Assembly (NCBI GenBank): GCA_913060875.1
Contig: CAJXSL010000017.1
Span: 62,001 to 126,000, forward strand
DNA length: 64,000 nucleotides
Origin: an uncultured Desulfobacteraceae bacterium
Lineage (GTDB): Bacteria > Desulfobacterota > Desulfobacteria > Desulfobacterales > UBA5852
Reading direction: 5' to 3'
Positions 1-64,000 of this stretch are shown here, in pieces. How positions within the stretch are numbered: the stretch's first letter is position 1; each line of letters begins with the position of its first letter. Below the pieces are notes generated by a model that was not told the origin of the DNA, ran no database searches, and saw nothing but the letters and a program-made list of their open reading frames with translations. Position numbers and translations under genes: made by a program.

Positions 1-1228
1 CGGTGTTGCCGATAATGTCGTTTTTATTCACCCGATCACCCGCCGCGACCGCCATCGAACTCAAATGGGCGTATTGGCTGAACAGGCCAAATCCATGATC
101 GATGACAACGACATTCCCATAGATACCCACCCGGCCGGCAAAGACCACCCGCCCATTGTTGGCCGCCGGAACGGGGGCCTGTTGCAGGGACGCCAGATCG
201 GCCCCCAGATGAACCTGGCGATCGATCACGGCCCCTTTATAACGGTAGACCCGATGATCTGCGAAACGCGCACGATTGGCCGCTTTGGGCAACCTTGTAA
301 AAGCACCGTCCCACATCATCTTCGGCACCGTTTGATGCCCCAGGCCAGTCAGGAGGACATAGTTGTCTTTGCGCATGTCGCGATTGACCGCCAGGAAAAC
401 GTCCTTCGGGTCTGTTGCGGATTTTCCTTCCGCCGCCAAAAGCGGTTTCATTCGATCCTGAATGAAGGTGTCGGATATTTTCAGGACGTCCTGGCGGAAA
501 GATTTCGACCGGATACGGCAGTGAAAGCCCATCTTGGTTTGATTGCCGGCCAGATCGGTCGCCGATGCCAGAACCGCCGTATCGGTGCCCTGGTTATAGG
601 CCACCGCAAAAAAGGCGCACATGAGTTTGGGATCTTTGTCCCCCGCGGGATATCCCGGGTAAAAGTGGCCGCCCACCTCGACCCCGTGGCGCGTACAGGT
701 CTCTGAAAGCCGGTAGACGACGACACCGCTACCGCCCTGGTTGACATAGTGCAGACGGCTGAGGACTTCGACTTGCGGTGCGCGGGTATCCACCACCATG
801 GGCAGTTCCACGACCGCCAAGTTGCCATGCCACCAGTTGCGCCAGGAAAAATCGCGGACTTCGATACGCATCTGGGCTTCGCCGTCCTTCAGGGAAAGAC
901 GCGCCGCGTCGATGGACACGGGAAGCTGATGGGCCATGATACCACTGCCGCCCCCTAACATGGACCCTTCAAATTGGAAGTCCTCCAAAAGGGTTTCATG
1001 TCCGTTCTGGGTCAGGGTGACGCGAATGCGCTGCAGACCGCGGCCGCGTTCGGAAATATCCAGCACGATGTCCCGCGGTGCGCCGATAAAAGGTTCCGTC
1101 ATGTTGTGGGTCACTTCCGGCGTACGGCCCTCCAGCCGCATGGCGACAAGGGTTCCCGCCCCAATCAAAGGTACGAGAAGCACCACCAGAAGTACCCAGC
1201 GAATTGTCGATTTCTGTTTCGATTTCAC
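1..1228 (-). CDS. M23 family metallopeptidase, C-terminus beyond window
   Basis: Periplasmic peptidoglycan endopeptidase of the LytM/M23 family. The reading frame is open from a GTG at 1226-1228 to the left edge, so the C-terminus is missing. The N-terminus is a short basic stretch (MKSKQKSTIRW) followed by one hydrophobic segment (VLLVVLLVPLIGAG), a signal anchor. The middle is a long beta-rich extracytoplasmic region with no domain I recognise. Near the left edge the M23 core appears: HLGADLA (zinc His and Asp), then NNGRVVFAG, YGNVVVIDHG and YAHLSSM. The last zinc-binding HxH motif could partly coincide with YAHLS. It is divergent from the lpt genes across a 300-base gap. Family assignment is good; the exact cell-wall substrate is unknown. 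Confidence 0.85.
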   Translation of the reverse strand, partial: MKSKQKSTIRWVLLVVLLVPLIGAGTLVAMRLEGRTPEVTHNMTEPFIGAPRDIVLDISERGRGLQRIRVTLTQNGHETLLEDFQFEGSMLGGGSGIMAHQLPVSIDAARLSLKDGEAQMRIEVRDFSWRNWWHGNLAVVELPMVVDTRAPQVEVLSRLHYVNQGGSGVVVYRLSETCTRHGVEVGGHFYPGYPAGDKDPKLMCAFFAVAYNQGTDTAVLASATDLAGNQTKMGFHCRIRSKSFRQDVLKISDTFIQDRMKPLLAAEGKSATDPKDVFLAVNRDMRKDNYVLLTGLGHQTVPKMMWDGAFTRLPKAANRARFADHRVYRYKGAVIDRQVHLGADLASLQQAPVPAANNGRVVFAGRVGIYGNVVVIDHGFGLFSQYAHLSSMAVAAGDRVNKNDIIGNT

Positions 1229-1527
1229 GCCGTTCACACCATTCCAAGGTTAATTTTAAGGCGTTAAGCTAACAGGTAACGTATCGATAATCAAGGCAAA
1301 GTTTCGATTCTTGACTTTTAGCACCCCCCGGGGTAAAGGGAAGCTTCGATCGATTTTCGGCCCCTGACGAATGGGGGGAATGCCGCTGGGCATTCCCTCG
1401 GGCAACGCATCTCACACCCCATTCGAAACCAAGCCCAACAAGGTCCAGCGAAGTTGCGGTCCCGTCTAAAAAGCACAGCGGGCCGGATATAGAAAACACC
1501 AGGCCGTATCGCCGGAAAAAAGGGGTC
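1229..1527. other. Intergenic region between divergent genes, with hairpin
   Basis: No convincing gene. It must hold the promoters of the M23 peptidase (minus) and of the lptC operon (plus). The clearest structure is a perfect 9-bp inverted repeat with a 4-base loop at 1376-1397 (GGGAATGCC, loop GCTG, GGCATTCCC). No T-run follows on either strand, so it is not an obvious intrinsic terminator. It could be an operator or a structured leader. A purine-rich ribosome-binding site (AAAAAAGGGG) sits just before the lptC ATG. Confidence 0.5.
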
Positions 1528-2103
1528 ATGTTACCCGCTAAAAAGCTATTGAAAACGATTCTGGTGATTGGCATCGCCCTGATTTTAGGCCTGCTGATCA
1601 CCGTTTTTTTGAAATACCGGGAATATTCCGATAACCCGGCCAAGCTGGTGGAAGCCATCCCGGAAGGTACGGACATCGCTCTTGATGACATCCAGCACAC
1701 CGCCGTAAAGGACGGCCGCAAGGAATGGAGCCTGAAGGCTGCTTCCGCCCGCTATAGCGACGATGCCAAAGAAGCCCGATTCGACGATGTGGAGGTCATT
1801 TTCTTTATGGAAAACGACCGCCAGGTGATGGTAAAAGGCCGCCAGGGAAGCTTGGATACCCAAACCAACAATATCGAAATCTCCGGTGATGTCATCGTCC
1901 GGGATGCGGATTACCAGCTTGAAGCACAAACACTCTTTTACGACCACGGCCAACGCAAGCTCAATGTGCCGGTGCCGGTAAAAATTTCGGGACAGGCCTT
2001 TGAATTGCACGCCGATAAAATGACCGTAGACCTGGCCTCGGAAACGGCCGTTCTGGAAGGCGCGGTAAAAGGATCCTTCAGTGAAGACAATACAATCCTA
2101 TGA
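1528..2103 (+). CDS. lptC: LPS export ABC transporter periplasmic protein LptC
   Basis: LptC is the bitopic inner-membrane component that passes lipopolysaccharide from the LptB2FG extractor to the periplasmic bridge protein LptA. The 191-residue product has one N-terminal membrane anchor (about residues 8-28, ILVIGIALILGLLITVFL) and a periplasmic beta-jellyroll of the OstA/LptC type, visible as repeated short strands such as KGRQGSLDTQTNNIEISGDV and DKMTVDLASETAVLEG. Length and layout match the family. The ATG follows a purine-rich Shine-Dalgarno sequence. The 3' end overlaps lptA by 23 bases, which suggests translational coupling. It is the first gene of the lptC-lptA-lptB-rpoN run. Confidence 0.9.
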   Translation: MLPAKKLLKTILVIGIALILGLLITVFLKYREYSDNPAKLVEAIPEGTDIALDDIQHTAVKDGRKEWSLKAASARYSDDAKEARFDDVEVIFFMENDRQVMVKGRQGSLDTQTNNIEISGDVIVRDADYQLEAQTLFYDHGQRKLNVPVPVKISGQAFELHADKMTVDLASETAVLEGAVKGSFSEDNTIL

Positions 2104-2650
2104 AAAAAGCCGTGGACGGGTGGTAACCATATTGGGCCTGCTGTTATTTTTGGTTTTTGCGGCCGGCCCTGTAGAAGCGCAGCAAACGCCCCTCTCGTCG
2201 CCCTTGAACAGCAAGGAAAAAATTCAGATATCGGCCGACAGGCTGGATGCCGACAATCGCAGCCGCACCTTTGTTTTCAAAGGCAGCGTGAAGGTGGTTC
2301 AGGGAACGACGACCATCACCTCGGACCAGCTCAAAGTCTGGTACCAGGGTGATGCGAACCAAGGGGCTGACGCGTCGACCGGCAACACGCGCATTCGCGA
2401 TATTGAAGCCAGCGGCAACGTCACCATTCTGTTCGACGGACGGACGGCCAAATCGGATAAGGCGCTCTATTCCACCAGCCAGGAGACATTGACGCTGCTT
2501 GGCCAAACCGCATCCATCATCGATGGCAAAAACACGATCAAGGGGACCAAGATCACCCTTTACAGGGCCAAGGATCGCATTACAGTTGAGGGTAGTAAGA
2601 AAGAACGCGTAGAGGCGGTCTTTTTCCCAAGCGACACGGATGCCGATTGA
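2081..2650 (+). CDS. lptA: LPS transport periplasmic protein LptA
   Basis: Periplasmic OstA-fold protein that forms the lipopolysaccharide bridge between LptC and outer-membrane LptD. The 189-residue product carries a signal sequence (VVTILGLLLFLVFAAGPVEA, cleavage after EA) and then the OstA repeats (ISADRLDADNRSRTFVFKG, SDQLKVWYQG, IEASGNVTILFDGRTAKSDK, NTIKGTKITLYRAKDRITVEG). The start used here is the GTG at 2081, inside the lptC end; an in-frame GTG at 2120 would give a tighter signal peptide and is an alternative. An ATG at 2100 is out of frame. It lies between lptC and lptB, the standard order in proteobacteria. Confidence 0.92.
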   Translation: MKTIQSYEKSRGRVVTILGLLLFLVFAAGPVEAQQTPLSSPLNSKEKIQISADRLDADNRSRTFVFKGSVKVVQGTTTITSDQLKVWYQGDANQGADASTGNTRIRDIEASGNVTILFDGRTAKSDKALYSTSQETLTLLGQTASIIDGKNTIKGTKITLYRAKDRITVEGSKKERVEAVFFPSDTDAD

Positions 2651-2711
2651 GGGCCAAAAACGAAAAATCGGGCAAAAAACGGTATTGATGCCCCTATGAG
2701 CAAGTGAAATC

Positions 2712-3434
2712 ATGCCCCTTCTGGCAATCGACAATCTAGAAAAAAACTACAGTGGACGAAAAGTCGTTAACGATGTTAGTATGTCCGTAGAAAGTGGAAC
2801 GGTTGTCGGTCTACTAGGCCCTAATGGTGCGGGAAAAACGACCACATTCTATCTGACGGTCGGCATGGTGACACCGGATGCCGGGACGGTACGTATCGAC
2901 GAGGAGGAGGTTACCCATGACCCTATGTATATCCGCGCCCGCAAGGGCATCGGCTACCTCCCCCAGGAAACATCAGTCTTCCGTAAACTGACGGTGCGGG
3001 ACAATCTCATGGCCATTTTGGAGACCCTTCCACTGAGCAGGGACGCAATGAACCAGCGGGCGGACATGCTGTTGGAGGAACTCGGCATCCAGCACCTCGC
3101 TGCAAGCAAGGCCGCGGTCCTGTCCGGGGGGGAAAAACGACGGTTGGAAATTTCGCGCACATTGGCCACCGATCCGGCCTTCATTCTTCTGGACGAACCT
3201 TTTGCCGGTGTCGATCCGTTGGCCGTGATCGACATCAAAAATATTGTCAAACACTTGCGTACCCGGGGGATCGGGGTATTGATTTCGGACCACAATGTGC
3301 GGGAGACACTGGAAGTTTGCGATCGGGCCTATATCCTGAATGATGGCCAGGTCATTGAAGACGGGCCGCCGGATAAAATCATCGCCAGTAAAACGGCCCG
3401 TAAAATCTATTTGGGGGACGAATTCCGCTTATAG
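2712..3434 (+). CDS. lptB: LPS export ABC transporter ATP-binding protein LptB
   Basis: Cytoplasmic ATPase that powers lipopolysaccharide extraction by the LptB2FGC complex. The 240-residue protein has a complete ABC nucleotide-binding domain: Walker A GPNGAGKT (36-43), Q-loop LPQETSVF (about 83-90), signature LSGGEKRRLEISR (137-149), Walker B FILLDEPFAGVD (157-168) and switch His in ISDHNVRET. The LSGGEKRR signature and LPQETSVF are typical of LptB rather than of amino-acid transporters of similar size. It is 61 bases after lptA and one base before rpoN, the conserved lptB-rpoN neighbourhood. Confidence 0.95.
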   Translation: MPLLAIDNLEKNYSGRKVVNDVSMSVESGTVVGLLGPNGAGKTTTFYLTVGMVTPDAGTVRIDEEEVTHDPMYIRARKGIGYLPQETSVFRKLTVRDNLMAILETLPLSRDAMNQRADMLLEELGIQHLAASKAAVLSGGEKRRLEISRTLATDPAFILLDEPFAGVDPLAVIDIKNIVKHLRTRGIGVLISDHNVRETLEVCDRAYILNDGQVIEDGPPDKIIASKTARKIYLGDEFRL

Positions 3435-3435
3435 T

Positions 3436-4872
3436 ATGGCACTCGAACTCAGACAGCAACTGAAGCTCACCCAGCAACTCATTATGACGCCACAGCTCCA
3501 GATGGCGATCAAACTCCTGCAATTGTCACGGCTGGAGCTGCTGGAAACCATCAATCAAGAGCTGGAAGAAAACCCGGCCCTGGAAGAGGTCCAGGAATCT
3601 TTACCGGAAGAAAGAACCGAAGAGCCGGCGGCCGAAAACCCGGCCGAAGCCGAGTTGGACGCCAAAGAAGTCACCGTCGAAGAAAAATTGACGGAAGAAA
3701 TCGACTGGAGCAACTACCTGGATGAGTACAATTCCGTCGGGCGGACCAGTTTCGAATCGGAAAATCGCGACGCACCCCGTTACGAAGCCTTTGTCTCCAA
3801 AAAAGAATCGCTCTTTGATCATTTGATCTGGCAGCTGGCCATGAGCATCCCGGATGATGCCGACCGGGAAATCGGCAGCCTGATCATCGGCAACCTCAAC
3901 AAAGACGGCTATCTGGATGTATCTGTGGAAAGCATTGCCGAGACGGCCGGTGTTCCTGCAGAACATGTCGAAAACCTGCTCGAATTGATGCACTCCTTCG
4001 ATCCGATCGGTGTTGCCGCCAGAAACCTCAGCGAATGCCTGCTGATCCAGGCCCGTCACATCGGTGTCGATACCCCGTTGGTCGTTGATATCGTCAATCA
4101 TCATCTCAACCATCTCGAGAACAAAAACTACAAAGCCATCAGTCGGGCGCTCAAGGTGAAATATGACGATGTCCTTGAGGCGGTTAACATCATTCGCAGC
4201 CTTGAACCGCGTCCCGGTCGGCAATTCAGCGATGAAACACCCCAATATATCATTCCCGATATCTATGTTTATAAGGTCGAGAACGAATTCGTCATCGTAT
4301 TGAATGACGACGGCATGCCCAAACTGAGGGTCAACGCCCTCTACAAGAAATCCTTGTCCAAAGGGGAAAAACTGCCCGGCGACGCCGAGAGCTTTATCCA
4401 GGATAAAATGCGCTCGGCCGCCTGGCTCATCAAAAGCATTCATCAGCGCCAAAAAACAATCTACAAGGTGATGGACAGCATTCTGCGGTTCCAACGGCCT
4501 TTTTTCGACCAGGGAATCGCCCATCTCAAACCCATGGTATTGAGGGATGTGGCCCAGGACATCGAAATGCACGAGTCCACCATTTCAAGGGTCACGACCA
4601 ATAAATATGCCTACACGCCGCAGGGACTGTTCGAACTGAAATATTTTTTCAACAGTTCCATCAGGAAAAGTCACGGTGGCGAAATTGCTTCGGCAAGCGT
4701 GCAGCAAAAAATCAAAGACATCATTGCCAACGAGAACCCTCGGAAACCTTACAGTGATGATAAAATTGCCAAATTGCTAAAGGAGGCCAATATCAGCATC
4801 GCGCGCCGGACAGTGGCCAAATACCGTGAAATTCTTGGTGTCCTGCCTTCCAATAAACGCAAGCAAATATAA
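3436..4872 (+). CDS. rpoN: RNA polymerase sigma-54 factor RpoN
   Basis: Alternative sigma factor for promoters of the -24/-12 class, which need enhancer-binding AAA+ activators. The start is the ATG at 3436, two bases after the lptB stop, because residues from MALELRQQLKLTQQLIMTPQ match the glutamine-rich region I of the family; a longer in-frame reading into lptB has no family support. Region I is followed by an acidic linker (about 50-100), the core-binding domain, the helix-turn-helix (ESTISRVTTNKY) and the C-terminal RpoN box ARRTVAKYRE (about 456-465). At 478 residues it is full length. Its neighbours hpf, ptsN and rapZ form the classic rpoN cluster. Confidence 0.97.
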   Translation: MALELRQQLKLTQQLIMTPQLQMAIKLLQLSRLELLETINQELEENPALEEVQESLPEERTEEPAAENPAEAELDAKEVTVEEKLTEEIDWSNYLDEYNSVGRTSFESENRDAPRYEAFVSKKESLFDHLIWQLAMSIPDDADREIGSLIIGNLNKDGYLDVSVESIAETAGVPAEHVENLLELMHSFDPIGVAARNLSECLLIQARHIGVDTPLVVDIVNHHLNHLENKNYKAISRALKVKYDDVLEAVNIIRSLEPRPGRQFSDETPQYIIPDIYVYKVENEFVIVLNDDGMPKLRVNALYKKSLSKGEKLPGDAESFIQDKMRSAAWLIKSIHQRQKTIYKVMDSILRFQRPFFDQGIAHLKPMVLRDVAQDIEMHESTISRVTTNKYAYTPQGLFELKYFFNSSIRKSHGGEIASASVQQKIKDIIANENPRKPYSDDKIAKLLKEANISIARRTVAKYREILGVLPSNKRKQI

Positions 4873-4883
4873 GGAGGACATTT

Positions 4884-5411
4884 ATGCAAACATCGGTTAC
4901 ATTCAAAAATATTAACTCCTCCGATCATCTTAAAAGCTATGTCATGGATAAACTCGACCGCTTTGACCGACTGTTGGACAACCCGGCCGAGGCCAATGTG
5001 GTGCTCAAAGTAGAAAAGTTTCGCCATATCGCCGAAATCAGCGTTTCCGGTGACCGTATGAACATCAATGGCAAAGAAGAAACCGAAGACATGTATTCGG
5101 CCATTGACATGGTGCTGGACAAGCTGGAAAAACAAATCAAAAAAGGCAAAGAGAAGGTACGTGAAAGGCGTTCCAAATCACGCGGCAAAGTGAAGTTGGC
5201 GGATCTGGCCGCGTCAGGGGACGATGACATATCCCAACAGGTCAAGGTGACCCATATTGAATACAAGCCCATGGATGTTGACGAGGCTGTTCTTCAAATG
5301 GGCTTGACCACCGAAAATTTTCTTGTTTTCACCAACGCCCGAACGGACCAGATCAACGTTCTTTATCGCCGCAACGACGGTGATCTGGGGTTGATTCAGC
5401 CCCAGGTTTAA
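4884..5411 (+). CDS. hpf: Ribosome hibernation-promoting factor, long form
   Basis: Binds the 30S subunit in stationary phase and promotes inactive ribosome dimers. The 175-residue protein has the N-terminal S30AE domain (about 1-100, with KVEKFRHIAEISVSG and DMYSAIDMVLDKLEKQIKK), a basic linker (KVRERRSKSRGKVK) and a C-terminal dimerisation domain (THIEYKPMDVDEAVLQMGL ... NVLYRRNDGDLGLIQP). That makes it the long form, which causes 100S dimers without a separate RMF protein. A strong ribosome-binding site (AAGGAGGA) precedes the ATG. Its place after rpoN is conserved. Confidence 0.95.
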   Translation: MQTSVTFKNINSSDHLKSYVMDKLDRFDRLLDNPAEANVVLKVEKFRHIAEISVSGDRMNINGKEETEDMYSAIDMVLDKLEKQIKKGKEKVRERRSKSRGKVKLADLAASGDDDISQQVKVTHIEYKPMDVDEAVLQMGLTTENFLVFTNARTDQINVLYRRNDGDLGLIQPQV

Positions 5412-5452
5412 TCCCAAAAATCAGGACAATTTAACGTGCTGTTTACTTGACC

Positions 5453-5911
5453 ATGAAAATTCTCGACGTACTAAGCCGCGATGCCATATGTGCCGACCTT
5501 AAGGCCCATGACAAAAAAGGCGTCCTGGAAGAACTGGCAACCCCGGTAGCCGAAGCTGCCGGGGTCAACCGTGACGAACTCGTTCGCGTCCTGATGGACC
5601 GTGAGCGTCTGGGCAGCACCGGTATCGGCGGCGGCATCGGCATCCCCCACGGCAAATTGAAAACGCTGCAAACCCTCGCGCTCGGCTTTGGGTTAAGCCG
5701 TGCGGGTGTTGACTTCGAGTCGATGGATGGCAAACCAACGCATATTTTTTTCCTGTTGCTGACCCCCGAAAATTCCACCGGTCTGCATCTCAAGGTGTTG
5801 GCCCGGATTTCCCGAATTCTCAAAAATGAACCATTCAAAGAGCAGCTGATGGCGGCCGCAACGCCAGAAGAAATCTATGCCGTCATTGAAGCCGAAGACG
5901 AAGAATTCTAA
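5453..5911 (+). CDS. ptsN: PTS IIA-like nitrogen regulatory protein PtsN
   Basis: EIIA-Ntr protein, phosphorylated on one histidine by the PtsP/NPr regulatory phosphotransferase chain; it signals nitrogen, carbon and potassium status rather than importing sugar. The 152-residue domain has the fructose/mannitol-type IIA fold with the active His66 in GIGIPHGKL. The ATG at 5453 is preferred over a TTG two codons upstream. It precedes rapZ and a mannose-family IIA gene, so three regulatory PTS-linked genes lie together. No PTS permease (IIBC) is nearby, which supports a purely regulatory role. Confidence 0.93.
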   Translation: MKILDVLSRDAICADLKAHDKKGVLEELATPVAEAAGVNRDELVRVLMDRERLGSTGIGGGIGIPHGKLKTLQTLALGFGLSRAGVDFESMDGKPTHIFFLLLTPENSTGLHLKVLARISRILKNEPFKEQLMAAATPEEIYAVIEAEDEEF

Positions 5912-5932
5912 CCGCCTGACGTTTCGATTAAT

Positions 5933-6832
5933 GTGACGAATAAAAAACTCTTCATTATCACCGGACTCTCGGGTTCAGGCAAAAGTACGGCCATCGACGT
6001 GATGGAGGATGCCGGCTTCTATTGTGTCGACAACATGCCCGTATCCCTGTTGCCCAAGTTTCTGGAACTGCCGTTTCAACATGATGCGGATATCGCCGGT
6101 CTGGCATTTGTCATGGATGCCCGTGAAAAGGAATTTCTCAAAGCCTACACCGGTGTATTCGATGCCCTTCGGGAAGAGGGCCACGCGCTGGAAATTATTT
6201 TTCTGGAAGCGACTGAAAAGGAACTCCTGCAGCGCTACAGCCAAACCCGCCGCTACCACCCCTTTGACCGGGGGAAAAACCTGGTCGAGGGGATCCAGAA
6301 AGAAAAACAGGCATTGATGGGCCTGCGCTCATCCGCCGATCAAATCATCGACACCTCGGGCCTGACCGTTCATCAACTGAAAAAAAAGATCCGGGATCTC
6401 ATCCAGCGCCACGATGCGACGCGGCTGCAGATTCAGGTCATGTCTTTCGGGTTTAAATATGGCCCGCCCCATCATGCGGATCTTGTGATGGACGTCCGCT
6501 TTCTTGCCAATCCCTATTTTCACCCCGACCTCAAAACCATGGATGGCGAATCAACGCGGGTAAGCGATTTCGTGATGGCGGACCCGAACAGCCGGCAATT
6601 TCTGGCCAAATATTTCGATCTGCTGGATTTCCTCGTCCCGCTCTATGAAAAGGAGGGGAAAGCCTACCTGACCATTGCCGTCGGCTGTACAGGCGGCCGT
6701 CATCGATCAGTAGCCATCGCCCGGGCTCTTTTTGAGCACATCCGCCACCAGGGGGCGGAGGTCGAAATAACCCATCGCGACATCAGGCGCCAGGATACCG
6801 AGACATCTTTTTCAAATCGTGAAACGTCTTGA
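5933..6832 (+). CDS. rapZ: RNase adapter protein RapZ
   Basis: RapZ (YvcJ family) binds nucleotides and, in enterobacteria, guides RNase E to the small RNA GlmZ to control amino-sugar synthesis. The 299-residue protein shows the P-loop GLSGSGKST (11-19) at the N-terminus, a Walker B-like region (HALEIIFLEA), and the conserved C-terminal RNA-binding domain with GCTGGRHRSVAIAR. The start is GTG at 5933, 21 bases after ptsN. The order ptsN-rapZ is conserved across proteobacteria. Whether an RNase E adapter role holds in this lineage is not shown by the sequence; a kinase-like regulatory role is also possible. Confidence 0.93.
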   Translation: MTNKKLFIITGLSGSGKSTAIDVMEDAGFYCVDNMPVSLLPKFLELPFQHDADIAGLAFVMDAREKEFLKAYTGVFDALREEGHALEIIFLEATEKELLQRYSQTRRYHPFDRGKNLVEGIQKEKQALMGLRSSADQIIDTSGLTVHQLKKKIRDLIQRHDATRLQIQVMSFGFKYGPPHHADLVMDVRFLANPYFHPDLKTMDGESTRVSDFVMADPNSRQFLAKYFDLLDFLVPLYEKEGKAYLTIAVGCTGGRHRSVAIARALFEHIRHQGAEVEITHRDIRRQDTETSFSNRETS

Positions 6833-7029
6833 CAACTGCCAGTAACCCCCATCAGACCGCATCTGGTCAGGTCTTGCCATCCGATGCCGACATCGAGTGG
6901 GCGCCTGTATTCAAAATCGAGGTTGTCACATTCTTTTTGGGTATTATATTATATATCTTAAGGCAACGGCGCCTGACCCGTTTTCACCGAAGCGAACCAA
7001 AGCAACGCAAAGACTCATATTACACGTGA
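6829..7029 (+). CDS. Possible small membrane protein
   Basis: A 66-residue open frame that starts with TTG overlapping the rapZ stop by four bases (TTGA), a common coupled arrangement. It has one predicted hydrophobic stretch (EVVTFFLGIILYIL) flanked by a basic tail (RQRRLTRFHRSEPKQRKD), compatible with a single-pass protein with its C-terminus inside. I recognise no family. It fills an otherwise unexplained 200-base gap between rapZ and the IIA gene, but there is no good Shine-Dalgarno sequence. It could be chance. Confidence 0.35.
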   Translation: MTTASNPHQTASGQVLPSDADIEWAPVFKIEVVTFFLGIILYILRQRRLTRFHRSEPKQRKDSYYT

Positions 7030-7039
7030 CAAGGATACC

Positions 7040-7456
7040 ATGATCGGAATTGTTATCGTAACGCATAGTCAACTGGGTGACGCCCTCATTGAAGCCGCCG
7101 AATTCATTTCAGGCAGCAAGCCTGAAGCGACCATGGCGGTTTCCATCGATCTCAACGAAAATGCCGAAAAGCTCAGGGGTAAAATTGCCGCTGCCATCAA
7201 AAAGGTTCGCCAACCCCAGGGCGTGCTCATCCTTACTGACATGTTCGGCGGTACGCCATCCAATTTGAGCTATTCCTTTCTTGAAGAAGGCAAAGTTGAA
7301 GTCATTTCCGGCGTAAATCTGCCCATATTGATCAAAGCCGCCAGTGCCCGGAAGGAAAAGGCCCTTGGCGACTTGGCCGTTACCCTTGAAGCATTCGGCA
7401 AACGCAGCATTTCTCTGGCCAGCAGCATCCTTAAAGGTAACACACGAGGGCATTGA
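7040..7456 (+). CDS. PTS mannose-family IIA component
   Basis: Single-domain EIIA of the mannose/sorbose family (138 residues). The phosphoacceptor His9 lies in IGIVIVTHSQLGD, and the characteristic LILTDMFGGTPSNLS motif (about 63-77) is present. In deltaproteobacteria such lone IIA-Man proteins follow rapZ and act in phosphorelay regulation; no IIB, IIC or IID gene is in this window. It begins 10 bases after the small preceding frame and overlaps the next gene by four bases, so it is co-translated with the acetyltransferase. Confidence 0.88.
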   Translation: MIGIVIVTHSQLGDALIEAAEFISGSKPEATMAVSIDLNENAEKLRGKIAAAIKKVRQPQGVLILTDMFGGTPSNLSYSFLEEGKVEVISGVNLPILIKAASARKEKALGDLAVTLEAFGKRSISLASSILKGNTRGH

Positions 7457-7929
7457 CCTTAGCCGTGTTTTCCGCGCCTGTCAGTCCAAACGATCTTGAG
7501 ACCATCATCCGAATTGAACACGCGTCGTTTACCCAGCCATGGCAGCGTCAAGCGATTGTGGACGAACTCGCCTGCCCGGACGCCTTCCAATTTGTCGCGA
7601 AGGCTGCCCCCCTGCCCTGTTCGCAAGCGACAGCTGTGGGCTTTATATTTGTACGGCTGTTGACCGATGAAATGCACATCATGAAGATTGCCGTTGAACC
7701 CCAATGGCGCAACCGTGGTGCGGCCAGGGCCCTCCTGCTTGCCGCCCAGACAGAAGCGATGCGGCGCGGTTCCGTCACGGCCCTGCTGGAGGTTCGATCT
7801 TCCAATAACGCCGCCATCCGATTTTATGCCAAATCCGGCTACCAAACGATTGGTATCCGGCCCAACTATTATCCACCGGCCGGGGAAACCGCCCTGGTCA
7901 TGTCCAAAAGCCTCAAGGAGGAGCCATGA
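7453..7929 (+). CDS. rimI: Ribosomal protein S18-alanine N-acetyltransferase RimI-like
   Basis: GNAT-family acetyltransferase of 158 residues. The acetyl-CoA binding motif is visible as VEPQWRNRGAARALLLAAQ (about 77-95), preceded by DEMHIMKIAV and followed by LLEVRSSNNAAIRFYAKSGY and YYPPAGETALVM, the pattern typical of RimI. The start is a TTG at 7453 in a four-base overlap with the IIA gene. RimI acetylates the N-terminus of ribosomal protein S18 in E. coli; other N-terminal acetylation targets are possible, so the substrate is inferred from family only. It overlaps gap by four bases. Confidence 0.85.
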   Translation: MTLAVFSAPVSPNDLETIIRIEHASFTQPWQRQAIVDELACPDAFQFVAKAAPLPCSQATAVGFIFVRLLTDEMHIMKIAVEPQWRNRGAARALLLAAQTEAMRRGSVTALLEVRSSNNAAIRFYAKSGYQTIGIRPNYYPPAGETALVMSKSLKEEP

Positions 7930-8930
7930 GCATTAAACTTGCCATCAATGGATTCGGCCGCATTGGCCGTGTCGTCTTCAGAGCTGCGCTCAAACATCCC
8001 GACATCGAGGTGGTGGCCATCAACGATCTCACGGATACTGCCACCATGGCCCATTTACTTACTTACGACTCCGTGCATGGCAAACTGGCCGCCGAGGTCA
8101 CCCATACGGAAAATGAAATCATTGTGGATGGCCGTCCGGTTGCGTTCACCGCGATTAAAGATCCGGCCCAGCTGCCGTGGAAAAAGCTGGGGGTTGAAAT
8201 CGTGGCCGAATGCACCGGGCTTTTTCGCGACCGCGAAAGTGCCGCCAAACACCTTAGCGCCGGAGCGCGCAAAGTCATTATCTCCGCGCCGGCCACGGAC
8301 CCCGACGGCACCATCGTCATGGGGGTCAATTCGAGCCAGTACGATCCCAGGCAGCATGACATCATCTCCAATGCCTCCTGCACCACCAACTGCCTGGCCC
8401 CGGTGGCCAAAGTGCTGCTGGAAAACTTCGGTATCCGCAACGGGCTGATGACCACCATCCACGCCTATACCGGCGACCAGCGCCTGCTGGACTTTCCTCA
8501 CAAGGATCTTCGGCGGGCCCGGGCCGCGGCGCTGTCGATGATTCCCACCACGACGGGCGCCGCCCGCGCCGTTGCCCTGGTGATTCCCGAGCTGGCCGGC
8601 AAGCTGAACGGACTGGCTATTCGCGTGCCCACCCCCAATGTATCCATCGTGGATCTCGTGGTATCGGTCGAGAAAACCGGCATCACCGAGTCCGATGTCA
8701 ATGAAGCCCTGAAAACCGCCGCGGCCTCCACCCTGTCCGGCATCATGGGGTACAGCGAAGCACCCCTGGTGTCCACCGACTACAACGGCTCGGCCCTCTC
8801 CTCCATCGTCGATGCCCCGACCACCTATGTCATCGACAACATGGTCAAGGTGCTGGCCTGGTACGACAACGAAAGCGGATACTCCCATCGGATGATTGAT
8901 CTGGCCGCCATGGTGGGTGCCCAGTTGTAG
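7926..8930 (+). CDS. gap: Glyceraldehyde-3-phosphate dehydrogenase, type I
   Basis: Oxidises glyceraldehyde-3-phosphate to 1,3-bisphosphoglycerate with NAD in glycolysis or the reverse in gluconeogenesis. The 334-residue protein has the Rossmann motif INGFGRIGR (8-16), an Asp after the second strand (INDL, D34) that favours NAD over NADP, catalytic Cys152 in SNASCTTNCLAP and the His in the TIHAYTGDQ motif. The ATG overlaps the rimI stop by four bases with AAGGAGGA in front. tpiA follows, forming a small lower-glycolysis pair. Confidence 0.97.
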   Translation: MSIKLAINGFGRIGRVVFRAALKHPDIEVVAINDLTDTATMAHLLTYDSVHGKLAAEVTHTENEIIVDGRPVAFTAIKDPAQLPWKKLGVEIVAECTGLFRDRESAAKHLSAGARKVIISAPATDPDGTIVMGVNSSQYDPRQHDIISNASCTTNCLAPVAKVLLENFGIRNGLMTTIHAYTGDQRLLDFPHKDLRRARAAALSMIPTTTGAARAVALVIPELAGKLNGLAIRVPTPNVSIVDLVVSVEKTGITESDVNEALKTAAASTLSGIMGYSEAPLVSTDYNGSALSSIVDAPTTYVIDNMVKVLAWYDNESGYSHRMIDLAAMVGAQL

Positions 8931-8994
8931 CCCCTGGCGCTGATGTCATATTCGGCTCTCTTTCTGTCCCATCCATTTCGAGGAGGATAAAACG

Positions 8995-9756
8995 ATGTCC
9001 CAGCGCAAGCCCCTTATCGCCGGAAACTGGAAGATGTACAAAACCGGCCCCGAAGCCGAGGCGACGGCAAGCCGTCTGGCGGAGCTGGTCGGCAAGGATG
9101 AATCCGTAGACGTTATGATTGCGCCGCCATTTACGGCCCTGGCCCTGGTGGATCGTGTCCTGAACGCCTCCCCCATCGCCCTCGGGGCACAAAACCTCCA
9201 CTGGGAAGCAGAAGGTGCCTTCACTGGCGAGATATCACCCGACATGCTCAAAGCCGCCGGATGTACTTACGTGATTATCGGCCATTCCGAACGGCGTCAG
9301 TACTTCGGCGAAAGTGACGAGGGGGTCAATCGCAAGGCCAAGGCGGCCCTGGCAAACGGATTGAAGCCCGTGATCTGCATCGGCGAAAGCGAGTCTCAGC
9401 GTGATGCCGACGAGACCTTTTCAGTGCTTGACAAACAGGTTCGATTAGGGTTAGAAGGATTACCTTTGCGCGGCCCGGAAGACTTAGTTGTCGCCTACGA
9501 GCCGGTCTGGGCCATCGGAACAGGAAAAACCGCCACCAAGGATCAGGCTCAGGAAGTCCACGCCTTCATCCGGAAGCAGCTGGCGCATTTTTTTGGCCAG
9601 GACATGGCCGCGGGCATCCGCATTTTATACGGTGGCAGTGTTAAGCCCGACAACATCGCAGCCCTTATGGCCATGCCGGATATTGACGGTGGACTCGTTG
9701 GCGGGGCCAGCCTGAAACCTGAAATTTTTGCCGAAATCATTCAATTCGGCGCATGA
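8995..9756 (+). CDS. tpiA: Triosephosphate isomerase
   Basis: Interconverts dihydroxyacetone phosphate and glyceraldehyde-3-phosphate. The 253-residue TIM barrel has Asn11 and Lys13 in AGNWKMYK, the electrophile His97 in IIGHSERRQYF, the catalytic base Glu169 in AYEPVWAIGTGK, and the phosphate loop YGGSVKPDN. All catalytic residues are intact. The ATG at 8995 has a clear GAGGAGG ribosome-binding site. It sits 64 bases after gap and 16 bases before secG, the order tpiA-secG being widespread in bacteria. Confidence 0.97.
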   Translation: MSQRKPLIAGNWKMYKTGPEAEATASRLAELVGKDESVDVMIAPPFTALALVDRVLNASPIALGAQNLHWEAEGAFTGEISPDMLKAAGCTYVIIGHSERRQYFGESDEGVNRKAKAALANGLKPVICIGESESQRDADETFSVLDKQVRLGLEGLPLRGPEDLVVAYEPVWAIGTGKTATKDQAQEVHAFIRKQLAHFFGQDMAAGIRILYGGSVKPDNIAALMAMPDIDGGLVGGASLKPEIFAEIIQFGA

Positions 9757-9772
9757 GAACATTGAAATAATT

Positions 9773-10117
9773 ATGTCTATTCTCGTTATTGTTTTACACA
9801 TTATTGTCTGTCTCGCTCTCATCATGATCGTTCTGCTGCAGACCGGCAAAGGGGCTGATATGGGAGCCGCTTTTGGCGGTGGTTCCAGCCAGACCCTCTT
9901 CGGCAGCACAGGCGCCAGCACCTTCCTGGGGAAAGCCACCACGGTGGCCGCGGTGGTGTTCATGCTCACCTCCCTCGTGCTGGCCTACATGTCCGGCAAC
10001 CAGACCGCCAGCACGATCATGGAAGACAGCCCGGCACCGATCGAACAACCGGCCTCCGCTCCGGCAGCGACCGACGCGGGAAGTGCCAATAACGCAGCAC
10101 CGGCAGACAACAATTAA
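9773..10117 (+). CDS. secG: Preprotein translocase subunit SecG
   Basis: Small inner-membrane subunit that aids the SecYEG protein channel. The start is the ATG at 9773 (MSILVIVLHIIVCLALIMIV) since the upstream in-frame ATG lies inside tpiA and adds unrelated residues. Two membrane segments flank the cytoplasmic loop LLQTGKGADMGAAFGGGSSQ, which is diagnostic of SecG, followed by GASTFLGKATTV. The 114-residue protein ends in a low-complexity Ala/Pro tail. The downstream tRNA-Leu gene is the usual neighbour of secG in many bacteria. Confidence 0.94.
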   Translation: MSILVIVLHIIVCLALIMIVLLQTGKGADMGAAFGGGSSQTLFGSTGASTFLGKATTVAAVVFMLTSLVLAYMSGNQTASTIMEDSPAPIEQPASAPAATDAGSANNAAPADNN

Positions 10118-10135
10118 AGGGCATCAAGCTTTTGT

Positions 10136-10222
10136 GCCGAAGTGGTGGAATTTGGTAGACACGCTATCTTGAGGGGGTAGTGGGCCACGCCCGTGCCGGT
10201 TCAAGTCCGGCCTTCGGCACCA
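10136..10222 (+). tRNA. tRNA-Leu (anticodon GAG)
   Basis: Class II tRNA of 87 bases including an encoded CCA. The acceptor stem GCCGAAG (10136-10142) pairs with CTTCGGC (10212-10218). The D arm contains GGTAGAC, the anticodon loop is TTGAGGG flanked by CTATC/GGTAG, giving anticodon GAG (codons CTC/CTT), a long variable arm follows, and the T arm has GGTTCAAGTCC. Its 3' end is the likely integration target of the adjacent island. Confidence 0.97.
10186..10222 (+). other. Putative left attachment site of the island
   Basis: The tRNA-Leu 3' half (T arm and acceptor strand) lies directly next to a tyrosine integrase gene whose 3' end points at it, the usual layout of tRNA-targeted islands. The tRNA is intact, as expected when the element carries a copy of the tRNA 3' end. 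A second copy of this stretch was not found elsewhere in the window, so core length and the far boundary cannot be fixed. Confidence 0.55.
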
Positions 10223-10228
10223 TAGGTT

Positions 10229-10276
10229 AAAAAGACGAGCGATTTCAGGTATTTGCCTGGGTCGCTCGCGCTTTTT
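10229..10276. terminator. Bidirectional intrinsic terminator after tRNA-Leu and int
   Basis: Stem CGAGCGA (10236-10242) pairs with TCGCTCG (10262-10268), with an inner CAGG/CCTG pair (10246-10249 and 10256-10259). A T-run at 10272-10276 follows on the plus strand and an A-run at 10229-10233 gives a T-run on the minus strand. It can end both the tRNA transcript and the convergent integrase transcript, and overlaps the last codons of the integrase. Confidence 0.7.
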
Positions 10277-11540
10277 GGGCCGGATATGCGATTATATGCG
10301 ATTGCCGTACAACCGCCCCGCCTTCGCCGCCGTTAACATCCCCGCCTAAAGCCGCGTCCAACTGCCCCCGACCCTCCCCCGGAATCCAGTGGCCATAGGT
10401 GTCCACCGTCATGGAAATGGAGTGGTGCCCGAGCTGCTTCTGCACATAGGCCGGACTCTGGTGGGCCATCAGTAAACGCGTGGCATAGGTGTGGCGCAGG
10501 TCGTGGGGATTTCGGATCCGCAGTCCCGCGGACGCGCAGATTTTTTTCATCTGGTACTGCACCTTGCGCTGGCTGTAAGGCCACGGGCCACCCTTCTCTT
10601 TCGGATCCTCAAAGAGCAGATCCACCTGTCCGCCGCGACCGTTTCTCAGGCTATTTTTCTTGAGGTAGGCCAGATAGCCGTGCAACTCCTCGCACCAGAA
10701 GGTGGGCAGATCCACCAGGCGTTCCTTGTCGGATTTGGGCGTTCTGAACTGGCGACGCTTGAAACTCTCGGTCACCAGATAAGTCAGGTTCACCAGATCC
10801 AGGTTACCTCGCCGCATGGCCAAGGCCTCCCCCAGCCGCAATCCCGCAAAAAGCATGGATTTTAGAATCATCTGCTGGGTACGGTTGCACAGCTGAGCCG
10901 CCTTGGCCAGAAAGACGTCACATTCGGCCGCGCTGAAGGGGTCGGCCTTTTTCAGGTTTCGGCGATTTTTGGGCGGCAGGATGCGCTTTAAAAGCCCGGC
11001 AGCCGGGTTGCCGCGAATCATCTCATCATCGATGGCCTCGTTGAAGACCCCGCTGATAACGGCATGGATGGTCTCCACGGTGGCCGGGGATTTGGTCTGG
11101 TAGACCCCCGCCAGGAAACCCTTAATTTCCCGGCGGCCCACCTGGTCGATAGGCTTCTTGAAACAGGCCGCTTTCTCCAGATACATGCGCTTGACCTCTT
11201 CGTAGCGCTCTTCCGTGCCATCCTTCCATTTCTTGCAACCCGCCCGGTACCACTCGTGGGCATAATCAATAAAGGCAGGCAGCTGGTTTTTCTGATCTTC
11301 CTCGCGCTGGTGAACGACCCCGCGGTCCTTTTGAGCCGCGATGGCCTCGGCCAGTTTGATTGCATTGATCAGCCCTTCCCGGCCCTCGCCCACCGTCTTG
11401 TTTTTACGCCGGCCGTTCTTTTCCAGATACACGGTCCACTTGCCGCGCCGGTCCTTGCGGACCTGGATGCCGCGTCCAACATAGTAGTTCTTGCCGTATT
11501 TCCCAATCTTGGAACCGGCTTCGTATTTTCGCCAGGGCAT
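10245..11540 (-). CDS. int: Tyrosine recombinase/integrase of the island
   Basis: Site-specific recombinase of 431 residues likely to integrate the island at tRNA-Leu. An N-terminal arm-binding region (WTVYLEKNGRRKNKTVG), a SAM-like core-binding domain (about 85-185) and a C-terminal catalytic domain are visible. Catalytic residues are present: Arg235 in FAGLRLGEAL, His346-x-x-Arg349 in HDLRHTYAT, His372 in LGHHSISMT and the nucleophile Tyr382 in DTYGH. The C-terminus after residue 395 is a long Gly/Ala-rich tail that runs through the terminator hairpin, so it may be non-essential. The gene faces the tRNA; the excisionase-like gene is upstream. Confidence 0.93.
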   Translation of the reverse strand: MPWRKYEAGSKIGKYGKNYYVGRGIQVRKDRRGKWTVYLEKNGRRKNKTVGEGREGLINAIKLAEAIAAQKDRGVVHQREEDQKNQLPAFIDYAHEWYRAGCKKWKDGTEERYEEVKRMYLEKAACFKKPIDQVGRREIKGFLAGVYQTKSPATVETIHAVISGVFNEAIDDEMIRGNPAAGLLKRILPPKNRRNLKKADPFSAAECDVFLAKAAQLCNRTQQMILKSMLFAGLRLGEALAMRRGNLDLVNLTYLVTESFKRRQFRTPKSDKERLVDLPTFWCEELHGYLAYLKKNSLRNGRGGQVDLLFEDPKEKGGPWPYSQRKVQYQMKKICASAGLRIRNPHDLRHTYATRLLMAHQSPAYVQKQLGHHSISMTVDTYGHWIPGEGRGQLDAALGGDVNGGEGGAVVRQSHIIAYPAQKARATQANT

Positions 11541-11625
11541 CTAAGCCTCCTTTCCTCGTACCACCCTGGCAGCATAAATCGCGGCTACCACGGTAACAGA
11601 ACTCAGGCCGGGAATCAAACACCCC

Positions 11626-11850
11626 TCAATTGGCCAGCAACGTGGCGGCAAGCTCGTCAACAGTATCGATCCATTTGTCTTTAGCGACCACCTTGAAGCG
11701 GGCCTCCAGCCACTGGCGGGCCTCTTCAGGGTCCACCAGGATTTTGCGCTACAGGCGCAAATGGGGCATGCCCTGGTTCAGGTATTTACGTAGGGTCGGC
11801 ACGGAAAGAGAGGTTTGTTTTGCGAGCGTCTTCAAGTCGATTAGTTGCAT
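11626..11850 (-). pseudogene. Excisionase/AlpA-like HTH gene with in-frame amber codon
   Basis: Translating the minus strand from the ATG at 11848-11850 gives a small winged helix-turn-helix protein typical of excisionases and AlpA regulators: MQLIDLKTLAKQTSLSVPTL, RKYLNQGMPHLRL, then TAG, then RKILVDPEEARQWLEARFKV and a further tail to a TGA at 11626-11628. The amber codon (CTA on the plus strand, 11749-11751) falls between strand and wing exactly where related proteins continue without a break, and the frame is otherwise intact for 74 codons. Either a recent nonsense mutation has killed it, or TAG is read through. Its position 86 bases upstream of int fits a directionality factor. Confidence 0.75.
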
Positions 11851-12205
11851 GTAGTCGTCTCCTGAACGGGATAAGGTTGCCCTCCGGCCACCCCCGTGGC
11901 AGGTGGGATCTTGACCGCTTCTGCTTCGTTGGCGCTGGAGGATTCATCCCAATCATGAAAAATTGAGCCGAAAAGTTAAGTAACGCTATTAAAAATACCT
12001 TAGCCTCTAGCATTGACCAAAAGGATCGATCGGCACGCAACCGACGAAATCGCCTGAGGTCTTCGCTGTCGCTGGAATCAGCCAACGGACACAGAGGCCG
12101 GGCTATGTGTAAGGGGGTGGCGCGCGGTATGGATGGATTGATGGATGGGGTTCTGCTTTTGATTGTCGCGCGCGCTTTTTTCTAATAGGTGGCTAAAGCC
12201 GTCTT
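11851..12205. other. Non-coding stretch upstream of excisionase-like gene
   Basis: No supportable gene. The frame readable on the minus strand at 11786-12085 has no family features and overlaps the excisionase-like gene. Near 12119-12182 on the plus strand, GCGCGC-rich segments flank about 45 bases and end in CGCGCGCTTTTTT, a possible weak terminator. The region likely contains the int/xis promoter. Confidence 0.4.
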
Positions 12206-12454
12206 TCAACCCGGCTGTTTACCTTCAAGGTGTCGAGTTTTGGGTGGAACGACGACCAAATCCCCGGATTCCTTTTCGGAAATCGGCTCGATCGATGCGA
12301 ATACCTTGCCTCGCTTGGTAACCAGGGTCCGCTGTTTAGTGTAACCCACCTCGTTCAGCGTGCGAAAAAGATCTTTCTGTAAATCCGAGACCGAAACCAC
12401 GTTTTCATAACGGGTTTTGATCTTTTTACCGAGGCTTACGATTTGTTTTTTCAT
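12206..12454 (-). CDS. Phd/YefM-like antitoxin-type protein
   Basis: An 82-residue protein with an N-terminal basic segment and a Phd/YefM-like core: VVSVSDLQKDLFRTLNEVGY, then TLVTKRGKVFASIEPI, which matches the pattern of antitoxins that bind operator DNA (strand, two helices, then a strand with TxRGxPVA-like residues). The usual C-terminal toxin-binding tail is short (DLVVVPPKTRHLEGKQPG). A good ribosome-binding site (AGGAGC) precedes the ATG. It overlaps the upstream 131-residue gene by four bases, and a second Phd-like gene lies just beyond that. No recognisable toxin (RelE, Doc, PIN) is adjacent. Confidence 0.6.
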   Translation of the reverse strand: MKKQIVSLGKKIKTRYENVVSVSDLQKDLFRTLNEVGYTKQRTLVTKRGKVFASIEPISEKESGDLVVVPPKTRHLEGKQPG

Positions 12455-12846
12455 TCTTTTGCTCCTGTAACGTCTATGAGAGATTTGGCAACATCATGGC
12501 TGCTTGTCGATTCGGTGAGGTTTTTGATTCCCAGCAACGCCATATCTTCCAGAAAATTCTTGTCTATTGTCTTTGATAACCCCAACAAGGCCATCGTCGT
12601 TATCTGGCTCAACCGTCCTACGGGGGAGATATGAGTGACCCGGTCAGATTTACCGGCCGCAAATTCCTCGATGCGGCTTAACCATTCATCAACATTCAAT
12701 TCATCTTTCTTCGAAGGGTCTAGCCATTCCGGGGGCCATTCAAACTTATTCGCCACCTTCAAAAGTTCCTGTTCAAGCACCTCGAGGACTTGTGAATAAA
12801 GGTCGGAATCGCAAAAAACGGCTTTAACTAAATTGTCATTGAGCAT
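12451..12846 (-). CDS. Hypothetical protein between two antitoxin-like genes
   Basis: 131 residues, mostly helical and acidic in the first half (LYSQVLEVLEQELLKVANKF, WPPEWLDPSKKDELNVDEWL), with a second helical half (QITTMALLGLSKTIDKNFL). I do not recognise a family and see no toxin catalytic pattern. Its start overlaps the stop of the upstream Phd-like gene by one base (TAATG) and its end overlaps the next by four, so the three are translationally coupled. A function as the partner of one of the Phd-like proteins is an inference from context only. Confidence 0.6.
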   Translation of the reverse strand: MLNDNLVKAVFCDSDLYSQVLEVLEQELLKVANKFEWPPEWLDPSKKDELNVDEWLSRIEEFAAGKSDRVTHISPVGRLSQITTMALLGLSKTIDKNFLEDMALLGIKNLTESTSSHDVAKSLIDVTGAKE

Positions 12847-13064
12847 TACCAGCCTCCTTCCAGCGTCGGTACGAAGTCTTTGTAATTGGGATGTGTCATC
12901 AAATCTTCCGCCGAGATTAAGGCCGCGACGGGCTTACCGCTCCGAACGATGTACGCGATTGCGCCCTTGCTAACCAAATCTACAATGTTACCCATCCATT
13001 CCGAAAGATCCTGTTCCGTTACTTGGATTTTGGGGACGCTGCCTTCAAAATTACAAATAGTCAT
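12846..13064 (-). CDS. Phd/YefM family antitoxin
   Basis: 72 residues with a clear Phd/YefM fold: KIQVTEQDLSEWMGNIVDLV, then SKGAIAYIVRSGKPVAALIS, the strand-turn-strand that includes the conserved RxGKPVA. A short tail (EDLMTHPNYKDFVPTLEGGW) is the likely toxin-binding part. It is the first gene of a coupled three-gene minus-strand operon. In the known family these proteins repress their own promoter and neutralise a partner toxin; here no standard toxin is encoded next to it. Confidence 0.7.
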   Translation of the reverse strand: MTICNFEGSVPKIQVTEQDLSEWMGNIVDLVSKGAIAYIVRSGKPVAALISAEDLMTHPNYKDFVPTLEGGW

Positions 13065-13617
13065 GCAGTAACTCCTATTTTAGAATAAGACATTTTGTCG
13101 GAGGCCATTCCCCCGATTTCTGATACATATATGGGATTATAGTCCTTCCAGGTTAAGTAAAACGTCATACTTTTTCTGCATTGCTGAAACTTCTTTTCAT
13201 TTGATCCGAGAATGTTGACACCATTTTAAACCGAACCAGGTGCAGCCAGTCTTCCAGTACAGGAGCATTGGTAATGCCGCTCACCAAAGTACTGCCAAGA
13301 GCCTCTGCGCGAATTTTTGAAAAGGCATAATCTTGTTGCGGGAATGGAGATCGGTTTTCAGCATGATCGGGCGCCGCGGTTTTTACTGAGATAAACGTCA
13401 TCCTCGGCAAGGTCACGGTGAATCATGGGAAGGCTGCAGGCGTCATGGTAGGAAGCGTGCAATACGAGAATCGTAGTTACCAAGGCCCTATTCTCTCGGG
13501 TTCGGTAGCTTCCTTGTCGCTTTAGTCAGACGCAATATCCTTAGCAGGAGACATTGCGCAAAATGCACGTGTGGCCTGCCATAACCTCTTCACCATCCCA
13601 TCCCCGCATATCCAGTG
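13065..13617. other. Intergenic stretch with one doubtful small frame
   Basis: A minus-strand frame at 13165-13416 (83 residues) contains a plausible-looking segment (PVLEDWLHLVRFKMVSTF) but no family match that I know and no convincing ribosome-binding site. The rest shows no coding signal. The part next to 13064 must hold the promoter of the antitoxin-like operon. Confidence 0.35.
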
Positions 13618-14070
13618 TTATATCAAACCAGTTACAGGCAACCCATTAGGTATAGCGTAATCAAGGTATTCGTCTCGAAAACATATATTAAGGGATACTC
13701 CAAGGTATTTTCGAGATTCGCTATCTGAGTCGCTCGCAGATTTGACGCCAAATCGTTCCAGATCCTGTGCGAGCATTTTGTGCGTAAAGGGTCCAAAGAT
13801 AGCCATGGTATCCGCCCAATATTTGCAGGCTTGGTATAATGTGGGTTCGGGGATTTGCATCCGTGGATCCAGTTCACAACATTCCTGCACGAATTCAGCC
13901 ATCAGATCTTTCTCAATGGGGTTCTCCCAGTCAATCCCTTTCAGCACCTCCAGGAAATCTGGTGATAGCTGCCGGAAGTAGGCTCGTGTACCTTCGTCCA
14001 CTTCCTCAGCATTCTCGAGGTATTTCGGAAATAGGCTAATATCAACATATACTTCGTCTCTCATTGTCAT
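13618..14070 (-). CDS. Hypothetical protein
   Basis: 150 residues from an ATG at 14068-14070 that follows a GGAG ribosome-binding site at proper distance; a longer in-frame reading to 14154 lacks one. The protein is acidic and helical (MTMRDEVYVDISLFPKYLEN, SPDFLEVLKGIDWENP, LYQACKYWADTMAIFGPF). I do not recognise it and assign no function. It stands alone between two non-coding stretches in the accessory region. Confidence 0.55.
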   Translation of the reverse strand: MTMRDEVYVDISLFPKYLENAEEVDEGTRAYFRQLSPDFLEVLKGIDWENPIEKDLMAEFVQECCELDPRMQIPEPTLYQACKYWADTMAIFGPFTHKMLAQDLERFGVKSASDSDSESRKYLGVSLNICFRDEYLDYAIPNGLPVTGLI

Positions 14071-14822
14071 TAATCTCCAATTAAAATGTAAAGTGTTGTT
14101 TAAGATAAATGCGGCATCCGGTTTCTCAGTAGAAATCATTGCCACTGCAAACAAAATATAGAGATGGTTATTCCAACTCCGGCGTCTCTTACCAATTTAA
14201 CGACAGTGCGTGTCCATTACCGTAGTCCCGACTATGTCAGTTAACCTTTTAGCGGCGGCCCCCTGCCTTTGCTGGTTAAATTCGTCATGGTTTAAATCCT
14301 CGCTGAAATTATGGCTTCGCCGGCAGGCCTTTTCTCCCGGCACTCGCTTTAATAGATGGTCTCCTGAACCCAAATTTTAAGTAAGACACCTAATTTTTTT
14401 GAAATTTTTATAATACTGTTTTTATTAGATAATTCAAATTTTGGCAGTGTCCGCGCAAAAAAATCATGAAATAACTGGATTGCTCGCCGGTTCAATACTC
14501 CCTCTATGTCGGCGGAATCACAGCCATCTGTCTGGAGACAAGCCTCAGCCCCCCATTGTCTATGTAAAGTGGGAAAATACACCAATGAAAGGGAAGCGCG
14601 CTGCAACTGATTAAAATGGGCCGCAGGGCACATCACAAATCCGTCAGGGATACGATAGACTCACTATCCCCAAAGTACGGGCTTCCAGATAAGTTCGCTA
14701 GTCAGCAATCATTCTGAGTGTAAAAAACGTAATCAGGGCAGGATAAATTCACTGCAGAATTACATCAACAACACCGGCTCTGATGAAGACTACTGCATTC
14801 ACCAAAAATCCGAGGAAAACAT
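14071..14822. other. Largely non-coding, low-GC accessory stretch
   Basis: No convincing gene. A minus-strand frame at 14349-14636 (95 residues) has no family features and no strong start signal. The stretch looks like eroded accessory DNA between the isolated hypothetical gene and the Rha remnants. Confidence 0.4.
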
Positions 14823-14987
14823 ATGCACGTGTTCACCTTTGACGGGAAGGTGACACTCGAAAATAATATCCGGATATTAGGAATCTGTTCTGAAGAGGGG
14901 TGGGGGGGGTGTCAGCGGCTTGCCACTCAATGTCTCTCGAGGTTATGGCAATTCCGTCCTTTCTGCAACCGAGGTCGTTATAGTTGA
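14823..14987 (+). CDS. Possible small protein
   Basis: 54 residues starting at an ATG eight bases after GAGG. The first third (MHVFTFDGKVTLENNIRI) looks protein-like; the rest is Cys- and Arg-rich. No family is recognised. It includes a run of eight G bases (near 14906), an unusual feature for a coding frame, so it may be a remnant or chance. Confidence 0.25.
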   Translation: MHVFTFDGKVTLENNIRILGICSEEGWGGCQRLATQCLSRLWQFRPFCNRGRYS

Positions 14988-15137
14988 TCGTACTGCCAAT
15001 TCAAAAACCTGTTCGATTCTGGTTATAAGATTACGAGGGAACCTATAGATTGACAACGAATCCATCAGTGACGGCAACCGCAGTCGCCCTATACACCAAA
15101 GTCTTCCCTGGTAGTTCTGGACGACGACAACACCCCC

Positions 15138-15479
15138 GTGACCACCAGCTTGATCGTGGCCAAGAAGTTCGACAGACGGCATGATAATGTACTCCAAGGA
15201 ATCGAAACCCTTGAATGTTCACCAGATTTTAATCTCCTGAACTTTCAGGAAATCTCTTACACGGACGACAAGAACCGTACCTACAAGGCCTACAACATGA
15301 CCCGGGACGGGTTCGTGTTCCTGGTCATGGGCTTCACCGGCCCGAAGGCTGCCAAGTTCAAAGAGGCCTTCATAAACGAGTTCAATCCAAAGCTTCCCTG
15401 TTCGCCATGGATGCCTCCCGATTATCGCCGCTTTTTTCATAGCCGAGAAGTTTGGCAAGAGGCACAAGAATGTGCTTAA
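15138..15479 (+). CDS. Rha-family phage regulatory protein, damaged copy 1
   Basis: The product matches the Rha domain of phage antirepressor-like regulators: TTSLIVAKKFDRRHDNVLQG, TRDGFVFLVMGFTGPKAAKF, KEAFINEF. The GTG at 15138 is inside the domain: the open frame continues upstream with SLVVLDDDNTPV, typical Rha N-terminal residues, but finds no start before a TGA near 15067. After KEAFINEFN the sequence departs from the family (PKLPCSPWMPPDYRR) and ends 113 residues in, overlapping a second Rha copy. Probably a truncated gene. Confidence 0.6.
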   Translation: MTTSLIVAKKFDRRHDNVLQGIETLECSPDFNLLNFQEISYTDDKNRTYKAYNMTRDGFVFLVMGFTGPKAAKFKEAFINEFNPKLPCSPWMPPDYRRFFHSREVWQEAQECA

Positions 15480-15708
15480 GGCAATTGAACGCCTTGATTG
15501 TTCAAAGGATTTTGGAGAGCTGAATTTTCAGCCCTCTAACTACTGGACAAAACTAGGAAAAAAGAAACCCTCCCATAATTTAACCCGTGATGTGTTTGTA
15601 TTCCTGACCATAGGATTTCGTGACAAATCTGCCGCTCAGTTCAAAGAGGCCTTCATTAACGAGTTCAACCGGATGGAACAGCACATCCATTGCATAAATA
15701 GACGCTGA
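15472..15708 (+). CDS. Rha-family phage regulatory protein, partial copy 2
   Basis: Second Rha domain in another frame. The GTG at 15472 begins at LKAIERLDCSKDFGELNFQ; upstream in the same frame AEKFGKRHKNV is also Rha-like, so the true N-terminus is lost. It continues with LTRDVFVFLTIGFRDKSAAQ, FKEAFINEFNRMEQ, which is a normal Rha C-terminus, then a short tail. The DNA for FKEAFINEF is nearly identical in both copies (near 15360 and 15645), so the pair looks like a tandem duplication with a deletion at the joint. Confidence 0.55.
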   Translation: MLKAIERLDCSKDFGELNFQPSNYWTKLGKKKPSHNLTRDVFVFLTIGFRDKSAAQFKEAFINEFNRMEQHIHCINRR

Positions 15709-15780
15709 AGACCGCTCCCCTACCCTTTTTAGCCTCCAATCATATTTTACCGTTTTTTAGCCCAGAAAGGAGACATGCTT

Positions 15781-16389
15781 ATGAACCGTGAGTTACTAGA
15801 GCAACCCTTCGACCCCGCCCAGATTCGCCAGCGGCAGGGGCACTTCGGCAACCTGCTCGACTATGTTGAAGGCCATGCCGTTATCCAGCGCCTGAACGAC
15901 GCCTTGGACGGTAACTGGAGTTTCGAGGTGGTCGAGCACGGTGTGATTGAGGAACATGGTGAAGTCCTGGTGCTGGGACGCCTGTCCACCGAAATCGTCA
16001 CCAAAACCCAGTTCGGATCCAGCGTCATCACCCGTGCCAAAGAAACCGGTGATGTGATCTCCCTGGCCGACGATTTCAAGGCCGCGGCCACCGATGCCCT
16101 GAAAAAATGTGCCACCCAACTGGGCGTTGGCCTCTATCTTTACAAGAATGGCAACGGTTCGGGAAAGGATCTGTCCATCCCCGGAAAGCGGAGTGGTAAC
16201 GGCTACAAGCCAAACGGCAACGGACGCCTATCATCCAAGCAGCACAGTTACATCCTGCGCCTGATCGGTGAGGCCGGCATTACTCGCGAGGATTTTGATC
16301 GCCAATGCGTCGAACGTTTTGGTGCCGGCCTCGATCATCTCAGTCGGGCAAATGCTTCCCAAGTGATCAACCAGTTCGTATCCCAGTAA
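15781..16389 (+). CDS. Rad52/Rad22-like single-strand annealing protein
   Basis: Phage-type recombinase of the Rad52 superfamily that anneals complementary single strands. Features: QRLNDALDGNWSFEVVEHGV, VLGRLSTEIVTKTQFGSSVI, and the very typical SLADDFKAAATDALKKCATQ, LGVGLYLYK. A Gly/Asn linker (about 125-150) leads to a C-terminal helical tail. The ATG at 15781 has AGGAG eight bases upstream; an ATG two codons earlier is too close. A RecB-like nuclease gene follows 21 bases later, so the two could form a lambda Red-like recombination pair. Confident on family. Confidence 0.9.
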   Translation: MNRELLEQPFDPAQIRQRQGHFGNLLDYVEGHAVIQRLNDALDGNWSFEVVEHGVIEEHGEVLVLGRLSTEIVTKTQFGSSVITRAKETGDVISLADDFKAAATDALKKCATQLGVGLYLYKNGNGSGKDLSIPGKRSGNGYKPNGNGRLSSKQHSYILRLIGEAGITREDFDRQCVERFGAGLDHLSRANASQVINQFVSQ

Positions 16390-16410
16390 AAGAAAGGAGG
16401 TGACCTATCG

Positions 16411-17250
16411 GTGGGAAGACGCCAGCAGTTGAAAGTGCTGACTGCTCAATTGCATGTCAGTCACAGCCAGATATCAACCTATCTTGCCTGCTCGTTAAAA
16501 TACCGTTACCGCTACGTAGAGCGCAGGCCTTTAGAACGCCGCGGCATTGCCCTCCCCTTTGGCATTGCTGTTCACAATGCGGTTGAACACTATTACAGAT
16601 CCTTGAAAGAAACCGGATCCCCGGCGCCCTTGAACTACCTCACGGAGCTCTTCTCCGACACGCTTGCCCAGGGAGTCGGAGCCACCGATGTGCCGATTGT
16701 GTTCAACAAGGCCCTGCCGGACATCGATCAGGCTCATGATCGAGGTTGCAAAATGCTCGAAGTCTTCGTAGCGGACCAACGTGGATCGACGGACAAAATC
16801 ATTGGTGTCGAATTGCCGCTTTCAGCTCCGCTTCGGGGCACGGATGGCCAGGATACCGGTTTTCAGCTAATCGGCATCATCGATTTGTTGGTTGAGGACG
16901 AAAAAGGGCGCCTCACACTAGCGGACCTCAAGACTGCAGCCAAATCTAAGAACCAGAAAGACGTCGATGCCGACCTTCAGCTGTCCGGGTACGCCTGTCT
17001 GCTCGAGACCAATGGTTATATCCTGCCAAACGCACCTGTGGAAGGCAGGCTGGACGTACTCATGAAAACCAAGAGCCCTAAACTTGTGCGCTATCATAGC
17101 CGGCGCACCGTTGATGAACGAAGGCGGTTTAAAAAAATCGCCGCCCATGTCCTGCACAGCATCGATGCCGGAGTCTTCATCCCCAACCGCGGATGGCTCT
17201 GCACCGACTGCGAGTATGCCGACGCCTGTGCCGTGTGGCACATGACATAA
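16411..17250 (+). CDS. RecB/Cas4-like PD-(D/E)XK exonuclease with Cys cluster
   Basis: 279-residue nuclease of the PDDEXK_1 superfamily. The N-terminus has SHSQISTYLACSLKYRYRYV with the first cysteine of an iron-sulphur type cluster, FGIAVHNAVEHYYR supplies the conserved His, FQLIGIIDLLVEDEKGRLTL and LADLKTAAK give the catalytic Asp...Asp-x-Lys, and LQLSGYACLL the following QxxxY-like motif. The C-terminus CTDCEYADACAVW supplies the remaining cysteines, as in Cas4 and AddB. The GTG start has AGGAGGTGA upstream. Paired with the Rad52-like gene it likely resects DNA ends. Confidence 0.88.
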   Translation: MGRRQQLKVLTAQLHVSHSQISTYLACSLKYRYRYVERRPLERRGIALPFGIAVHNAVEHYYRSLKETGSPAPLNYLTELFSDTLAQGVGATDVPIVFNKALPDIDQAHDRGCKMLEVFVADQRGSTDKIIGVELPLSAPLRGTDGQDTGFQLIGIIDLLVEDEKGRLTLADLKTAAKSKNQKDVDADLQLSGYACLLETNGYILPNAPVEGRLDVLMKTKSPKLVRYHSRRTVDERRRFKKIAAHVLHSIDAGVFIPNRGWLCTDCEYADACAVWHMT

Positions 17251-17340
17251 CCGTAAACGACATACCTAATCCCCTACTCCACTATACCCGGATCATCAGT
17301 GATGATCGCGGGTCTTTTTGTTTCTGGAGGGAACAACCAC

Positions 17341-18336
17341 ATGAAACCAAGTCAATTAAGAACGCTTTTAGAAAACGCCATAACGGCACGCACGCCGGTC
17401 CTGATCAAAGGAGCTCCCGGTGTTGGTAAAACCGACCTTGTCACCCAGGCCTCCGAGACTGCCGGTGCGGATCTCGTCATCAGCCATCCCGTGGTGGACG
17501 AGCCCATCGACTACAAAGGGCTTCCCGCCATACGGGAGGATCATGCCGAGTTCCTGCCCTTTGGGACTTTACGCAAACTGATCGATGCGGACAGGTCCAC
17601 GGTCTACTTCATGGATGACCTGGGCCAGGCCCCACCGGCAGTGCAGGCCGCTGCCATGCAGCTTATCCTGGCCCGGCGTATCAATGGCTACCAAGTTGCG
17701 GACCAAGTCTGCTTCATGGCCGCCACCAACCGCAAACGGGACAAGGCCGGGGTTGCCGGCATTCTGGAGCCAGTCAAATCCCGCTTTGTCTCCATCGTGG
17801 AACTTGAGCCGGACGTTGAGGAGTGGGCTGCCTGGGCCGCATGCTATAACCTGCCACCCGAGTTGATCGCCTTTATCCGGTTCCGGCCCCAGCTCCTGTT
17901 CGATTTTACCCCCACGTCAGAGATGAAAAATTCCCCCTGCCCTCGCACGGTGGCCAACGTGGGTCGGTTGATGGCTATGGGCCTGCCGGAATCGTTGGAG
18001 TTTGAAGCCTATGCCGGTGCTGCCGGTGAAGGGTTTGCCGCCGAGCTCATGGGCTTTCTCAAGATCTTTCGACAACTGCCTGATCCAAAGCTGATCCTGA
18101 TGGAGCCCGAAAAGGCCTATGTACCGGATGACCCGGCAACGCTCTATGCCATCTGTGCTGCCCTGGCCCGTCTGGCTGAGCCCGGCAACATGGATGCCCT
18201 CGTTGTCTATGCCGCCCATCTGCCTGAAGAGTTCTCAGTCCTGCTTTTAACCGACAGCGAGCGGCAAAACCCCTCAATCGTAAACACCCGGGCCTATGCC
18301 AAGTGGGCGGCCCGGCACCACAGCGTCATGACCTGA
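17341..18336 (+). CDS. MoxR-like AAA+ ATPase
   Basis: 331 residues from the ATG at 17341, which follows CTGGAGGG. Walker A GAPGVGKTD, Walker B VYFMDDLGQAP (an Asp-Asp variant), sensor-1 FMAATNR and an arginine-rich region after VKSRFVSIVEL are visible, as in MoxR/RavA-type chaperone ATPases. Such ATPases usually partner a VWA-domain protein, and one is encoded two genes downstream. A remodelling role with that protein is a family-based inference. The gene is part of a five- or six-gene plus-strand module with the recombination genes. Confidence 0.88.
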   Translation: MKPSQLRTLLENAITARTPVLIKGAPGVGKTDLVTQASETAGADLVISHPVVDEPIDYKGLPAIREDHAEFLPFGTLRKLIDADRSTVYFMDDLGQAPPAVQAAAMQLILARRINGYQVADQVCFMAATNRKRDKAGVAGILEPVKSRFVSIVELEPDVEEWAAWAACYNLPPELIAFIRFRPQLLFDFTPTSEMKNSPCPRTVANVGRLMAMGLPESLEFEAYAGAAGEGFAAELMGFLKIFRQLPDPKLILMEPEKAYVPDDPATLYAICAALARLAEPGNMDALVVYAAHLPEEFSVLLLTDSERQNPSIVNTRAYAKWAARHHSVMT

Positions 18337-18361
18337 CATAAAAAATAGAAAGGATAAATCT

Positions 18362-19219
18362 ATGCCCTATGACATATCGGAAAAGGCCATGCTGGCTGCT
18401 CTTCAGATCCAGCAGTGGTCGGCACGTAAACACGACAAAAACGTCTCCCGGGAGGTGAATGCCCAGTACGGCGGTGAAGCCAATGCCGGCCGCTTCAACA
18501 AGGTGCTGGCTTCCAAGGAGGCGTTAAAGGACATCCAGGTGGTGGTGGGCAGTGCCCGCGCCTTCCACCAGGAGCAGACCCTTCCCTGGGGTGAGCGCGG
18601 CGAACGGTTGCTCCCCAGCCGGAACTACAGCGAGTATGCCCGTCAGATGCGGGCCCTGAAAGCCGAATTCGAGGCGGCCGTAGACAACTTCGTCAGGGGC
18701 TACTCCGAGGTGATCTTCGAGGCCCGCCGCATGCTGGGTGGCCTATTCAACCGTGAGGACTACCCGGAGGCTTCCGAGATCAGGCATAAGTTCGCCTTCC
18801 GCACGGTGATCACCCCTGTGCCCGAGGTGGAGGACTTCCGGGTCAACCTGGCAGCCGATGAAGTGGCGGCCATTCAAAGTGACATTGAACAGCGCCTGGC
18901 AGCGGCCAATGCCGTAGCCCACCGGGACCTCTGGCAGCGGCTCTTTACTGTGGTCGGCAACATGGTGGAACGACTTTCGGATCCCGAGGCGGTGTTCCGG
19001 GATTCGCTTGTCAGCAACATGGTGCGCCTGACCGAACTCCTGCCCCGGCTCAACCTCTATGACGACCCGCAGCTCGAGGCCATGCGCCGGCAGATCGAGG
19101 CGGATCTTTGCCGGCATACCCCGGAGGAACTGCGTCGGAACAACCATATACGGCAGCAGACCGCCCGTGCGGCTCAAAGTGTGCTGGATGCCATGAGCGG
19201 ATACATGGAGGCGGCATGA
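18362..19219 (+). CDS. Conserved helical protein, possibly DUF3150-like
   Basis: 285-residue protein rich in helices and charged residues (MLAALQIQQWSARKHDKNVS, RAFHQEQTLPWGERGERLLP, SEYARQMRALKAEFEAAVDN). It resembles in layout the uncharacterised proteins often placed between a MoxR-like ATPase and a VWA protein in phages and islands (DUF3150 is my best guess, unverified). It overlaps the next gene by four bases (ATGA), so stoichiometric production with the VWA protein is likely. No enzymatic motif is visible. Confidence 0.6.
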   Translation: MPYDISEKAMLAALQIQQWSARKHDKNVSREVNAQYGGEANAGRFNKVLASKEALKDIQVVVGSARAFHQEQTLPWGERGERLLPSRNYSEYARQMRALKAEFEAAVDNFVRGYSEVIFEARRMLGGLFNREDYPEASEIRHKFAFRTVITPVPEVEDFRVNLAADEVAAIQSDIEQRLAAANAVAHRDLWQRLFTVVGNMVERLSDPEAVFRDSLVSNMVRLTELLPRLNLYDDPQLEAMRRQIEADLCRHTPEELRRNNHIRQQTARAAQSVLDAMSGYMEAA

Positions 19220-20331
19220 GAACCATACATAAAATATCCTGGGCAAGAACCCAACTGCTGCTGGACTCCCCCTTCTTCGGAAGCCTCGCATTAAGATTGG
19301 TCATTATCGAGGACAACACCATGGAGACGGCCTATACGGACGGTGTCGTGCTTGCGGTAAACTCCGAGTTTGCCCAAAGCCTTTCCAGGAAAGCCACGAT
19401 GGGATTGGTAGCCCATGAGGTGATGCACCTGGCCTGTCTGCACCACACCCGGCGTGACGGACGTGAGCCTGTCCGCTGGAACATAGCCTGTGACTATGCC
19501 ATCAACCAACTCCTGGTTGAAGCGGGATTTGAGCTTCCTGAAGGCATGTTGCTTAATTCCTACTACGACGGTCGCTCAGCTGAATGGATCTATGAGCGGC
19601 TGCCTGCAAGACCAAATGATCTGGAAAATCCTCCCCCGGATCCGGGTAAAACCGGCGAGGTGCGTGACGCCCCGGTAAAGACACAAGACGCCTTCAAGCA
19701 GGTGGCAGCGCACTGGCGAGTGAACATCGCCCAGGCGGCCCAGCATGCCCAGTCGGCAGGCAACCTGCCCAAGGTAATAAGACGACATGTGCACAAGATG
19801 CTTGTACCTATCGTCGACTGGCAGGCGTACCTGAGGCTATTTATCGAACGCGTGGCCCGGAACAATTATGACTGGCTGCCGCCAAGCCGTCGCTACCTGG
19901 CATATGGGCTTTGTCTGCCGAGTTTACACTCACGAGATCTTGGCCGCCTCGTGGTGGCCCTGGACACTTCCGGCAGCATCGATTCCGTAACCCTCGATCA
20001 CTTTGCCGCTGAAGTTTCATCGATTCTTGAGGAGTATGATACCGAAATCGATGTGCTCTACTGCGACAGCCAGGTGCAATTGCACGAGCATTTATCCAAG
20101 GAGGATTTGCCCCTCGATATGGCGCCGGTGGGTGGTGGTGGCACTGACTTCAGGCCCGTGTTCGAATGGGTCGCGGAGCAGGGTGTCGATCCTTCCTGCC
20201 TTATCTATCTGACGGACCTGGAGTGTCATCATTATCCCGAAGTCCCGCCCGACTACCCGGTTCTCTGGGTGCAGTGGGGTCAGGTCAAACGTGAAGCACC
20301 GTTTGGTGAGGTGATTCTTATAGATGCATAA
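19216..20331 (+). CDS. VWA-like metallopeptidase-type protein (DUF2201-like)
   Basis: 371 residues from an ATG overlapping the previous stop. The N-terminal half has a zincin-like helix HEVMH (67-71) in GLVAHEVMHLACLHH, with a later CDYAINQLL helix, as in the putative metallopeptidase family. The C-terminal half is a von Willebrand A-like domain with a MIDAS motif DTSGS (Asp250, Ser252, Ser254) and GGGGTDFRPVFEW. These proteins commonly act with MoxR ATPases. Here both are adjacent to recombination genes. Whether the HExxH is proteolytically active is not known. Confidence 0.82.
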   Translation: MRTIHKISWARTQLLLDSPFFGSLALRLVIIEDNTMETAYTDGVVLAVNSEFAQSLSRKATMGLVAHEVMHLACLHHTRRDGREPVRWNIACDYAINQLLVEAGFELPEGMLLNSYYDGRSAEWIYERLPARPNDLENPPPDPGKTGEVRDAPVKTQDAFKQVAAHWRVNIAQAAQHAQSAGNLPKVIRRHVHKMLVPIVDWQAYLRLFIERVARNNYDWLPPSRRYLAYGLCLPSLHSRDLGRLVVALDTSGSIDSVTLDHFAAEVSSILEEYDTEIDVLYCDSQVQLHEHLSKEDLPLDMAPVGGGGTDFRPVFEWVAEQGVDPSCLIYLTDLECHHYPEVPPDYPVLWVQWGQVKREAPFGEVILIDA

Positions 20332-20342
20332 GGAGGTGTCCA

Positions 20343-20534
20343 TTGGCAGGTGAAGCGGAAGTGATCCAGGTGGCCGTAGAGGCCTTTAAAAAAGTCATGG
20401 TGCATGCCAAGGGAAATCCGGCCCAGATTGTTGCCGTTGGCGTGGCGGCAGGGTTTACCGCCGTGGCGGTTGGGATTGGCTATGGAGCCTATAAAGGAGG
20501 TGAGAAGGTGGCAGGGTTCTTTTCGGCACGATGA
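20343..20534 (+). CDS. Small hydrophobic protein
   Basis: 63 residues from a TTG start with a strong AAGGAGGTG ribosome-binding site 5-6 bases upstream. It is an amphipathic helix (VIQVAVEAFKKVMVHA) followed by a Gly/Ala-rich membrane segment (IVAVGVAAGFTAVAVGIGYG) and a short tail. It could be a membrane anchor or a pore-like peptide for the module. I recognise no family. It is the last gene of the plus-strand run. Confidence 0.6.
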   Translation: MAGEAEVIQVAVEAFKKVMVHAKGNPAQIVAVGVAAGFTAVAVGIGYGAYKGGEKVAGFFSAR

Positions 20535-20555
20535 AGCATTGGTTGCAATGAAATA

Positions 20556-20583
20556 CCCCCTCGAACCTAATTTGGAGAGGGGG
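20556..20583. terminator. Hairpin between convergent gene runs
   Basis: CCCCCTC (20556-20562) pairs with GAGGGGG (20577-20583) across a 14-base loop. It lies between the plus-strand module and the convergent minus-strand genes, the position of a shared terminator. It lacks a T-run on the plus strand and has only a weak one on the minus strand, so it may be rather an mRNA-end structure. Confidence 0.45.
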
Positions 20584-20591
20584 TAACCCAA

Positions 20592-20921
20592 CTATCTATT
20601 TTCAGGGGATCTGATCTGAGCGCTTAAAGTCTTGGTCAATTGGCCGATAAAACCCAGTGTTTCTTTTACCAGCAAGCGATCCTGCTTCGCCTTTTCTGTA
20701 CAAAGCCCATGCTTCAAGGCATTACGGTTGCCTTTAATACCGCCAGGTCGGTATCGACCAGCGTGTATGCCACACAGCGAACTGCCTTTTAACGCCGGTC
20801 GTTTGCAGGGTAATCCCGTACTTTTTGCAATAGCCTGGCAACGCGGCAATTCGGAAAGATCCAATGCCTTTGCCCCGTTTTTTAAATACCATACCTTTTT
20901 ACCACGCTTTGGATTCGACAT
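20592..20921 (-). CDS. HGGxSTG-type small Cys-containing protein
   Basis: 109 residues. It has the pattern CQAIAKSTGLPCKRPAL, KGSSLCGIHAGRYRPG, a cysteine-histidine motif shared by a family of small phage/island proteins (HGGxSTG domain), which usually bind metal and perhaps DNA; in some phages related sequences sit near terminase genes. The last third (RLLVKETLGFIGQLTKTL) is helical. It is the third gene of a minus-strand trio with the ribbon-helix-helix gene. Function not established. Confidence 0.65.
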   Translation of the reverse strand: MSNPKRGKKVWYLKNGAKALDLSELPRCQAIAKSTGLPCKRPALKGSSLCGIHAGRYRPGGIKGNRNALKHGLCTEKAKQDRLLVKETLGFIGQLTKTLSAQIRSPENR

Positions 20922-20923
20922 AT

Positions 20924-21418
20924 TTACCCCACCCCCCTATCCACGCTACCAATAATGGCATTCGCATCTTTCTCCACATGGACATGCTCGATGTGCATAA
21001 ACTGTTTCCCGTTCCGTCTGTACTTGGCCAAGGATTCCATACCGCTTTTGTAGCCCCTGGTCAGCTTCATGGCGATGTTGGTGTATTTTTCGATGTTTTC
21101 CGGCCACCTTTCTTCGGAAGCCTTTTTTAGCATCTTCGAAGCCAGGTTGTGAATGGATAGAAGCTGAATGAGTAACTGCGCTTCGACCATCGAAGTCGGT
21201 TTCTGGGTGGCGACAAAGGCCAGCATAAAATTTATATTTTCTTGGTTCTCCGGTGTGTTGGGTATAAGGCCTCCTGTAAGTTGGTTAATAGCCACCGGCA
21301 CTGGAATTGAATCTGGCACCCCTACGAACCTGCAAAACTCTTCTTGGTAAAGCTCAGGGTCCATGCCGGGATTAGCCGAAATAACACTGCTGGAGGTAGG
21401 TCTATGTTCTAATTGCAT
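20924..21418 (-). CDS. Hypothetical island protein
   Basis: 164 residues with a strong ribosome-binding site (AAGGAGG) and a start that overlaps the stop of the upstream ribbon-helix-helix gene (TAATG). The middle is helical (NFMLAFVATQKPTSMVEAQL, LLIQLLSIHNLASKMLKKAS), followed by KYTNIAMKLTRGYKSGMESL and KQFMHIEHVHVEKDANAIIG. The layout is that of proteins found beside HGGxSTG proteins in integrated elements. No catalytic motif is seen. Confidence 0.6.
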   Translation of the reverse strand: MQLEHRPTSSSVISANPGMDPELYQEEFCRFVGVPDSIPVPVAINQLTGGLIPNTPENQENINFMLAFVATQKPTSMVEAQLLIQLLSIHNLASKMLKKASEERWPENIEKYTNIAMKLTRGYKSGMESLAKYRRNGKQFMHIEHVHVEKDANAIIGSVDRGVG

Positions 21419-21615
21419 TAAAAGACCTCCTTATTAAGGCCTAGCAGTGCGGGTATTGGCGATGTCAATTTCAAACTCTCTATTGGCAGGTAATTAGCCA
21501 AATCAAGGAACAAACGGATAACCGCCGATCGGCTGATGTCGTTCCTAATGGCGGCTTCGTCAAGCAAAGACACCGTTGCTTCGTCCAAGCAGAAGCTGCA
21601 GCGAATTTTTTTCAT
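21418..21615 (-). CDS. Ribbon-helix-helix type DNA-binding protein
   Basis: 65 residues from the ATG at 21613-21615, chosen because AAGGAGAT precedes it; a longer reading to 21738 has no support. The sequence KKIRCSFCLDEATVSLLDEA, AIRNDISRSAVIRLFLDLAN fits a strand-helix-helix fold of the Arc/CopG type. It is the first gene of a coupled trio and may be an autorepressor that also acts on the nearby iteron region. Confidence 0.65.
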   Translation of the reverse strand: MKKIRCSFCLDEATVSLLDEAAIRNDISRSAVIRLFLDLANYLPIESLKLTSPIPALLGLNKEVF

Positions 21616-22058
21616 CGATGATCTCCTTGTAGTAAATTTGTTTCTTCTCCGCTTAATAAATAATGCTACTCGGAGGCTATTTTTTGAAGAAAACAGGATG
21701 CAAATTTCCGGCTTAGATACCATCCCGAAATAGACCAAAAACCGTCATTCCAGATAGCTCCAGACTCGTATTGAAACAGAACCTGCTCGATGCAGGATCG
21801 GGCTGAATGCCGACATAATTATCTACTCCTACTCTACATATATGCAGACAGACAGAATCCGGAGGCTTTACAGGCGGCCTGCATTGCAGGGACTGATTTT
21901 TTGAAATTCGGATGCAGCGGCGGGGGATTATGCGGGTTTTCGGCTTTTACGAGCCCCCGGGAGCCTTCAGGCGAGTCCGGGGGCGGTATCAAGTATTCTA
22001 ATACTCTAATATTCAGGATTTTCAACTACCTGTTTTCTTTCCATTTTCATTCCATTTT
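21616..22058. other. Origin-like region: hairpin and AT-rich stretch next to iterons
   Basis: No gene is supportable. GCCCCCGG (21953-21960) and CCGGGGGC (21977-21984) form a strong hairpin with an inner GCC/GGC pair. Between about 21987 and 22058 the sequence is rich in A and T (TCTAATACTCTAATATTCAG and TTTCTTTCCATTTTCATTCC), a candidate unwinding element, and it abuts five tandem iterons. No DnaA box was recognised. The arrangement beside replication genes suggests an origin of replication. Confidence 0.55.
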
Positions 22059-22168
22059 GCGTCAAGTAGCATAGGTATTTGCGTCAAGTAGCATAGGTAT
22101 CCGCGTCAAGTAGCATAGGTATCCGCGTCAAGTAGCACAGGAATTTGCGTCAAGTAACGCAGGTTTCA
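22059..22168 (+). repeat. Five tandem 22-bp iterons
   Basis: Five direct repeats with exact 22-base spacing start at 22059, 22081, 22103, 22125 and 22147. The consensus is GCGTCAAGTAGCATAGGTAT plus two variable bases; copies 1-3 are identical over 20 bases, copy 4 has two changes and copy 5 diverges after GCGTCAAGTA. The period equals two helical turns, as in iterons bound by plasmid initiator proteins. Copy 5 overlaps the stop codon of the adjacent minus-strand gene. There are no spacers, so it is not a CRISPR array. Confidence 0.9.
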
Positions 22169-23355
22169 TCGGGGCTTACAATTTTGATTTCAACGACCTG
22201 ATCAAGCAGCCGGCGTGTTTCCCACGGCCTTAGGCGGCTCTTGATGTATTCATGCACACTGCCTTGTATGCTGGTAGAGATCATCTCCCGATCAACTAAA
22301 AAATCTATGGCGCTTCCAAGGCGCTTCAGCGACCGATGAAGGGTGTTACGTCCGGGGTCTTCATTCACATAGAGCTCCCCGATGAGCGCTAAGTAGTCTC
22401 GAAGGCTCTTTTTAGCCCCAAAGTTCAGGTAGTGCGTTCCGCCAGGTATGACAAACAGCGAATACATCAGCTTTTTCGCGTAGGCCTCTGCTCCTCGTTG
22501 TCCTCGATGGTCAAATGCGATAATCGCTTGGTGGAGTTTGCCGATGAAATTATCATGTGCCCTGGACATGTTGTAGACCGCCCAGCTGCCTGGTTTTATC
22601 CGCCAGGAAGTTGGAAAGTACTGTTTTGTGAACCGATTGAAGTCTCGTCTATGAGGCTTGATAAAGGCGAAGGAACTCTCGTATGACTTAGAACCATCCC
22701 TGATATTCGCATCACGCACGTTTATTTGAAACTTACCCAGGTTTAGCACCTCCCGGTTGATTCTCTCGAGAAACGCCCATCGATCCTTCCCATAGGACTT
22801 GAAACCTTTGTAGCAGGCTATCTGCTTTGCTGTTAACGTGGCCTTCGTCTGCAAGGGATTGTCTGTTGGGGTTTGCTGGCAGGCAACGCACAAATGCCCG
22901 GCAATAGCCATCAGTACGTCGAGGGTAAGCAAATTCAAACCTTCAATGAAGGCTTCCTGGTCTAAACAGTCTGCAATGGTAACTGTGATGGTGCCGGCGT
23001 TCTGGAAGGCGGCTTCGTATGCAAGCCCGCCCGCGTGAACCTGCCATCCGTCCACTTTACCAGCAAATCCCCTTCCTCCAGCCATGATTGCTCGGGCCAG
23101 CACGCTGATCACGCTGTTATTGGGCACAGGAGCTGTCTCATTTCGAAAAATGTTGGCCACCTTCGGAAGATTCGGAGGTTTATCATTAGCCTTAATCTCC
23201 CGGCACTTGGCTGTAACCGCGTCAATCTTCGCTTCGAGGTCTTGATCTTCGAAGCTGAAGTCCAGCAACTCCCTGTGGTTCCACTCAATATCGTAGTTAC
23301 TTTCCTCCAGATCCCAACATGCCATTGCCAAATCGTACAACTTGCCTTCGATCAT
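22150..23355 (-). CDS. Putative replication initiator-like protein
   Basis: 401 residues from an ATG overlapping the polymerase stop (TGATG); a GTG one codon earlier is an alternative. I do not recognise a named family. The C-terminal third has a winged-helix look: YLALIGELYVNEDPGRNTLH, RSLKRLGSAIDFLVDREMIS. The middle contains basic segments (FIKPHRRDFNRFTKQYF). It is the last gene of the primase-helicase / polymerase operon and its 3' end lies inside the iterons, which is why an iteron-binding Rep role is proposed. That role is inferred from position, not from homology. Confidence 0.5.
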   Translation of the reverse strand: MIEGKLYDLAMACWDLEESNYDIEWNHRELLDFSFEDQDLEAKIDAVTAKCREIKANDKPPNLPKVANIFRNETAPVPNNSVISVLARAIMAGGRGFAGKVDGWQVHAGGLAYEAAFQNAGTITVTIADCLDQEAFIEGLNLLTLDVLMAIAGHLCVACQQTPTDNPLQTKATLTAKQIACYKGFKSYGKDRWAFLERINREVLNLGKFQINVRDANIRDGSKSYESSFAFIKPHRRDFNRFTKQYFPTSWRIKPGSWAVYNMSRAHDNFIGKLHQAIIAFDHRGQRGAEAYAKKLMYSLFVIPGGTHYLNFGAKKSLRDYLALIGELYVNEDPGRNTLHRSLKRLGSAIDFLVDREMISTSIQGSVHEYIKSRLRPWETRRLLDQVVEIKIVSPDETCVT

Positions 23356-25298
23356 CACTTCGCCTCCCCCCAGGTATCCCCAACTCCAGCTTCTACCAGC
23401 CCGGTTGTATGGGCTTCCGGGAACACCCTCAGCATCCCGTTAATCATAGCTCTCTCCAGTAGATCCTTGGCCTGTTCAGCATCTGTTGCCGCCACTTCAA
23501 GGACGATCTCGTCGTGTATGATGTTGACCATCTTGATATCCAGTCCTGAGGCTGCAATCTCCCTGTCCAGTTCGATTATCGCAGCAAGCATCACCTCTCC
23601 GGCGCTGCCCTGCACTGGGTAGTTTCTGGATTGAGTATGGGGCTTGTCGACCCTGATCTTGCGGCCCATCTTTGTCTCCACAAATCTGTATACAGCAGCA
23701 CTTTTTTTGTTGTTATTCCCCCAGGCCTCTACTGCCGGATACTTTTCGAAAAAGGCTTGAATATTCTTCTTGGCTTCTCGCGGTGTCATCACGACATTAT
23801 ATTTATCCCGCGCATGGTTAGAGAGTCCTTGGCTTCCCATACCAAAAATGATCCCGAAGTTGACGGGCTTGGCTGCCCGTCTTTGCTCACCGCTAACATC
23901 GTCAGGCGGAATGCCCGCCATGGAGGCTGCCGTCAAACGGTGCAAGTCCTCCCCGTTGCGGTAGGCCTCAAGCATTGTGAGTTCTTTGGCCAACATGGCA
24001 AGGACTCTCAGTTCTATCTGGCTGTAGTCCGCGACGAGAATTTTCCTGCCGTTTGGTGCGCTGAACAAATCCCGGAACTCTTTCTCGTGCGGAATCTGCT
24101 GCAGATTCGGCTTGGAGCATGTGAACCTGCCCGTCTTGGCGGCTCCAAGACCGTACTCCGGATGGATTCGGCCCGTGACGGGGTTGATGTCGCTTAATAG
24201 CTTACTCCCAAAATTTTGAACCAGTGTCTGGAAGCGCTTATATCTAACCAAGGGTTCGACAACTTCGACGTGGGTGAATTTTTGGACTGCACGCTTATCA
24301 AGGCATAGATCATCCCCTTTCTCAGTTCGCGGCCACTTCTTAAGAATTTTTGGATCCAACACCTTTTTATAGTGGTCGGAGAGTTGCTTGTTGCTCGTCA
24401 AGCTGACATTTGGTCCCACAGCCGCTTTCAGTCGGATTTTCGCGGCTTCAAGGTCCTCCTTGATTCGATCCATCAGCAGCCAGTGTGTGCTCGCATCGAA
24501 ATGACAACCGTTGTACTCCATCTTCATCACCGGGAACTGGGCTTCTCGAAGCAGCTCATATACCTTCATTTTTTGCTGTTCCTCGAGCTTGCTCTTCAGA
24601 ATCGGATACAACCGAAATACCAACCAGGCGTCCCGGGCTGCGTACTGGATCTGTGAAGAGCTAAGTTCGGTCAAGCTCCAGTCTGAGGCCTGCTCTTCTT
24701 TCGAAATGTCCAGATCGAGCAGTTGCTTGGTAAGATCCTTCAGATTTATTGTTCCTCCTCGAAGGGCGTTGTACATCAGCATGGTACAGTCGATCTGGGA
24801 AATTTCGATTCCAGAATGGTATAGGTGGGACATTTCAAACCGAGCGTTATGCGCGACCATGGGGCCCGTCAATATAGGCATTAAAGGTTCGAGACCGGTT
24901 TTAGGGATATCGAACACGTAGACCTTATCCAGGGTCTGGCAAGCCTGTAGCAATCTTATTCGCGATAGATGAGGGCTTAGCCCGGCCCTCGAATGGCTTT
25001 TATACTGCGACATCTTCATCGTCTCGATATCGACGCCTATGGACAATTCGCTGTCAAATTCAGTCTCGGCTATTGCCGCAGCCTCCTCAGAGTCGGTTAT
25101 GTACTTTACCGTAAACTCCATTTCGGTGGGTGCAGCCGGTTCCGCGCAGGATTGCGCCGGCCTTACTATGGTGTCATTTTGTCGAGGTGTGGTCCCCTTA
25201 GTGGCGGAACCTAAATTGGAGGCGGCCTCAAGGTGAGGCCGGCGGCTCTCCGTATTACGGTTGCGGACCTTTTTAAGCAGCAGTTCGAGCTTGTTCAT
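23355..25298 (-). CDS. Family A DNA polymerase with 3'-5' exonuclease domain
   Basis: 647 residues. After a variable N-terminus (1-60) comes a DnaQ/RNase D-like 3'-5' exonuclease with GVDIET (Asp90, Glu92) and a late YAARDAWLVFRLY motif. The polymerase domain has motif A VADYSQIELRVLA (about 419), motif B RRAAKPVNFGIIFGMGSQGL and motif C IIHDEIVLEV (about 593). It lacks the 5'-3' nuclease domain of chromosomal Pol I, the arrangement of phage and plasmid replicative polymerases. It sits between the primase-helicase and the putative initiator, so it likely copies the element itself. Confidence 0.93.
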   Translation of the reverse strand: MNKLELLLKKVRNRNTESRRPHLEAASNLGSATKGTTPRQNDTIVRPAQSCAEPAAPTEMEFTVKYITDSEEAAAIAETEFDSELSIGVDIETMKMSQYKSHSRAGLSPHLSRIRLLQACQTLDKVYVFDIPKTGLEPLMPILTGPMVAHNARFEMSHLYHSGIEISQIDCTMLMYNALRGGTINLKDLTKQLLDLDISKEEQASDWSLTELSSSQIQYAARDAWLVFRLYPILKSKLEEQQKMKVYELLREAQFPVMKMEYNGCHFDASTHWLLMDRIKEDLEAAKIRLKAAVGPNVSLTSNKQLSDHYKKVLDPKILKKWPRTEKGDDLCLDKRAVQKFTHVEVVEPLVRYKRFQTLVQNFGSKLLSDINPVTGRIHPEYGLGAAKTGRFTCSKPNLQQIPHEKEFRDLFSAPNGRKILVADYSQIELRVLAMLAKELTMLEAYRNGEDLHRLTAASMAGIPPDDVSGEQRRAAKPVNFGIIFGMGSQGLSNHARDKYNVVMTPREAKKNIQAFFEKYPAVEAWGNNNKKSAAVYRFVETKMGRKIRVDKPHTQSRNYPVQGSAGEVMLAAIIELDREIAASGLDIKMVNIIHDEIVLEVAATDAEQAKDLLERAMINGMLRVFPEAHTTGLVEAGVGDTWGEAK

Positions 25299-25300
25299 GA

Positions 25301-27985
25301 TCAGGCTCTCCCTTCTGCCTGGGCCTGGCCCGGCAATGTCACTGGTTCGAACCGGTGGTAGGCGCGCTCGTAAATTAGGAACTGACTGCCTCTGCCCTGA
25401 CCGGCCCGGTTTTTGATCAACTCCAGGCGGGCATATACCGCAGCCCCGTCTCCGCCGGTTTTGTGCTCATTTTTTGCACGCTTCACGGACTCTACGAAGT
25501 CTTGGGCTCTTTCGGATGAGCTTACTTTTTGGACGTACATATCCCAAGGGTCTGCCGTAGCTTTGCCGCCGTCCGCTTCACTGCATTCGGAGTACAGGGC
25601 CATGGCTGTGTCAGCCGCATGACCGATACGGTTTGAGCCTCTCAGCGAGTTTAGGGTAAATTCCTTGCTGGCGAAGCTTTTCTGCTGCTCGTCCTTGGTA
25701 ATGTCCGAAATCGCCAAAACTGCGACGCCACAGTCTCTGGCCAGTTGCTTGCATCGCACGGCCAATTCACTAATCTTTACCGTTTCGTTAGGACTGGTAT
25801 CCAATAATTCATTGCCTGTGTTCAGTAGCTGCAGGTAGTCGATAACGACCAGGATGGGATCCTGTTTGGTAAGCTTGTGCTCAGTCCGCACCGTGTGGAT
25901 CATGGCCTGGATCTTGGCAGGAGTGGTGTCGTACGTACCTTCGACGATGTAGAGGTATTTGCCAATGCCTTCGAAATAGGATTCCGCAGCCTCCGCAAGC
26001 TGGTTTTGTACAGTGTCTTTGATATCCGCGTAGGGGGAGAGGATCTTGGCGCTATTCATCGGGATCGTCCGTGCCAGGCTGTTATGGAAGATTTGTTCTC
26101 TACCCATCTCCATGCTGACGAAAATCACAGGGGTACTGGACTGGGCAGCGAAATCTGCGCATTGGGATGCGATGGTCGTTTTACCGCCTCCTGGGGGACT
26201 CACAACCACCGTTAAAGAGCCATTTGTAAAACCGCCTCCAAGGAGGCCGTTTAGATCCGAAAACGGGGTCGGTGTCTTCGCTGCGCCGCCACCAAGCAAA
26301 TCCTCGATGAGCTGCTCGGCGTAGGCACCTATCGGGGCAACCGCCCCCTGCATGGTTCCCGCAACAATCTGGGTGGACTGATTTGTATATTCGGAATGCG
26401 TTGTGAAGATGTCTTTCGCAGGATCGAGTATATCGGCATGAAGGGCATTTGACTTTTCCGCCAGGCGGTAACGCATCGTCAAGTCGGCGGCGCGGCCCAG
26501 CATTTCCTGCCATGTATCGTCATTAACGAGTTTACGGCTCGATAGCTTTTCGAATAGCTCGAGGACCCCGTCTTTAAAACCCGTGTGGAAGTGCGCAAAG
26601 GTTATATTGTTGGTGTTAAATAGGTCACTTAACTCATCAGAGGACATTGTGGTGTAGGCGGATAGGTCATCGACCTTGCGAATCTCTTGGTCGATCCACT
26701 TCGCAATCCCAGTAACTGAAACGCAGCCATCACTGATGGCACGGAGCAAGAGTTCGTAAACTTTGAAGGCCTTCTTCGCGCCCTTCAAGAGGGGAGTCGC
26801 AAACTCGTTCGATGGCATGATCTCTGGAGCAATGGGCTCGACGGGCGAGCCTTTCTGGACAATGTGAGTCATCAGTTCTCGGGCTATCACCTTTTCAAGA
26901 ACTAGCAATGGCGAGGTTTCGCCTTGACGGTCGGAACCACGTTTATGCACGTTTACCCCGGGCGGTCTTACCGGGCATTCACCACAGTCGAAATCAAGGA
27001 AGGGCCGACCACCCAGCATGTATACGCAGCTAAATGGGGCGTCCATCAGGCTCGGGGCGTTTTTGGTGCTATTAAAATGCCGCACTTTCGCCGCATAGGT
27101 CTTGCCGGTTGGGACAAGTCCGTTTTCAGCGTTTTCCGCCATCTTCTTGGCCAGTTCGATGCTCTCCTTCTTGCCCAGACCCTTCGCGACGGTATAGCCG
27201 CGGAGGGTTAGATTACACAGGTCGTACCGCCCTATGTGTGGGCTCCCCCCTCTCTCCACAAGCTTTCGGATGCAAGGTGGGATACCGTCGTCTTTATTCA
27301 GATCCGGGATCATATCTTGGCTGATTTCCCGGCGCTGGGGCTCTTGATCGGCAGTTGCAAACGCGATAACCACATTGGCAGGGGTCGGGGTGATGCCTTT
27401 CAGTATCTCGAGCTGCCCCTCGTAAAAACCATCCGGGAGGTCATCCAGGCCGAAAGCATTCTGGTATGGCTGTTCCCCTACCAGGTAGCTCATCTTGCGG
27501 GAGACCTGGTGAAGGCAGGGAGCAATTTTGCATCTTTGGCCGTCACCGGGGATCAATTCACCCTGGAATGGGATTTTGGCTTTCACCTTTTTTAAAACGG
27601 CTACCATAACCTGTTTGGGAACTGGATCCGTGATCACGTAAACATGCCAGCCTTTCTGTCCGGAGAAGCTAATCAGGGAACGGATACCATTGGCTGCCAA
27701 TTGCTTTTGAATCTTCTCGGCCTTGGCGAGACCCTCTTCGCCGGACTCGTCGAGGTCGAATGCGCCGCACAGGCAGAGCTCGTTACATTTGGCATCGGTA
27801 TAAGCGAAGTCTATGGCGAAGGTGGTTTGACCGCTGACATGTCTGTCCAGGTCGATGCTATTTGCGTTCGGGTATTGATTCCCTTTTGATTTCTGTTCAC
27901 CGCCGGTCAACGCAATTCCATCAGGGGGGCACATCAACTCTTTTAGTTTTTCAACAATCTGGGTCTTGATCTGGTTCATTGGCAA
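25301..27985 (-). CDS. Fusion of AEP primase, PriL-like Fe-S segment and DnaB-type helicase
   Basis: 894 residues. Residues about 55-195 are an archaeo-eukaryotic primase domain: GAFDLDE (metal-binding Asp77, Asp79), SFSGQKGWHVYV (Ser108-Gly, Lys111, His114) and GDGQRCKIAPCLHQVSRKM. Residues about 236-340 resemble the C-terminal iron-sulphur domain of the primase large subunit, with Cys238 (PPCIRKLV), Cys320, Cys334 and Cys337 (DCGECPVRPP). After a linker, residues about 570-850 form a RecA/DnaB helicase: PPGGGKTT (597-604), PILVVIDYLQLL, and ISDITK. The TTG start has GAGGAG seven bases before; an ATG two codons later is possible. Primase, lid and helicase in one chain suggest a self-sufficient replisome. 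Confidence 0.88.
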   Translation of the reverse strand: MPMNQIKTQIVEKLKELMCPPDGIALTGGEQKSKGNQYPNANSIDLDRHVSGQTTFAIDFAYTDAKCNELCLCGAFDLDESGEEGLAKAEKIQKQLAANGIRSLISFSGQKGWHVYVITDPVPKQVMVAVLKKVKAKIPFQGELIPGDGQRCKIAPCLHQVSRKMSYLVGEQPYQNAFGLDDLPDGFYEGQLEILKGITPTPANVVIAFATADQEPQRREISQDMIPDLNKDDGIPPCIRKLVERGGSPHIGRYDLCNLTLRGYTVAKGLGKKESIELAKKMAENAENGLVPTGKTYAAKVRHFNSTKNAPSLMDAPFSCVYMLGGRPFLDFDCGECPVRPPGVNVHKRGSDRQGETSPLLVLEKVIARELMTHIVQKGSPVEPIAPEIMPSNEFATPLLKGAKKAFKVYELLLRAISDGCVSVTGIAKWIDQEIRKVDDLSAYTTMSSDELSDLFNTNNITFAHFHTGFKDGVLELFEKLSSRKLVNDDTWQEMLGRAADLTMRYRLAEKSNALHADILDPAKDIFTTHSEYTNQSTQIVAGTMQGAVAPIGAYAEQLIEDLLGGGAAKTPTPFSDLNGLLGGGFTNGSLTVVVSPPGGGKTTIASQCADFAAQSSTPVIFVSMEMGREQIFHNSLARTIPMNSAKILSPYADIKDTVQNQLAEAAESYFEGIGKYLYIVEGTYDTTPAKIQAMIHTVRTEHKLTKQDPILVVIDYLQLLNTGNELLDTSPNETVKISELAVRCKQLARDCGVAVLAISDITKDEQQKSFASKEFTLNSLRGSNRIGHAADTAMALYSECSEADGGKATADPWDMYVQKVSSSERAQDFVESVKRAKNEHKTGGDGAAVYARLELIKNRAGQGRGSQFLIYERAYHRFEPVTLPGQAQAEGRA

Positions 27986-28118
27986 TTTCTAACTCCTCGT
28001 GTTTGATTTCCCGGGCCCACAACACGCATCTCTGCTGAATAGCGGCCTCAAACTCATCGGGTTTGGTCGAGGCTGCGATCTCGTGGATTTCTTGCAGGAA
28101 CTGTTCAGTTGTAAGCAT
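27951..28118 (-). CDS. Small protein overlapping the primase-helicase start
   Basis: 55 residues from an ATG at 28116-28118: MLTTEQFLQEIHEIAASTKP, then DEFEAAIQQRCVLWAREIKH and an acidic tail. The composition is protein-like and helical, and the frame overlaps the next gene by 35 bases, as in tightly packed phage operons. The Shine-Dalgarno sequence is weak. No family is recognised. It would be the first gene of the replication operon. Confidence 0.5.
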   Translation of the reverse strand: MLTTEQFLQEIHEIAASTKPDEFEAAIQQRCVLWAREIKHEELEIANEPDQDPDC

Positions 28119-28640
28119 GTCGGCTCGGGACCAAGTTATTAAACGGTATGCGGAAATGCATACCCAAGTAATAAAGTATGGTTTGGGTCCCTATCGGAGT
28201 TAAGTAGGTTTCGACGAGGTGGGGAAAAAATAAGTTGGGGTATTGGGATTTAGATCAGTCCACCTTACCGACGGTTTTCGGGAATTGGTGGGAGGAGTTT
28301 TTGGGAAATTACGTCAGTTGCATGCCATATAGCGCCAACTGATCTTTCATAATATCAATCGGATGTACGAACCCATAGAGGCACCTCTATTGGTAGTCCC
28401 TGATGATATTGAGAAAGGCTGGGGGCTATCGGTGACTTTGGCGGCTCCCTCGACCGAGGCATGCCCCTTATATAAATAGGATAGTGGTACGAATCGGATT
28501 CATCTGGTTTGAAGGGTACTATGTCACGGGGTTGCTTTTGTTTTTTCTCGTAGCAATTTTGATCAGATAGAATTGTTGATGAATTATCAGTAGGATATCG
28601 GTCCACATAAGGTTCGATATAGATCGTATGGAGGAAGTCC
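28119..28640. other. Non-coding stretch upstream of the replication operon
   Basis: No supportable gene. A minus-strand frame at 28355-28663 (102 residues) overlaps a better-supported small gene and has no family features. The part near 28120-28260 is likely to hold the promoter of the replication operon. Confidence 0.4.
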
Positions 28641-28778
28641 CTATACGCTGAAGCCCCCACCAACCTTTAGTGTGATCCTCATCTGTATGAACTTAACGAA
28701 CACCCCGATGGTGTTATCGTCGTCCTCGACAACCAGGATTTGTAGCTCTTGCTCCCTGAAAGGCAGGATCGCGGTCAT
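28641..28778 (-). CDS. Small hypothetical protein
   Basis: 45 residues from the ATG at 28776-28778, which has GGAGGT at good spacing. The sequence (MTAILPFREQELQILVVEDD, then DNTIGVFVKFIQMRITL) looks like a short beta-rich protein. It lies 11 bases after the zinc-ribbon gene on the same strand and is probably co-transcribed with it. No family recognised. Confidence 0.5.
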   Translation of the reverse strand: MTAILPFREQELQILVVEDDDNTIGVFVKFIQMRITLKVGGGFSV

Positions 28779-28789
28779 AGCACCTCCAA

Positions 28790-29215
28790 TCAATCCCAGA
28801 GCATAGCGTCGGTGATCTTGATGCGGCCGTTTCGGCACTCCGGGCAGGTCAATGAGATGATGTCATCGACATGGTTTACGATCTGCATGCGGTCACCACA
28901 GCGGGGGCAATCGAATCGGGTCTCGAGAACAGAACCGTCATCATACACCACGAGGGCGTACCGTTGCATTTCGACCACGCCGCATTCCGCACAGCGATAG
29001 ATGGGCTTGTCGAATTTTGTCGATTGAACCTTGTGGTTTGTGAGGATTTCGCAAAATCGAGTTTTGTCTTCGTCCTCCATGAACGACACGTGGTCTTCAA
29101 AACGGTAATCAAAAACACTGAATCCCATGAAAAACTTCTTGTTGTAGCTGCAATTCGAACAACCTATCTCAAATCCGTTACAATTGTATCCAACGTCGAG
29201 CATGTAAGCACCCAT
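28790..29215 (-). CDS. Zinc-ribbon protein
   Basis: 141 residues with several CxxC pairs: CSNCSYNKKFF, YRCAECGVVEMQ, FDCPRCGDRMQ and LTCPECRNGR, consistent with two or three zinc-binding ribbons. No catalytic domain is visible. The ATG follows GGAG and lies ten bases after the rhomboid gene, so it probably shares that transcript and its riboswitch control. The function is unknown; zinc ribbons of this type often bind nucleic acid or protein. Confidence 0.65.
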   Translation of the reverse strand: MGAYMLDVGYNCNGFEIGCSNCSYNKKFFMGFSVFDYRFEDHVSFMEDEDKTRFCEILTNHKVQSTKFDKPIYRCAECGVVEMQRYALVVYDDGSVLETRFDCPRCGDRMQIVNHVDDIISLTCPECRNGRIKITDAMLWD

Positions 29216-29225
29216 CGATACTCCT

Positions 29226-30782
29226 TTAGGCGATTGTCGTCAGTTCCTTGAAAGAGTCCTGGGTCTGTCCCAATTCCATCAATCGCTTCAATGCCTGCCG
29301 GCGAAAAATTTCCTCAGGCTCTTTCTCGAGCAGTTCTTCAAGCACGGCTACGGCTTTATCCGGGTTGCCGATGGCTTCGTAGGTACGGCTAAGGATCAGC
29401 ATGGCTTTGTGCTGCCAGGGGCCGTCTTTGCTTCCTGCCAGTTCAAGACAAAGGCGGGCCTTCTCGTAATCGGCGTACTGGTAAAACTCCGTGCCAATCC
29501 GGAAAAGGATATCGCCCGACAACAAATTGAGGTGCTTCGGGTAATAGTCCCGCACCAGGCGCACTGCGCTCTGGAAATCCCGTTTCACGGTAGCGGCCAG
29601 CAGTTTCACGAACCAGGTGCCCTCTTCCTGGTCGTTGTAGCGGTTGAGCTTCAGGAAATGCTTCAAAGCTGTCAGGTTTTCCGGATCGTTTTTTAGGATG
29701 TCGGTGTACAGATCCGATGCCTCGGTCGTGCCGCCAACTGATTTGGTGAGCCTCTTGGCCTTGACCTCTTGAGCCTCCCCGGCCCCGTCGCCCTGCAGCC
29801 GGAACACCAAGGCTAACACAATACCGGCGATGAAACCTCCCACGTGCCCCCAGTAATCGACCATGATGCTGGCGTCGGCCATCTGCTCGGCACTGCCTGC
29901 AAGATCCTTGGCAAAGAAAAACCCGATCAAGACGATCCCGTTGATCTTGACGGGCACCGAGAACAGCGGGTTGAACAAAATCGGCAGACTGAAGGACAAC
30001 CGGGCAAAATAGCAGCGAATGACGAAGAGCCCCATCAGGCCCGATATGATACCGGAAGCACCGATGGAACTGTATTGGAGGAGCAACAGCGGATCGTCGT
30101 ACACCATCACCTGGATGATCAGCAGGTTCAGGCAGATCAGGCTGGAAATAATGCCGCACAAAAAATAAGTGGCCAGGTAGCGCCACATCCCCAGTCGCGA
30201 CTCAAGGGTGGCACCAAAGGCCCACAGAAAAATCATGTTACCGAACAGGTGACTGAAATCACCGTGGAAGAAGGCACAGGTCACCGTGGTCGACAGGACA
30301 TGGAAAATATTCAGATCGTTGTATGGCAAAAAGCATAGCTGGTCCACGACCAGCTCAGGGGTGAACAGAAACAACAGCGTGTTCGCGACGATGAGGCTGA
30401 TGGTCACCACTGGTGTGCCGGCTTTTTTGAGATCAGAATTGTAAATCACGCCGGCTGGCACCGGTCGGATGAACTTGCCCAGCACGCTGATGATTCCCTC
30501 ATCCGACCGCGCCCACATATAGACGATGCCAAATAGAACGATGGGCACCAACCAGAAGGCGGCCCAGAAAAAGAGCTCCCAGACAATATCGATGAACCCG
30601 GGTTCGAAAAAGCCGATAAACACCGGCAAGGCCACCGCACCGACCAAGGGCAACAGGACAACATTTTTCCGTTTAGCTTTTCTGTCCTTTTCCTCAAACA
30701 CATTGGAGCTTTCTGATTTGCCGACTAAAGTACTCAATATTTCCTCCTGATCAGTTAGATCCAACTCCCTTTCTGCTAGCAT
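29226..30782 (-). CDS. Rhomboid-family intramembrane serine protease with C-terminal TPR-like region
   Basis: 518 residues. Two hydrophobic segments come first (about 42-60 and 66-90), then a six-helix rhomboid core: HGDFSHLFGNMIFLWAFG (about 173-190), the nucleophile Ser243 in SSIGASGIISG and the catalytic His313 in YWGHVGGFIAG. The C-terminal 160 residues are soluble and helical with TPR-like repeats (FYQYADYEKARLCLELAGS, LSRTYEAIGNPDKAVAVLEE). It likely cleaves membrane proteins; the substrate is unknown. A c-di-GMP-I riboswitch and terminator precede it, so its expression is probably set by c-di-GMP. Confidence 0.9.
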   Translation of the reverse strand: MLAERELDLTDQEEILSTLVGKSESSNVFEEKDRKAKRKNVVLLPLVGAVALPVFIGFFEPGFIDIVWELFFWAAFWLVPIVLFGIVYMWARSDEGIISVLGKFIRPVPAGVIYNSDLKKAGTPVVTISLIVANTLLFLFTPELVVDQLCFLPYNDLNIFHVLSTTVTCAFFHGDFSHLFGNMIFLWAFGATLESRLGMWRYLATYFLCGIISSLICLNLLIIQVMVYDDPLLLLQYSSIGASGIISGLMGLFVIRCYFARLSFSLPILFNPLFSVPVKINGIVLIGFFFAKDLAGSAEQMADASIMVDYWGHVGGFIAGIVLALVFRLQGDGAGEAQEVKAKRLTKSVGGTTEASDLYTDILKNDPENLTALKHFLKLNRYNDQEEGTWFVKLLAATVKRDFQSAVRLVRDYYPKHLNLLSGDILFRIGTEFYQYADYEKARLCLELAGSKDGPWQHKAMLILSRTYEAIGNPDKAVAVLEELLEKEPEEIFRRQALKRLMELGQTQDSFKELTTIA

Positions 30783-30822
30783 CCTAACCGCGAGGTGTGA
30801 CAGATCCGGTCACAGTCCAAAC

Positions 30823-30862
30823 AAAAAAACCGAATCCTATGGGTAACCAGGGATCCGGTTTT
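30823..30862 (-). terminator. Intrinsic terminator, expression platform of riboswitch 1
   Basis: On the minus strand AAAACCGGATCC pairs with GGATTCGGTTTT (one G-T pair), and a run of seven T follows (30823-30829 as A on the plus strand). It begins eight bases after the aptamer and ends about 40 bases before the rhomboid start, so it probably decides whether the gene is transcribed. Confidence 0.8.
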
Positions 30863-30870
30863 CATATCCT

Positions 30871-30937
30871 TTGGCAACCCGGCTGTCTTGGTAAGACCCG
30901 TGGCTTTCCGTCCCCACCTCGCGGTGGGTTTGGCTTT
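30871..30937 (-). promoter_or_regulatory. Cyclic di-GMP-I (GEMM-I) riboswitch aptamer 1
   Basis: Read on the minus strand it follows the GEMM-I pattern: AAAGCCAAACC, stem CCACC/GGTGG closed by the GNRA loop GCGA, GGGACGGAAAGCCACGGGTC, a variable P3 loop, then GACAGCCGGGTTGCC. The ligand-contacting G20 of the family is G, which fits c-di-GMP rather than the cyclic GMP-AMP variants that carry A. The usual G21-C46 pair is replaced by C21-G46, a compensating change. It leads the rhomboid-TPR gene. Confidence 0.92.
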
Positions 30938-31024
30938 TCGTTATTATTGATTCGCTAGTTCATAAAGTGCTATCCAATGTCACTGGCTTGAAATTTTCAT
31001 AAATTTTTTGATTTTTAGATCCCA

Positions 31025-33808
31025 TCATACAGCAGCCTCGACACAATCGAATAGCTCTTCTGCTTTAACTTGCATTTCTTTTGTGGGTCTCAGTACATCC
31101 CTTGCAAGTTGAGCCTTAGACCGAATTAATTCATCTAATCGATCCTCGACCGTTTTGAACCTTGCATCCCTCACTATAGGATAATATACGGTAACAGGTT
31201 TCTTTTGACCAATCCTGTGAACCCTGTCCGTGGCTTGATTTTCTTTGGCGGGGTTCCAAGGCCTAGTGTAATGGATAACGTGATTCGCAGCCGTAATGTT
31301 AAGTCCTACACCAGCCACTTGGTGACCAAGTATAATAGCGTTGAAGCCTTCTTTTTCACTAAAAATATCAATAATCTTTTGCCGATTAGATGTGATTTCA
31401 CCATTGATAATGTCTGGCCATATTCCTACCGCTTGTCGAATACGACCTTGCAATACACGCTGCACGATCTTGAAGTCAGTAAATATAATTGCCTTTTCGT
31501 TCATTTCTTTAATAGATAATAATAGATTTATTACTGTGTCTAATTTTGGGCATTCAGCATCATTTATATTAAATGTTTGATCGAATGTACTTTGATGCGC
31601 ACATAACATTAATAATTTTTGAATCGCTCCAAGCATTGCGCCACGTCCACCGGCCTTCGCATTGACTGCAATCATCCTATACAGCCGAGCTTGGTCTTCA
31701 GAAAGCTTTGTTTCAATAATCTGGACTGATTTATCTGGTAGGTCTATCGTCTCGTCCTTTAGTCGACGTAAATAATATCCTTTGATCTTGGTTAAAAGCT
31801 CCTGAATTTTATTATCACGCTCATTGCCTTCCGAATCGATGATCGGTCTCTCAAATTCATTTCTAAAATCTCTCCAACTTCCGAGCAGGCCTGGTTGCAC
31901 AAAATCCATAATGCACCAAAATTCAATCAGCCCATTTTCCACTGGTGTGCCTGTTAGAGCCGCACGATGTTTTGACTTTAGAGCTTTTACGGCACAAGTT
32001 CTCTGGGTTGTGGGGTTTTTGGCATATTGTGCTTCATCACAAATAACCATATGCCAGTCAACTGTGGCAAGCCTCGCCTGATCTCTTCGAAGTGTATCGT
32101 AGGTAACCAAAACGATATTAAATTGATTCAGCATGGATGCATCAATGTGCCGCTGGGGACCGTCGAAAGAATATGCCGTGAGTGTGCCGCTTGAAAATTG
32201 ATGAATCTCTCTGAGCCAGTTGGCCATCAGTGTTTTAGGTATCACAACAAGGTGAGGTCCACTAATACCCACCTCTCTTAATTTGAGCATATGCGCAATT
32301 ACTTGGATGGTTTTTCCTAATCCCATGTCATCGGCAAGGAGACCTCCGATGAATTTATTCGATAGACGGTGCAGCCATTTATATCCATATAGTTGATGAG
32401 GATATAACTGACCATTAAATGAATCAGGGGGATCAATCTGCGGGATATCGTCAGGTAGATTACTGTCATCTTTTGAAAACGATTGAGTATCGATAAATTC
32501 TAAAAGTTCCAGATTTTGATAGATTTCTAAAACCGATCCGGCGGGTATACGATACACACCGCTCTGTTCCTCCAACTCATTGAGAGTATCATTAAAGCGC
32601 TGCGATATTTCAGGGTCAATGCGAATCCAATTCCCTTCATGCAGGACATACTCTTCGCCAGATTCCTTAGCCCTCCGCGATAGTTCTCGGTATGTATCTT
32701 CTGATAAATTTGGAGGTTTTGTTCCATAGATGCCCCCACGACCTTCGCTCTCCCCTTCAGGAGCAGGGGACCAATCCTCCATCTCAATTCCCGGTATTCC
32801 CTCAAACCAACCGCCCCTGTTTTTGCCAACATGAATATAAGGTCTACTATTATATACTTTTGTCTGAATTCCTTTGACACGTTTGCTGAATAAGGAAAGA
32901 TCAAAACCTTCAGGTATTATTGTCTCAGGTTGTGTTAGTAGTTTAGGTACCTTTACCCCTGTTATCATACCTTTCTTTGGGAGCTTCTCTATGTTCTCCC
33001 TTAATGTCTTTGATAGAACCATTCGGTTCCTTTTAGAGGGTGAAAGTGGTTTGGATACAACACCACGGACTTGGCCATTCAATAATTCTTCAGCATTTAT
33101 GTGATAATCGTCCAAACCTTGAATTTGAGGTACAATTTGCAATTGTTCAGAACTGATTTCCCTGAGATCCAAATCCGCTTCATTCCTGAACTCGTAGTCT
33201 TCATTTTCAAGATAGCTGTCGATTGATGCATCGGCTTTTTTTGCTGCATCTTTCGTTGAGGCTAAATAGCTCATCCGCTGTTCAATATTGATCCAATCTA
33301 TTCCTTCCCCAAGCGCTGTGTTATACAAGTTTGCTTGTTCACGGGTTAGGGGGACGATGCAGTCTTGGGAAAGGAAAAAAACACGATCAAACCGTTTAGG
33401 GTCATTTTCTCTGAGGGGACCTTGTTCGGGATGAGTTGCCTCTATGTGAATTCTGAAATCCGGATGGCCAACATTGGCAATAGATTTAGCTTCTATTTTT
33501 AGAGGCTCTGGTTTTGGTATCAGCAATGTATCAAAAAAAGTATCATCTTCTAAAAGTTCAATTTGGTCATATACGCTAAAAGGAATACGCCATGCGTTTT
33601 GATCGATGCTTTCAACTAGCTCATCCGCCCAAAGCACATCCAATGCTGACCACAATCCACCCTGGGACAACAGTTTTGATAATACATCTGAGGAGTTTGA
33701 GTTTAAAGGAAATGAAACCGCAGCATCACCTTTAAAATTATAATTAATGCCATTTTCGGAAAATTGGCGTTCTACTATATTTTTTCTTTGAAGCCTAAAT
33801 AGTTTCAT
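31025..33808 (-). CDS. zorD: Zorya type I protein ZorD, SNF2-type helicase
   Basis: 927 residues from the ATG at 33806-33808, which overlaps the zorC stop by four bases (ATGA); an upstream in-frame ATG inside zorC adds unrelated residues. The N-terminal 430 residues are a family-specific region. The helicase part has motif I LADDMGLGKTIQV, motif II VICDEAQYAKN, motif III TGTPVENGL, and motifs V-VI VAGVGLNITAANHVI and ATDRVHRIGQKKPV, all of SWI2/SNF2 type. In Zorya type I, ZorD degrades or remodels phage DNA after the ZorAB motor senses infection. It is the last of four genes in the order zorA-B-C-D. The GC content is low relative to the core genome. Confidence 0.93.
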   Translation of the reverse strand: MKLFRLQRKNIVERQFSENGINYNFKGDAAVSFPLNSNSSDVLSKLLSQGGLWSALDVLWADELVESIDQNAWRIPFSVYDQIELLEDDTFFDTLLIPKPEPLKIEAKSIANVGHPDFRIHIEATHPEQGPLRENDPKRFDRVFFLSQDCIVPLTREQANLYNTALGEGIDWINIEQRMSYLASTKDAAKKADASIDSYLENEDYEFRNEADLDLREISSEQLQIVPQIQGLDDYHINAEELLNGQVRGVVSKPLSPSKRNRMVLSKTLRENIEKLPKKGMITGVKVPKLLTQPETIIPEGFDLSLFSKRVKGIQTKVYNSRPYIHVGKNRGGWFEGIPGIEMEDWSPAPEGESEGRGGIYGTKPPNLSEDTYRELSRRAKESGEEYVLHEGNWIRIDPEISQRFNDTLNELEEQSGVYRIPAGSVLEIYQNLELLEFIDTQSFSKDDSNLPDDIPQIDPPDSFNGQLYPHQLYGYKWLHRLSNKFIGGLLADDMGLGKTIQVIAHMLKLREVGISGPHLVVIPKTLMANWLREIHQFSSGTLTAYSFDGPQRHIDASMLNQFNIVLVTYDTLRRDQARLATVDWHMVICDEAQYAKNPTTQRTCAVKALKSKHRAALTGTPVENGLIEFWCIMDFVQPGLLGSWRDFRNEFERPIIDSEGNERDNKIQELLTKIKGYYLRRLKDETIDLPDKSVQIIETKLSEDQARLYRMIAVNAKAGGRGAMLGAIQKLLMLCAHQSTFDQTFNINDAECPKLDTVINLLLSIKEMNEKAIIFTDFKIVQRVLQGRIRQAVGIWPDIINGEITSNRQKIIDIFSEKEGFNAIILGHQVAGVGLNITAANHVIHYTRPWNPAKENQATDRVHRIGQKKPVTVYYPIVRDARFKTVEDRLDELIRSKAQLARDVLRPTKEMQVKAEELFDCVEAAV

Positions 33809-35004
33809 TTTTCTGCCATCAAGGTATTGATGCGATCTTTTGAAGTATACTCCCATCCTGCATGATGCAATATTCGACCATCCCACCCAGACATCCTTTT
33901 TGATCGAACTGTCTTGGATAGCTCCTTGAAATGTGAAGGGCTGTTTGTCCAGAATTCTGCGCTGCTCCAAAATTTCCTAAAAATTTCTCTGGGATAAATA
34001 TAGGCGGCATTACCGACATTTTTAAATTCAATAACTCCAAAATGTCCAAAGTCCAACATAAAGCCTTCACCACCTAAAATGTTATTTACATCTCGGATGA
34101 ACTTCGAATTAACATAATGGCGCCAAAAATCAGCACGCTCACCTTCAAAAAAGGTCTCTACCTCTTCCAACATCAACCAGCGTCTAAATTCATCTTTTGC
34201 GGATTGGTGGACTAGTGACCAAAAACGGCTCTCTTTTTTTTGTGTTTCATGTGGTGAATTAGGTTTTCCCCATTTGGCCAGAATATATTTAAGAATATTC
34301 TCGTGCCATTCATCAAGATTATTAAGCGTATTAAGATAGTGCTGCCCGATTTCGATCCGCTCGGATGCTTTCTGGCGATTATGCATTTCAACCAGAATAC
34401 GCCTTGAAACTTGCCGGATCAAATCGCTCCTGGTTCCTTTTGTAAGCAATTCAAACCATACCGTACTATATAAACCATCTTGTGTCGAAAATAGATGCTC
34501 CGACATATATTGATCTAATGTAGCAGAGTTAGACCTTAAATTGTAATCCCTTAAAATTCCACTCGATAACTTATCAGCTAAAAACCAGTGTGGGATATGC
34601 TTAGATACTTTTTCGTGATTTTCAAGTGCTGAGAATCCTAGATTTTCTATGAGATGTTTAAGTAGTTTTTCAAGAAGGAGATTGGGATAGAACGAAACCA
34701 ACTTAAACCAGCCTTTTATCAACATGGCATCGCGCGGCCGTAAAGATGCCACCGTCGCAGCTTTATCGGCAATATCGCCGTCTCTATCATTTGCAACTAT
34801 TTCTACGCATGCCAACAATTTTATCAGATCGAATTGAAAAGATAGTTTGTTTAATTTGTTTAATTCCGTTCGTTCTAAAAGGTCCCTTACCTCATCGACT
34901 ATCGTCTTACTAGTTTCAACTTTTTCCCCTCGCCTTATTGGGTGCTGAACACGAACCCTTTCCAGTGCTGCAAGCAAATTGTTATTTGTAATAGAAAGTT
35001 GCAT
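33805..35004 (-). CDS. zorC: Zorya type I protein ZorC (EH-signature domain)
   Basis: 399-residue helical protein. The C-terminal half carries the EH-signature pattern (SAKDEFRRWLMLEEVETFFE, RADFWRHYVNSKFIRDVNNI, FRKFWSSAEFWTNS, SGWDGRILHHAGWE). ZorC binds DNA and works with ZorD in type I Zorya. It is shorter than the E. coli ZorC I recall (about 560 residues), mainly at the N-terminus; no frameshift is evident. It starts four bases after zorB and overlaps zorD. The assignment rests on both the domain pattern and the gene order. Confidence 0.88.
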   Translation of the reverse strand: MQLSITNNNLLAALERVRVQHPIRRGEKVETSKTIVDEVRDLLERTELNKLNKLSFQFDLIKLLACVEIVANDRDGDIADKAATVASLRPRDAMLIKGWFKLVSFYPNLLLEKLLKHLIENLGFSALENHEKVSKHIPHWFLADKLSSGILRDYNLRSNSATLDQYMSEHLFSTQDGLYSTVWFELLTKGTRSDLIRQVSRRILVEMHNRQKASERIEIGQHYLNTLNNLDEWHENILKYILAKWGKPNSPHETQKKESRFWSLVHQSAKDEFRRWLMLEEVETFFEGERADFWRHYVNSKFIRDVNNILGGEGFMLDFGHFGVIEFKNVGNAAYIYPREIFRKFWSSAEFWTNSPSHFKELSKTVRSKRMSGWDGRILHHAGWEYTSKDRINTLMAEK

Positions 35005-35008
35005 GAGG

Positions 35009-35716
35009 CTATCGTATAACTTGGTTTAAAATATCTATAAATTCCCTTAACATATCTGTTTCGCTCAACCGAATTGTGATTTCAACACGTCTTGCCTCCG
35101 CGCACCTGTCCTTATCACATGAATCGGGAAACATTGTTGCGGAATAGCCTGCCGTCATGGCTTTGGATTTTATTAGGTCACGGTATTCTGATAAATTTGG
35201 CTCACTCATCAAAAACGCCATCACCTGCCCTGCTCGCTCCCTCGAAACATACGGATTACCATTTCCTGTATCATCTCTATCTGTATGCCCTGAGATTTCA
35301 ATCATTTCCACTCGTTCTAAAAATTTCGGATAACGGTGAATGATTTCAAGGTACTTTGGTACAGCCCTTCGCAAAGCATCTTTAGCCTCGTCTCCAAGAT
35401 CAGTTCTTGCGAAACCAAACCTTAGGCTTTTTTCGCTTATAACCAAAGCTCCAGTTTGGCAGTCAACCTGAACGTTTTCAATTTCATTTAGATCTTTATC
35501 ATGACATATTTCATTTACGACTTGTTCCCATTCCCTAACCCCCTCTGTAGGTTTAACAAGGCGTTCGCCAATATCAAGCAAAGTTATAACAGTGGTGAGC
35601 GTAAATATCATTAGTAAGCCAGCCATCATATCGCTATATGACGCCCAAAAAGTTTCGGCGGATGACTTTTGGCCTTTATTCCATGAACTGCCGTCTTTTT
35701 TGATTACGACTATCAA
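35009..35716 (-). CDS. zorB: Zorya protein ZorB, MotB/OmpA-like stator subunit
   Basis: 235 residues starting at TTG (35714-35716) in a TTGA overlap with the zorA stop. One membrane helix near the N-terminus contains the proton-binding Asp29 (WASYSDMMAGLLMIFTL), as in MotB, ExbD and TolR. The C-terminal OmpA-like peptidoglycan-binding domain shows IEISGHTDRDDTGNGNPYVS and RERAGQVMAFL, with two Cys (SCDKDRCAEARRVEI) near the last strand. ZorB anchors the ZorA channel to the cell wall so ion flow turns the ZorA tail. Confidence 0.93.
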   Translation of the reverse strand: MIVVIKKDGSSWNKGQKSSAETFWASYSDMMAGLLMIFTLTTVITLLDIGERLVKPTEGVREWEQVVNEICHDKDLNEIENVQVDCQTGALVISEKSLRFGFARTDLGDEAKDALRRAVPKYLEIIHRYPKFLERVEMIEISGHTDRDDTGNGNPYVSRERAGQVMAFLMSEPNLSEYRDLIKSKAMTAGYSATMFPDSCDKDRCAEARRVEITIRLSETDMLREFIDILNQVIR

Positions 35717-37998
35717 TTTTTACTCCCAAACCCAAAGAGGCTACGCTTTTTTTCAGGAGGATTTATCGTTTTGGTCTGTGTATTTATTTTATTTTCGCTT
35801 GCAGCGGCAATTTTTGTAACTGTCTTATCGACATTAGCCAAACGAGCAAGAGCCTGTTTCAAACCAGGACCAATTATTTGTATTCGTTGTTCAATGGCTG
35901 ATATTTTTTCAACTATATCATCATTATTAATCGCATCACCGTTGTTTAATTTTTTTTGGATAACATCAATTATCTCGGAAAGTTGCTCTGTTAATGATTG
36001 TATCGGTTTGCCAATTGATTCCTCGATTTTAGTATAATTTTTACTTTCAGGATTTATTTGCAGGCTTTCCAACCTCTTAATCGTTTGACCTAAAGGACCT
36101 TTACTGTCCAACAATGATTGACCTTGCCTTAACTCAACTATCAATTCGTTTATTATACTATTGAGATCACTTAATGCCTGTCGATTACGTTGTTCGAATA
36201 GGTTTGCACCTTTTAAGAATTTATCCGAAAAACTGCCAAAGAACTCATTCATTGTTGTTGATGTCGATCCGATTTTACCGGCACTTTCTCCAAGTTCTTT
36301 GGATGCTTCGCATACCATTTGTATATTTTCAGAAAACACGCTTTTTGATGTTTCCCTAATTTCAGTTAAAATATTTTTTTGTTCATTAACTCCATTGCTG
36401 ATCGTTTGAAGGTTCTCATTCATACCCATAGCAAGCTGAGGCATTTCAGAAATAGTCTGGCTTGCCTCAAAAAGAGTTCCAGAAAATCTTTCTACAACTT
36501 CTGCGACTTTTCCATCAAAGGAATCTAAAGCTTTTATCAGATTATCCCCAATACCGCTGGCTAACTCTTGGATGGTAGCGCTGACTTGTTCAACCAATTT
36601 AGCTGCGTTTTCAGTTATTTCACGCCATGACCCCTCAAGCTCATTCCGGGTTTCGACCATAGTCTCAATTTGCCTTACCATGGTTTCTTTTAAAACTTTT
36701 TGGCCTTCCATAGCTGAGCTTGCCGAATGTTCCAAGAGTTCAGCCGCTGAGCTGATATCATCAGCTGAAAGCTTAAGTTTCTGGGCAATCGATTCGAGGC
36801 TATCAAGACTGCTTCCCAATATTTCACCAGCCTTGTTCGTTTTTTCGATTAACTCACCTTGGGACTGAAATTGTTTATTTAATTGCTCTCCAAAATCAAC
36901 GAATTGTTGCTTGATTTCCTGCTGTGCTTTCGTCGTATCTTCAATTACACGACCCATAGCTTCAAATTGTTTTTGGAAAGTTTCTGTTAAATGGCTAGAA
37001 TAATGCTGTAAAACAGCTTCCATGGCTTCAGACTGTCGGTCTTGTGAGTTTTTAAAATGCTCTACAATGACCTTACTTAAACGGGTAATATGATCGTTGA
37101 AACCCGAAATTATGTCGTTTTGCTGATTTCTATTTTCCTGGATATGCTTTTCAATCCAACTGTGAAGATCTCTCATTACCGGGATTAAATTTCTTTGAAG
37201 AGCCTCAGCAAGCTGAGGTCCGATAGCTCCGGATATTTGCATGGCAACATCCGTTGCTAAAGTCTGTAATCCCTGTTTTACATCCGCTTGCATCTGGATA
37301 TATCGTCTGGCATATCTTTCCTGAGATTCAAATGGATAAATCCTACATAATAAGCCATCCAATGCCAAAAAGGATCTTTCCAACCGATTAATTGAGAGGC
37401 GGTATGAAAGAGAAAATACAATTGAAAGCGCAATGCCTGCCAACGATGTCAAAAATGCAAGGGATAGGCCTGAAATAAGATGGCTCACACCATTTTGAAG
37501 GTTTTCAAGCTTACCGAACTCTAATTCCCCTAAACCTAAAACAAGACCGAGGAATGTACCAAATATGCCTAATGCTACAAAGATTCCCGGTAATGCTTCC
37601 GCCATACGACGATTACGCACGTTATCAAGGACCATTTCTGGTGTAAGGAACTCTCGCAGCCGAATCGGTAATACGGCTTTAGATTCCTCGGGCAGTCGAG
37701 CTTCTTCCCACGCCATTCTAAATTCTTGGAAACCCTCTTTCGCCCATCCGCAATACCTACTGACGAGATCGGGAATTTCTTGTCTTACCCTTCTCAATTC
37801 AGTCGTTTTTTTCAACGATCGCCTGATTTTAACTCTACACAGTAACACCCCAATCCATCTAATAAATACGCGAAATGTGATCAAAATGAAAAAAATGATG
37901 AAAAGTGCCACTAAAATATTTATGTAAAATTCGGTATTACGAAGCATCACAGGGTCAAATGATTTAGGTGCAATTTCTGAAATAAGCTGCTTTAGCAT
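35713..37998 (-). CDS. zorA: Zorya protein ZorA, MotA/ExbB-like channel with long tail
   Basis: 761 residues. The first 230 hold three membrane segments (about 27-47, 135-160 and 170-200) with GIFVALGIFGTFLGLVLGL and SGLSLAFLTSLAGIALSIVF, the MotA/TolQ/ExbB proton channel signature. The rest is a very long soluble coiled coil (ISGAIGPQLAEALQRNLIPV through LSEIIDVIQKKLNNGD). In solved ZorAB motors this tail extends deep into the cytoplasm and relays signals to ZorC and ZorD. It is the first gene of the zorABCD set, 29 bases after hsdR, and may be transcribed with the RM genes. Confidence 0.93.
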   Translation of the reverse strand: MLKQLISEIAPKSFDPVMLRNTEFYINILVALFIIFFILITFRVFIRWIGVLLCRVKIRRSLKKTTELRRVRQEIPDLVSRYCGWAKEGFQEFRMAWEEARLPEESKAVLPIRLREFLTPEMVLDNVRNRRMAEALPGIFVALGIFGTFLGLVLGLGELEFGKLENLQNGVSHLISGLSLAFLTSLAGIALSIVFSLSYRLSINRLERSFLALDGLLCRIYPFESQERYARRYIQMQADVKQGLQTLATDVAMQISGAIGPQLAEALQRNLIPVMRDLHSWIEKHIQENRNQQNDIISGFNDHITRLSKVIVEHFKNSQDRQSEAMEAVLQHYSSHLTETFQKQFEAMGRVIEDTTKAQQEIKQQFVDFGEQLNKQFQSQGELIEKTNKAGEILGSSLDSLESIAQKLKLSADDISSAAELLEHSASSAMEGQKVLKETMVRQIETMVETRNELEGSWREITENAAKLVEQVSATIQELASGIGDNLIKALDSFDGKVAEVVERFSGTLFEASQTISEMPQLAMGMNENLQTISNGVNEQKNILTEIRETSKSVFSENIQMVCEASKELGESAGKIGSTSTTMNEFFGSFSDKFLKGANLFEQRNRQALSDLNSIINELIVELRQGQSLLDSKGPLGQTIKRLESLQINPESKNYTKIEESIGKPIQSLTEQLSEIIDVIQKKLNNGDAINNDDIVEKISAIEQRIQIIGPGLKQALARLANVDKTVTKIAAASENKINTQTKTINPPEKKRSLFGFGSKN

Positions 37999-38027
37999 TG
38001 GGATACCTATTTTTTTGAATCTCGATT

Positions 38028-40979
38028 TTAATAGTATTGCTTTATATATCCGTAGGCTTTATCGAAAAGATCCTGCTCCTTGTGTAGCTTATACTTGAGC
38101 AAAGTTTTCCTTAGGGCTTTCTGCACCTCACGCTCACCCGCCTTGGTATTCTGCCACCCTGGGAAACGAACGAGCCTTACAATTTCGTCAATATCGTTTA
38201 CGATTCTCTCGACCATGACCGGCGTACGATCGTTTTTGACCTCTTTGAACAACTCGGTCAAAGCCGTTTTAGCCTTGGTTCGTTCGTCCTCGGGATCGAC
38301 TTGTTTTTCGGCTTCGACCACATCGCGCGCGATCAGCAAAAGCTGTTTAAGGAACTCAATGCTGGTCACAAGACCCTGCTCATGCTTTTCTTTGAGCTTT
38401 TCCAGGCGCTCCGCCAAAGCAATAAATCTCGGATCATTTTTATGCTTTTTAAGCCTAGCGATGATTTTAATTTCGATTTCCTTTGCCTTTTTGGGATCCT
38501 TGGAGGCAATAATGCTCTCTAAAATTTCTGGATCCATTACTAGAGTGTCCAAATCATCCCTGACGGTTTCGAGATGGATATTTTCGTGGACCAGTTCGAT
38601 GGTCTTAGCCCCCAGTGCATGCCACAGGAGTTTTCCGTGACCACTGGGTGGCTTTACCGATTCATAAACCTGGGTGAGCCACCTGTAATCCTTCTGGTAA
38701 GGGGTGAGGCAGGGATCTGGGCTAAGCGCTTCCCACAGCCTTGACAGCGCTGAATACTGCGCGGCAAATCGATCTCTTGTCTCGTTGTCCGGGAGGCAAT
38801 CCTGAGCCGCAATGAGCCCCTCATAGCCACCCACCGACCGATCCACATCCGGAAAGAATGAGAGGCAAATGGCGACTTGGCCGGGTAGTTCCTTTTTAAG
38901 TCCGTCCAAATTGGTGATGACCTTCTGGACGGCCTTCTCGTCAAAGTCGAGAGCCTGGGCCACATCATCAAAAATGCCGAGGTAGTCGACGATTAAGCCA
39001 TGGGTCTTGCGGGGATAGAGGCGGTTTGTGCGGCAGATGGCCTGCAGCAGGTTGTGATCACGCATTGGCTTATCGAGATACATGACCTGGAGGATGGGCG
39101 CATCGAATCCGGTCAACAGCTTGGAAGTGACGATAAGGAACTTTAGCGGGTCGACAGGATCTCGAAAGCGGTCAAGAAGCTTTTCCTCTTCATCCTTGCT
39201 CAGTTTCCATTCAGCGTACTCATCGCTTTTTCCTCCCTGGGTGTGCATCACGATGGCGCTGGCCTCTGGCTCGACCAGTTCATCGAGCGCCTTTTTGTAG
39301 AGAACACAGCACTCCCGATCAAAGGTAACCAGCTGCGCTTTAAATCCGTTGGGTTCGACTTTCTCTTGATAATGGTCAAATACATGCTTGCAGATGGCCT
39401 GGACGCGCTCCGGCGCTTTGATCAGCACTGCCATCTTGGCTGCCCGTTTAGCCAAATCATCGCGATCCTGCTCGCTCAGCTCATTGGTTATTTCCTTGAA
39501 AGCTTCATCGATGGTTTCCTTGTCGATTTTGAGTTTTACATCGACAGCTTCGAAATGAAGGGGCAGTGTAGCTTTATCTCGGATGGAGTCCTGGAAGGAA
39601 TAGCGGCTCAGGTAGCCCTGGTCATCCTCATCTGCTCCGAAAGCCCAAAAGGTATTGCGGTCCCGCTTGTTTATCGGTGTACCAGTTAATCCGAACAGAA
39701 AAGCATTGGGCAAAGCCTCGCGCATTTTACGCCCCAGATCACCTTCCTGGGTGCGATGAGCCTCGTCCACCATGACGATGATATTGGAGCGGTCATTTAG
39801 TTGACCATCAGCCTCTCCGAACTTGTGGATGGTGGTGATGATGATTTTTCTGATATCCTGGCTTAGAAAGTCTTTAAGCTCCTGACGTGTGCCGGCGCCT
39901 ATCATATTGGGGATATCCGCTGCATTGAAGGTCGCTGTGATCTGGGTGTCCAAGTCGATGCGATCCACCACAATGACTACGGTGGGGTTCTTAAGCATGG
40001 GATGCATCCTGAGTTTTTGTGATGCAAAAACCATCAACAGTGACTTTCCTGATCCTTGGAAATGCCAGATCAAGCCCTTTTTTGGGTACCCGTTCACCAC
40101 ACGATTCACAATCAGGTTGCCGGCTTCGTATTGCTGGTATCGGGATATGATCTTGATACGCCGATGCTTCTTATCTGTTGCGAAAACCGAGAAATTCTGA
40201 AGAATGTCCAAAATGATATCGGGTCTGAGCATGCTGCGAATAGAACGCTGCACATCGACCAGGGTACCTTCAGATTTATCAGACGGATCATGCCAGGGGC
40301 CCCACATATCGATGGGCATGCGCACTGATCCATAGCGATAGCATTTGCCCTCGGTGGCGAAGGAAAACACGTTGGGCACAAACATCTGGGGCACGCTCTG
40401 TTCGTAGCCGTTGTGGATGTCGCTGGCTCCGTCCACCCAGGTCACCGCCGGGCGCACCGGCGTTTTGGCCTCGCCAACCACCAGCGGGATACCGTTGACC
40501 AGCATAATGATGTCGAAGCGGCGACCGCCTTCCTTGACCGGGTAGACCCACTGGTTGGTGACCACGTAATCGTTGTTGCTGAGATTCTCGAAGTCGATCA
40601 GGCGCACCGGCGTGTGTTCGCCGCGTTCGCCGAAGGGCATGGACTTCTCGCCCCGCAGCCATTCGGCAAACAGCTCGTTGGCCCGCACCAGGCCTTCGCT
40701 CTGTACCGACAGCGGTATGGTCCGCAGTCGGTAGAGCACCTCGTCGGCCCGGTCGGGCTGGGCCTTGATTTCCGGGTTAAGGCGGATGAGGGAATCGCGC
40801 ACCATCGACTCCACCAGCACGTCGGAGTGCTGACGCGGCAGCTCTTCGGCGGCCACGAAGCGCCAGCCTTTGATCTCGCCACCGTAGCTGGCGAGCTCTT
40901 CGGCAACCATGTTCGAAGTCACGCTGCCAGAAAGCGTGTCGAGAACCATATGCTCGACCGTGTTTTCTTCGTTAAACAT
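38028..40979 (-). CDS. hsdR: Type I restriction enzyme R subunit
   Basis: 983-residue motor-nuclease subunit of a type I restriction complex. The N-terminal PD-(D/E)XK nuclease has FDIIMLVNGIPLVVGEAKTP (Asp156, Glu170, Lys172). The translocase has Walker A HFQGSGKSLLMVF, the Asp box MVDEAHR, TGTPINKRD and the late helicase motif TGFDAPILQVMYLDKPMRDH, LLQAICRTNR. The C-terminus is helical. It overlaps hsdS by eight bases. It would cleave unmodified DNA after translocation. All key residues look intact. Confidence 0.95.
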   Translation of the reverse strand: MFNEENTVEHMVLDTLSGSVTSNMVAEELASYGGEIKGWRFVAAEELPRQHSDVLVESMVRDSLIRLNPEIKAQPDRADEVLYRLRTIPLSVQSEGLVRANELFAEWLRGEKSMPFGERGEHTPVRLIDFENLSNNDYVVTNQWVYPVKEGGRRFDIIMLVNGIPLVVGEAKTPVRPAVTWVDGASDIHNGYEQSVPQMFVPNVFSFATEGKCYRYGSVRMPIDMWGPWHDPSDKSEGTLVDVQRSIRSMLRPDIILDILQNFSVFATDKKHRRIKIISRYQQYEAGNLIVNRVVNGYPKKGLIWHFQGSGKSLLMVFASQKLRMHPMLKNPTVVIVVDRIDLDTQITATFNAADIPNMIGAGTRQELKDFLSQDIRKIIITTIHKFGEADGQLNDRSNIIVMVDEAHRTQEGDLGRKMREALPNAFLFGLTGTPINKRDRNTFWAFGADEDDQGYLSRYSFQDSIRDKATLPLHFEAVDVKLKIDKETIDEAFKEITNELSEQDRDDLAKRAAKMAVLIKAPERVQAICKHVFDHYQEKVEPNGFKAQLVTFDRECCVLYKKALDELVEPEASAIVMHTQGGKSDEYAEWKLSKDEEEKLLDRFRDPVDPLKFLIVTSKLLTGFDAPILQVMYLDKPMRDHNLLQAICRTNRLYPRKTHGLIVDYLGIFDDVAQALDFDEKAVQKVITNLDGLKKELPGQVAICLSFFPDVDRSVGGYEGLIAAQDCLPDNETRDRFAAQYSALSRLWEALSPDPCLTPYQKDYRWLTQVYESVKPPSGHGKLLWHALGAKTIELVHENIHLETVRDDLDTLVMDPEILESIIASKDPKKAKEIEIKIIARLKKHKNDPRFIALAERLEKLKEKHEQGLVTSIEFLKQLLLIARDVVEAEKQVDPEDERTKAKTALTELFKEVKNDRTPVMVERIVNDIDEIVRLVRFPGWQNTKAGEREVQKALRKTLLKYKLHKEQDLFDKAYGYIKQYY

Positions 40980-42153
40980 AGGCGGCTCCCTTTATTACAT
41001 CGTTTGTAATTTGTCGTTGAAGACCAAGAAGATCCTCGATGTGCTTGGACAACTCGTTTTCACGAGCGCCAATGACTGAGAGCTGTTTTACGATTTCTTT
41101 TTGAACATCAAGGTTGGGAACAAGAAGCTTATGTTGGCGCAGATCCTTCCCGTTGATTTTCCAAATGCCATTAGTAGACTTTGCAAACGCAAGAAGCTTT
41201 CTATGTGTAAATGGATCATTCCATTGCGCCACTGCAAAGTCGGGGAGAACCCTTTCTGCATCGAAAGCTATTCGAATCAGAAGATCGGGGTAAAAACAAT
41301 CCTCCGGAACTTCCGTAACAAGGCCAGCTTTCCCACACAAGCATTTGTTGCCGTTCCCTCTTACGACTAAGATATCCCCAGACCGCAAACGAAACTTCTC
41401 AAGGTTTGGTTGTGAGATTTCGGCAAATTTTGTGTTGCCACTTGGATCGACCTTCCCATCCCTAACAGCGCCAATGCTTAATGTGGGATAGCCAGCACCG
41501 GATGCATTGGTTTTTGGGGAGAATCCATTTCGAGGGGGAATGTTATAAAGCTTGCCGCATATTACTTCGCGAGTTGACTCATGCCGCAAGGACTCTCGGA
41601 GAACTTGACTCTTCACAGCGGTAAGGGAAGTAACAGATTGCTTGAATCTTTCCAACGCCTCATCCGCCACCCACAGGATCTCGGCAAAGCGCTTCTGTTG
41701 ATCAAGGGGCGGCAGCGTTAATTCAAAATCTTTTAATGCCTTCCAACTTGTTCTCGGTGAAAGCGATCCGGCCGACGTATCAAGCGCATGATCGAAAAAC
41801 GCATCGCTCTGGCACAAAAACGGCAAGAGTTCTGGCAGCAGTACCTTTTTATCTTTCGACTCGAACGTCAGGATGTCCCCGGAGCAAATACCTTCAAACT
41901 CGGCATAGGCGACCTTGCGTTGATAGGCTCGACGCTTGCCGAAAAGCGTCTGTCCCGGTACGAATTTGCGGGTAAACGAGGTGCCATTCGCAACGGAGTT
42001 CCATCGCCAAATATGCAGATTTCCGGGGTCGATGTGTTCGAGTCCGACGATTCTTTCAATGTCATTGGCCTCGGGATCACGCTCCACAAGATTGGCGTTC
42101 TTTACCACCTCGCCGAACTTCACCATCTTCCAGCCGGGTTTCAGGATAGTCAT
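40972..42153 (-). CDS. hsdS: Type I restriction-modification specificity subunit
   Basis: 393-residue S subunit with two target recognition domains separated by conserved helices. The first half recovers to LPPLDQQKRFAEILWVADEA (conserved region after TRD1), the second TRD ends with LLVPNLDVQKEIVKQLSVIG. It sets the DNA sequence read by the HsdM/HsdR complex; the site cannot be deduced by eye. It overlaps the RloC-like gene (ATGA) and hsdR by eight bases, so the three are translationally coupled. Confidence 0.92.
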   Translation of the reverse strand: MTILKPGWKMVKFGEVVKNANLVERDPEANDIERIVGLEHIDPGNLHIWRWNSVANGTSFTRKFVPGQTLFGKRRAYQRKVAYAEFEGICSGDILTFESKDKKVLLPELLPFLCQSDAFFDHALDTSAGSLSPRTSWKALKDFELTLPPLDQQKRFAEILWVADEALERFKQSVTSLTAVKSQVLRESLRHESTREVICGKLYNIPPRNGFSPKTNASGAGYPTLSIGAVRDGKVDPSGNTKFAEISQPNLEKFRLRSGDILVVRGNGNKCLCGKAGLVTEVPEDCFYPDLLIRIAFDAERVLPDFAVAQWNDPFTHRKLLAFAKSTNGIWKINGKDLRQHKLLVPNLDVQKEIVKQLSVIGARENELSKHIEDLLGLQRQITNDVIKGAAYV

Positions 42154-44480
42154 ATATTCCCCCCGGCGTGAATCAATCTCAAGGTTCTATCGACATAGAT
42201 TTTTAGCTCCCTGCCATCTGGCTCATCGGCCACCTCTCCAGTTCCGCCGTGATGAAAACGTTGGCTATACGTGTTGATATGTCCCAGCTCCTCAACCATA
42301 GTCTGGCAAAAAGACAATGGCGTTCCAGCTTGAGCTTCACGGATTTTCCGGATCATATCTCCCAGCCAGTCGTTTTCCACCCATACTTTCGGGAATTTGA
42401 GTCGAAGATACTCTTCCAGGATAATACGAAGCGTGTCGGCAACCTCTTTGAGGTGCTGCTGGTGATTGGCAGGGTTCTCCGAATAACTGTGCAACCGGTG
42501 ATAATTCTTCAAATAGGCCTGGCTTGGTAGAAGCGGCAAGGACCGTGCTTCAAGCGTTGCTGGATCAATCAGCGGACTGAGAACAAAAGTCTTTGCTGAT
42601 GTGCCTGGACGCTTCTCAACCGCTCGTGCGAATTCGAGATCATGCGAGAGCACAAAGCACTGATTAGAAAGTCCAGTAAGTTGATGGATTCTTTCTATCG
42701 TACAATTACGCCGACTTCGGTCCTGATTGTGATAGGGGTCATCAAAGACCACAATTGAGCGATCCACATCCGCTGCCATTTCAACTTTTGCCAAAAAGTA
42801 AGCAAGTGCCAGTGCGCTTCGATCGCCACCGCTCAATGTATTTGCCAATGAAGGCTGCGATGGATCAGATGCCGCTTCTGGTGTTGCAGAAATTCTAGTT
42901 CCACAGAGTTCAACTGCAAGCTGCCCAGATGGAGGACCGCCTCTGAACGTCACTCCATCACTGACAATTCGGAAATCAGCTCCGAAAAGTGTCAACAATT
43001 CATTGATTTTGGCTCCGTAGCGCTCGAACAATTGATTGGATTGTTCGCGGAGGGCTTCATTGGCTTGTTGTTTGCTCTTTTGCGCCGTCGTTTTCTGGCG
43101 AATAGCGTTATCGTATGCTGTATAAGCGTCTGCGGTCTCCTGTTCATGGCGTTTCTTGCTGGCACTTAAGTCAGAAAGGTTTTTCTGAAATGGCGTCAAA
43201 TCGATGTCGCCAGCATTTTCCTGACGATTTCGTAATTCGGCATTTATCGCATTTAGGGCTTCATTGTACGCCCTTAGTTCCACAGTCTTTTCCCGCCAAG
43301 AGGTTATGGCGGCAGACTCATCGTCGGAAAATTGAATTTCGTTTCCCGGGCTTGCCTGTTTTCTGTCGATCGCAGCATTTATTGCCTGATAGACCCCATT
43401 CAACAATGCAAGTATGCTTTCAACATCGCCCGCTGGAGGCAATGTAAATTCAAATCCAGTAGCATCTTTCCACCAATCTTGCTCGGTTCCGTGAGCGATG
43501 AGAGTCTGTCGAAGCTGATTTTGCGCAGCTTCGCCAAAAGCAGCTTTTGTAGCAGTTTTGGTATCATCTCGAAGGCGCCCCTGTTCTTGTAGCTCACCAG
43601 AGAAAAAAGAGCGATATGCCTTAAGAATTTCAAGCCCTTGCATATTCTGTCCACAGTGCGGACAAGCAGTACCGGTTTGTGACTCAAAGCCCTGTTGAAG
43701 CCAGTTTATCGAAAGCCCTTGGGAAGTGGTCGCGAGGTGCTCCCTGATTTTGCCCTCTGCAGCTAAGGCGGCGGCATCCAGTGTAGCGCTAAGGACCCTA
43801 TCCAATGCATCTGGCACTTCGGCTATCGGCAACACACCCAAAGGGCGACGTGCCTGTATGGCATCAACCTTCGCCTTTGTTTGCTCGGCGGATCTAAGGT
43901 CCTTGGTTGCCTCAGCGATTTTATTGTCCACTTCATCTACAGCACCAAGGGTATTAAATGTGTCAATGGTGTACCCGGCAGGAATCAGTTTGGTGAGATT
44001 TGCCTGTGCTGTATTCAAAGCAGTTGTTGCGTTTCTTAGCTGTTCCTCTGCGGTATCGACAGCCTGTTTCAATGCGATGGCTTTATCCCCAATGACCAAA
44101 CCATACAGGTTACGTCGTTGATCAACGCTTATGTGCTGGCCGATGAATACATTCTCTGCAACAAACCTGTCATCATAAACATGGATTGGGGGGCAATTAT
44201 GACGATCATGCCATTGGGAATTTTGAAAGCGGATCGTTTGTCCCGTTTCCAGTAGAACAAAAACTTCTGGTTGCGTATCTAAGTCGAGTTTTTTCCGGCC
44301 AATAACATATGCGGGATTACCGTTATCAAGAGAGCGTAATACATCGCACAAAGTGCTTTTCCCGCAAGCATTGCACGCATAGATAACGTTCAATTTAGAG
44401 AAATCCCCTTCTGTGCCGCGCGTTGAATTAAGTGAGGAGAAACGGCCAACCCCCCTTAGCCCATTAATTCGCTTAATCAT
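42150..44480 (-). CDS. RloC/PrrC-like ATPase with zinc hook embedded in the RM locus
   Basis: 776 residues from the ATG at 44478-44480, overlapping the hsdM stop by eight bases; the longer frame to 44726 is spurious. It has the AAA_13-type ABC head: Walker A-like YACNACGKSTL, where the usual first Gly is Ala, the signature LSGGDRSALALAYFL and Walker B SIVVFDDPYHNQD. Coiled coils flank a CPHCG zinc-hook half (about residue 275), as in RloC. The C-terminus has an Arg-x3-Glu motif (RIILEEYL) and downstream His residues (HINTYSQRFHHGG), resembling the anticodon nuclease triad, though spacing differs from PrrC as I recall it. RloC and PrrC cut tRNA when the linked RM system is disabled; that role is inferred. 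Confidence 0.75.
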   Translation of the reverse strand: MIKRINGLRGVGRFSSLNSTRGTEGDFSKLNVIYACNACGKSTLCDVLRSLDNGNPAYVIGRKKLDLDTQPEVFVLLETGQTIRFQNSQWHDRHNCPPIHVYDDRFVAENVFIGQHISVDQRRNLYGLVIGDKAIALKQAVDTAEEQLRNATTALNTAQANLTKLIPAGYTIDTFNTLGAVDEVDNKIAEATKDLRSAEQTKAKVDAIQARRPLGVLPIAEVPDALDRVLSATLDAAALAAEGKIREHLATTSQGLSINWLQQGFESQTGTACPHCGQNMQGLEILKAYRSFFSGELQEQGRLRDDTKTATKAAFGEAAQNQLRQTLIAHGTEQDWWKDATGFEFTLPPAGDVESILALLNGVYQAINAAIDRKQASPGNEIQFSDDESAAITSWREKTVELRAYNEALNAINAELRNRQENAGDIDLTPFQKNLSDLSASKKRHEQETADAYTAYDNAIRQKTTAQKSKQQANEALREQSNQLFERYGAKINELLTLFGADFRIVSDGVTFRGGPPSGQLAVELCGTRISATPEAASDPSQPSLANTLSGGDRSALALAYFLAKVEMAADVDRSIVVFDDPYHNQDRSRRNCTIERIHQLTGLSNQCFVLSHDLEFARAVEKRPGTSAKTFVLSPLIDPATLEARSLPLLPSQAYLKNYHRLHSYSENPANHQQHLKEVADTLRIILEEYLRLKFPKVWVENDWLGDMIRKIREAQAGTPLSFCQTMVEELGHINTYSQRFHHGGTGEVADEPDGRELKIYVDRTLRLIHAGGNI

Positions 44481-45966
44481 TTTGGCTCCCCAATACCAGG
44501 AACATTTTGTCCATCGACTCCCGCAATGCCAATGAACTTTCCTGCCAGTTCGCAATGGCCTGCTTGAGACTGACCGTTCCGACCGTCCCATTGCTATTAC
44601 CGTTGTCGTTTTCCACCCGAACGTAGAGCGGAATGCTGAGGTTGCTGCCTTTCTCCCTGATCTCGTCATTGCCGACCACCCGGGCAAAGCCTCCCTCATC
44701 GCCGAAGGACTGGTAAGCGGCAACAATGCGCTGGATGTGTTCGTCGGTGAGGAAGCTCTGTGCCCGCTCGCGGGTCACTTCGTTCACCGCGTTGATGAAG
44801 AGCACCTTGTTCCTGCGCTCTTTGGGTTTGTTCATCCGGCAGATGACGACGCAGGCTTCCATGGGCGAGTTGTAAAAGAGGTTGGGGCCGAGGCCCAGCA
44901 CACACTCCACCACGTCGTGGGCGACCAGCTTCTCACGCATGGCCTGTTCTTCATTGCGGAAGAGGACGCCATGCGGAAACAGAATGGCGCAGCGACCACT
45001 CTTGGCCTTCATGCTCTTGATGATGTGCTGCCAGAAGGCATAGTCGGCGCGGCCCTGGGGCGGGGTGCCGTATATGTTCCGGCCCCACGGATCGGCGGCC
45101 CAGGCATCGCGGTCCCACTGTTTGATGGAGTACGGCGGATTGGCCAGGACCACATCGAACTGCATGAGCCGGTCGCCTTCGACAAAGGCGGGATTGGCCA
45201 GGGTATCGCCCCGAACGATGCTGAAGTCCTCGGTGCCGTGCAGGAACAGGTTCATCCGGCCGATGGCCGATGTGAGCAGATTGCGTTCCTGGCCAAACAA
45301 CTGCAGGTTCCTCCATTCCTTGCTTTGCCGTTTCAGATGGGCGACGGCGGACAGCAGCATGCCCGCGGAACCGCAGGTGGGGTCATAAATCGACTCACCC
45401 GGTTTAGGCTCGAGCATCTCGGTCATCAGATGGACAACTGTGCGGTTGGTATAGAACTCCGCAGCGGTGTGGCCGGAATCGTCGGCAAATTTCTTGATTA
45501 GAAACTCATAACCCACGCCAAGCTCATCCTCCGGGCAGTTGGAGAGTGAAAGCATCTGCGAGCTGAAGTGCTCGATAAGCTCGCGCAGCATGTGGTCCGG
45601 TAGGCGGTCCTTGTTGGTCCACTGGGCGTCGCCGAAGACCCCATAGAGGGTGTCGGGGTTGGCCGTCTCAATCGCCCGCAATGCGTCCTGAATGGCCTTG
45701 CCCACGTTCGTGACCTTGGTACGGGTGGCATACCAGTGGGCGTCTTCCGGGATCTGGAAGCGGTGCTGTTCGGGGAGTGCAGCATATTCCTGATCGCCGC
45801 CGGATTCCTCGAGGGCTTCGGCCAGCTCTTCGACATAGACGTCGCACAAGCGTTTGTAGAACAGTAGCGGGAAAATGAACTGCTTATAGTCTCCGGCGTC
45901 GATGTAGCCACGCAACAAAGTTGCTGCGCCCCAGAGATAGGATTCGAGTTGTGATTGTGAAATCAT
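44473..45966 (-). CDS. hsdM: Type I restriction-modification methyltransferase subunit, copy 2
   Basis: 497 residues from the ATG at 45964-45966 (MISQSQLESYLWGAATLLRG), preferred because it aligns with the start of the neighbouring hsdM; an upstream in-frame ATG runs through a zinc-ribbon gene. The HsdM N-terminal helical domain is followed by SAM-binding motif I DPTCGSAGML and catalytic motif IV NPPYS, so N6-adenine methylation is expected. It is roughly half identical to the other HsdM upstream. Being directly next to rloC-like, hsdS and hsdR, it is the more likely partner of this HsdS. Confidence 0.92.
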   Translation of the reverse strand: MISQSQLESYLWGAATLLRGYIDAGDYKQFIFPLLFYKRLCDVYVEELAEALEESGGDQEYAALPEQHRFQIPEDAHWYATRTKVTNVGKAIQDALRAIETANPDTLYGVFGDAQWTNKDRLPDHMLRELIEHFSSQMLSLSNCPEDELGVGYEFLIKKFADDSGHTAAEFYTNRTVVHLMTEMLEPKPGESIYDPTCGSAGMLLSAVAHLKRQSKEWRNLQLFGQERNLLTSAIGRMNLFLHGTEDFSIVRGDTLANPAFVEGDRLMQFDVVLANPPYSIKQWDRDAWAADPWGRNIYGTPPQGRADYAFWQHIIKSMKAKSGRCAILFPHGVLFRNEEQAMREKLVAHDVVECVLGLGPNLFYNSPMEACVVICRMNKPKERRNKVLFINAVNEVTRERAQSFLTDEHIQRIVAAYQSFGDEGGFARVVGNDEIREKGSNLSIPLYVRVENDNGNSNGTVGTVSLKQAIANWQESSLALRESMDKMFLVLGSQND

Positions 45967-46195
45967 TACACCTGCTTTCTGAAAACCTGAGCCCGCAATG
46001 GGTGCATTCCCACGCTGGGTCATCATCGCTGACACAACAGCCGCCAAGCGCGATCCTGCCTCCATTTATTTTTTGCTCTAACTCCTTATCGAGAGCAGGC
46101 ATGCCATAGAGGATGCTGGCAAGAGGGGTCTTCCCGCATTCAGGACATTTCCTTGGTTTCTGCCCACGTTCTACTCTGGTTGATTTGTTGCTCAT
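45884..46195 (-). CDS. Small zinc-ribbon protein between the two hsdM genes
   Basis: 103 residues. KCPECGKTPLASILYGMPAL, DKELEQKINGGRIALGGCCV, SDDDPAWECTHCGLRF is a widespread small protein pattern with two CxxC zinc pairs. Its tail overlaps hsdM copy 2 by 83 bases in another frame, longer than typical for the family and possibly an addition by readthrough after a lost stop. The function is unknown; these proteins are scattered and often near mobile or restriction genes. It follows hsdM copy 1 by four bases. Confidence 0.65.
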   Translation of the reverse strand: MSNKSTRVERGQKPRKCPECGKTPLASILYGMPALDKELEQKINGGRIALGGCCVSDDDPAWECTHCGLRFSESRCNDFTITTRILSLGRSNFVAWLHRRRRL

Positions 46196-46199
46196 TCCA

Positions 46200-47684
46200 T
46201 CAACCCTTCTTTACGAGCAGCGATCTCAGTCGATCCTCGGCCGCATATGCCGCCTGCAGCGATTTCTTGAGGTTGGCAATAGCTTCGTCGATAGTGATGG
46301 ATTCTTCCTCGATCACCGGCTCCACGTAACGCGGTATGTTCAAATTGAAATCGTTCTCGCGGATCTCATCAAGGGCGACCGCTCTGCTTATTCCTTCGAC
46401 ATCCTCGTAGCTCTCATACCAGCGATGGATATTATCCACATGTTCGGGCATCAGTTCATTCTGCGCCCGGCCCTTCTTGAATTCCTTTGAGGCGTCGATA
46501 AAGAGCACTTTCTGCCGATGTGCTTTGGGTTTAGTCTCTCGGAACACCAGAATACAAGCGGCCAGCCCGGTGCCGTAAAAGAGGTTTGGACCAAGACCGA
46601 TCACTGCTTCGAGAATGTCCATTCCAAGAAGCTTTTGGCGGATCTTGCCTTCCTTAGACATGCGAAAGAGCACACCATGGGGGAGAACCACGGCCATTCG
46701 ACCAGTCCGAGGCGCCATTGATTTGATCATGTGTTGCACCCATGCGAAATCACCGGATTTGGCAGGTGGTAGCCCGGCAAAGTTTCGTCCATATGGGTCG
46801 TTTATCCAGACTTCTTCGCCCCATTTTTGGAGAGAAAACGGTGGATTTGCGATAACGCAGTCAAAAACGGCAAGACTGTCACCCGAATAAAACGCCGGTT
46901 GTCGAAGCGTATCACCTCGCTCAACAAGAAAATCCTCTGCGCCGTGCATAAATAGATTCATGCGGGCAATGGCTGATGTAGTGAGATTTTTTTCCTGGCC
47001 ATAGAGCTTACCCAGCATGAGATTTTCATCACCGCCATGCTCCTTGACGTGATGAAGCGCCTCGAGCAGCATGCCGCCAGTTCCACAAGCAGGATCATAG
47101 ATGGTTTCGCCCGCCTGAGGAGCGAGAATCTTCACCATCAATGCAACCACAGCGCGAGGTGTATAAAATTCGCCAGCCTTTTTGTTCGTTAAATCGGCAA
47201 ATTTCTTGATGAGATATTCGTAGGCTTGGCCCAGAACATCTGCCTTGCAATTGATATTGGTAAGTTTGTATTTTGAGAAATGCTCGATGAGGTCTTTGAG
47301 GAGTTTGTCTGAAAGACGGTCTTTGTTCGTCCATTGGGCATCGCCGAAAATCCCATGCAAGGTATCTGGGTTTGCTTGTTCAATGCACCGAAGTGCCTTT
47401 TGAAGGGCATGCCCGATATTGCTGGCCTTCTGCCGGATATCCTCCCAATGACAGTCCTCCGGGACCTGAAATCTGTGATTTTCTGGAAAGCGCGCGTATT
47501 CTACATCCCCATCTGATTCTTTTAGCGCCGCAGCCAGTTCCTCATCGAAAACGTCACAAATGCGCTTGAAAAACAAAAGTGGGAAAATGTAAGTTTTGAA
47601 ATCCGCTGCATCGACTGGACCGCGGAGTATGTTGGCTGACTCCCAGAGCCAGGATTCGAGTTTGGAAAGCTGGATGTCACTCAT
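46200..47684 (-). CDS. hsdM: Type I restriction-modification methyltransferase subunit, copy 1
   Basis: 494 residues from the ATG at 47682-47684; a TTG one codon earlier is possible. The N-terminal domain (LSKLESWLWESANILRGPVD) precedes SAM motif I DPACGTGGMLLEA and catalytic motif IV NPPFS, both intact. It is a diverged paralogue of copy 2, with no second hsdS in reach. It may pair with the same HsdS as a heterodimer, or belong to a separate module with the helicase-nuclease encoded just upstream (40 bases away). Confidence 0.92.
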   Translation of the reverse strand: MSDIQLSKLESWLWESANILRGPVDAADFKTYIFPLLFFKRICDVFDEELAAALKESDGDVEYARFPENHRFQVPEDCHWEDIRQKASNIGHALQKALRCIEQANPDTLHGIFGDAQWTNKDRLSDKLLKDLIEHFSKYKLTNINCKADVLGQAYEYLIKKFADLTNKKAGEFYTPRAVVALMVKILAPQAGETIYDPACGTGGMLLEALHHVKEHGGDENLMLGKLYGQEKNLTTSAIARMNLFMHGAEDFLVERGDTLRQPAFYSGDSLAVFDCVIANPPFSLQKWGEEVWINDPYGRNFAGLPPAKSGDFAWVQHMIKSMAPRTGRMAVVLPHGVLFRMSKEGKIRQKLLGMDILEAVIGLGPNLFYGTGLAACILVFRETKPKAHRQKVLFIDASKEFKKGRAQNELMPEHVDNIHRWYESYEDVEGISRAVALDEIRENDFNLNIPRYVEPVIEEESITIDEAIANLKKSLQAAYAAEDRLRSLLVKKG

Positions 47685-47724
47685 CAACCGGTAACCTTTT
47701 TGCCATATTCCATTTGAATTAATT

Positions 47725-50700
47725 TCAATTCGTATTCAACCAATCTTTGACTTGACGTACACAGCGACCGAGGTCATCTCTAATTTGATATACCCAGAAC
47801 CGCTTCACATCCCAACCTAGTTCCATCATACGTTGATTTCGAATTTGGTCCCGACGGCACAACTCACCATCCCAATTTCGATGATACCTTTCGCCGTCTA
47901 CCTCGATGTTAAGCTTCCTTTTTCCATCAACGACAGCGAAATCGAGAATATATTTTTCTATTGGATATTGAGGAATAGGTCGAATACTAGCCTGGTAGAG
48001 CGCTCGGTAAAATAGGTGTTCCCATTCGGAAACGAGCTCGGGATTATCAACCGGAGGGTACTCGGGCCCGTAATCAATCGCCTCGACGGGAACATCCTGA
48101 TGCGTATTTGACCTCAACCGGTCAGAATAAGCCGCAAAACTCGAGAGGTAATCAACTTCACATTTTAATGAGGCGCTTTGATCTCCAACAACGATTAGAG
48201 CGGCTCGTGCCCGGGTAATCGCGACATTGAATAGATTAGGATTGCCCCTTAAAAATCCTATCGCTCCTCTGCTTATGCCGCTAGATACGACAGGCGAAAA
48301 AATCATTACATCTCGTTCATCGCCTTGGAACTTGTGAACAGTATCAGCAAGAAAATCAAAGTTGGAAAGTTGTGATGTAAGTGAACGATGATTGTGCACT
48401 AAATCCCGAATGCGATTTGCTTGTGCCCTGAACGGACTTACAACACCAATGCTCCCCTGATATCCTTGGCTCGCCAGTCGCTCTATTTCAGAAATGACAG
48501 CGAAGGCCTCTCGATCATTAACTGCACCACCATTCGCCGGCCGCTTAACTGCGCCCTCGACATTGATCCACCGTACCGCAGGCCCATCAGTGTATGGTCG
48601 TTTGAGGCGATCATATTTGGTAGCAACCCTTAGCCGTCCTTCATAAAATTCATCATTGGAAAACTCGATGATATCCGCGTGCGAGCGATGGTGATCACGA
48701 AGTGCGATTATATCCTCACTTCGACAAAGGCTGCTTGCTAAATCAAACAAAGATCTATGTGAATACGCCCATCCTGGATACTCATCGATAAGGTTATGCC
48801 TTGAGAGCAATTGCTGATCTTGTTGACGCGTCAAGGTGCTAATATGGCGCAATTGCATGGGGTCACCAATCACAACCGCATTTTTAGCGCGATAGAGCAA
48901 AGGCAGTACGGATGCGATGTCACACTGGCTAGCTTCGTCGATGACCACCAAATCGAAAAAGCCAGATTCAAATGGGACACGTCCCCTCGCTGATAAGGAA
49001 GTTACTGCCCAGCATGATAAAATGGATGTGATTTGAGGAAAAAGTTGATAGTACCTACGAAAAACATCTCTGCGGAGATTTTGATTATTTTCATTCGCAG
49101 ATATGATCATCTGCAGAATTGCGCTATAATCACCCAATAGTTTACGCTGCTCTGGCGTCATTCTTGATGGCTGCAACCGAAGCCAAGCATTCCACAAATC
49201 TTTTGAGTTTGATGATAGTTCATCTGTCAACTGTATCTGTAGTTGGCTTATTTTCTCAATAGATTCAGAGTGATTCAGTTTTTGAAGGCTTTCAAAGTAG
49301 CTGCGAATAGGCCGAACATCATCCAGCCTATTTTTCAGCTCTTTGCCATATTCTATCCAATATCCAATCGTATTTTTATCCGGATCACTTCCTTTGAATG
49401 GCAGGTTGATTCGTGTAGCGAATTCGCTAAAGGTATCCCTTGCCGAACTAAATTCTTTGAAACGGCGCTTTCGGATGATCGGCCATATTAACTTTTTCAT
49501 CAAACTTTGTTGGCTTTTATCACAAGCGGCAAGATGGCATAGAAAGGTTTCTGCCGATTGGTTCAACTGCTCTTCATTAATGTTTTGTATTATACTGAAG
49601 CAATCAGGGCCAACTTTCTGACGGATGTGTTCAACAGCTTGCTCTAGTTGGTCAACCTCATTCCGTAGGGCGATTAAAGAGTTCAAGCGGTTATCAAGCT
49701 CAGATGACTTCTCGCAGATTTTTGAATGAATTTGTTTGCAATCATTGTAACGACTTTGTTCGTCTTTATCTGCTGAGGCAGCAAGGAGAGTTGTTAAATA
49801 GGCAGCCAGTTTATTTTGATATTGATTCGCCCCAAGGCGAAGCAGCACAGGACGCGGCCCAAGAGAATTGACCCTTACTTCAACAACATCAACGGCTTTA
49901 TTGTTCTTGCTAACGAATAATACCTTTCTATTTTGCCAGGCCGCATTAACCAGAATAGATGTAACGACCTGTGATTTACCTGTTCCCGGAGGACCGGTTA
50001 TGACAGTTAGAGGTTGTGACAAGCTTTGACGCACGGCTTGTCGTTGTTCAGTGTTTAACGGGAGAACCTCTATTAGTGGGGTTGGTTTTTCCAAAGAATG
50101 AGAATTGGGATTGCCATCCCTAAGCCATGCACCAATGACAGTATCCCCATATTTCGCCTCAGGGATAGTCTGAAGCATGCCGAGTTCTGTTTCTAACCCT
50201 TTGGTATAAGGGGATCTTTCCGCTGCTACAAGAACCGCACGATTATAAATGCCTTGCTCGCCAATACCTGAGATAGCAGCACCGTTAGTTAAAGAATCAG
50301 GATCCGGATTCTCTTTCCAGTCCCAATCGTATCGGACGTCATACAAGCGCGCCATCAACTCATCTAAATCAGGCTGATCACCACTAGCGTTTCCTAAACC
50401 CAACTCATCAGCCAATTGAATCGCCTCTTCCATGATCGTCGCATCGCCTGCATTCGAAAGAGACTTCAATGCTCGGAAATTTAGATGGGGCAGCTCTTCA
50501 GACAAAATTGGTGGGCTGTATCGATCTGATGGATCCTGGAAGGAAATCAACAATATCGGTTCGAGGATAAACCCTTCCCAACCTTTTCGGGAACGAATTT
50601 TTTTTAACCGTATGGGATAACCAATAAAGATGGATTGGCGATTTCGATCACGCCGCATCCTTGTGAGTATTCTCTTACCAGCTTCCGACTCGAAAAGATC

Positions 50701-51069
50701 AACATCGCATCCTTCGATCATTGGCAAAGATTGGAGTTCCGCATAGTCCGGCTCACCATATTTAGACTCGGCAAAAACACTAACACCGCCAAGATCATCC
50801 TGGTTTAAGCAATCAAGATAATAGGCGCAAAGTCTGGATAAAGGTGTATCCAGACGTTCCGGTCTTTTGGGTTTTCGTTCATCCACTCCTTCAGTATCTT
50901 TAAGATACCAACGATAACTCTTGTCTTGTTTGACCTTTCCTCGTAAACGCCCATACAATAAAGAGTTAATTTGTTTACGATCTATCTCAATTATATCAGC
51001 AATTTGTTTTGCCTTTATTCCTGGTTTTTCTTGAATTACAGATAATATTTTTTGCTCTAAATTGCTCAT
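47725..51069 (-). CDS. SF1 helicase fused to Vsr/DUF559-like nuclease
   Basis: 1114 residues. A short winged helix at the N-terminus (KQIADIIEIDRKQINSLLYG), a family-specific region to about 320, then an Upf1/Dna2-like SF1 helicase: Walker A ITGPPGTGKSQVV, a long coiled-coil insert, motif II VVIDEASQCD, motif III GDPMQLRHIS, and motifs IV-VI VVSPFRAQANRIR, DTVHKFQGDERDVM, NVAITRARAALIVVGD. The last 100 residues form a very short patch repair-like nuclease (YILDFAVVDGKRKLNIEVDG, with ERYH). This is the layout of several single-gene or RM-linked defence helicases; I cannot name the exact system. It is the first large gene after riboswitch 2. Confidence 0.85.
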   Translation of the reverse strand: MSNLEQKILSVIQEKPGIKAKQIADIIEIDRKQINSLLYGRLRGKVKQDKSYRWYLKDTEGVDERKPKRPERLDTPLSRLCAYYLDCLNQDDLGGVSVFAESKYGEPDYAELQSLPMIEGCDVDLFESEAGKRILTRMRRDRNRQSIFIGYPIRLKKIRSRKGWEGFILEPILLISFQDPSDRYSPPILSEELPHLNFRALKSLSNAGDATIMEEAIQLADELGLGNASGDQPDLDELMARLYDVRYDWDWKENPDPDSLTNGAAISGIGEQGIYNRAVLVAAERSPYTKGLETELGMLQTIPEAKYGDTVIGAWLRDGNPNSHSLEKPTPLIEVLPLNTEQRQAVRQSLSQPLTVITGPPGTGKSQVVTSILVNAAWQNRKVLFVSKNNKAVDVVEVRVNSLGPRPVLLRLGANQYQNKLAAYLTTLLAASADKDEQSRYNDCKQIHSKICEKSSELDNRLNSLIALRNEVDQLEQAVEHIRQKVGPDCFSIIQNINEEQLNQSAETFLCHLAACDKSQQSLMKKLIWPIIRKRRFKEFSSARDTFSEFATRINLPFKGSDPDKNTIGYWIEYGKELKNRLDDVRPIRSYFESLQKLNHSESIEKISQLQIQLTDELSSNSKDLWNAWLRLQPSRMTPEQRKLLGDYSAILQMIISANENNQNLRRDVFRRYYQLFPQITSILSCWAVTSLSARGRVPFESGFFDLVVIDEASQCDIASVLPLLYRAKNAVVIGDPMQLRHISTLTRQQDQQLLSRHNLIDEYPGWAYSHRSLFDLASSLCRSEDIIALRDHHRSHADIIEFSNDEFYEGRLRVATKYDRLKRPYTDGPAVRWINVEGAVKRPANGGAVNDREAFAVISEIERLASQGYQGSIGVVSPFRAQANRIRDLVHNHRSLTSQLSNFDFLADTVHKFQGDERDVMIFSPVVSSGISRGAIGFLRGNPNLFNVAITRARAALIVVGDQSASLKCEVDYLSSFAAYSDRLRSNTHQDVPVEAIDYGPEYPPVDNPELVSEWEHLFYRALYQASIRPIPQYPIEKYILDFAVVDGKRKLNIEVDGERYHRNWDGELCRRDQIRNQRMMELGWDVKRFWVYQIRDDLGRCVRQVKDWLNTN

Positions 51070-51409
51070 ATAATTTTTGATGCCTGCTTCGAATCGATAA
51101 TCGCTATTTAGCCAGAATTTTTGTAAGCAAACTCAATTTAGCTTGTCCAATAGCACAATAAACCATTTAGTTAAGGGCAGTTTGATTGCACATAACTAAA
51201 AGAGTAGAAACAATTCACCAAAACTATGATGCCGGCAATTCCTAAATACGCGCTGTGATGAACAGCTTTAGGTGTGATGTTAATGAACTGACTTAGGATA
51301 TGATGGATGCCTATGCCTATCATATGTACCATGTCTTGTAACTATCTATCTCTCAAGCCGGAATTGTCAAATGAAATTAACAAAATAGATAAAATCGCCC
51401 ATTATTGTC
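51070..51409. other. Leader region between riboswitch 2 terminator and helicase gene
   Basis: About 340 bases of low-GC sequence on the path from the riboswitch to the helicase start. It contains a possible 53-codon frame (annotated separately) and, on the minus strand, TTGACA followed by weak -10 candidates near 51345-51370, so an independent promoter downstream of the riboswitch cannot be excluded. Confidence 0.45.
51171..51332 (-). CDS. Possible 53-residue membrane peptide downstream of riboswitch 2
   Basis: Minus-strand frame from the ATG at 51330-51332: MVHMIGIGIHHILSQFINIT, then a hydrophobic segment LGIAGIIVLVNCFYSFSYV before the stop. The composition is that of a small single-pass protein. 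No clear ribosome-binding site is seen and no family is recognised. It is the first frame after the c-di-GMP riboswitch terminator, so if real it would be the first gene under that control. Confidence 0.3.
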   Translation of the reverse strand: MVHMIGIGIHHILSQFINITPKAVHHSAYLGIAGIIVLVNCFYSFSYVQSNCP

Positions 51410-51450
51410 AAAAAAAAATACCGGATTGTCTTAGGTCGACAAGCCGGCAC
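51410..51450 (-). terminator. Intrinsic terminator, expression platform of riboswitch 2
   Basis: On the minus strand GCCGGCTTGTC pairs with GACAATCCGGT around CGACCTAA (one bulge), followed by a run of nine T (51411-51419 are A on the plus strand). It starts 12 bases after the aptamer. The long T-run and strong stem make it a convincing terminator, presumably alternating with a ligand-dependent fold. Confidence 0.85.
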
Positions 51451-51462
51451 TAATTTATTAAT

Positions 51463-51528
51463 GGCAACCCGGCTTTCTCTGAAAGATCCGTGGCTTTCCG
51501 TCCTCGGCTCACGCCGAGTTTGGCTTTG
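51463..51528 (-). promoter_or_regulatory. Cyclic di-GMP-I (GEMM-I) riboswitch aptamer 2
   Basis: Read on the minus strand: AAAGCCAAAC, stem CTCGGC/GCCGAG with GNRA loop GTGA, GGACGGAAAGCCACGGATC, P3 loop, AAAGCCGGGTTGCC. Conserved GEMM-I positions match aptamer 1, including G20 (c-di-GMP type) and the C21-G46 pair, while P2 and P3 stems differ in sequence but keep pairing, which is evidence for a functional fold. It lies upstream of the helicase, double-hsdM RM and zorABCD genes on the same strand, and downstream of sbcC. Confidence 0.92.
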
Positions 51529-51725
51529 TTATGTAATTATCTAAAAATTTTATTTTTATCCCCATACTTACCCCACGTCAACCCACCCAATGCCCGTTTA
51601 AAACCCATGTGTATTTTACATTTAAAATTAGATAGTTGCGATATAAACCAATACAACCCCATATTTACAGACTTCGTTGAAAGCACCAATACCCAATGGT
51701 CAAGTAGAACCGAATCAATAAAAAA

Positions 51726-54700
51726 CTACAGTTTTCTGCAACCTGGTCCTGTTATTAAACCTCTGCCACCGGTTTGAGGGGTCACAGCAATTCGTGTGGA
51801 TATCCGCTCTTTTAGAGCTGGCACATGTGAAATTAACCCAATAATTTTTCCTTCCTGTTGTAAACCTGCGAGGGTCTCGAGCGCCGTGTCTAAAGCCTCC
51901 TCATCCAGGGTCCCGAAACCTTCGTCAAGAAACAATGAGTCAACCCGAACGTTTTTGCTTGCCATTTGGGACAAGCCAAGGGCGAGTGAGAGGCTGACGA
52001 TGAAAGACTCACCGCCCGAGAGATTCTTTGTGGACCGGATCTCGCCAGCCTGATAATTGTCAACCACGTTGAGTTCCAAGGGTTGTTCATCATCACGAAT
52101 CAACAAATACCGGTCGCTCATTTTTTGCAGCTGAAGATTGGCATGGCCAACCATCAATTCAAAGGTCAGCCCTTGGGCAAAGTTGCGGTATTTTTTCCCA
52201 TCATTCGAACCGATCAATTGGTGAAGATTGTCCCATCTACGGCACTCTTTTTTCTGGCCGTCAATAGCGGCTTGCTTTGCCTTTACCCGCTCTTTGGCTG
52301 CGGTGTTTTCACTCAGCTTGTGCTTTAGACTGGCCATACTGTCCCGCAGTTCAATCAGAGAATCTTCGTACTCTTTTAATATTGGCTCCAGTTCCTCGAG
52401 AGATTTGTCGGTAACTTTCCTGGCTATTTCCTCGGCCAAACGTGTTTCTCGATCTTTTTGCCTGGCATTGAGGACAGTTTGGCTGTCATCTAGCTTCTTA
52501 GCCTTTGCACCCAACTCATCCCTATGCTCAGCTGTCAGTCTGGCCTTAAGAAACTGTTCTTCATCCGAAAAACCTACAGGTTCAAGCGCAGCGGAAAATT
52601 CAGTTTCCGACTTTTTCAGATCTGGCTCTCTCTGGGCAATGCGCTTTTTCAAAGATTCGACATTGGTCTTTGCGTTGTCCCATTTTTTCTGTAGTTCACT
52701 GTGCAGATCCCTGGCTTTCTTTTCCGCGTAATCGGCCTCAGAGATCGCCTTGTTCAAGCGGCGCTCCTCAACGTCCGGATTTTTGTCGCCGTACAATTCT
52801 TTTCGCTCGTCAGTTCCGTCTACGAGTTCCTTTTGCAAGGTCTCCAGACTTTCTTTTTTCTCGGCCAGTGCAATTTGTTGAGTTTCGATAACCGCGCCCA
52901 GACTCTTCACCTCACTGTCGAGATCGGCAATCTTTTTCTCGATTTCAGTCTTTTTCTTAACCTTGGACTTCCACTCATTCATCCGCGCTCTGAGTGACTC
53001 AAGCAGTGATGAAATATCTCCATCGGGGATTTCCTTGATGCCAAGCGGCAGGAGCTTGGCCAAGGCGGTCTGCCTGCGTTCGTCAAAATCAATCTGGAGT
53101 TTCTCCAGGCCTTCTTTCACGTCGGCGAGAGCTTTCTCGGCTGCCTTCTTGTCATTAGCAGCTAGTGCCTCCTGCTTTTCACCGTCTGTCAGATTCCTTT
53201 GGGCCGCGACTTCCGATTCTTCAAGCTTTTTGACAGCGCCGTCCTGGTCTTCAGCCTTGCTGATCAGTTTTTTGAGTGATTCAATCTGCTTTTCTGTTTC
53301 ATCGGGGGTGGGAACGTTGCCTTCCGCAAATGGGTGTTCTGTTGCACCACAAAGCGGACAGGGTTTGCCATCTTCCAGTTTGGCCCGGTGGTCTTCAAGC
53401 TCAGCTATTTTTGCTAACAAAGTCATTTCACGTAGCAGGGTTTCCATTTCGGTGCGGTATTCACGCAACAGTCGCCCCGCCAGCAACTGTCTTAACGCAT
53501 CTTTGCCTTGCTGGAGATTCTTAGTCACTTTCTCCAGTTCCTGTCTCAAAGTGCCGCATTGTTTCTGACGATCACCAAGCGATTTCATCGCCTGCTCCAG
53601 AACCTTCACAGCCTTTTCTCGATCGTCCTTTTTTTGGATGATTTCTTTTTGCTTGTCTAACAGTATGTTCAACTGCTCTTCAACACCGGCCAGGCCACTG
53701 ATCAGCCATTCGTCCTTTGCATTCTCCTCAAAATATCTGTCAATACCCCGGAGCTTTTTTTGGGCTTTGGAATGTTTTTCCCGTTCCTTAAGCCAGGCCT
53801 GTTTATCTGCGTCAATCTTTGCCAAATCTTTTTGGCAGGTTTCTTCGACTTCCGAAACAGCCTTTTTTTGATCGGCAAGCTTCTGATCAAAGGAACGAAC
53901 CTTCTGAAGGATCGGTGCAGCAGCTTGCAGTTCCGCTTTAGCCTTGAATAATTGCTGTTCAGCCATCTTAAACGATTCGGCTTGTTCTTTGGCAGAGAAT
54001 TCCAACTCTGGAAGGGTTTCTTCCTCACTTTTCAGTGCCGCCTGGTCACCCGCCTGTTCTTTTCGAATTGCTGTGAGTGTTCCGTATGAGCCATCAAGTG
54101 ACGCTGCGCTTACAGCCCGGCTCAATTTGTCGCGTTCTGGTTTAAATGCCTCTATAGCGCTTTGAAGCTCACTCGCTTCGTCTGCCAGACTGGCGATTTC
54201 CTTCTTAAGGCCATCTATGGCGGTCAGCCATGTAATGGCCTTTCCTGTGTCAGCCAACTTGCTGTTGAGATCTGTCTCTTCTTTCTGCTTTGTGTCGAGT
54301 GCCTGTTGGATCTCTATTTCCTGTTCCGGCTCCAGGATCACGATTCCTGCCGTTTCAACCTGTAGGATGTCAAGCTTATCCCGTTCTTCTCGCCTTCGCT
54401 CATGGACACGGGTGGATATCAGGCTGTAAATTTCCGTGCCTGTTATCTGTTCCAGGATCGGTGCCCGTTCTCCAGGATCAGCTTTCAGGAAAGCCGAAAA
54501 GCCGCCCTGGGCCAATAGCATGGATCGGGTAAACCGATCGAAATCCATTCCCGTGGCATCTTCAATTTTTTCGGCCACCCTTCGAATTTTGGTCTCGATA
54601 ATTTTCCCCGAAGTTGCGTCTGCAATTTCATGTTTAGGTGCCTGCAGTTCACCCGTAGGGTTTTTCCGTGCCTTGTGTTGACTCCAATGGCAACGAAACA

Positions 54701-54971
54701 GGCCCGCTTGGGTTTCGAAGGTTACCTCTGAAAAACATTCGCCTGTCTGGCGGGACATGATTTCGTTTAAGCTCTTGGTGACCTTGTTCAGTCTTGGGGT
54801 GCGCCCATAAAGGGCCAAACAAATGGCGTCGAGTATGGTCGATTTTCCGGCACCAGTTGGCCCGGTAATGGCAAAGATCCCGTCCGAGGTGAAATCCTGA
54901 TGCGTAAGATCGACTTCCCACTCACCGACAAGAGAATTCAAATTTTTCAATCGTATTTGCAGTATCCGCAT
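51726..54971 (-). CDS. sbcC: Exonuclease subunit SbcC (Rad50-like)
   Basis: 1081-residue SMC-like ATPase that with SbcD cuts hairpins and protein-blocked DNA ends. Walker A GPTGAGKSTILDAIC near the N-terminus, long coiled coils on both sides of a zinc hook KPCPLCGATEHPF (about 540), and at the C-terminus the signature NLSGGESFIVSLSLALGLS, Walker B SLFLDEGFGTLDEEALDTAL and ISHVPALKERI. Full length and intact. It is 9 bases after sbcD. The last tens of residues (TPQTGGRGLITGPGCRKL) are slightly variable as usual. In this context it may be an anti-phage or recombination partner rather than the housekeeping copy. Confidence 0.95.
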   Translation of the reverse strand: MRILQIRLKNLNSLVGEWEVDLTHQDFTSDGIFAITGPTGAGKSTILDAICLALYGRTPRLNKVTKSLNEIMSRQTGECFSEVTFETQAGLFRCHWSQHKARKNPTGELQAPKHEIADATSGKIIETKIRRVAEKIEDATGMDFDRFTRSMLLAQGGFSAFLKADPGERAPILEQITGTEIYSLISTRVHERRREERDKLDILQVETAGIVILEPEQEIEIQQALDTKQKEETDLNSKLADTGKAITWLTAIDGLKKEIASLADEASELQSAIEAFKPERDKLSRAVSAASLDGSYGTLTAIRKEQAGDQAALKSEEETLPELEFSAKEQAESFKMAEQQLFKAKAELQAAAPILQKVRSFDQKLADQKKAVSEVEETCQKDLAKIDADKQAWLKEREKHSKAQKKLRGIDRYFEENAKDEWLISGLAGVEEQLNILLDKQKEIIQKKDDREKAVKVLEQAMKSLGDRQKQCGTLRQELEKVTKNLQQGKDALRQLLAGRLLREYRTEMETLLREMTLLAKIAELEDHRAKLEDGKPCPLCGATEHPFAEGNVPTPDETEKQIESLKKLISKAEDQDGAVKKLEESEVAAQRNLTDGEKQEALAANDKKAAEKALADVKEGLEKLQIDFDERRQTALAKLLPLGIKEIPDGDISSLLESLRARMNEWKSKVKKKTEIEKKIADLDSEVKSLGAVIETQQIALAEKKESLETLQKELVDGTDERKELYGDKNPDVEERRLNKAISEADYAEKKARDLHSELQKKWDNAKTNVESLKKRIAQREPDLKKSETEFSAALEPVGFSDEEQFLKARLTAEHRDELGAKAKKLDDSQTVLNARQKDRETRLAEEIARKVTDKSLEELEPILKEYEDSLIELRDSMASLKHKLSENTAAKERVKAKQAAIDGQKKECRRWDNLHQLIGSNDGKKYRNFAQGLTFELMVGHANLQLQKMSDRYLLIRDDEQPLELNVVDNYQAGEIRSTKNLSGGESFIVSLSLALGLSQMASKNVRVDSLFLDEGFGTLDEEALDTALETLAGLQQEGKIIGLISHVPALKERISTRIAVTPQTGGRGLITGPGCRKL

Positions 54972-54980
54972 AAGCAGTCC

Positions 54981-56231
54981 CTATTCAGCCATGGCATCGT
55001 CTTCCTGGAGTGACGCGACGATTTCATGATAGGCGTGGAAAAGATATGAACGTTGCTCTTCCGGCACTTCGTGGGCCGATAGGCAACGCTCGAAAACATC
55101 GTCAACGGTCAGATCGTCGAGGGTTTCTTGGCGATGCGTTTGGTTCAACACCCTTTCGACGATTCTGTTGTTTTTTACGCGCAGTATCTCAAGTCCGGAG
55201 CCGGCAATAAGAGCGTCCAGCCGTTCGCGCAAATCACCGATGATCTCATCGCCTTCATAGACGATCTCCACCCATGCTGAAGATCCAGTATTTGATAACT
55301 CTTGGAGTCGCTCCGAAATATCATCCCAACTGCCGTTGATACTTTCCAGTTCTTGAAAAACAGGCACTTTGATTTGCTCTACATCAACTTTGGTGCTCGC
55401 AAACTTTACCAAACAGACACTTTTTTCTTGCTTTGCTTCTCCGAATCCAACCGGAATGGGGGCGCCACTATAGCGAACGATATCCGAATTATTTACCTTT
55501 TGGGGCACATGCAGGTGGCCAAGAGCTACATAATTCACGCTGTCCGGAAAAATGCCGGCATCGACGTGGGCCATCGAACCCACGTACAGTTCCCTCACGC
55601 CATCACCATCGACTGTTTTGCCCCCTGCAGTGTAAAGATGCCCCATAGCGATAATGGGTATTTCGGCGTCCAGCTTTGCGCGTTTTTGTTCGGCTAACTT
55701 GACGATGTCTTTATAGTGACTGCGAATGCCCTCGGTGATTTTATTTTGTTTGTCTGCAATGCTTTCACCAGCCTCAGCCATGCGTATCTCCCGGTCACGC
55801 AGATATGGCACAGCGCAGACAATAGCCTCCGGTGAATCAGTTTCATTGCCAAGTACAAGGATTTCGTCTTCCAGGTTTCCTGAAGTTGCACCGACCACAT
55901 GAACGTTTAGGGCTTTGAGCAGTTCCTGAGGCGCATTGATGAAGGAAGGAGAATCGTGATTGCCCGCTATTACCACCACATGACGACAGGTAGAGGCGGC
56001 TACCCGACATAGAAAACGGTAATATAGCTGCTGAGAACGGTTGTTAGGGGCGCTTGTGTCGAAAATGTCCCCTGCAACAAGTAATGCATCAACCTCCTTC
56101 TGCTGTATGGTATCGGATAACCAATTAAGAAATAACTCGAACTCATCGTATCGCTTTCGGCCATATAGAGACCGACCGATGTGCCAGTCCGAGGTGTGCA
56201 GAATCTTAAATTGGTGCTTTTCGTCCCGCAT
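54981..56231 (-). CDS. sbcD: Exonuclease subunit SbcD (Mre11-like)
   Basis: 416-residue metallophosphoesterase nuclease. Metal-binding motifs are present: LHTSDWHIGRSL, LLVAGDIFDTSAPNN, VVIAGNHDSP, and later MGHLYTAGG and LGHLHVPQKV. The C-terminal capping and SbcC-binding region follows (SINGSWDDISERLQEL, VDDVFERCLSAHEVPEEQRS). The ATG at 56231 is 61 bases after mcrC. Together with sbcC it forms the complete nuclease-ATPase pair within a defence gene run. Confidence 0.94.
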   Translation of the reverse strand: MRDEKHQFKILHTSDWHIGRSLYGRKRYDEFELFLNWLSDTIQQKEVDALLVAGDIFDTSAPNNRSQQLYYRFLCRVAASTCRHVVVIAGNHDSPSFINAPQELLKALNVHVVGATSGNLEDEILVLGNETDSPEAIVCAVPYLRDREIRMAEAGESIADKQNKITEGIRSHYKDIVKLAEQKRAKLDAEIPIIAMGHLYTAGGKTVDGDGVRELYVGSMAHVDAGIFPDSVNYVALGHLHVPQKVNNSDIVRYSGAPIPVGFGEAKQEKSVCLVKFASTKVDVEQIKVPVFQELESINGSWDDISERLQELSNTGSSAWVEIVYEGDEIIGDLRERLDALIAGSGLEILRVKNNRIVERVLNQTHRQETLDDLTVDDVFERCLSAHEVPEEQRSYLFHAYHEIVASLQEDDAMAE

Positions 56232-56292
56232 TATTTTCTCCGCTATTCGACCTAATTCAAAGTCATGCCATCTGAAACTTCAATTTGATTAC

Positions 56293-57354
56293 CTAATTCG
56301 GCCTCGCAACATCCAACAACTGCTTTAGATCGTGATAAATTGCTTGCCACTCCTGGTTCATATTAATCGTACGGATCATAACCTTGTGGCCGTCCATTTT
56401 ATAACTCAGCCTTAGTTCCTTTTGGACCGTCGGGTACAGCAAAACCCCTGTGCAATTGGTATTGATGCCACCTTGCTTTTCAAGATTTTTTAGATAGGCG
56501 AAAATTTGGTATATATTCTGGGCGTGAATCTTTTCGGTGTCATAGTGAGTAGATAGAGCTTGCTTGTAATACTTGGTATCGATAACAGCCTTGAACCCGT
56601 GGCCTTCGATTGAGATGTCGGTGACCATTTTAGGCAAAAAGGCCATTGATTGATCATCCAAGGCCTCGGCCTGCCAAAGGATGTCCTCCCGCCCGACCTT
56701 AAAGCCAGTGGTTTCTAACTTGTAAAAATTACGCACGAAATCCTCGAAAAGGGCCGCCATGCGCATTTCGTCATCCTGCAGAAAGTCACGAAATTTGCTT
56801 TTTCCTTGTGTTTCGGAGGGCAGGAGGTTCTCGTAAACCAGCTCGCAAATCTTCAGCAGGAAGTCATAGAAAGCGTTGTTGCGGTGGAGTTGTACGCGGC
56901 TGAAAACTGCGCTGGACAATTCGATTTTGTCCACTTCGAGAAACCGACGATACAACCCAATCAGCCTGTCCTTCAATTTTCTGTCCAGGCTCTCGACCCG
57001 AATAAGGTTGTGCATTGTTGTTTTGATGATCTGGTTGTGTAAGACATTATGGCTCAGCTCGTCGAACTCGCAGTGAATCTGGGCTTTCATGAGGAGGTTG
57101 CGCTTGATAGTAGGGCTGAACAATAGTTTACCCCGCAAACAGCGCGTGTCCTCGGCATATTCGACATAGCCACGATCCAGGCCGCGTCGTAAAAGGCGCT
57201 CGACTCCCCCACACAGCACTTTGGCGAACAGATCCACCAAACTGGTGGTGTCGATACCGGATACATCTACGACATCACGCTCTTCGAGCCGATTCCAGGC
57301 ATAACAAAGCAGGTAATAAATGTTTTGAATGGGAATTTTGCGGGCGTTATTCAT
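56293..57354 (-). CDS. mcrC: McrC-like nuclease subunit of a modification-dependent restriction system
   Basis: 353 residues of the McrBC 5-methylcytosine restriction subunit family. The N-terminal region has IPIQNIYYLLCYAWNRLEER, typical of the LlaJI/McrC group, then LRGKLLFSPTIKRNLL, HCEFDELSHNVLHNQIIK, and a C-terminal PD-(D/E)XK core MVTDISIEGHGFKAVIDTKY (Asp, Asp-x-Lys). The start overlaps the last base of mcrB. It gives the cleavage activity when the McrB ring recognises modified DNA. Confidence 0.92.
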   Translation of the reverse strand: MNNARKIPIQNIYYLLCYAWNRLEERDVVDVSGIDTTSLVDLFAKVLCGGVERLLRRGLDRGYVEYAEDTRCLRGKLLFSPTIKRNLLMKAQIHCEFDELSHNVLHNQIIKTTMHNLIRVESLDRKLKDRLIGLYRRFLEVDKIELSSAVFSRVQLHRNNAFYDFLLKICELVYENLLPSETQGKSKFRDFLQDDEMRMAALFEDFVRNFYKLETTGFKVGREDILWQAEALDDQSMAFLPKMVTDISIEGHGFKAVIDTKYYKQALSTHYDTEKIHAQNIYQIFAYLKNLEKQGGINTNCTGVLLYPTVQKELRLSYKMDGHKVMIRTINMNQEWQAIYHDLKQLLDVARPN

Positions 57355-59810
57355 CAGAACAGCTGCTCAACCCTCTTCTGGACCTTGTCAGGATCGTCGA
57401 ACCAGTACTCTTCGAGGAGGGGTTCGATTTCAGTTCGGATCACATTCTCGTACCAGTCACTCCCATACGCTTGGTTGTTATCTGAGGGACAAAAATAGCT
57501 GTGGCCGACGCAATAGCCGCGACCGAGGTTTTTCTGGTCCTCGGTGATGCGTTGGTTGAGCTGCCCCATCCGCTCTATAATCTTGTCGATGATCTCAGTT
57601 TCAACGCCGGCGTTTGTGAGAAAATCCCGGAATTTTTTGCTCTCGAATGCTGGCTTAAGATCGATGAAACAAAAGCGGCGCCGGAGAGCATAGTCGACCA
57701 TGGCAAGAGATCGGTCGGCCGTGTTCATGGTGCCGATAATGAAAATGTTACTAGGGATAAAAAAGGTGTCGTCCAATCCCTGTGCGTAGGTCAACGGCAT
57801 GGCGTAGTCTGCGCCACGCTTGTCGGCCTCGATCAACATGAACATTTCACCGAAGATCTTGCTCAAATTGCCGCGGTTGATTTCGTCGATAATAAACACA
57901 TAGGGGTTTTCAGGATCGCGTTGGGCTTTACGGCAGAAATCATAAAAGGCCCCATTTCGTAGATCGAACTTGCCCTCACTGTTGGGCCGAAACCCCTGCA
58001 TGAAATCCTCGTAAGAATAGGACTGGTGGAACTGAATCATGGTCACCCGGCGCTTGTCCGCTGCCCCCATCAAGGCATAAGCGATATGACGTGCGATAAA
58101 AGTTTTCCCGACTCCAGGCGGGCCTTGAAGGACCAGATTCTTTTTGAGTTTGATACGGTCAAGGATCTGATGGAATTTTTCGTTGTTAATGAAAATGGAT
58201 TTCAAGGCTTCTTCAATTGAATAAGGACCTTGAACTGGATCAATAGGCATATTTTTCTCATCTAACAGGGATCGCATGGTCTCGTATTCGGCAGGCGTTA
58301 GTTTGAATAGACTGCCCTGATTATTTTTAAGCGGTTCGCAGTCACTTAATTCGGGAATCGCCCTCAACTCTTCAAAAGACACCGTTTCGAGGAACTGGTC
58401 CGTCTTTTCGAACTCGATCCCCAGTCCCTCCATGGTCTCGTGAAGCCCCCTGGTGACCCGGCATTCGGCAACAATCTCCCGGTTAGGCGAGGCGACGTAA
58501 CCGATGATGGTGTCGCCAGACGCTACAGCCTCGAAATGCTTGAAGATGCGCCGTTTGTTTCCTTTTGCGTTGTAGGCTGTGTAAATCTGTTTCTCCCCTA
58601 CAGGGGTTTCGATAAAGTTCCAGATTTTGGGATTAGCGTTCAACCACCAGAAATTTCCTCCCGTTGACGGTTTCGGCTGAGATACATTTATCTCGGTTAA
58701 CTCGAGTAACTTTCGTATAAAGTCCTTATACTGAGTTATGTTGGTAAGGGTTTTAAGAGCCGGAGTCTCTCCTTCAATCTTCCAAGTTCCCTTCCGGAGC
58801 CATTTAACATTACGGACATTTTTCTTTTCTTGGCGATCTTCATCAAAATAGTACTCAGAATCGACGATACCGACGCCTACGATTTCTTTAATTCCCTTTT
58901 TTGCAAAGATGTAATCGCCCTCTTTCATGACATGGCAGAATTCATAGCAGGCCAGAGCGCGGTTAAATGGCTTGGCACCGTAATCGTATATTTCCGAGAG
59001 AGCATCCTGAATCTGTGGCTTCGACTGATATTGAGTCAGATCGCCGAGCTTATCCCAACCAATTCCCATAATGCCTTGCTCGAAAAAGTCCTGAAATAGG
59101 CTCGCATTTTTACCTGGCGAAAAAGTCCAGTACTGTACCTCGTCATCAACTTTGTTTTCCAGAAGCTTGAACATGAAACCCAGGGTATGAACATCCAGAA
59201 GGTTACCATCTTCGAGACCGTGCCCTTTTGAAAGATGCTGTAACAACTCCTTATAGATCTCCCGGCAGTGCATAATACGTTCGACCGGCTCGACCTTGCG
59301 CTCAGTCCAATCAAAAAGGTTTTTTATGAAAAACTCGTAAACAGATGGTTTGCAAAATGGATATTCGGAGGGTGATGCCATTGCCAGAAAATAGCTGCAA
59401 ACGGTTCCGTTAATCCCCGATTTCTTGCCGGATTCAGCAGATGGCTCAACTTTCGACCATTCGGAAAACGCTCTCAGCCTTTCCTCAAGAGGAGTCGCGC
59501 CGTAGAGTAGATCCACAATGCGAGAGCCCAGTTCGCTCTCGTCTACATGCCCCACAAAGTGCCGTGCGAAGCTGCCCTCATAAATTGCCAAAAGACCACT
59601 ATTTGCACTTATAACCTTGAGCAAATTCTCTTTCGGGCTCTTTTCAAGCAAGTCCCTTTCAAGATATGGCGATGCTTTCTTTAGCGCATCCCGCTGAACA
59701 AACATCTCACCGCCACCTTGCCGTAGCTCCCACTCGTCGATCTGTTTTTCCCACCTTGGTTTGGCATAATTTTCTATCAGCTCGTCGAACCGTTCCAGAT
59801 TCAATTGCAT
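57354..59810 (-). CDS. mcrB: McrB-like AAA+ GTPase with two PUA/EVE-like reader regions
   Basis: 818 residues. About 1-220 is a helical region; 227-345 (YWTFSPGKNASLFQDFFEQG, GDYIFAKKGIKEIVGVGIVD) and 386-480 (FWWLNANPKIWNFIE, ASGDTIIGYVASPNREIVAE) both look like PUA-superfamily/EVE base readers. The AAA+ motor follows: Walker A GPPGVGKT (563-570), FHQSYSYEDFMQGFRP, Walker B VFIIDEINRGNLSKIFGE and MNTADRSLAMVDYALRRRF, the McrB GTPase signature. Two reader regions on one chain are unusual; they may recognise a bulky modified base such as glucosylated or methylated cytosine. mcrC follows immediately. Confidence 0.9.
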   Translation of the reverse strand: MQLNLERFDELIENYAKPRWEKQIDEWELRQGGGEMFVQRDALKKASPYLERDLLEKSPKENLLKVISANSGLLAIYEGSFARHFVGHVDESELGSRIVDLLYGATPLEERLRAFSEWSKVEPSAESGKKSGINGTVCSYFLAMASPSEYPFCKPSVYEFFIKNLFDWTERKVEPVERIMHCREIYKELLQHLSKGHGLEDGNLLDVHTLGFMFKLLENKVDDEVQYWTFSPGKNASLFQDFFEQGIMGIGWDKLGDLTQYQSKPQIQDALSEIYDYGAKPFNRALACYEFCHVMKEGDYIFAKKGIKEIVGVGIVDSEYYFDEDRQEKKNVRNVKWLRKGTWKIEGETPALKTLTNITQYKDFIRKLLELTEINVSQPKPSTGGNFWWLNANPKIWNFIETPVGEKQIYTAYNAKGNKRRIFKHFEAVASGDTIIGYVASPNREIVAECRVTRGLHETMEGLGIEFEKTDQFLETVSFEELRAIPELSDCEPLKNNQGSLFKLTPAEYETMRSLLDEKNMPIDPVQGPYSIEEALKSIFINNEKFHQILDRIKLKKNLVLQGPPGVGKTFIARHIAYALMGAADKRRVTMIQFHQSYSYEDFMQGFRPNSEGKFDLRNGAFYDFCRKAQRDPENPYVFIIDEINRGNLSKIFGEMFMLIEADKRGADYAMPLTYAQGLDDTFFIPSNIFIIGTMNTADRSLAMVDYALRRRFCFIDLKPAFESKKFRDFLTNAGVETEIIDKIIERMGQLNQRITEDQKNLGRGYCVGHSYFCPSDNNQAYGSDWYENVIRTEIEPLLEEYWFDDPDKVQKRVEQLF

Positions 59811-60244
59811 AGTATTACCTCACATGTTTGGTGCCGGATGGCTGTCTGATGGCACGGTCGATATAGGACACTTTGAAGGAAAGAGGAAACCACGGCCACT
59901 TTAAAAAGCGGAGTGATACGCAAGGATGACGTGGATTGAGATAGTCCGCTACTGTCATTGAACACTGCTCAAGGGAATTCCTAAGAACCGCCAGGATATG
60001 ACGGGAGACTGTTATGCCCAACCGACAATTTCAAGATTTGAACCTTAGTATTGGATCGACGCCTATGCTGAAAAACTTTAGGGATCATTCTCATATTATA
60101 TCAAAAAAGTCTAATGATTTTAATCATTAATAAGAACAGCTCTTAATAGTAACTGCTTGCAGGTTCGTCCCGCTTTGCGGGGTGTTCGTTGTTACGACCC
60201 AAGCCCAAGCGGTGTGCAGCACCGCAACCCACCGACACAATGCG
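59811..60244. other. Intergenic stretch upstream of mcrB
   Basis: A minus-strand frame at 59815-60021 (68 residues, MGITVSRHILAVLRNSLEQC ...) stops five bases before mcrB but has no family features; I do not accept it as a gene. The rest appears non-coding. The mcrB promoter is expected here. Confidence 0.4.
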
Positions 60245-60830
60245 TCATCTACAGAGCTCCGCCACGCTTTTTGTGACCCAATCAAATCCCACACGTTCTT
60301 GTTCGAACCGTAGCTGGTCACTCAACCGATTGTACCGGAGATCATCATATAGCGCTTGCTCCTCGGGATCCAACCGCGGCAGCTCCCGGATTTCCTGGCG
60401 CGGCTCACGTTCCCAGAGGCTCCTGTGGGCCGAGAGGGTGTCACGGTCCATGAGGAAAGACCGCACTTGCGGAAATAGACTGCGCAGCTGATTGAGGATG
60501 GCGAACCCGTGGGTGTCGATGTCGCCCCAGTAAAAAAGACGCCGGTCGCACAGCCAGCGAGCCCGGCAAAGGTGTCGTGGGTGACCGCGATGTTCTGATC
60601 CGTGCCAGTGGGAAAGACCGCCAAGGCGTCGTCCAGAATCCGAAATCGCACCCGCACGGGCTTGTTGTCCACAAACCCGTAACGCCGGCAGAACCCGGAC
60701 ACGCCGCCGGCCTCTTTGTCGACCGTTTCATCTGGCAATACCAAATCGAACAGTTCCGTCAGCACGGATCGGTGGCCTTCAATGAACTTGCTGTGAACCC
60801 CGGGATGTCCACCTGGCGCAGGTACAGGCC
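60245..60830 (-). pseudogene. jetD: Decayed jetD (Wadjet nuclease) remnant
   Basis: Two minus-strand frames together match JetD/DUF2220, the TOPRIM-type nuclease subunit of Wadjet. The upstream part reads GVHSKFIEGHRSVLTELFDL, VLPDETVDKEAGGVSGFCRR, YGFVDNKPVRVRFRILDDAL, THDTFAGL. The frame then shifts near 60555, and the downstream part reads RWLCDRRLFYWGDIDTHGFA, ILNQLRSLFPQVRSFLMDRD, PEEQALYDDLRYNRLSDQLR to a stop at 60245-60247. About 40 residues expected between FAGL and RWL are missing, and the N-terminal domain is gone. No jetA, jetB or jetC lies in the window. Confidence 0.8.
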
Positions 60831-60916
60831 TGGGCTCGGGTGTTGGCGCATGTGTGGGGATGAACCGCACCCCCTCCAGAATTCGTGGTTTGGTAGTGTT
60901 TGTTCTTCTTATTCGC

Positions 60917-61573
60917 CTATAATATAGTAAAATGCATTCCATGGTTGTTGAGCTTAAATTCAGCTCTTTTGGTATTGACCTTATGTTGTTCAATATAGGA
61001 AACTACTTCACCTAACAGCCTAGCTGCGATTTGCTTGTTAACTCCTTCGAAGTCATACGCGCTTGTCGCCTCTCCAATATCAATAAGTTTTTCAATGTCC
61101 CAAAGCTGTTTAAAGGTATTAAGCGGCAATAAGAAATCGCTATTCCTAACGTCTATCATAGTAACGCGCCCTAATTTCCCTAATCGCAGCAGGTCATTAG
61201 CAACCTCTTCCTGCATATCATCCCACGATTGCCTTCCTTCCATTGTTATTACATTCAAATCGGGTATTCTTAGTAAAGTTTTATCAAACAGTTTGGCAGG
61301 TACGAATGCACACTCTTGACGGGCAATTTGGGTATCAACATCAATACGTTTCATTTTATCCATGTAAGCTAACGCTTCATTTTCACTTAAAATATTTTGG
61401 GATTCTATATTAGGGAAAACGACTACACAAGGCCGATTTGTGCATTTAAATATATCACTAACCAAATCGTTGTCGGACGGAATCTCAATGTTGGCTTTAA
61501 AATAAAAATCGGCTTTTCCTATATGGTCCGATAACTTTTTATCATCAATTGCAGTTCTAATTTTATCTAACAT
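60917..61573 (-). CDS. Hypothetical protein
   Basis: 218 residues from an ATG with GGAG at suitable distance. Sequence features: SDHIGKADFYFKANIEIPSD, RPCVVVFPNIESQNILSENE, RIDVDTQIARQECAFVPAKL, LLRLGKLGRVTMIDVRNSDF. It looks like a compact alpha/beta protein; I recognise no family or motif and give no function. It ends next to the jetD remnant and is not part of any visible operon. Confidence 0.55.
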   Translation of the reverse strand: MLDKIRTAIDDKKLSDHIGKADFYFKANIEIPSDNDLVSDIFKCTNRPCVVVFPNIESQNILSENEALAYMDKMKRIDVDTQIARQECAFVPAKLFDKTLLRIPDLNVITMEGRQSWDDMQEEVANDLLRLGKLGRVTMIDVRNSDFLLPLNTFKQLWDIEKLIDIGEATSAYDFEGVNKQIAARLLGEVVSYIEQHKVNTKRAEFKLNNHGMHFTIL

Positions 61574-61645
61574 TAATTTTTCTCCATCTATAATTTATCG
61601 AATTATCAAAATAAATGATCAATTAGATGATATCTTAATTTACTG

Positions 61646-61918
61646 TCAAACGTTCGCTTGGCTTAACGCCTTCTTAACCCAATTTTTGTGTTCTTTTTGA
61701 TTTGCGAAAATATGACACATTTTCTGGGCGGCTCCGCAATCAACGATTCTTTTCCATTGTTTTTCGCGATCTGCATCCTTTACAACTTTTTCCCCAAAAA
61801 CTGGAGAGTAAGGTGTCCAGCAAATGTTGCTTACAAGATACAGTCCCGAGGGAATTTGGAGGTAGAATTTCTTTGTTAATTTTGCTCTTCGTTGCGGAGG
61901 TAGTGCCACGGCTGTCAT
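61646..61918 (-). CDS. Hypothetical protein
   Basis: 90 residues with a good ribosome-binding site (AGGAGCC) before the ATG at 61916-61918. It is basic and rich in aromatic residues (KFYLQIPSGLYLVSNICWTP, then KQWKRIVDCGAAQKMCHIFA). No family is recognised. Low GC. It follows a 1-kb gap and precedes the 218-residue hypothetical gene by 72 bases. Confidence 0.5.
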   Translation of the reverse strand: MTAVALPPQRRAKLTKKFYLQIPSGLYLVSNICWTPYSPVFGEKVVKDADREKQWKRIVDCGAAQKMCHIFANQKEHKNWVKKALSQANV

Positions 61919-62592
61919 TTTAGGCTCCTTTCGATCTGAATAATCCCAGGTTTCTAGTCAGAACTGAATTTTAAGTAATCACTAAGCAAAATGCATGCCG
62001 TAAAGGGAACTTTGCAAAGGCAGAATGATATCAGCAATATGGAAAATGATGAGTTCGAGGTAGCAGATAGAGATGCCAGAATTTGTCAGAAGACTGACAT
62101 ATTTTGTTAACAATTTCTTAATAATTGAGGAAGGAGCCAGGATTCTGCATTATAGTGTTAAAGAGGAGAAAATTAGTTATTTGGCATATAAAATCCCAGC
62201 TTTGAAAATATTGGTAACTATCTGCTAAATTCGATTAAGGAATCGCTATTTCATAGGCCAAATATAGTGGTTTTCATTGATCGGAGGATCTTACCCTACT
62301 TTTTCTTTTAGCAAAGAAAACTCAGAACCTACTGGCAAGCCAACTGGGCATGGGGATGGAAGGTCTATGGGGATTCGTAAAACATCTCAAGCGTGAGCCT
62401 GTAAAAACAGCATATCAGAATCAGTGCACTACATATTTGCCTGAAAATATATTGATTTTTTAAGTATGGAGCCAAAGGCCGGTTTTGGAGCGGTTCGATG
62501 TTCTCCTGCTTGGACGCGGTCCTTCCAAAAGGCAGCAAACCTTCCTTCAAACAAAATTTCCATCCATACCTCAGCCCATCTATAAGCCAGTC
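61919..62592. other. Low-GC stretch without intact genes
   Basis: Nothing supportable until about 62440. On the minus strand at 62490-62590 a broken frame reads RLAYRWAEVWMEILFEGRF, AAFWKDRVQAGEHRTAP, which looks like decayed coding sequence, perhaps the other end of the adjacent IS remnant or of another transposase; it lacks a start. Confidence 0.35.
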
Positions 62593-62742
62593 TCATGATT
62601 TGATGATTAGGATACGCTTTTCAAAATGCTCCCAAGGAATCAGTTGGTCCATCCGCGCCAATTTGTTTTCTGGGGAAAAGTGCCAGCCAATTGGCAATGA
62701 AAAGGCCACGAACTCTCGCTGTTTTAAGTTGTGTCTATACAT
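62593..62742 (-). mobile_element. IS5/IS1182-like transposase N-terminal remnant
   Basis: A 49-residue frame MYRHNLKQREFVAFSLPIGW, HFSPENKLARMDQLIPWEHF, EKRILIIKS then stop. LP.GW.....NKL....LIPW..F is the N-terminal pattern of IS5/IS1182-group transposases (usually about 400 residues), so only the first tenth remains. No terminal inverted repeats were recognised. It marks past insertion in the island. Confidence 0.55.
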
Positions 62743-62959
62743 GACCTGGGCATCAGAAGGCGCAAGATTTTGAGGGGAATATTGCTTTTTTTGCGTGCAC
62801 TTACAGCACCCACATTAGAAAATTCAATTTTTTCTATAGGATATGTGTATTCCATTAGGCTCGAATTGATCGTGTGCTATCTTTTCCGAGGACATGATTA
62901 ATCATCCGTCTGTTTGCATTAATTATTCAGTACACCGTAAATCCTATTACTAATGCTGC
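62743..62959. other. Intergenic stretch
   Basis: No gene seen between the IS remnant and the end of the metallo-beta-lactamase gene. Confidence 0.4.
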
Positions 62960-63799
62960 CTAAATTCTGGACCATTTAGTATTTAATTTTCTTCCATCGG
63001 TGCTGAAAGTAACGTGATAATGCTCATCGGTACGATAGAATGTGAATTGCCTATTATTTAGTTCGCTAATTACCCTAGGATGCGGGTGTCCATGCCGCAA
63101 ATGAAGACTTAAGGTTAGCTTTGTTCGAACTCCAAGCAAATCAAGCCATGGTGTGTTGTTGCTATTATCAAAAAGCCCATTTTCAGCCCCATGATGTGGG
63201 AATTTAAACATTTTGACCTTTGACTTAAGTAGTTCAGCATCTATGTTATGCCAATTTTGAGCTTCACAATCACCAGTTAGAACAAAACGAACACGGTCAA
63301 GTTCTAGCACCAATACAATTGAATTATTATTTGGATTATCTTGATCGTAAGGATATGATCCATCAGTGTGTGGTGGCCACAAAATATGCAAATCGGCATC
63401 CCCTAATTTAGGCAAGACTTTTGTATTATCGATGGATTGATGGCGTGAAACTTTATTAGATCGGTTAGCGTATCTGAGCGTATCTGCAAATGCACCATGC
63501 AGATCGGATTTTGGATATAAATACCAATCAGTTCCAAACGTACTCATCATCTGTTTAACTCCACTGATATGATCGTGGTGTGGGTGAGACAATAGGATAA
63601 AATCGAAAAGATGCATTTGTGACTCATAATCTACATGCATTTTCTTTAAATATTTCTTCACGTATATCAACGATGAGCGATTATAAGTAGTATCGTTACA
63701 ATCTATGAGTGCATAATGAGTGCTGTTATTAGTTACTGATTCAATGAAAATGGAATCGCCCCAACCAACATCAATAAATGTGACAGATAATTTGCTCAT
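62960..63799 (-). CDS. ComEC/Rec2-like metallo-beta-lactamase fold hydrolase
   Basis: 279 residues. VTFIDVGWGDSIFIES at the N-terminus and the metal motif LSHPHHDHISG (HxHxDH) with later VLTGDCEAQNWHN and KFPHHGAENG are the pattern of ComEC C-terminal-like hydrolases, here as a stand-alone soluble protein. Such proteins are frequent in defence islands, next to peptidase, helicase or reverse-transcriptase effectors. The ATG overlaps the stop of the upstream, partly seen gene by four bases, so the two form one module. Confidence 0.82.
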   Translation of the reverse strand: MSKLSVTFIDVGWGDSIFIESVTNNSTHYALIDCNDTTYNRSSLIYVKKYLKKMHVDYESQMHLFDFILLSHPHHDHISGVKQMMSTFGTDWYLYPKSDLHGAFADTLRYANRSNKVSRHQSIDNTKVLPKLGDADLHILWPPHTDGSYPYDQDNPNNNSIVLVLELDRVRFVLTGDCEAQNWHNIDAELLKSKVKMFKFPHHGAENGLFDNSNNTPWLDLLGVRTKLTLSLHLRHGHPHPRVISELNNRQFTFYRTDEHYHVTFSTDGRKLNTKWSRI

Positions 63800-64000
63800 T
63801 TGCTCTCCTTCCAGGACATGACTCGGTCTTTATTTGCTAATATATGATAATTTTCAATCGACCGGTCTATCTGTAGTTTACTCCATGTCCTAAAAGTCCG
63901 GGTTTCAAGGGGTGATGATTTTACCTGCTGTTGATGCTCTTCACACTCGATAAAGTAGTCTTTGTATTCTATGCGTTCTGTTTGAAACAAATAGGAAAGG
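63796..64000 (-). CDS. C-terminus of an unknown protein, cut by window end
   Basis: The minus-strand frame is open to the right edge (LSYLFQTERIEYKDYFIECE ... LQIDRSIENYHILANKDRVM) and ends in a TGA overlapping the metallo-beta-lactamase ATG. The visible 67 residues are charged and helical, with no motif that identifies a family. The coupling implies a functional partner of the hydrolase. Confidence 0.55.
   Translation of the reverse strand, partial: LSYLFQTERIEYKDYFIECEEHQQQVKSSPLETRTFRTWSKLQIDRSIENYHILANKDRVMSWKESK

Follow-up and report, generated by a model that had tools for sequence, protein, structure and literature searches.

Does a c-di-GMP riboswitch control the long run of defence genes that lies downstream of it in this Desulfobacteraceae contig? 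To our knowledge, the regulation of defence islands is largely unknown, and the window analysed here (the whole stretch of 64,000 nucleotides) carries an RNA element of a familiar class at the head of such a run. The initial annotation had proposed that the c-di-GMP level decides whether RNA polymerase, including readthrough from mcrBC-sbcDC, enters a 20-kb defence block. Our analysis supports the aptamer type and the operon-like nature of the block and adds the recurrence of the arrangement in sister genomes, while the gating of the polymerase is a plausible proposal and a single transcript of 20 kb a putative one.

A c-di-GMP-I aptamer followed by a separate terminator

A cmscan search of the whole window placed a c-di-GMP-I riboswitch aptamer at 51459-51533 on the minus strand, a span that encloses the GEMM-I aptamer initially read at 51463-51528 (-). 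The match scored 65.6 bits with RF03167 (E 3e-13) and 62.7 bits with RF01051, the family for which an Infernal search had been suggested. A second aptamer, absent from the initial annotation, was found at the opposite end of the block at 30869-30943 (-) and scored above the first, with 71.6 bits for RF03167 (E 5.4e-15) and 70.7 bits for RF01051. Both exceed the gathering scores of the two families (59 bits for RF03167 and 35 bits for RF01051) and, lying on the same minus strand, they bracket the defence genes. The closest aptamers to the one at 51459-51533 within its own genome are 81-85% identical across about 60-70 nt. Between sbcC and this aptamer, the intergenic region at 51534-51725 (-) contains a weak promoter-like site (TTGACG-18-AAAAAT at 51581-51552).

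The strong terminator that had been suggested at 51410-51450 was also recovered. It is an intrinsic terminator at 51417-51450 (-), separate from the 3′ strand of the aptamer, and consists of the hairpin GUGCCGGCUUGUC-GACCUAA-GACAAUCCGGUA followed by a U run. The 141-nt aptamer-terminator region folds with -43.1 kcal/mol (z -4.1), and none of 200 shuffled sequences was as stable. Aptamer and terminator are held together in the minimum-energy fold of the 51417-51533 region, in which the terminator is compatible with the folded aptamer; at both ends of the block, the terminator forms separately with the aptamer intact. Moreover, the 5′ arm of the first terminator (GCCGGCUUGUC) resembles the 3′ strand of the aptamer and can pair with it (AAGCCGG:CCGGCUU). 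In a series of folds, aptamer strands sequester this 5′ arm at lengths of 98-110 nt, at which the 3′ arm has not yet been made. The candidate antiterminator comprises 7 bp, is 1.7 kcal/mol less stable than the best fold of a transcript of this length and is no better than chance. Since complementarity of such strength arises in 14% of shuffles, the antiterminator of the window is a prediction only, and in the four defence cases taken together (individual values 0.08-0.26) the complementarity between aptamer and terminator is not clearly above chance.

An operon-like block of defence genes

The first gene after the riboswitch, at 47725-51069 (-), encodes a helicase-nuclease with an SF1 AAA_11/AAA_12 helicase and a DUF559/MTES_1575 nuclease. 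It is followed on the same strand by a first hsdM (46200-47687 (-); PF02384, PADLOC MTase_I), a small zinc-ribbon protein of 103 aa (45884-46195 (-)), a second hsdM (44473-46065 (-), with a true start probably further downstream at about 45974), an RloC-like AAA_13 ATPase (PDC-S06; 42150-44726 (-), its true start probably downstream of 44726), hsdS (40972-42153 (-)) and hsdR (38028-40979 (-)). Then come zorA (35713-37998 (-); PADLOC ZorA 5.6e-26), zorB (35009-35716 (-); ZorB 6.9e-39), zorC with its EH_Signature (33805-35004 (-)) and zorD (31025-33970 (-); ZorD 5.3e-241), and these four genes are assigned to Zorya by the presence of zorA, zorB and a zorD-type helicase in one operon. This gene list agrees with that read initially from the sequence; Pfam and PADLOC support it throughout except for the zinc ribbon, which is recognised by its CPECG and CTHCG motifs and has weak Pfam matches below the cut-off. 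The overlaps and short gaps described earlier were likewise seen, the largest gap measuring about 134 nt and the other genes overlapping or lying closer. Terminator-like hairpins inside the block number 21, compared with 20.5 expected from shuffled sequence. Judged by its layout, the 20-kb block is operon-like.

Upstream of the aptamer, a same-strand run of sbcC, sbcD, mcrC and mcrB (51726-59810 (-)) is a possible source of readthrough. A 53-codon ORF that includes a hydrophobic stretch lies between the terminator and the helicase gene at 51171-51332 (-); it is without a clear ribosome-binding site and may be due to chance.

Recurrence ahead of other defence operons in the family

The riboswitch is real, and within the family this is not the only case of such an element leading a defence island. 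In a genome of the same genus (G001), a c-di-GMP-I riboswitch (RF01051, 48 bits) with a terminator lies 324 nt ahead of a complete Wadjet type I operon, in which jetA, jetB, jetC and jetD follow in order (E 1.9e-228, 9.9e-95, 0 and 2.4e-155 for the proteins of locus L182). The aptamer has several broken pairs; in its fold series, a clear CCGGGUU:AACCCGG antiterminator is present at 95-110 nt and the terminator once the full length is reached, which is clearly the layout of an OFF-switch. This operon is also island-borne. The tRNA end is repeated exactly over 29 nt about 38 kb from the matching tRNA-Leu context, and the repeat reveals an island in the same tRNA as in the window.

In a genome of a sister genus (G005), the same tRNA-Leu context is followed on the same contig by Wadjet with a 90% identical JetA. 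The 3′ half of the aptamer and the platform are kept upstream at 78% identity, and an assembly gap (NNN) falls within the aptamer. In the same genome, a further aptamer is followed by a terminator of its own, separate from it, and lies about 760 nt ahead of genes for a HEC-01A/mad3-like ATPase, a type III methyltransferase, a RhuM-like protein and a type III restriction enzyme; this aptamer is flanked by Ns and reaches 38.6 bits with RF03167, below the cut-off of that family. Both the C163 and the C91 aptamers of G005 are interrupted by Ns. Furthermore, a c-di-GMP-I riboswitch (RF01051, 43.6 bits) at L268:1616-3118 (G005:C266) precedes a toxin-antitoxin pair of the Panacea type, made up of a 123-aa ORF and the gene for an antitoxin-like protein (Panacea/SocA plus HTH).

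Altogether, 4 of the 47 listed matches from the family stand in front of defence or toxin-antitoxin operons, compared with none of about 100 outside the family (one-sided exact value about 0.01), a comparison that is indicative only, as it was set up after the cases had been seen and the family genomes are related. The recurrence ahead of other defence operons favours a real link between riboswitch and defence. A broader reading, which we put forward tentatively and regard as somewhat unlikely, is that this one family has repeatedly put c-di-GMP-I riboswitches to use as OFF-switches for islands of defence genes (Zorya/type I RM, Wadjet, type III RM and toxin-antitoxin), such that immunity would be repressed at high c-di-GMP, in the sessile state, and released when the level falls.

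Proposed gating of the block and possible bypass

For the window itself, the best reading, which we consider an evenly balanced proposition, is that 51417-51533 (-) is a c-di-GMP-I OFF-switch with a transcription-terminator platform that acts on one input to the block, with promoters further downstream probably giving basal expression. At low c-di-GMP, nascent aptamer strands (AAGCCGG, or the 5′ AAGCC) would pair with the 5′ arm of the terminator, and with this arm sequestered the polymerase would enter the helicase-nuclease/type I RM/Zorya block. At high c-di-GMP, the aptamer would be held, the 5′ arm would be free and the terminator could form. The input modulated in this way could be a leader promoter, readthrough from mcrBC-sbcDC or both, whereas promoters past the terminator would probably supply basal expression. 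In the family, defence operons may repeatedly have acquired riboswitches of this kind at their heads, and several of these are island-borne.

Bypass by downstream promoters is a serious rival to the OFF-switch, to which we accord a sizeable minority share of the probability. According to this explanation the aptamer is real, but it closes off the mcrBC-sbcDC transcript or is a leftover leader; the block is driven by promoters past the terminator and c-di-GMP has little effect on defence. Two promoter-like sites lie directly past the terminator at 51341-51411 (-), TTGACA-18-TATTTT at 51411 and TTGACA-18-GATAGT at 51370. They are the best minus-strand matches of the region and possibly riboswitch-independent promoters, and they fit a scenario that the initial annotation itself had raised against gating, namely promoters independent of the aptamer. 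They are, however, consensus matches only, weak ones in a region whose overall match count is near chance. The distance of 390 nt from the end of the aptamer to the start codon of the helicase gene also fits a bypass, as only two of the 98 loci used for comparison exceed it (median 72 nt), and so do a terminator that forms with the aptamer intact and the failure to find a strong antiterminator. A precedent exists in C. difficile cdi1_4, where most of the antitoxin RNA comes from a second promoter, P2, that lies downstream of the riboswitch (PMC7699646). On the other side, sister genomes have the arrangement ahead of defence operons that are unrelated to one another, which would not be expected if the aptamer were a mere relic.

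Predicted direction of the switch and its probable ligand

The initial annotation had given no direction for the switch. According to a study of two such riboswitches (PMC9262584), aptamer and terminator folds are mutually exclusive in the pilM riboswitch of Geobacter, an ON-switch, and can coexist in the Cd1 riboswitch of C. difficile, an OFF-switch. Because the fold of the window riboswitch accommodates both elements together, in the manner of Cd1, we predict that it would be OFF at high c-di-GMP.

The opposite direction, an ON-switch like most relatives in the genome in which the bound ligand stops termination, appears improbable to us. It is the commoner layout in the riboswitch sample: in about 40 of the 62 clear platforms, the 3′ strand of the aptamer (AGCCGGGUUGCC) doubles as the 5′ arm of the terminator, so that the terminator cannot form while the aptamer is bound (the underlying tally by script gave 42 overlapping, 20 separate and 18 without a terminator, and misassigned as overlapping the hairpin of the window, which is locus L008, and probably also L014). 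In the window, the 3′ arm of the terminator still pairs with the 3′ strand of the aptamer better than chance (p 0.006). However, the separate 5′ arm, located 3′ of the aptamer, pairs with it more stably (-18.2 compared with -15.2 kcal/mol), and the ligand would for this reason not block termination.

For the ligand, we used Vc2 numbering of the pocket positions (20, 47 and 92), which we take to apply to the window aptamers. The cmscan alignment has G at position 20 and A at position 47 in both of them; the equivalent of C92, judged from GGGUUGCC, is less certain than these two. We assume that G20 marks the c-di-GMP form and A at position 20 the 3′,3′-cGAMP form (GEMM-Ib), and the latter mark is absent from both window aptamers. 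Also absent from both is a G after ACGC (model ACGCGAA), presumably the residue that defines the c-di-GMP-I-GGC variant RF03167; they read ACGGAAA in its place, and we have filed them as c-di-GMP-I in general on this account. The pocket looks canonical although RF03167 scores slightly above RF01051, and from these residues c-di-GMP is the most likely ligand of both aptamers. That the aptamer at 51459-51533 senses another ligand (3′,3′-cGAMP or that of a further variant), through which a phage-triggered nucleotide could control the block, is very improbable: the top clan score does belong to the variant model and Geobacter has cGAMP-type GEMM-I relatives (PMC9262584 and PMC8835794), but G20 with A47 makes a canonical c-di-GMP pocket, the RF03167 consensus departs from it with G at position 47, and the RF01051 score nearly equals that of RF03167.

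Riboswitches, helicases and Wadjet loci elsewhere

The aptamer as such is ordinary in its genome and its neighbours are unusual. The genome (5.88 Mb) contains 14 aptamers over the RF03167 cut-off and 18 over that of RF01051, an abundance that the initial annotation had not noted; they lie mostly ahead of genes for exported proteins. In a sample of 291 genomes of the class, c-di-GMP-I aptamers were present in 197. Two sets of loci served as controls. For 61 high-scoring ones, 3 of them from family genomes, 101 downstream proteins were searched by HMM, and for a lower-scoring set of 41 only the start of each protein was inspected; no RM, Zorya or Wadjet operon was recognisable in either. Targets of the control riboswitches were PEP-CTERM, Fn3 or PKD domain, cytochrome, pilus and flagellar proteins, and the first gene encodes a hydrophobic N-terminus in 77 of 96 cases. 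A class-wide association of riboswitches with defence was not seen, PADLOC giving only kinase-like, mad6-like and TnpB/Cas12f-like matches with one member each.

A conserved pairing of riboswitch and helicase was also rejected, as nine further genomes of the class have homologues of the helicase-nuclease with no aptamer found nearby, several with short upstream DNA. Those from other phyla, at 49-61% identity (Synergistaceae, Verrucomicrobiaceae and Sulfurimonas MAGs), are stand-alone genes, and none of the RM or Zorya genes of the window had homologues in their examined flanks. Since the helicase-nuclease homologues stand alone and lack an aptamer, we regard the block as a stack of separate modules. 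For Wadjet, no general link was found, no aptamer reaching threshold in the flanks of about 1.5 kb of 30 jetA loci of the class outside G001, with the G005 copy broken by its gap. Phage-borne spread of riboswitch copies was considered too and rejected; a pattern scan of viral contigs gave five matches, and the first ORFs next to them included no recognisable defence gene.

Two further observations concern other riboswitches of this class. One in the own genome (L083:6457-8088; G000:C1:690456) has an ON layout, lies in a mobile region with a resolvase and an integrase nearby and precedes genes of 112 and 384 aa that lack a Pfam or PADLOC match. In related genomes, c-di-GMP-I aptamers follow one another head to tail in groups of four to five (G040:C75:11273-11672, G110:C122:8549-8972, G090:C78:127168-127512 and G177:C45:364056-364417).

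Relation to known systems

The c-di-GMP-I class itself is already known, and the defence targets are apparently new and lineage-specific. Cd1 (Cdi1) of C. difficile shares with the window a c-di-GMP-I aptamer, a terminator that coexists with the ligand-bound aptamer and OFF logic (PMC9262584); it differs in its flagellar target genes and in an antiterminator and ligand binding that are demonstrated, where both are only predicted here. The riboswitches cdi1_4 and cdi1_5 of C. difficile prophages likewise lie on a mobile element ahead of a toxin-antitoxin component and are followed by an extra promoter (PMC7699646). Their target, however, is a short antisense RNA (the type I antitoxin RNAs RCd11/RCd12), unlike the multi-gene RM, Zorya and Wadjet targets in the window and family. 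RCd22-abiF, also from C. difficile, has a structured leader RNA with a terminator ahead of a defence gene (PMC12373285), but this leader is the RF03085 abiF motif with no known small-molecule ligand rather than a c-di-GMP aptamer. Within the order, riboswitches ahead of PEP-CTERM and exported-protein genes belong to the same aptamer family, several of them in the own genome, but most have short leaders and an ON layout in which aptamer and terminator are mutually exclusive.

Searches of the open, journal-published literature turned up no description of RM, Zorya or Wadjet under the control of a c-di-GMP riboswitch. If true, the control proposed here would be the first by a small molecule-sensing RNA for these three systems, as far as that literature shows. 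Immunity in these bacteria may be tied to lifestyle through a c-di-GMP sensor, and raising or lowering c-di-GMP should then alter readthrough into the defence genes. Moreover, riboswitch-led defence operons suggest that mobile islands adopt regulatory RNAs of their hosts.

The second riboswitch and the surrounding island

The aptamer at 30869-30943 (-) sits between zorD and a rhomboid gene. It has its own separate intrinsic terminator at 30824-30862 (-), with a hairpin of -18.8 kcal/mol, and its apparent target is the rhomboid-TPR protein gene at 29226-30782 (-) (PF01694, 8.5e-25). Homologues of the rhomboid gene elsewhere had no aptamer nearby.

The left end of the genomic island is marked by tRNA-Leu(gag) at 10136-10222 (+) and a tyrosine integrase gene at 10245-11540 (-); a search for the right-hand att repeat up to the contig end did not find one. 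The island of G001 in the same tRNA-Leu (C50:60846-98900) is a different one and carries Wadjet. A remnant of the Wadjet gene jetD, about 71% identical to jetD of G001, lies in the window upstream of mcrB at 60322-60993 (-). Downstream of the rhomboid gene, the genes at 22150-27985 (-) encode a DnaB-like helicase with a possible primase part, a family A DNA polymerase with an exonuclease and a 402-aa unknown protein, which make up a replication-like or uncharacterised defence-like module.
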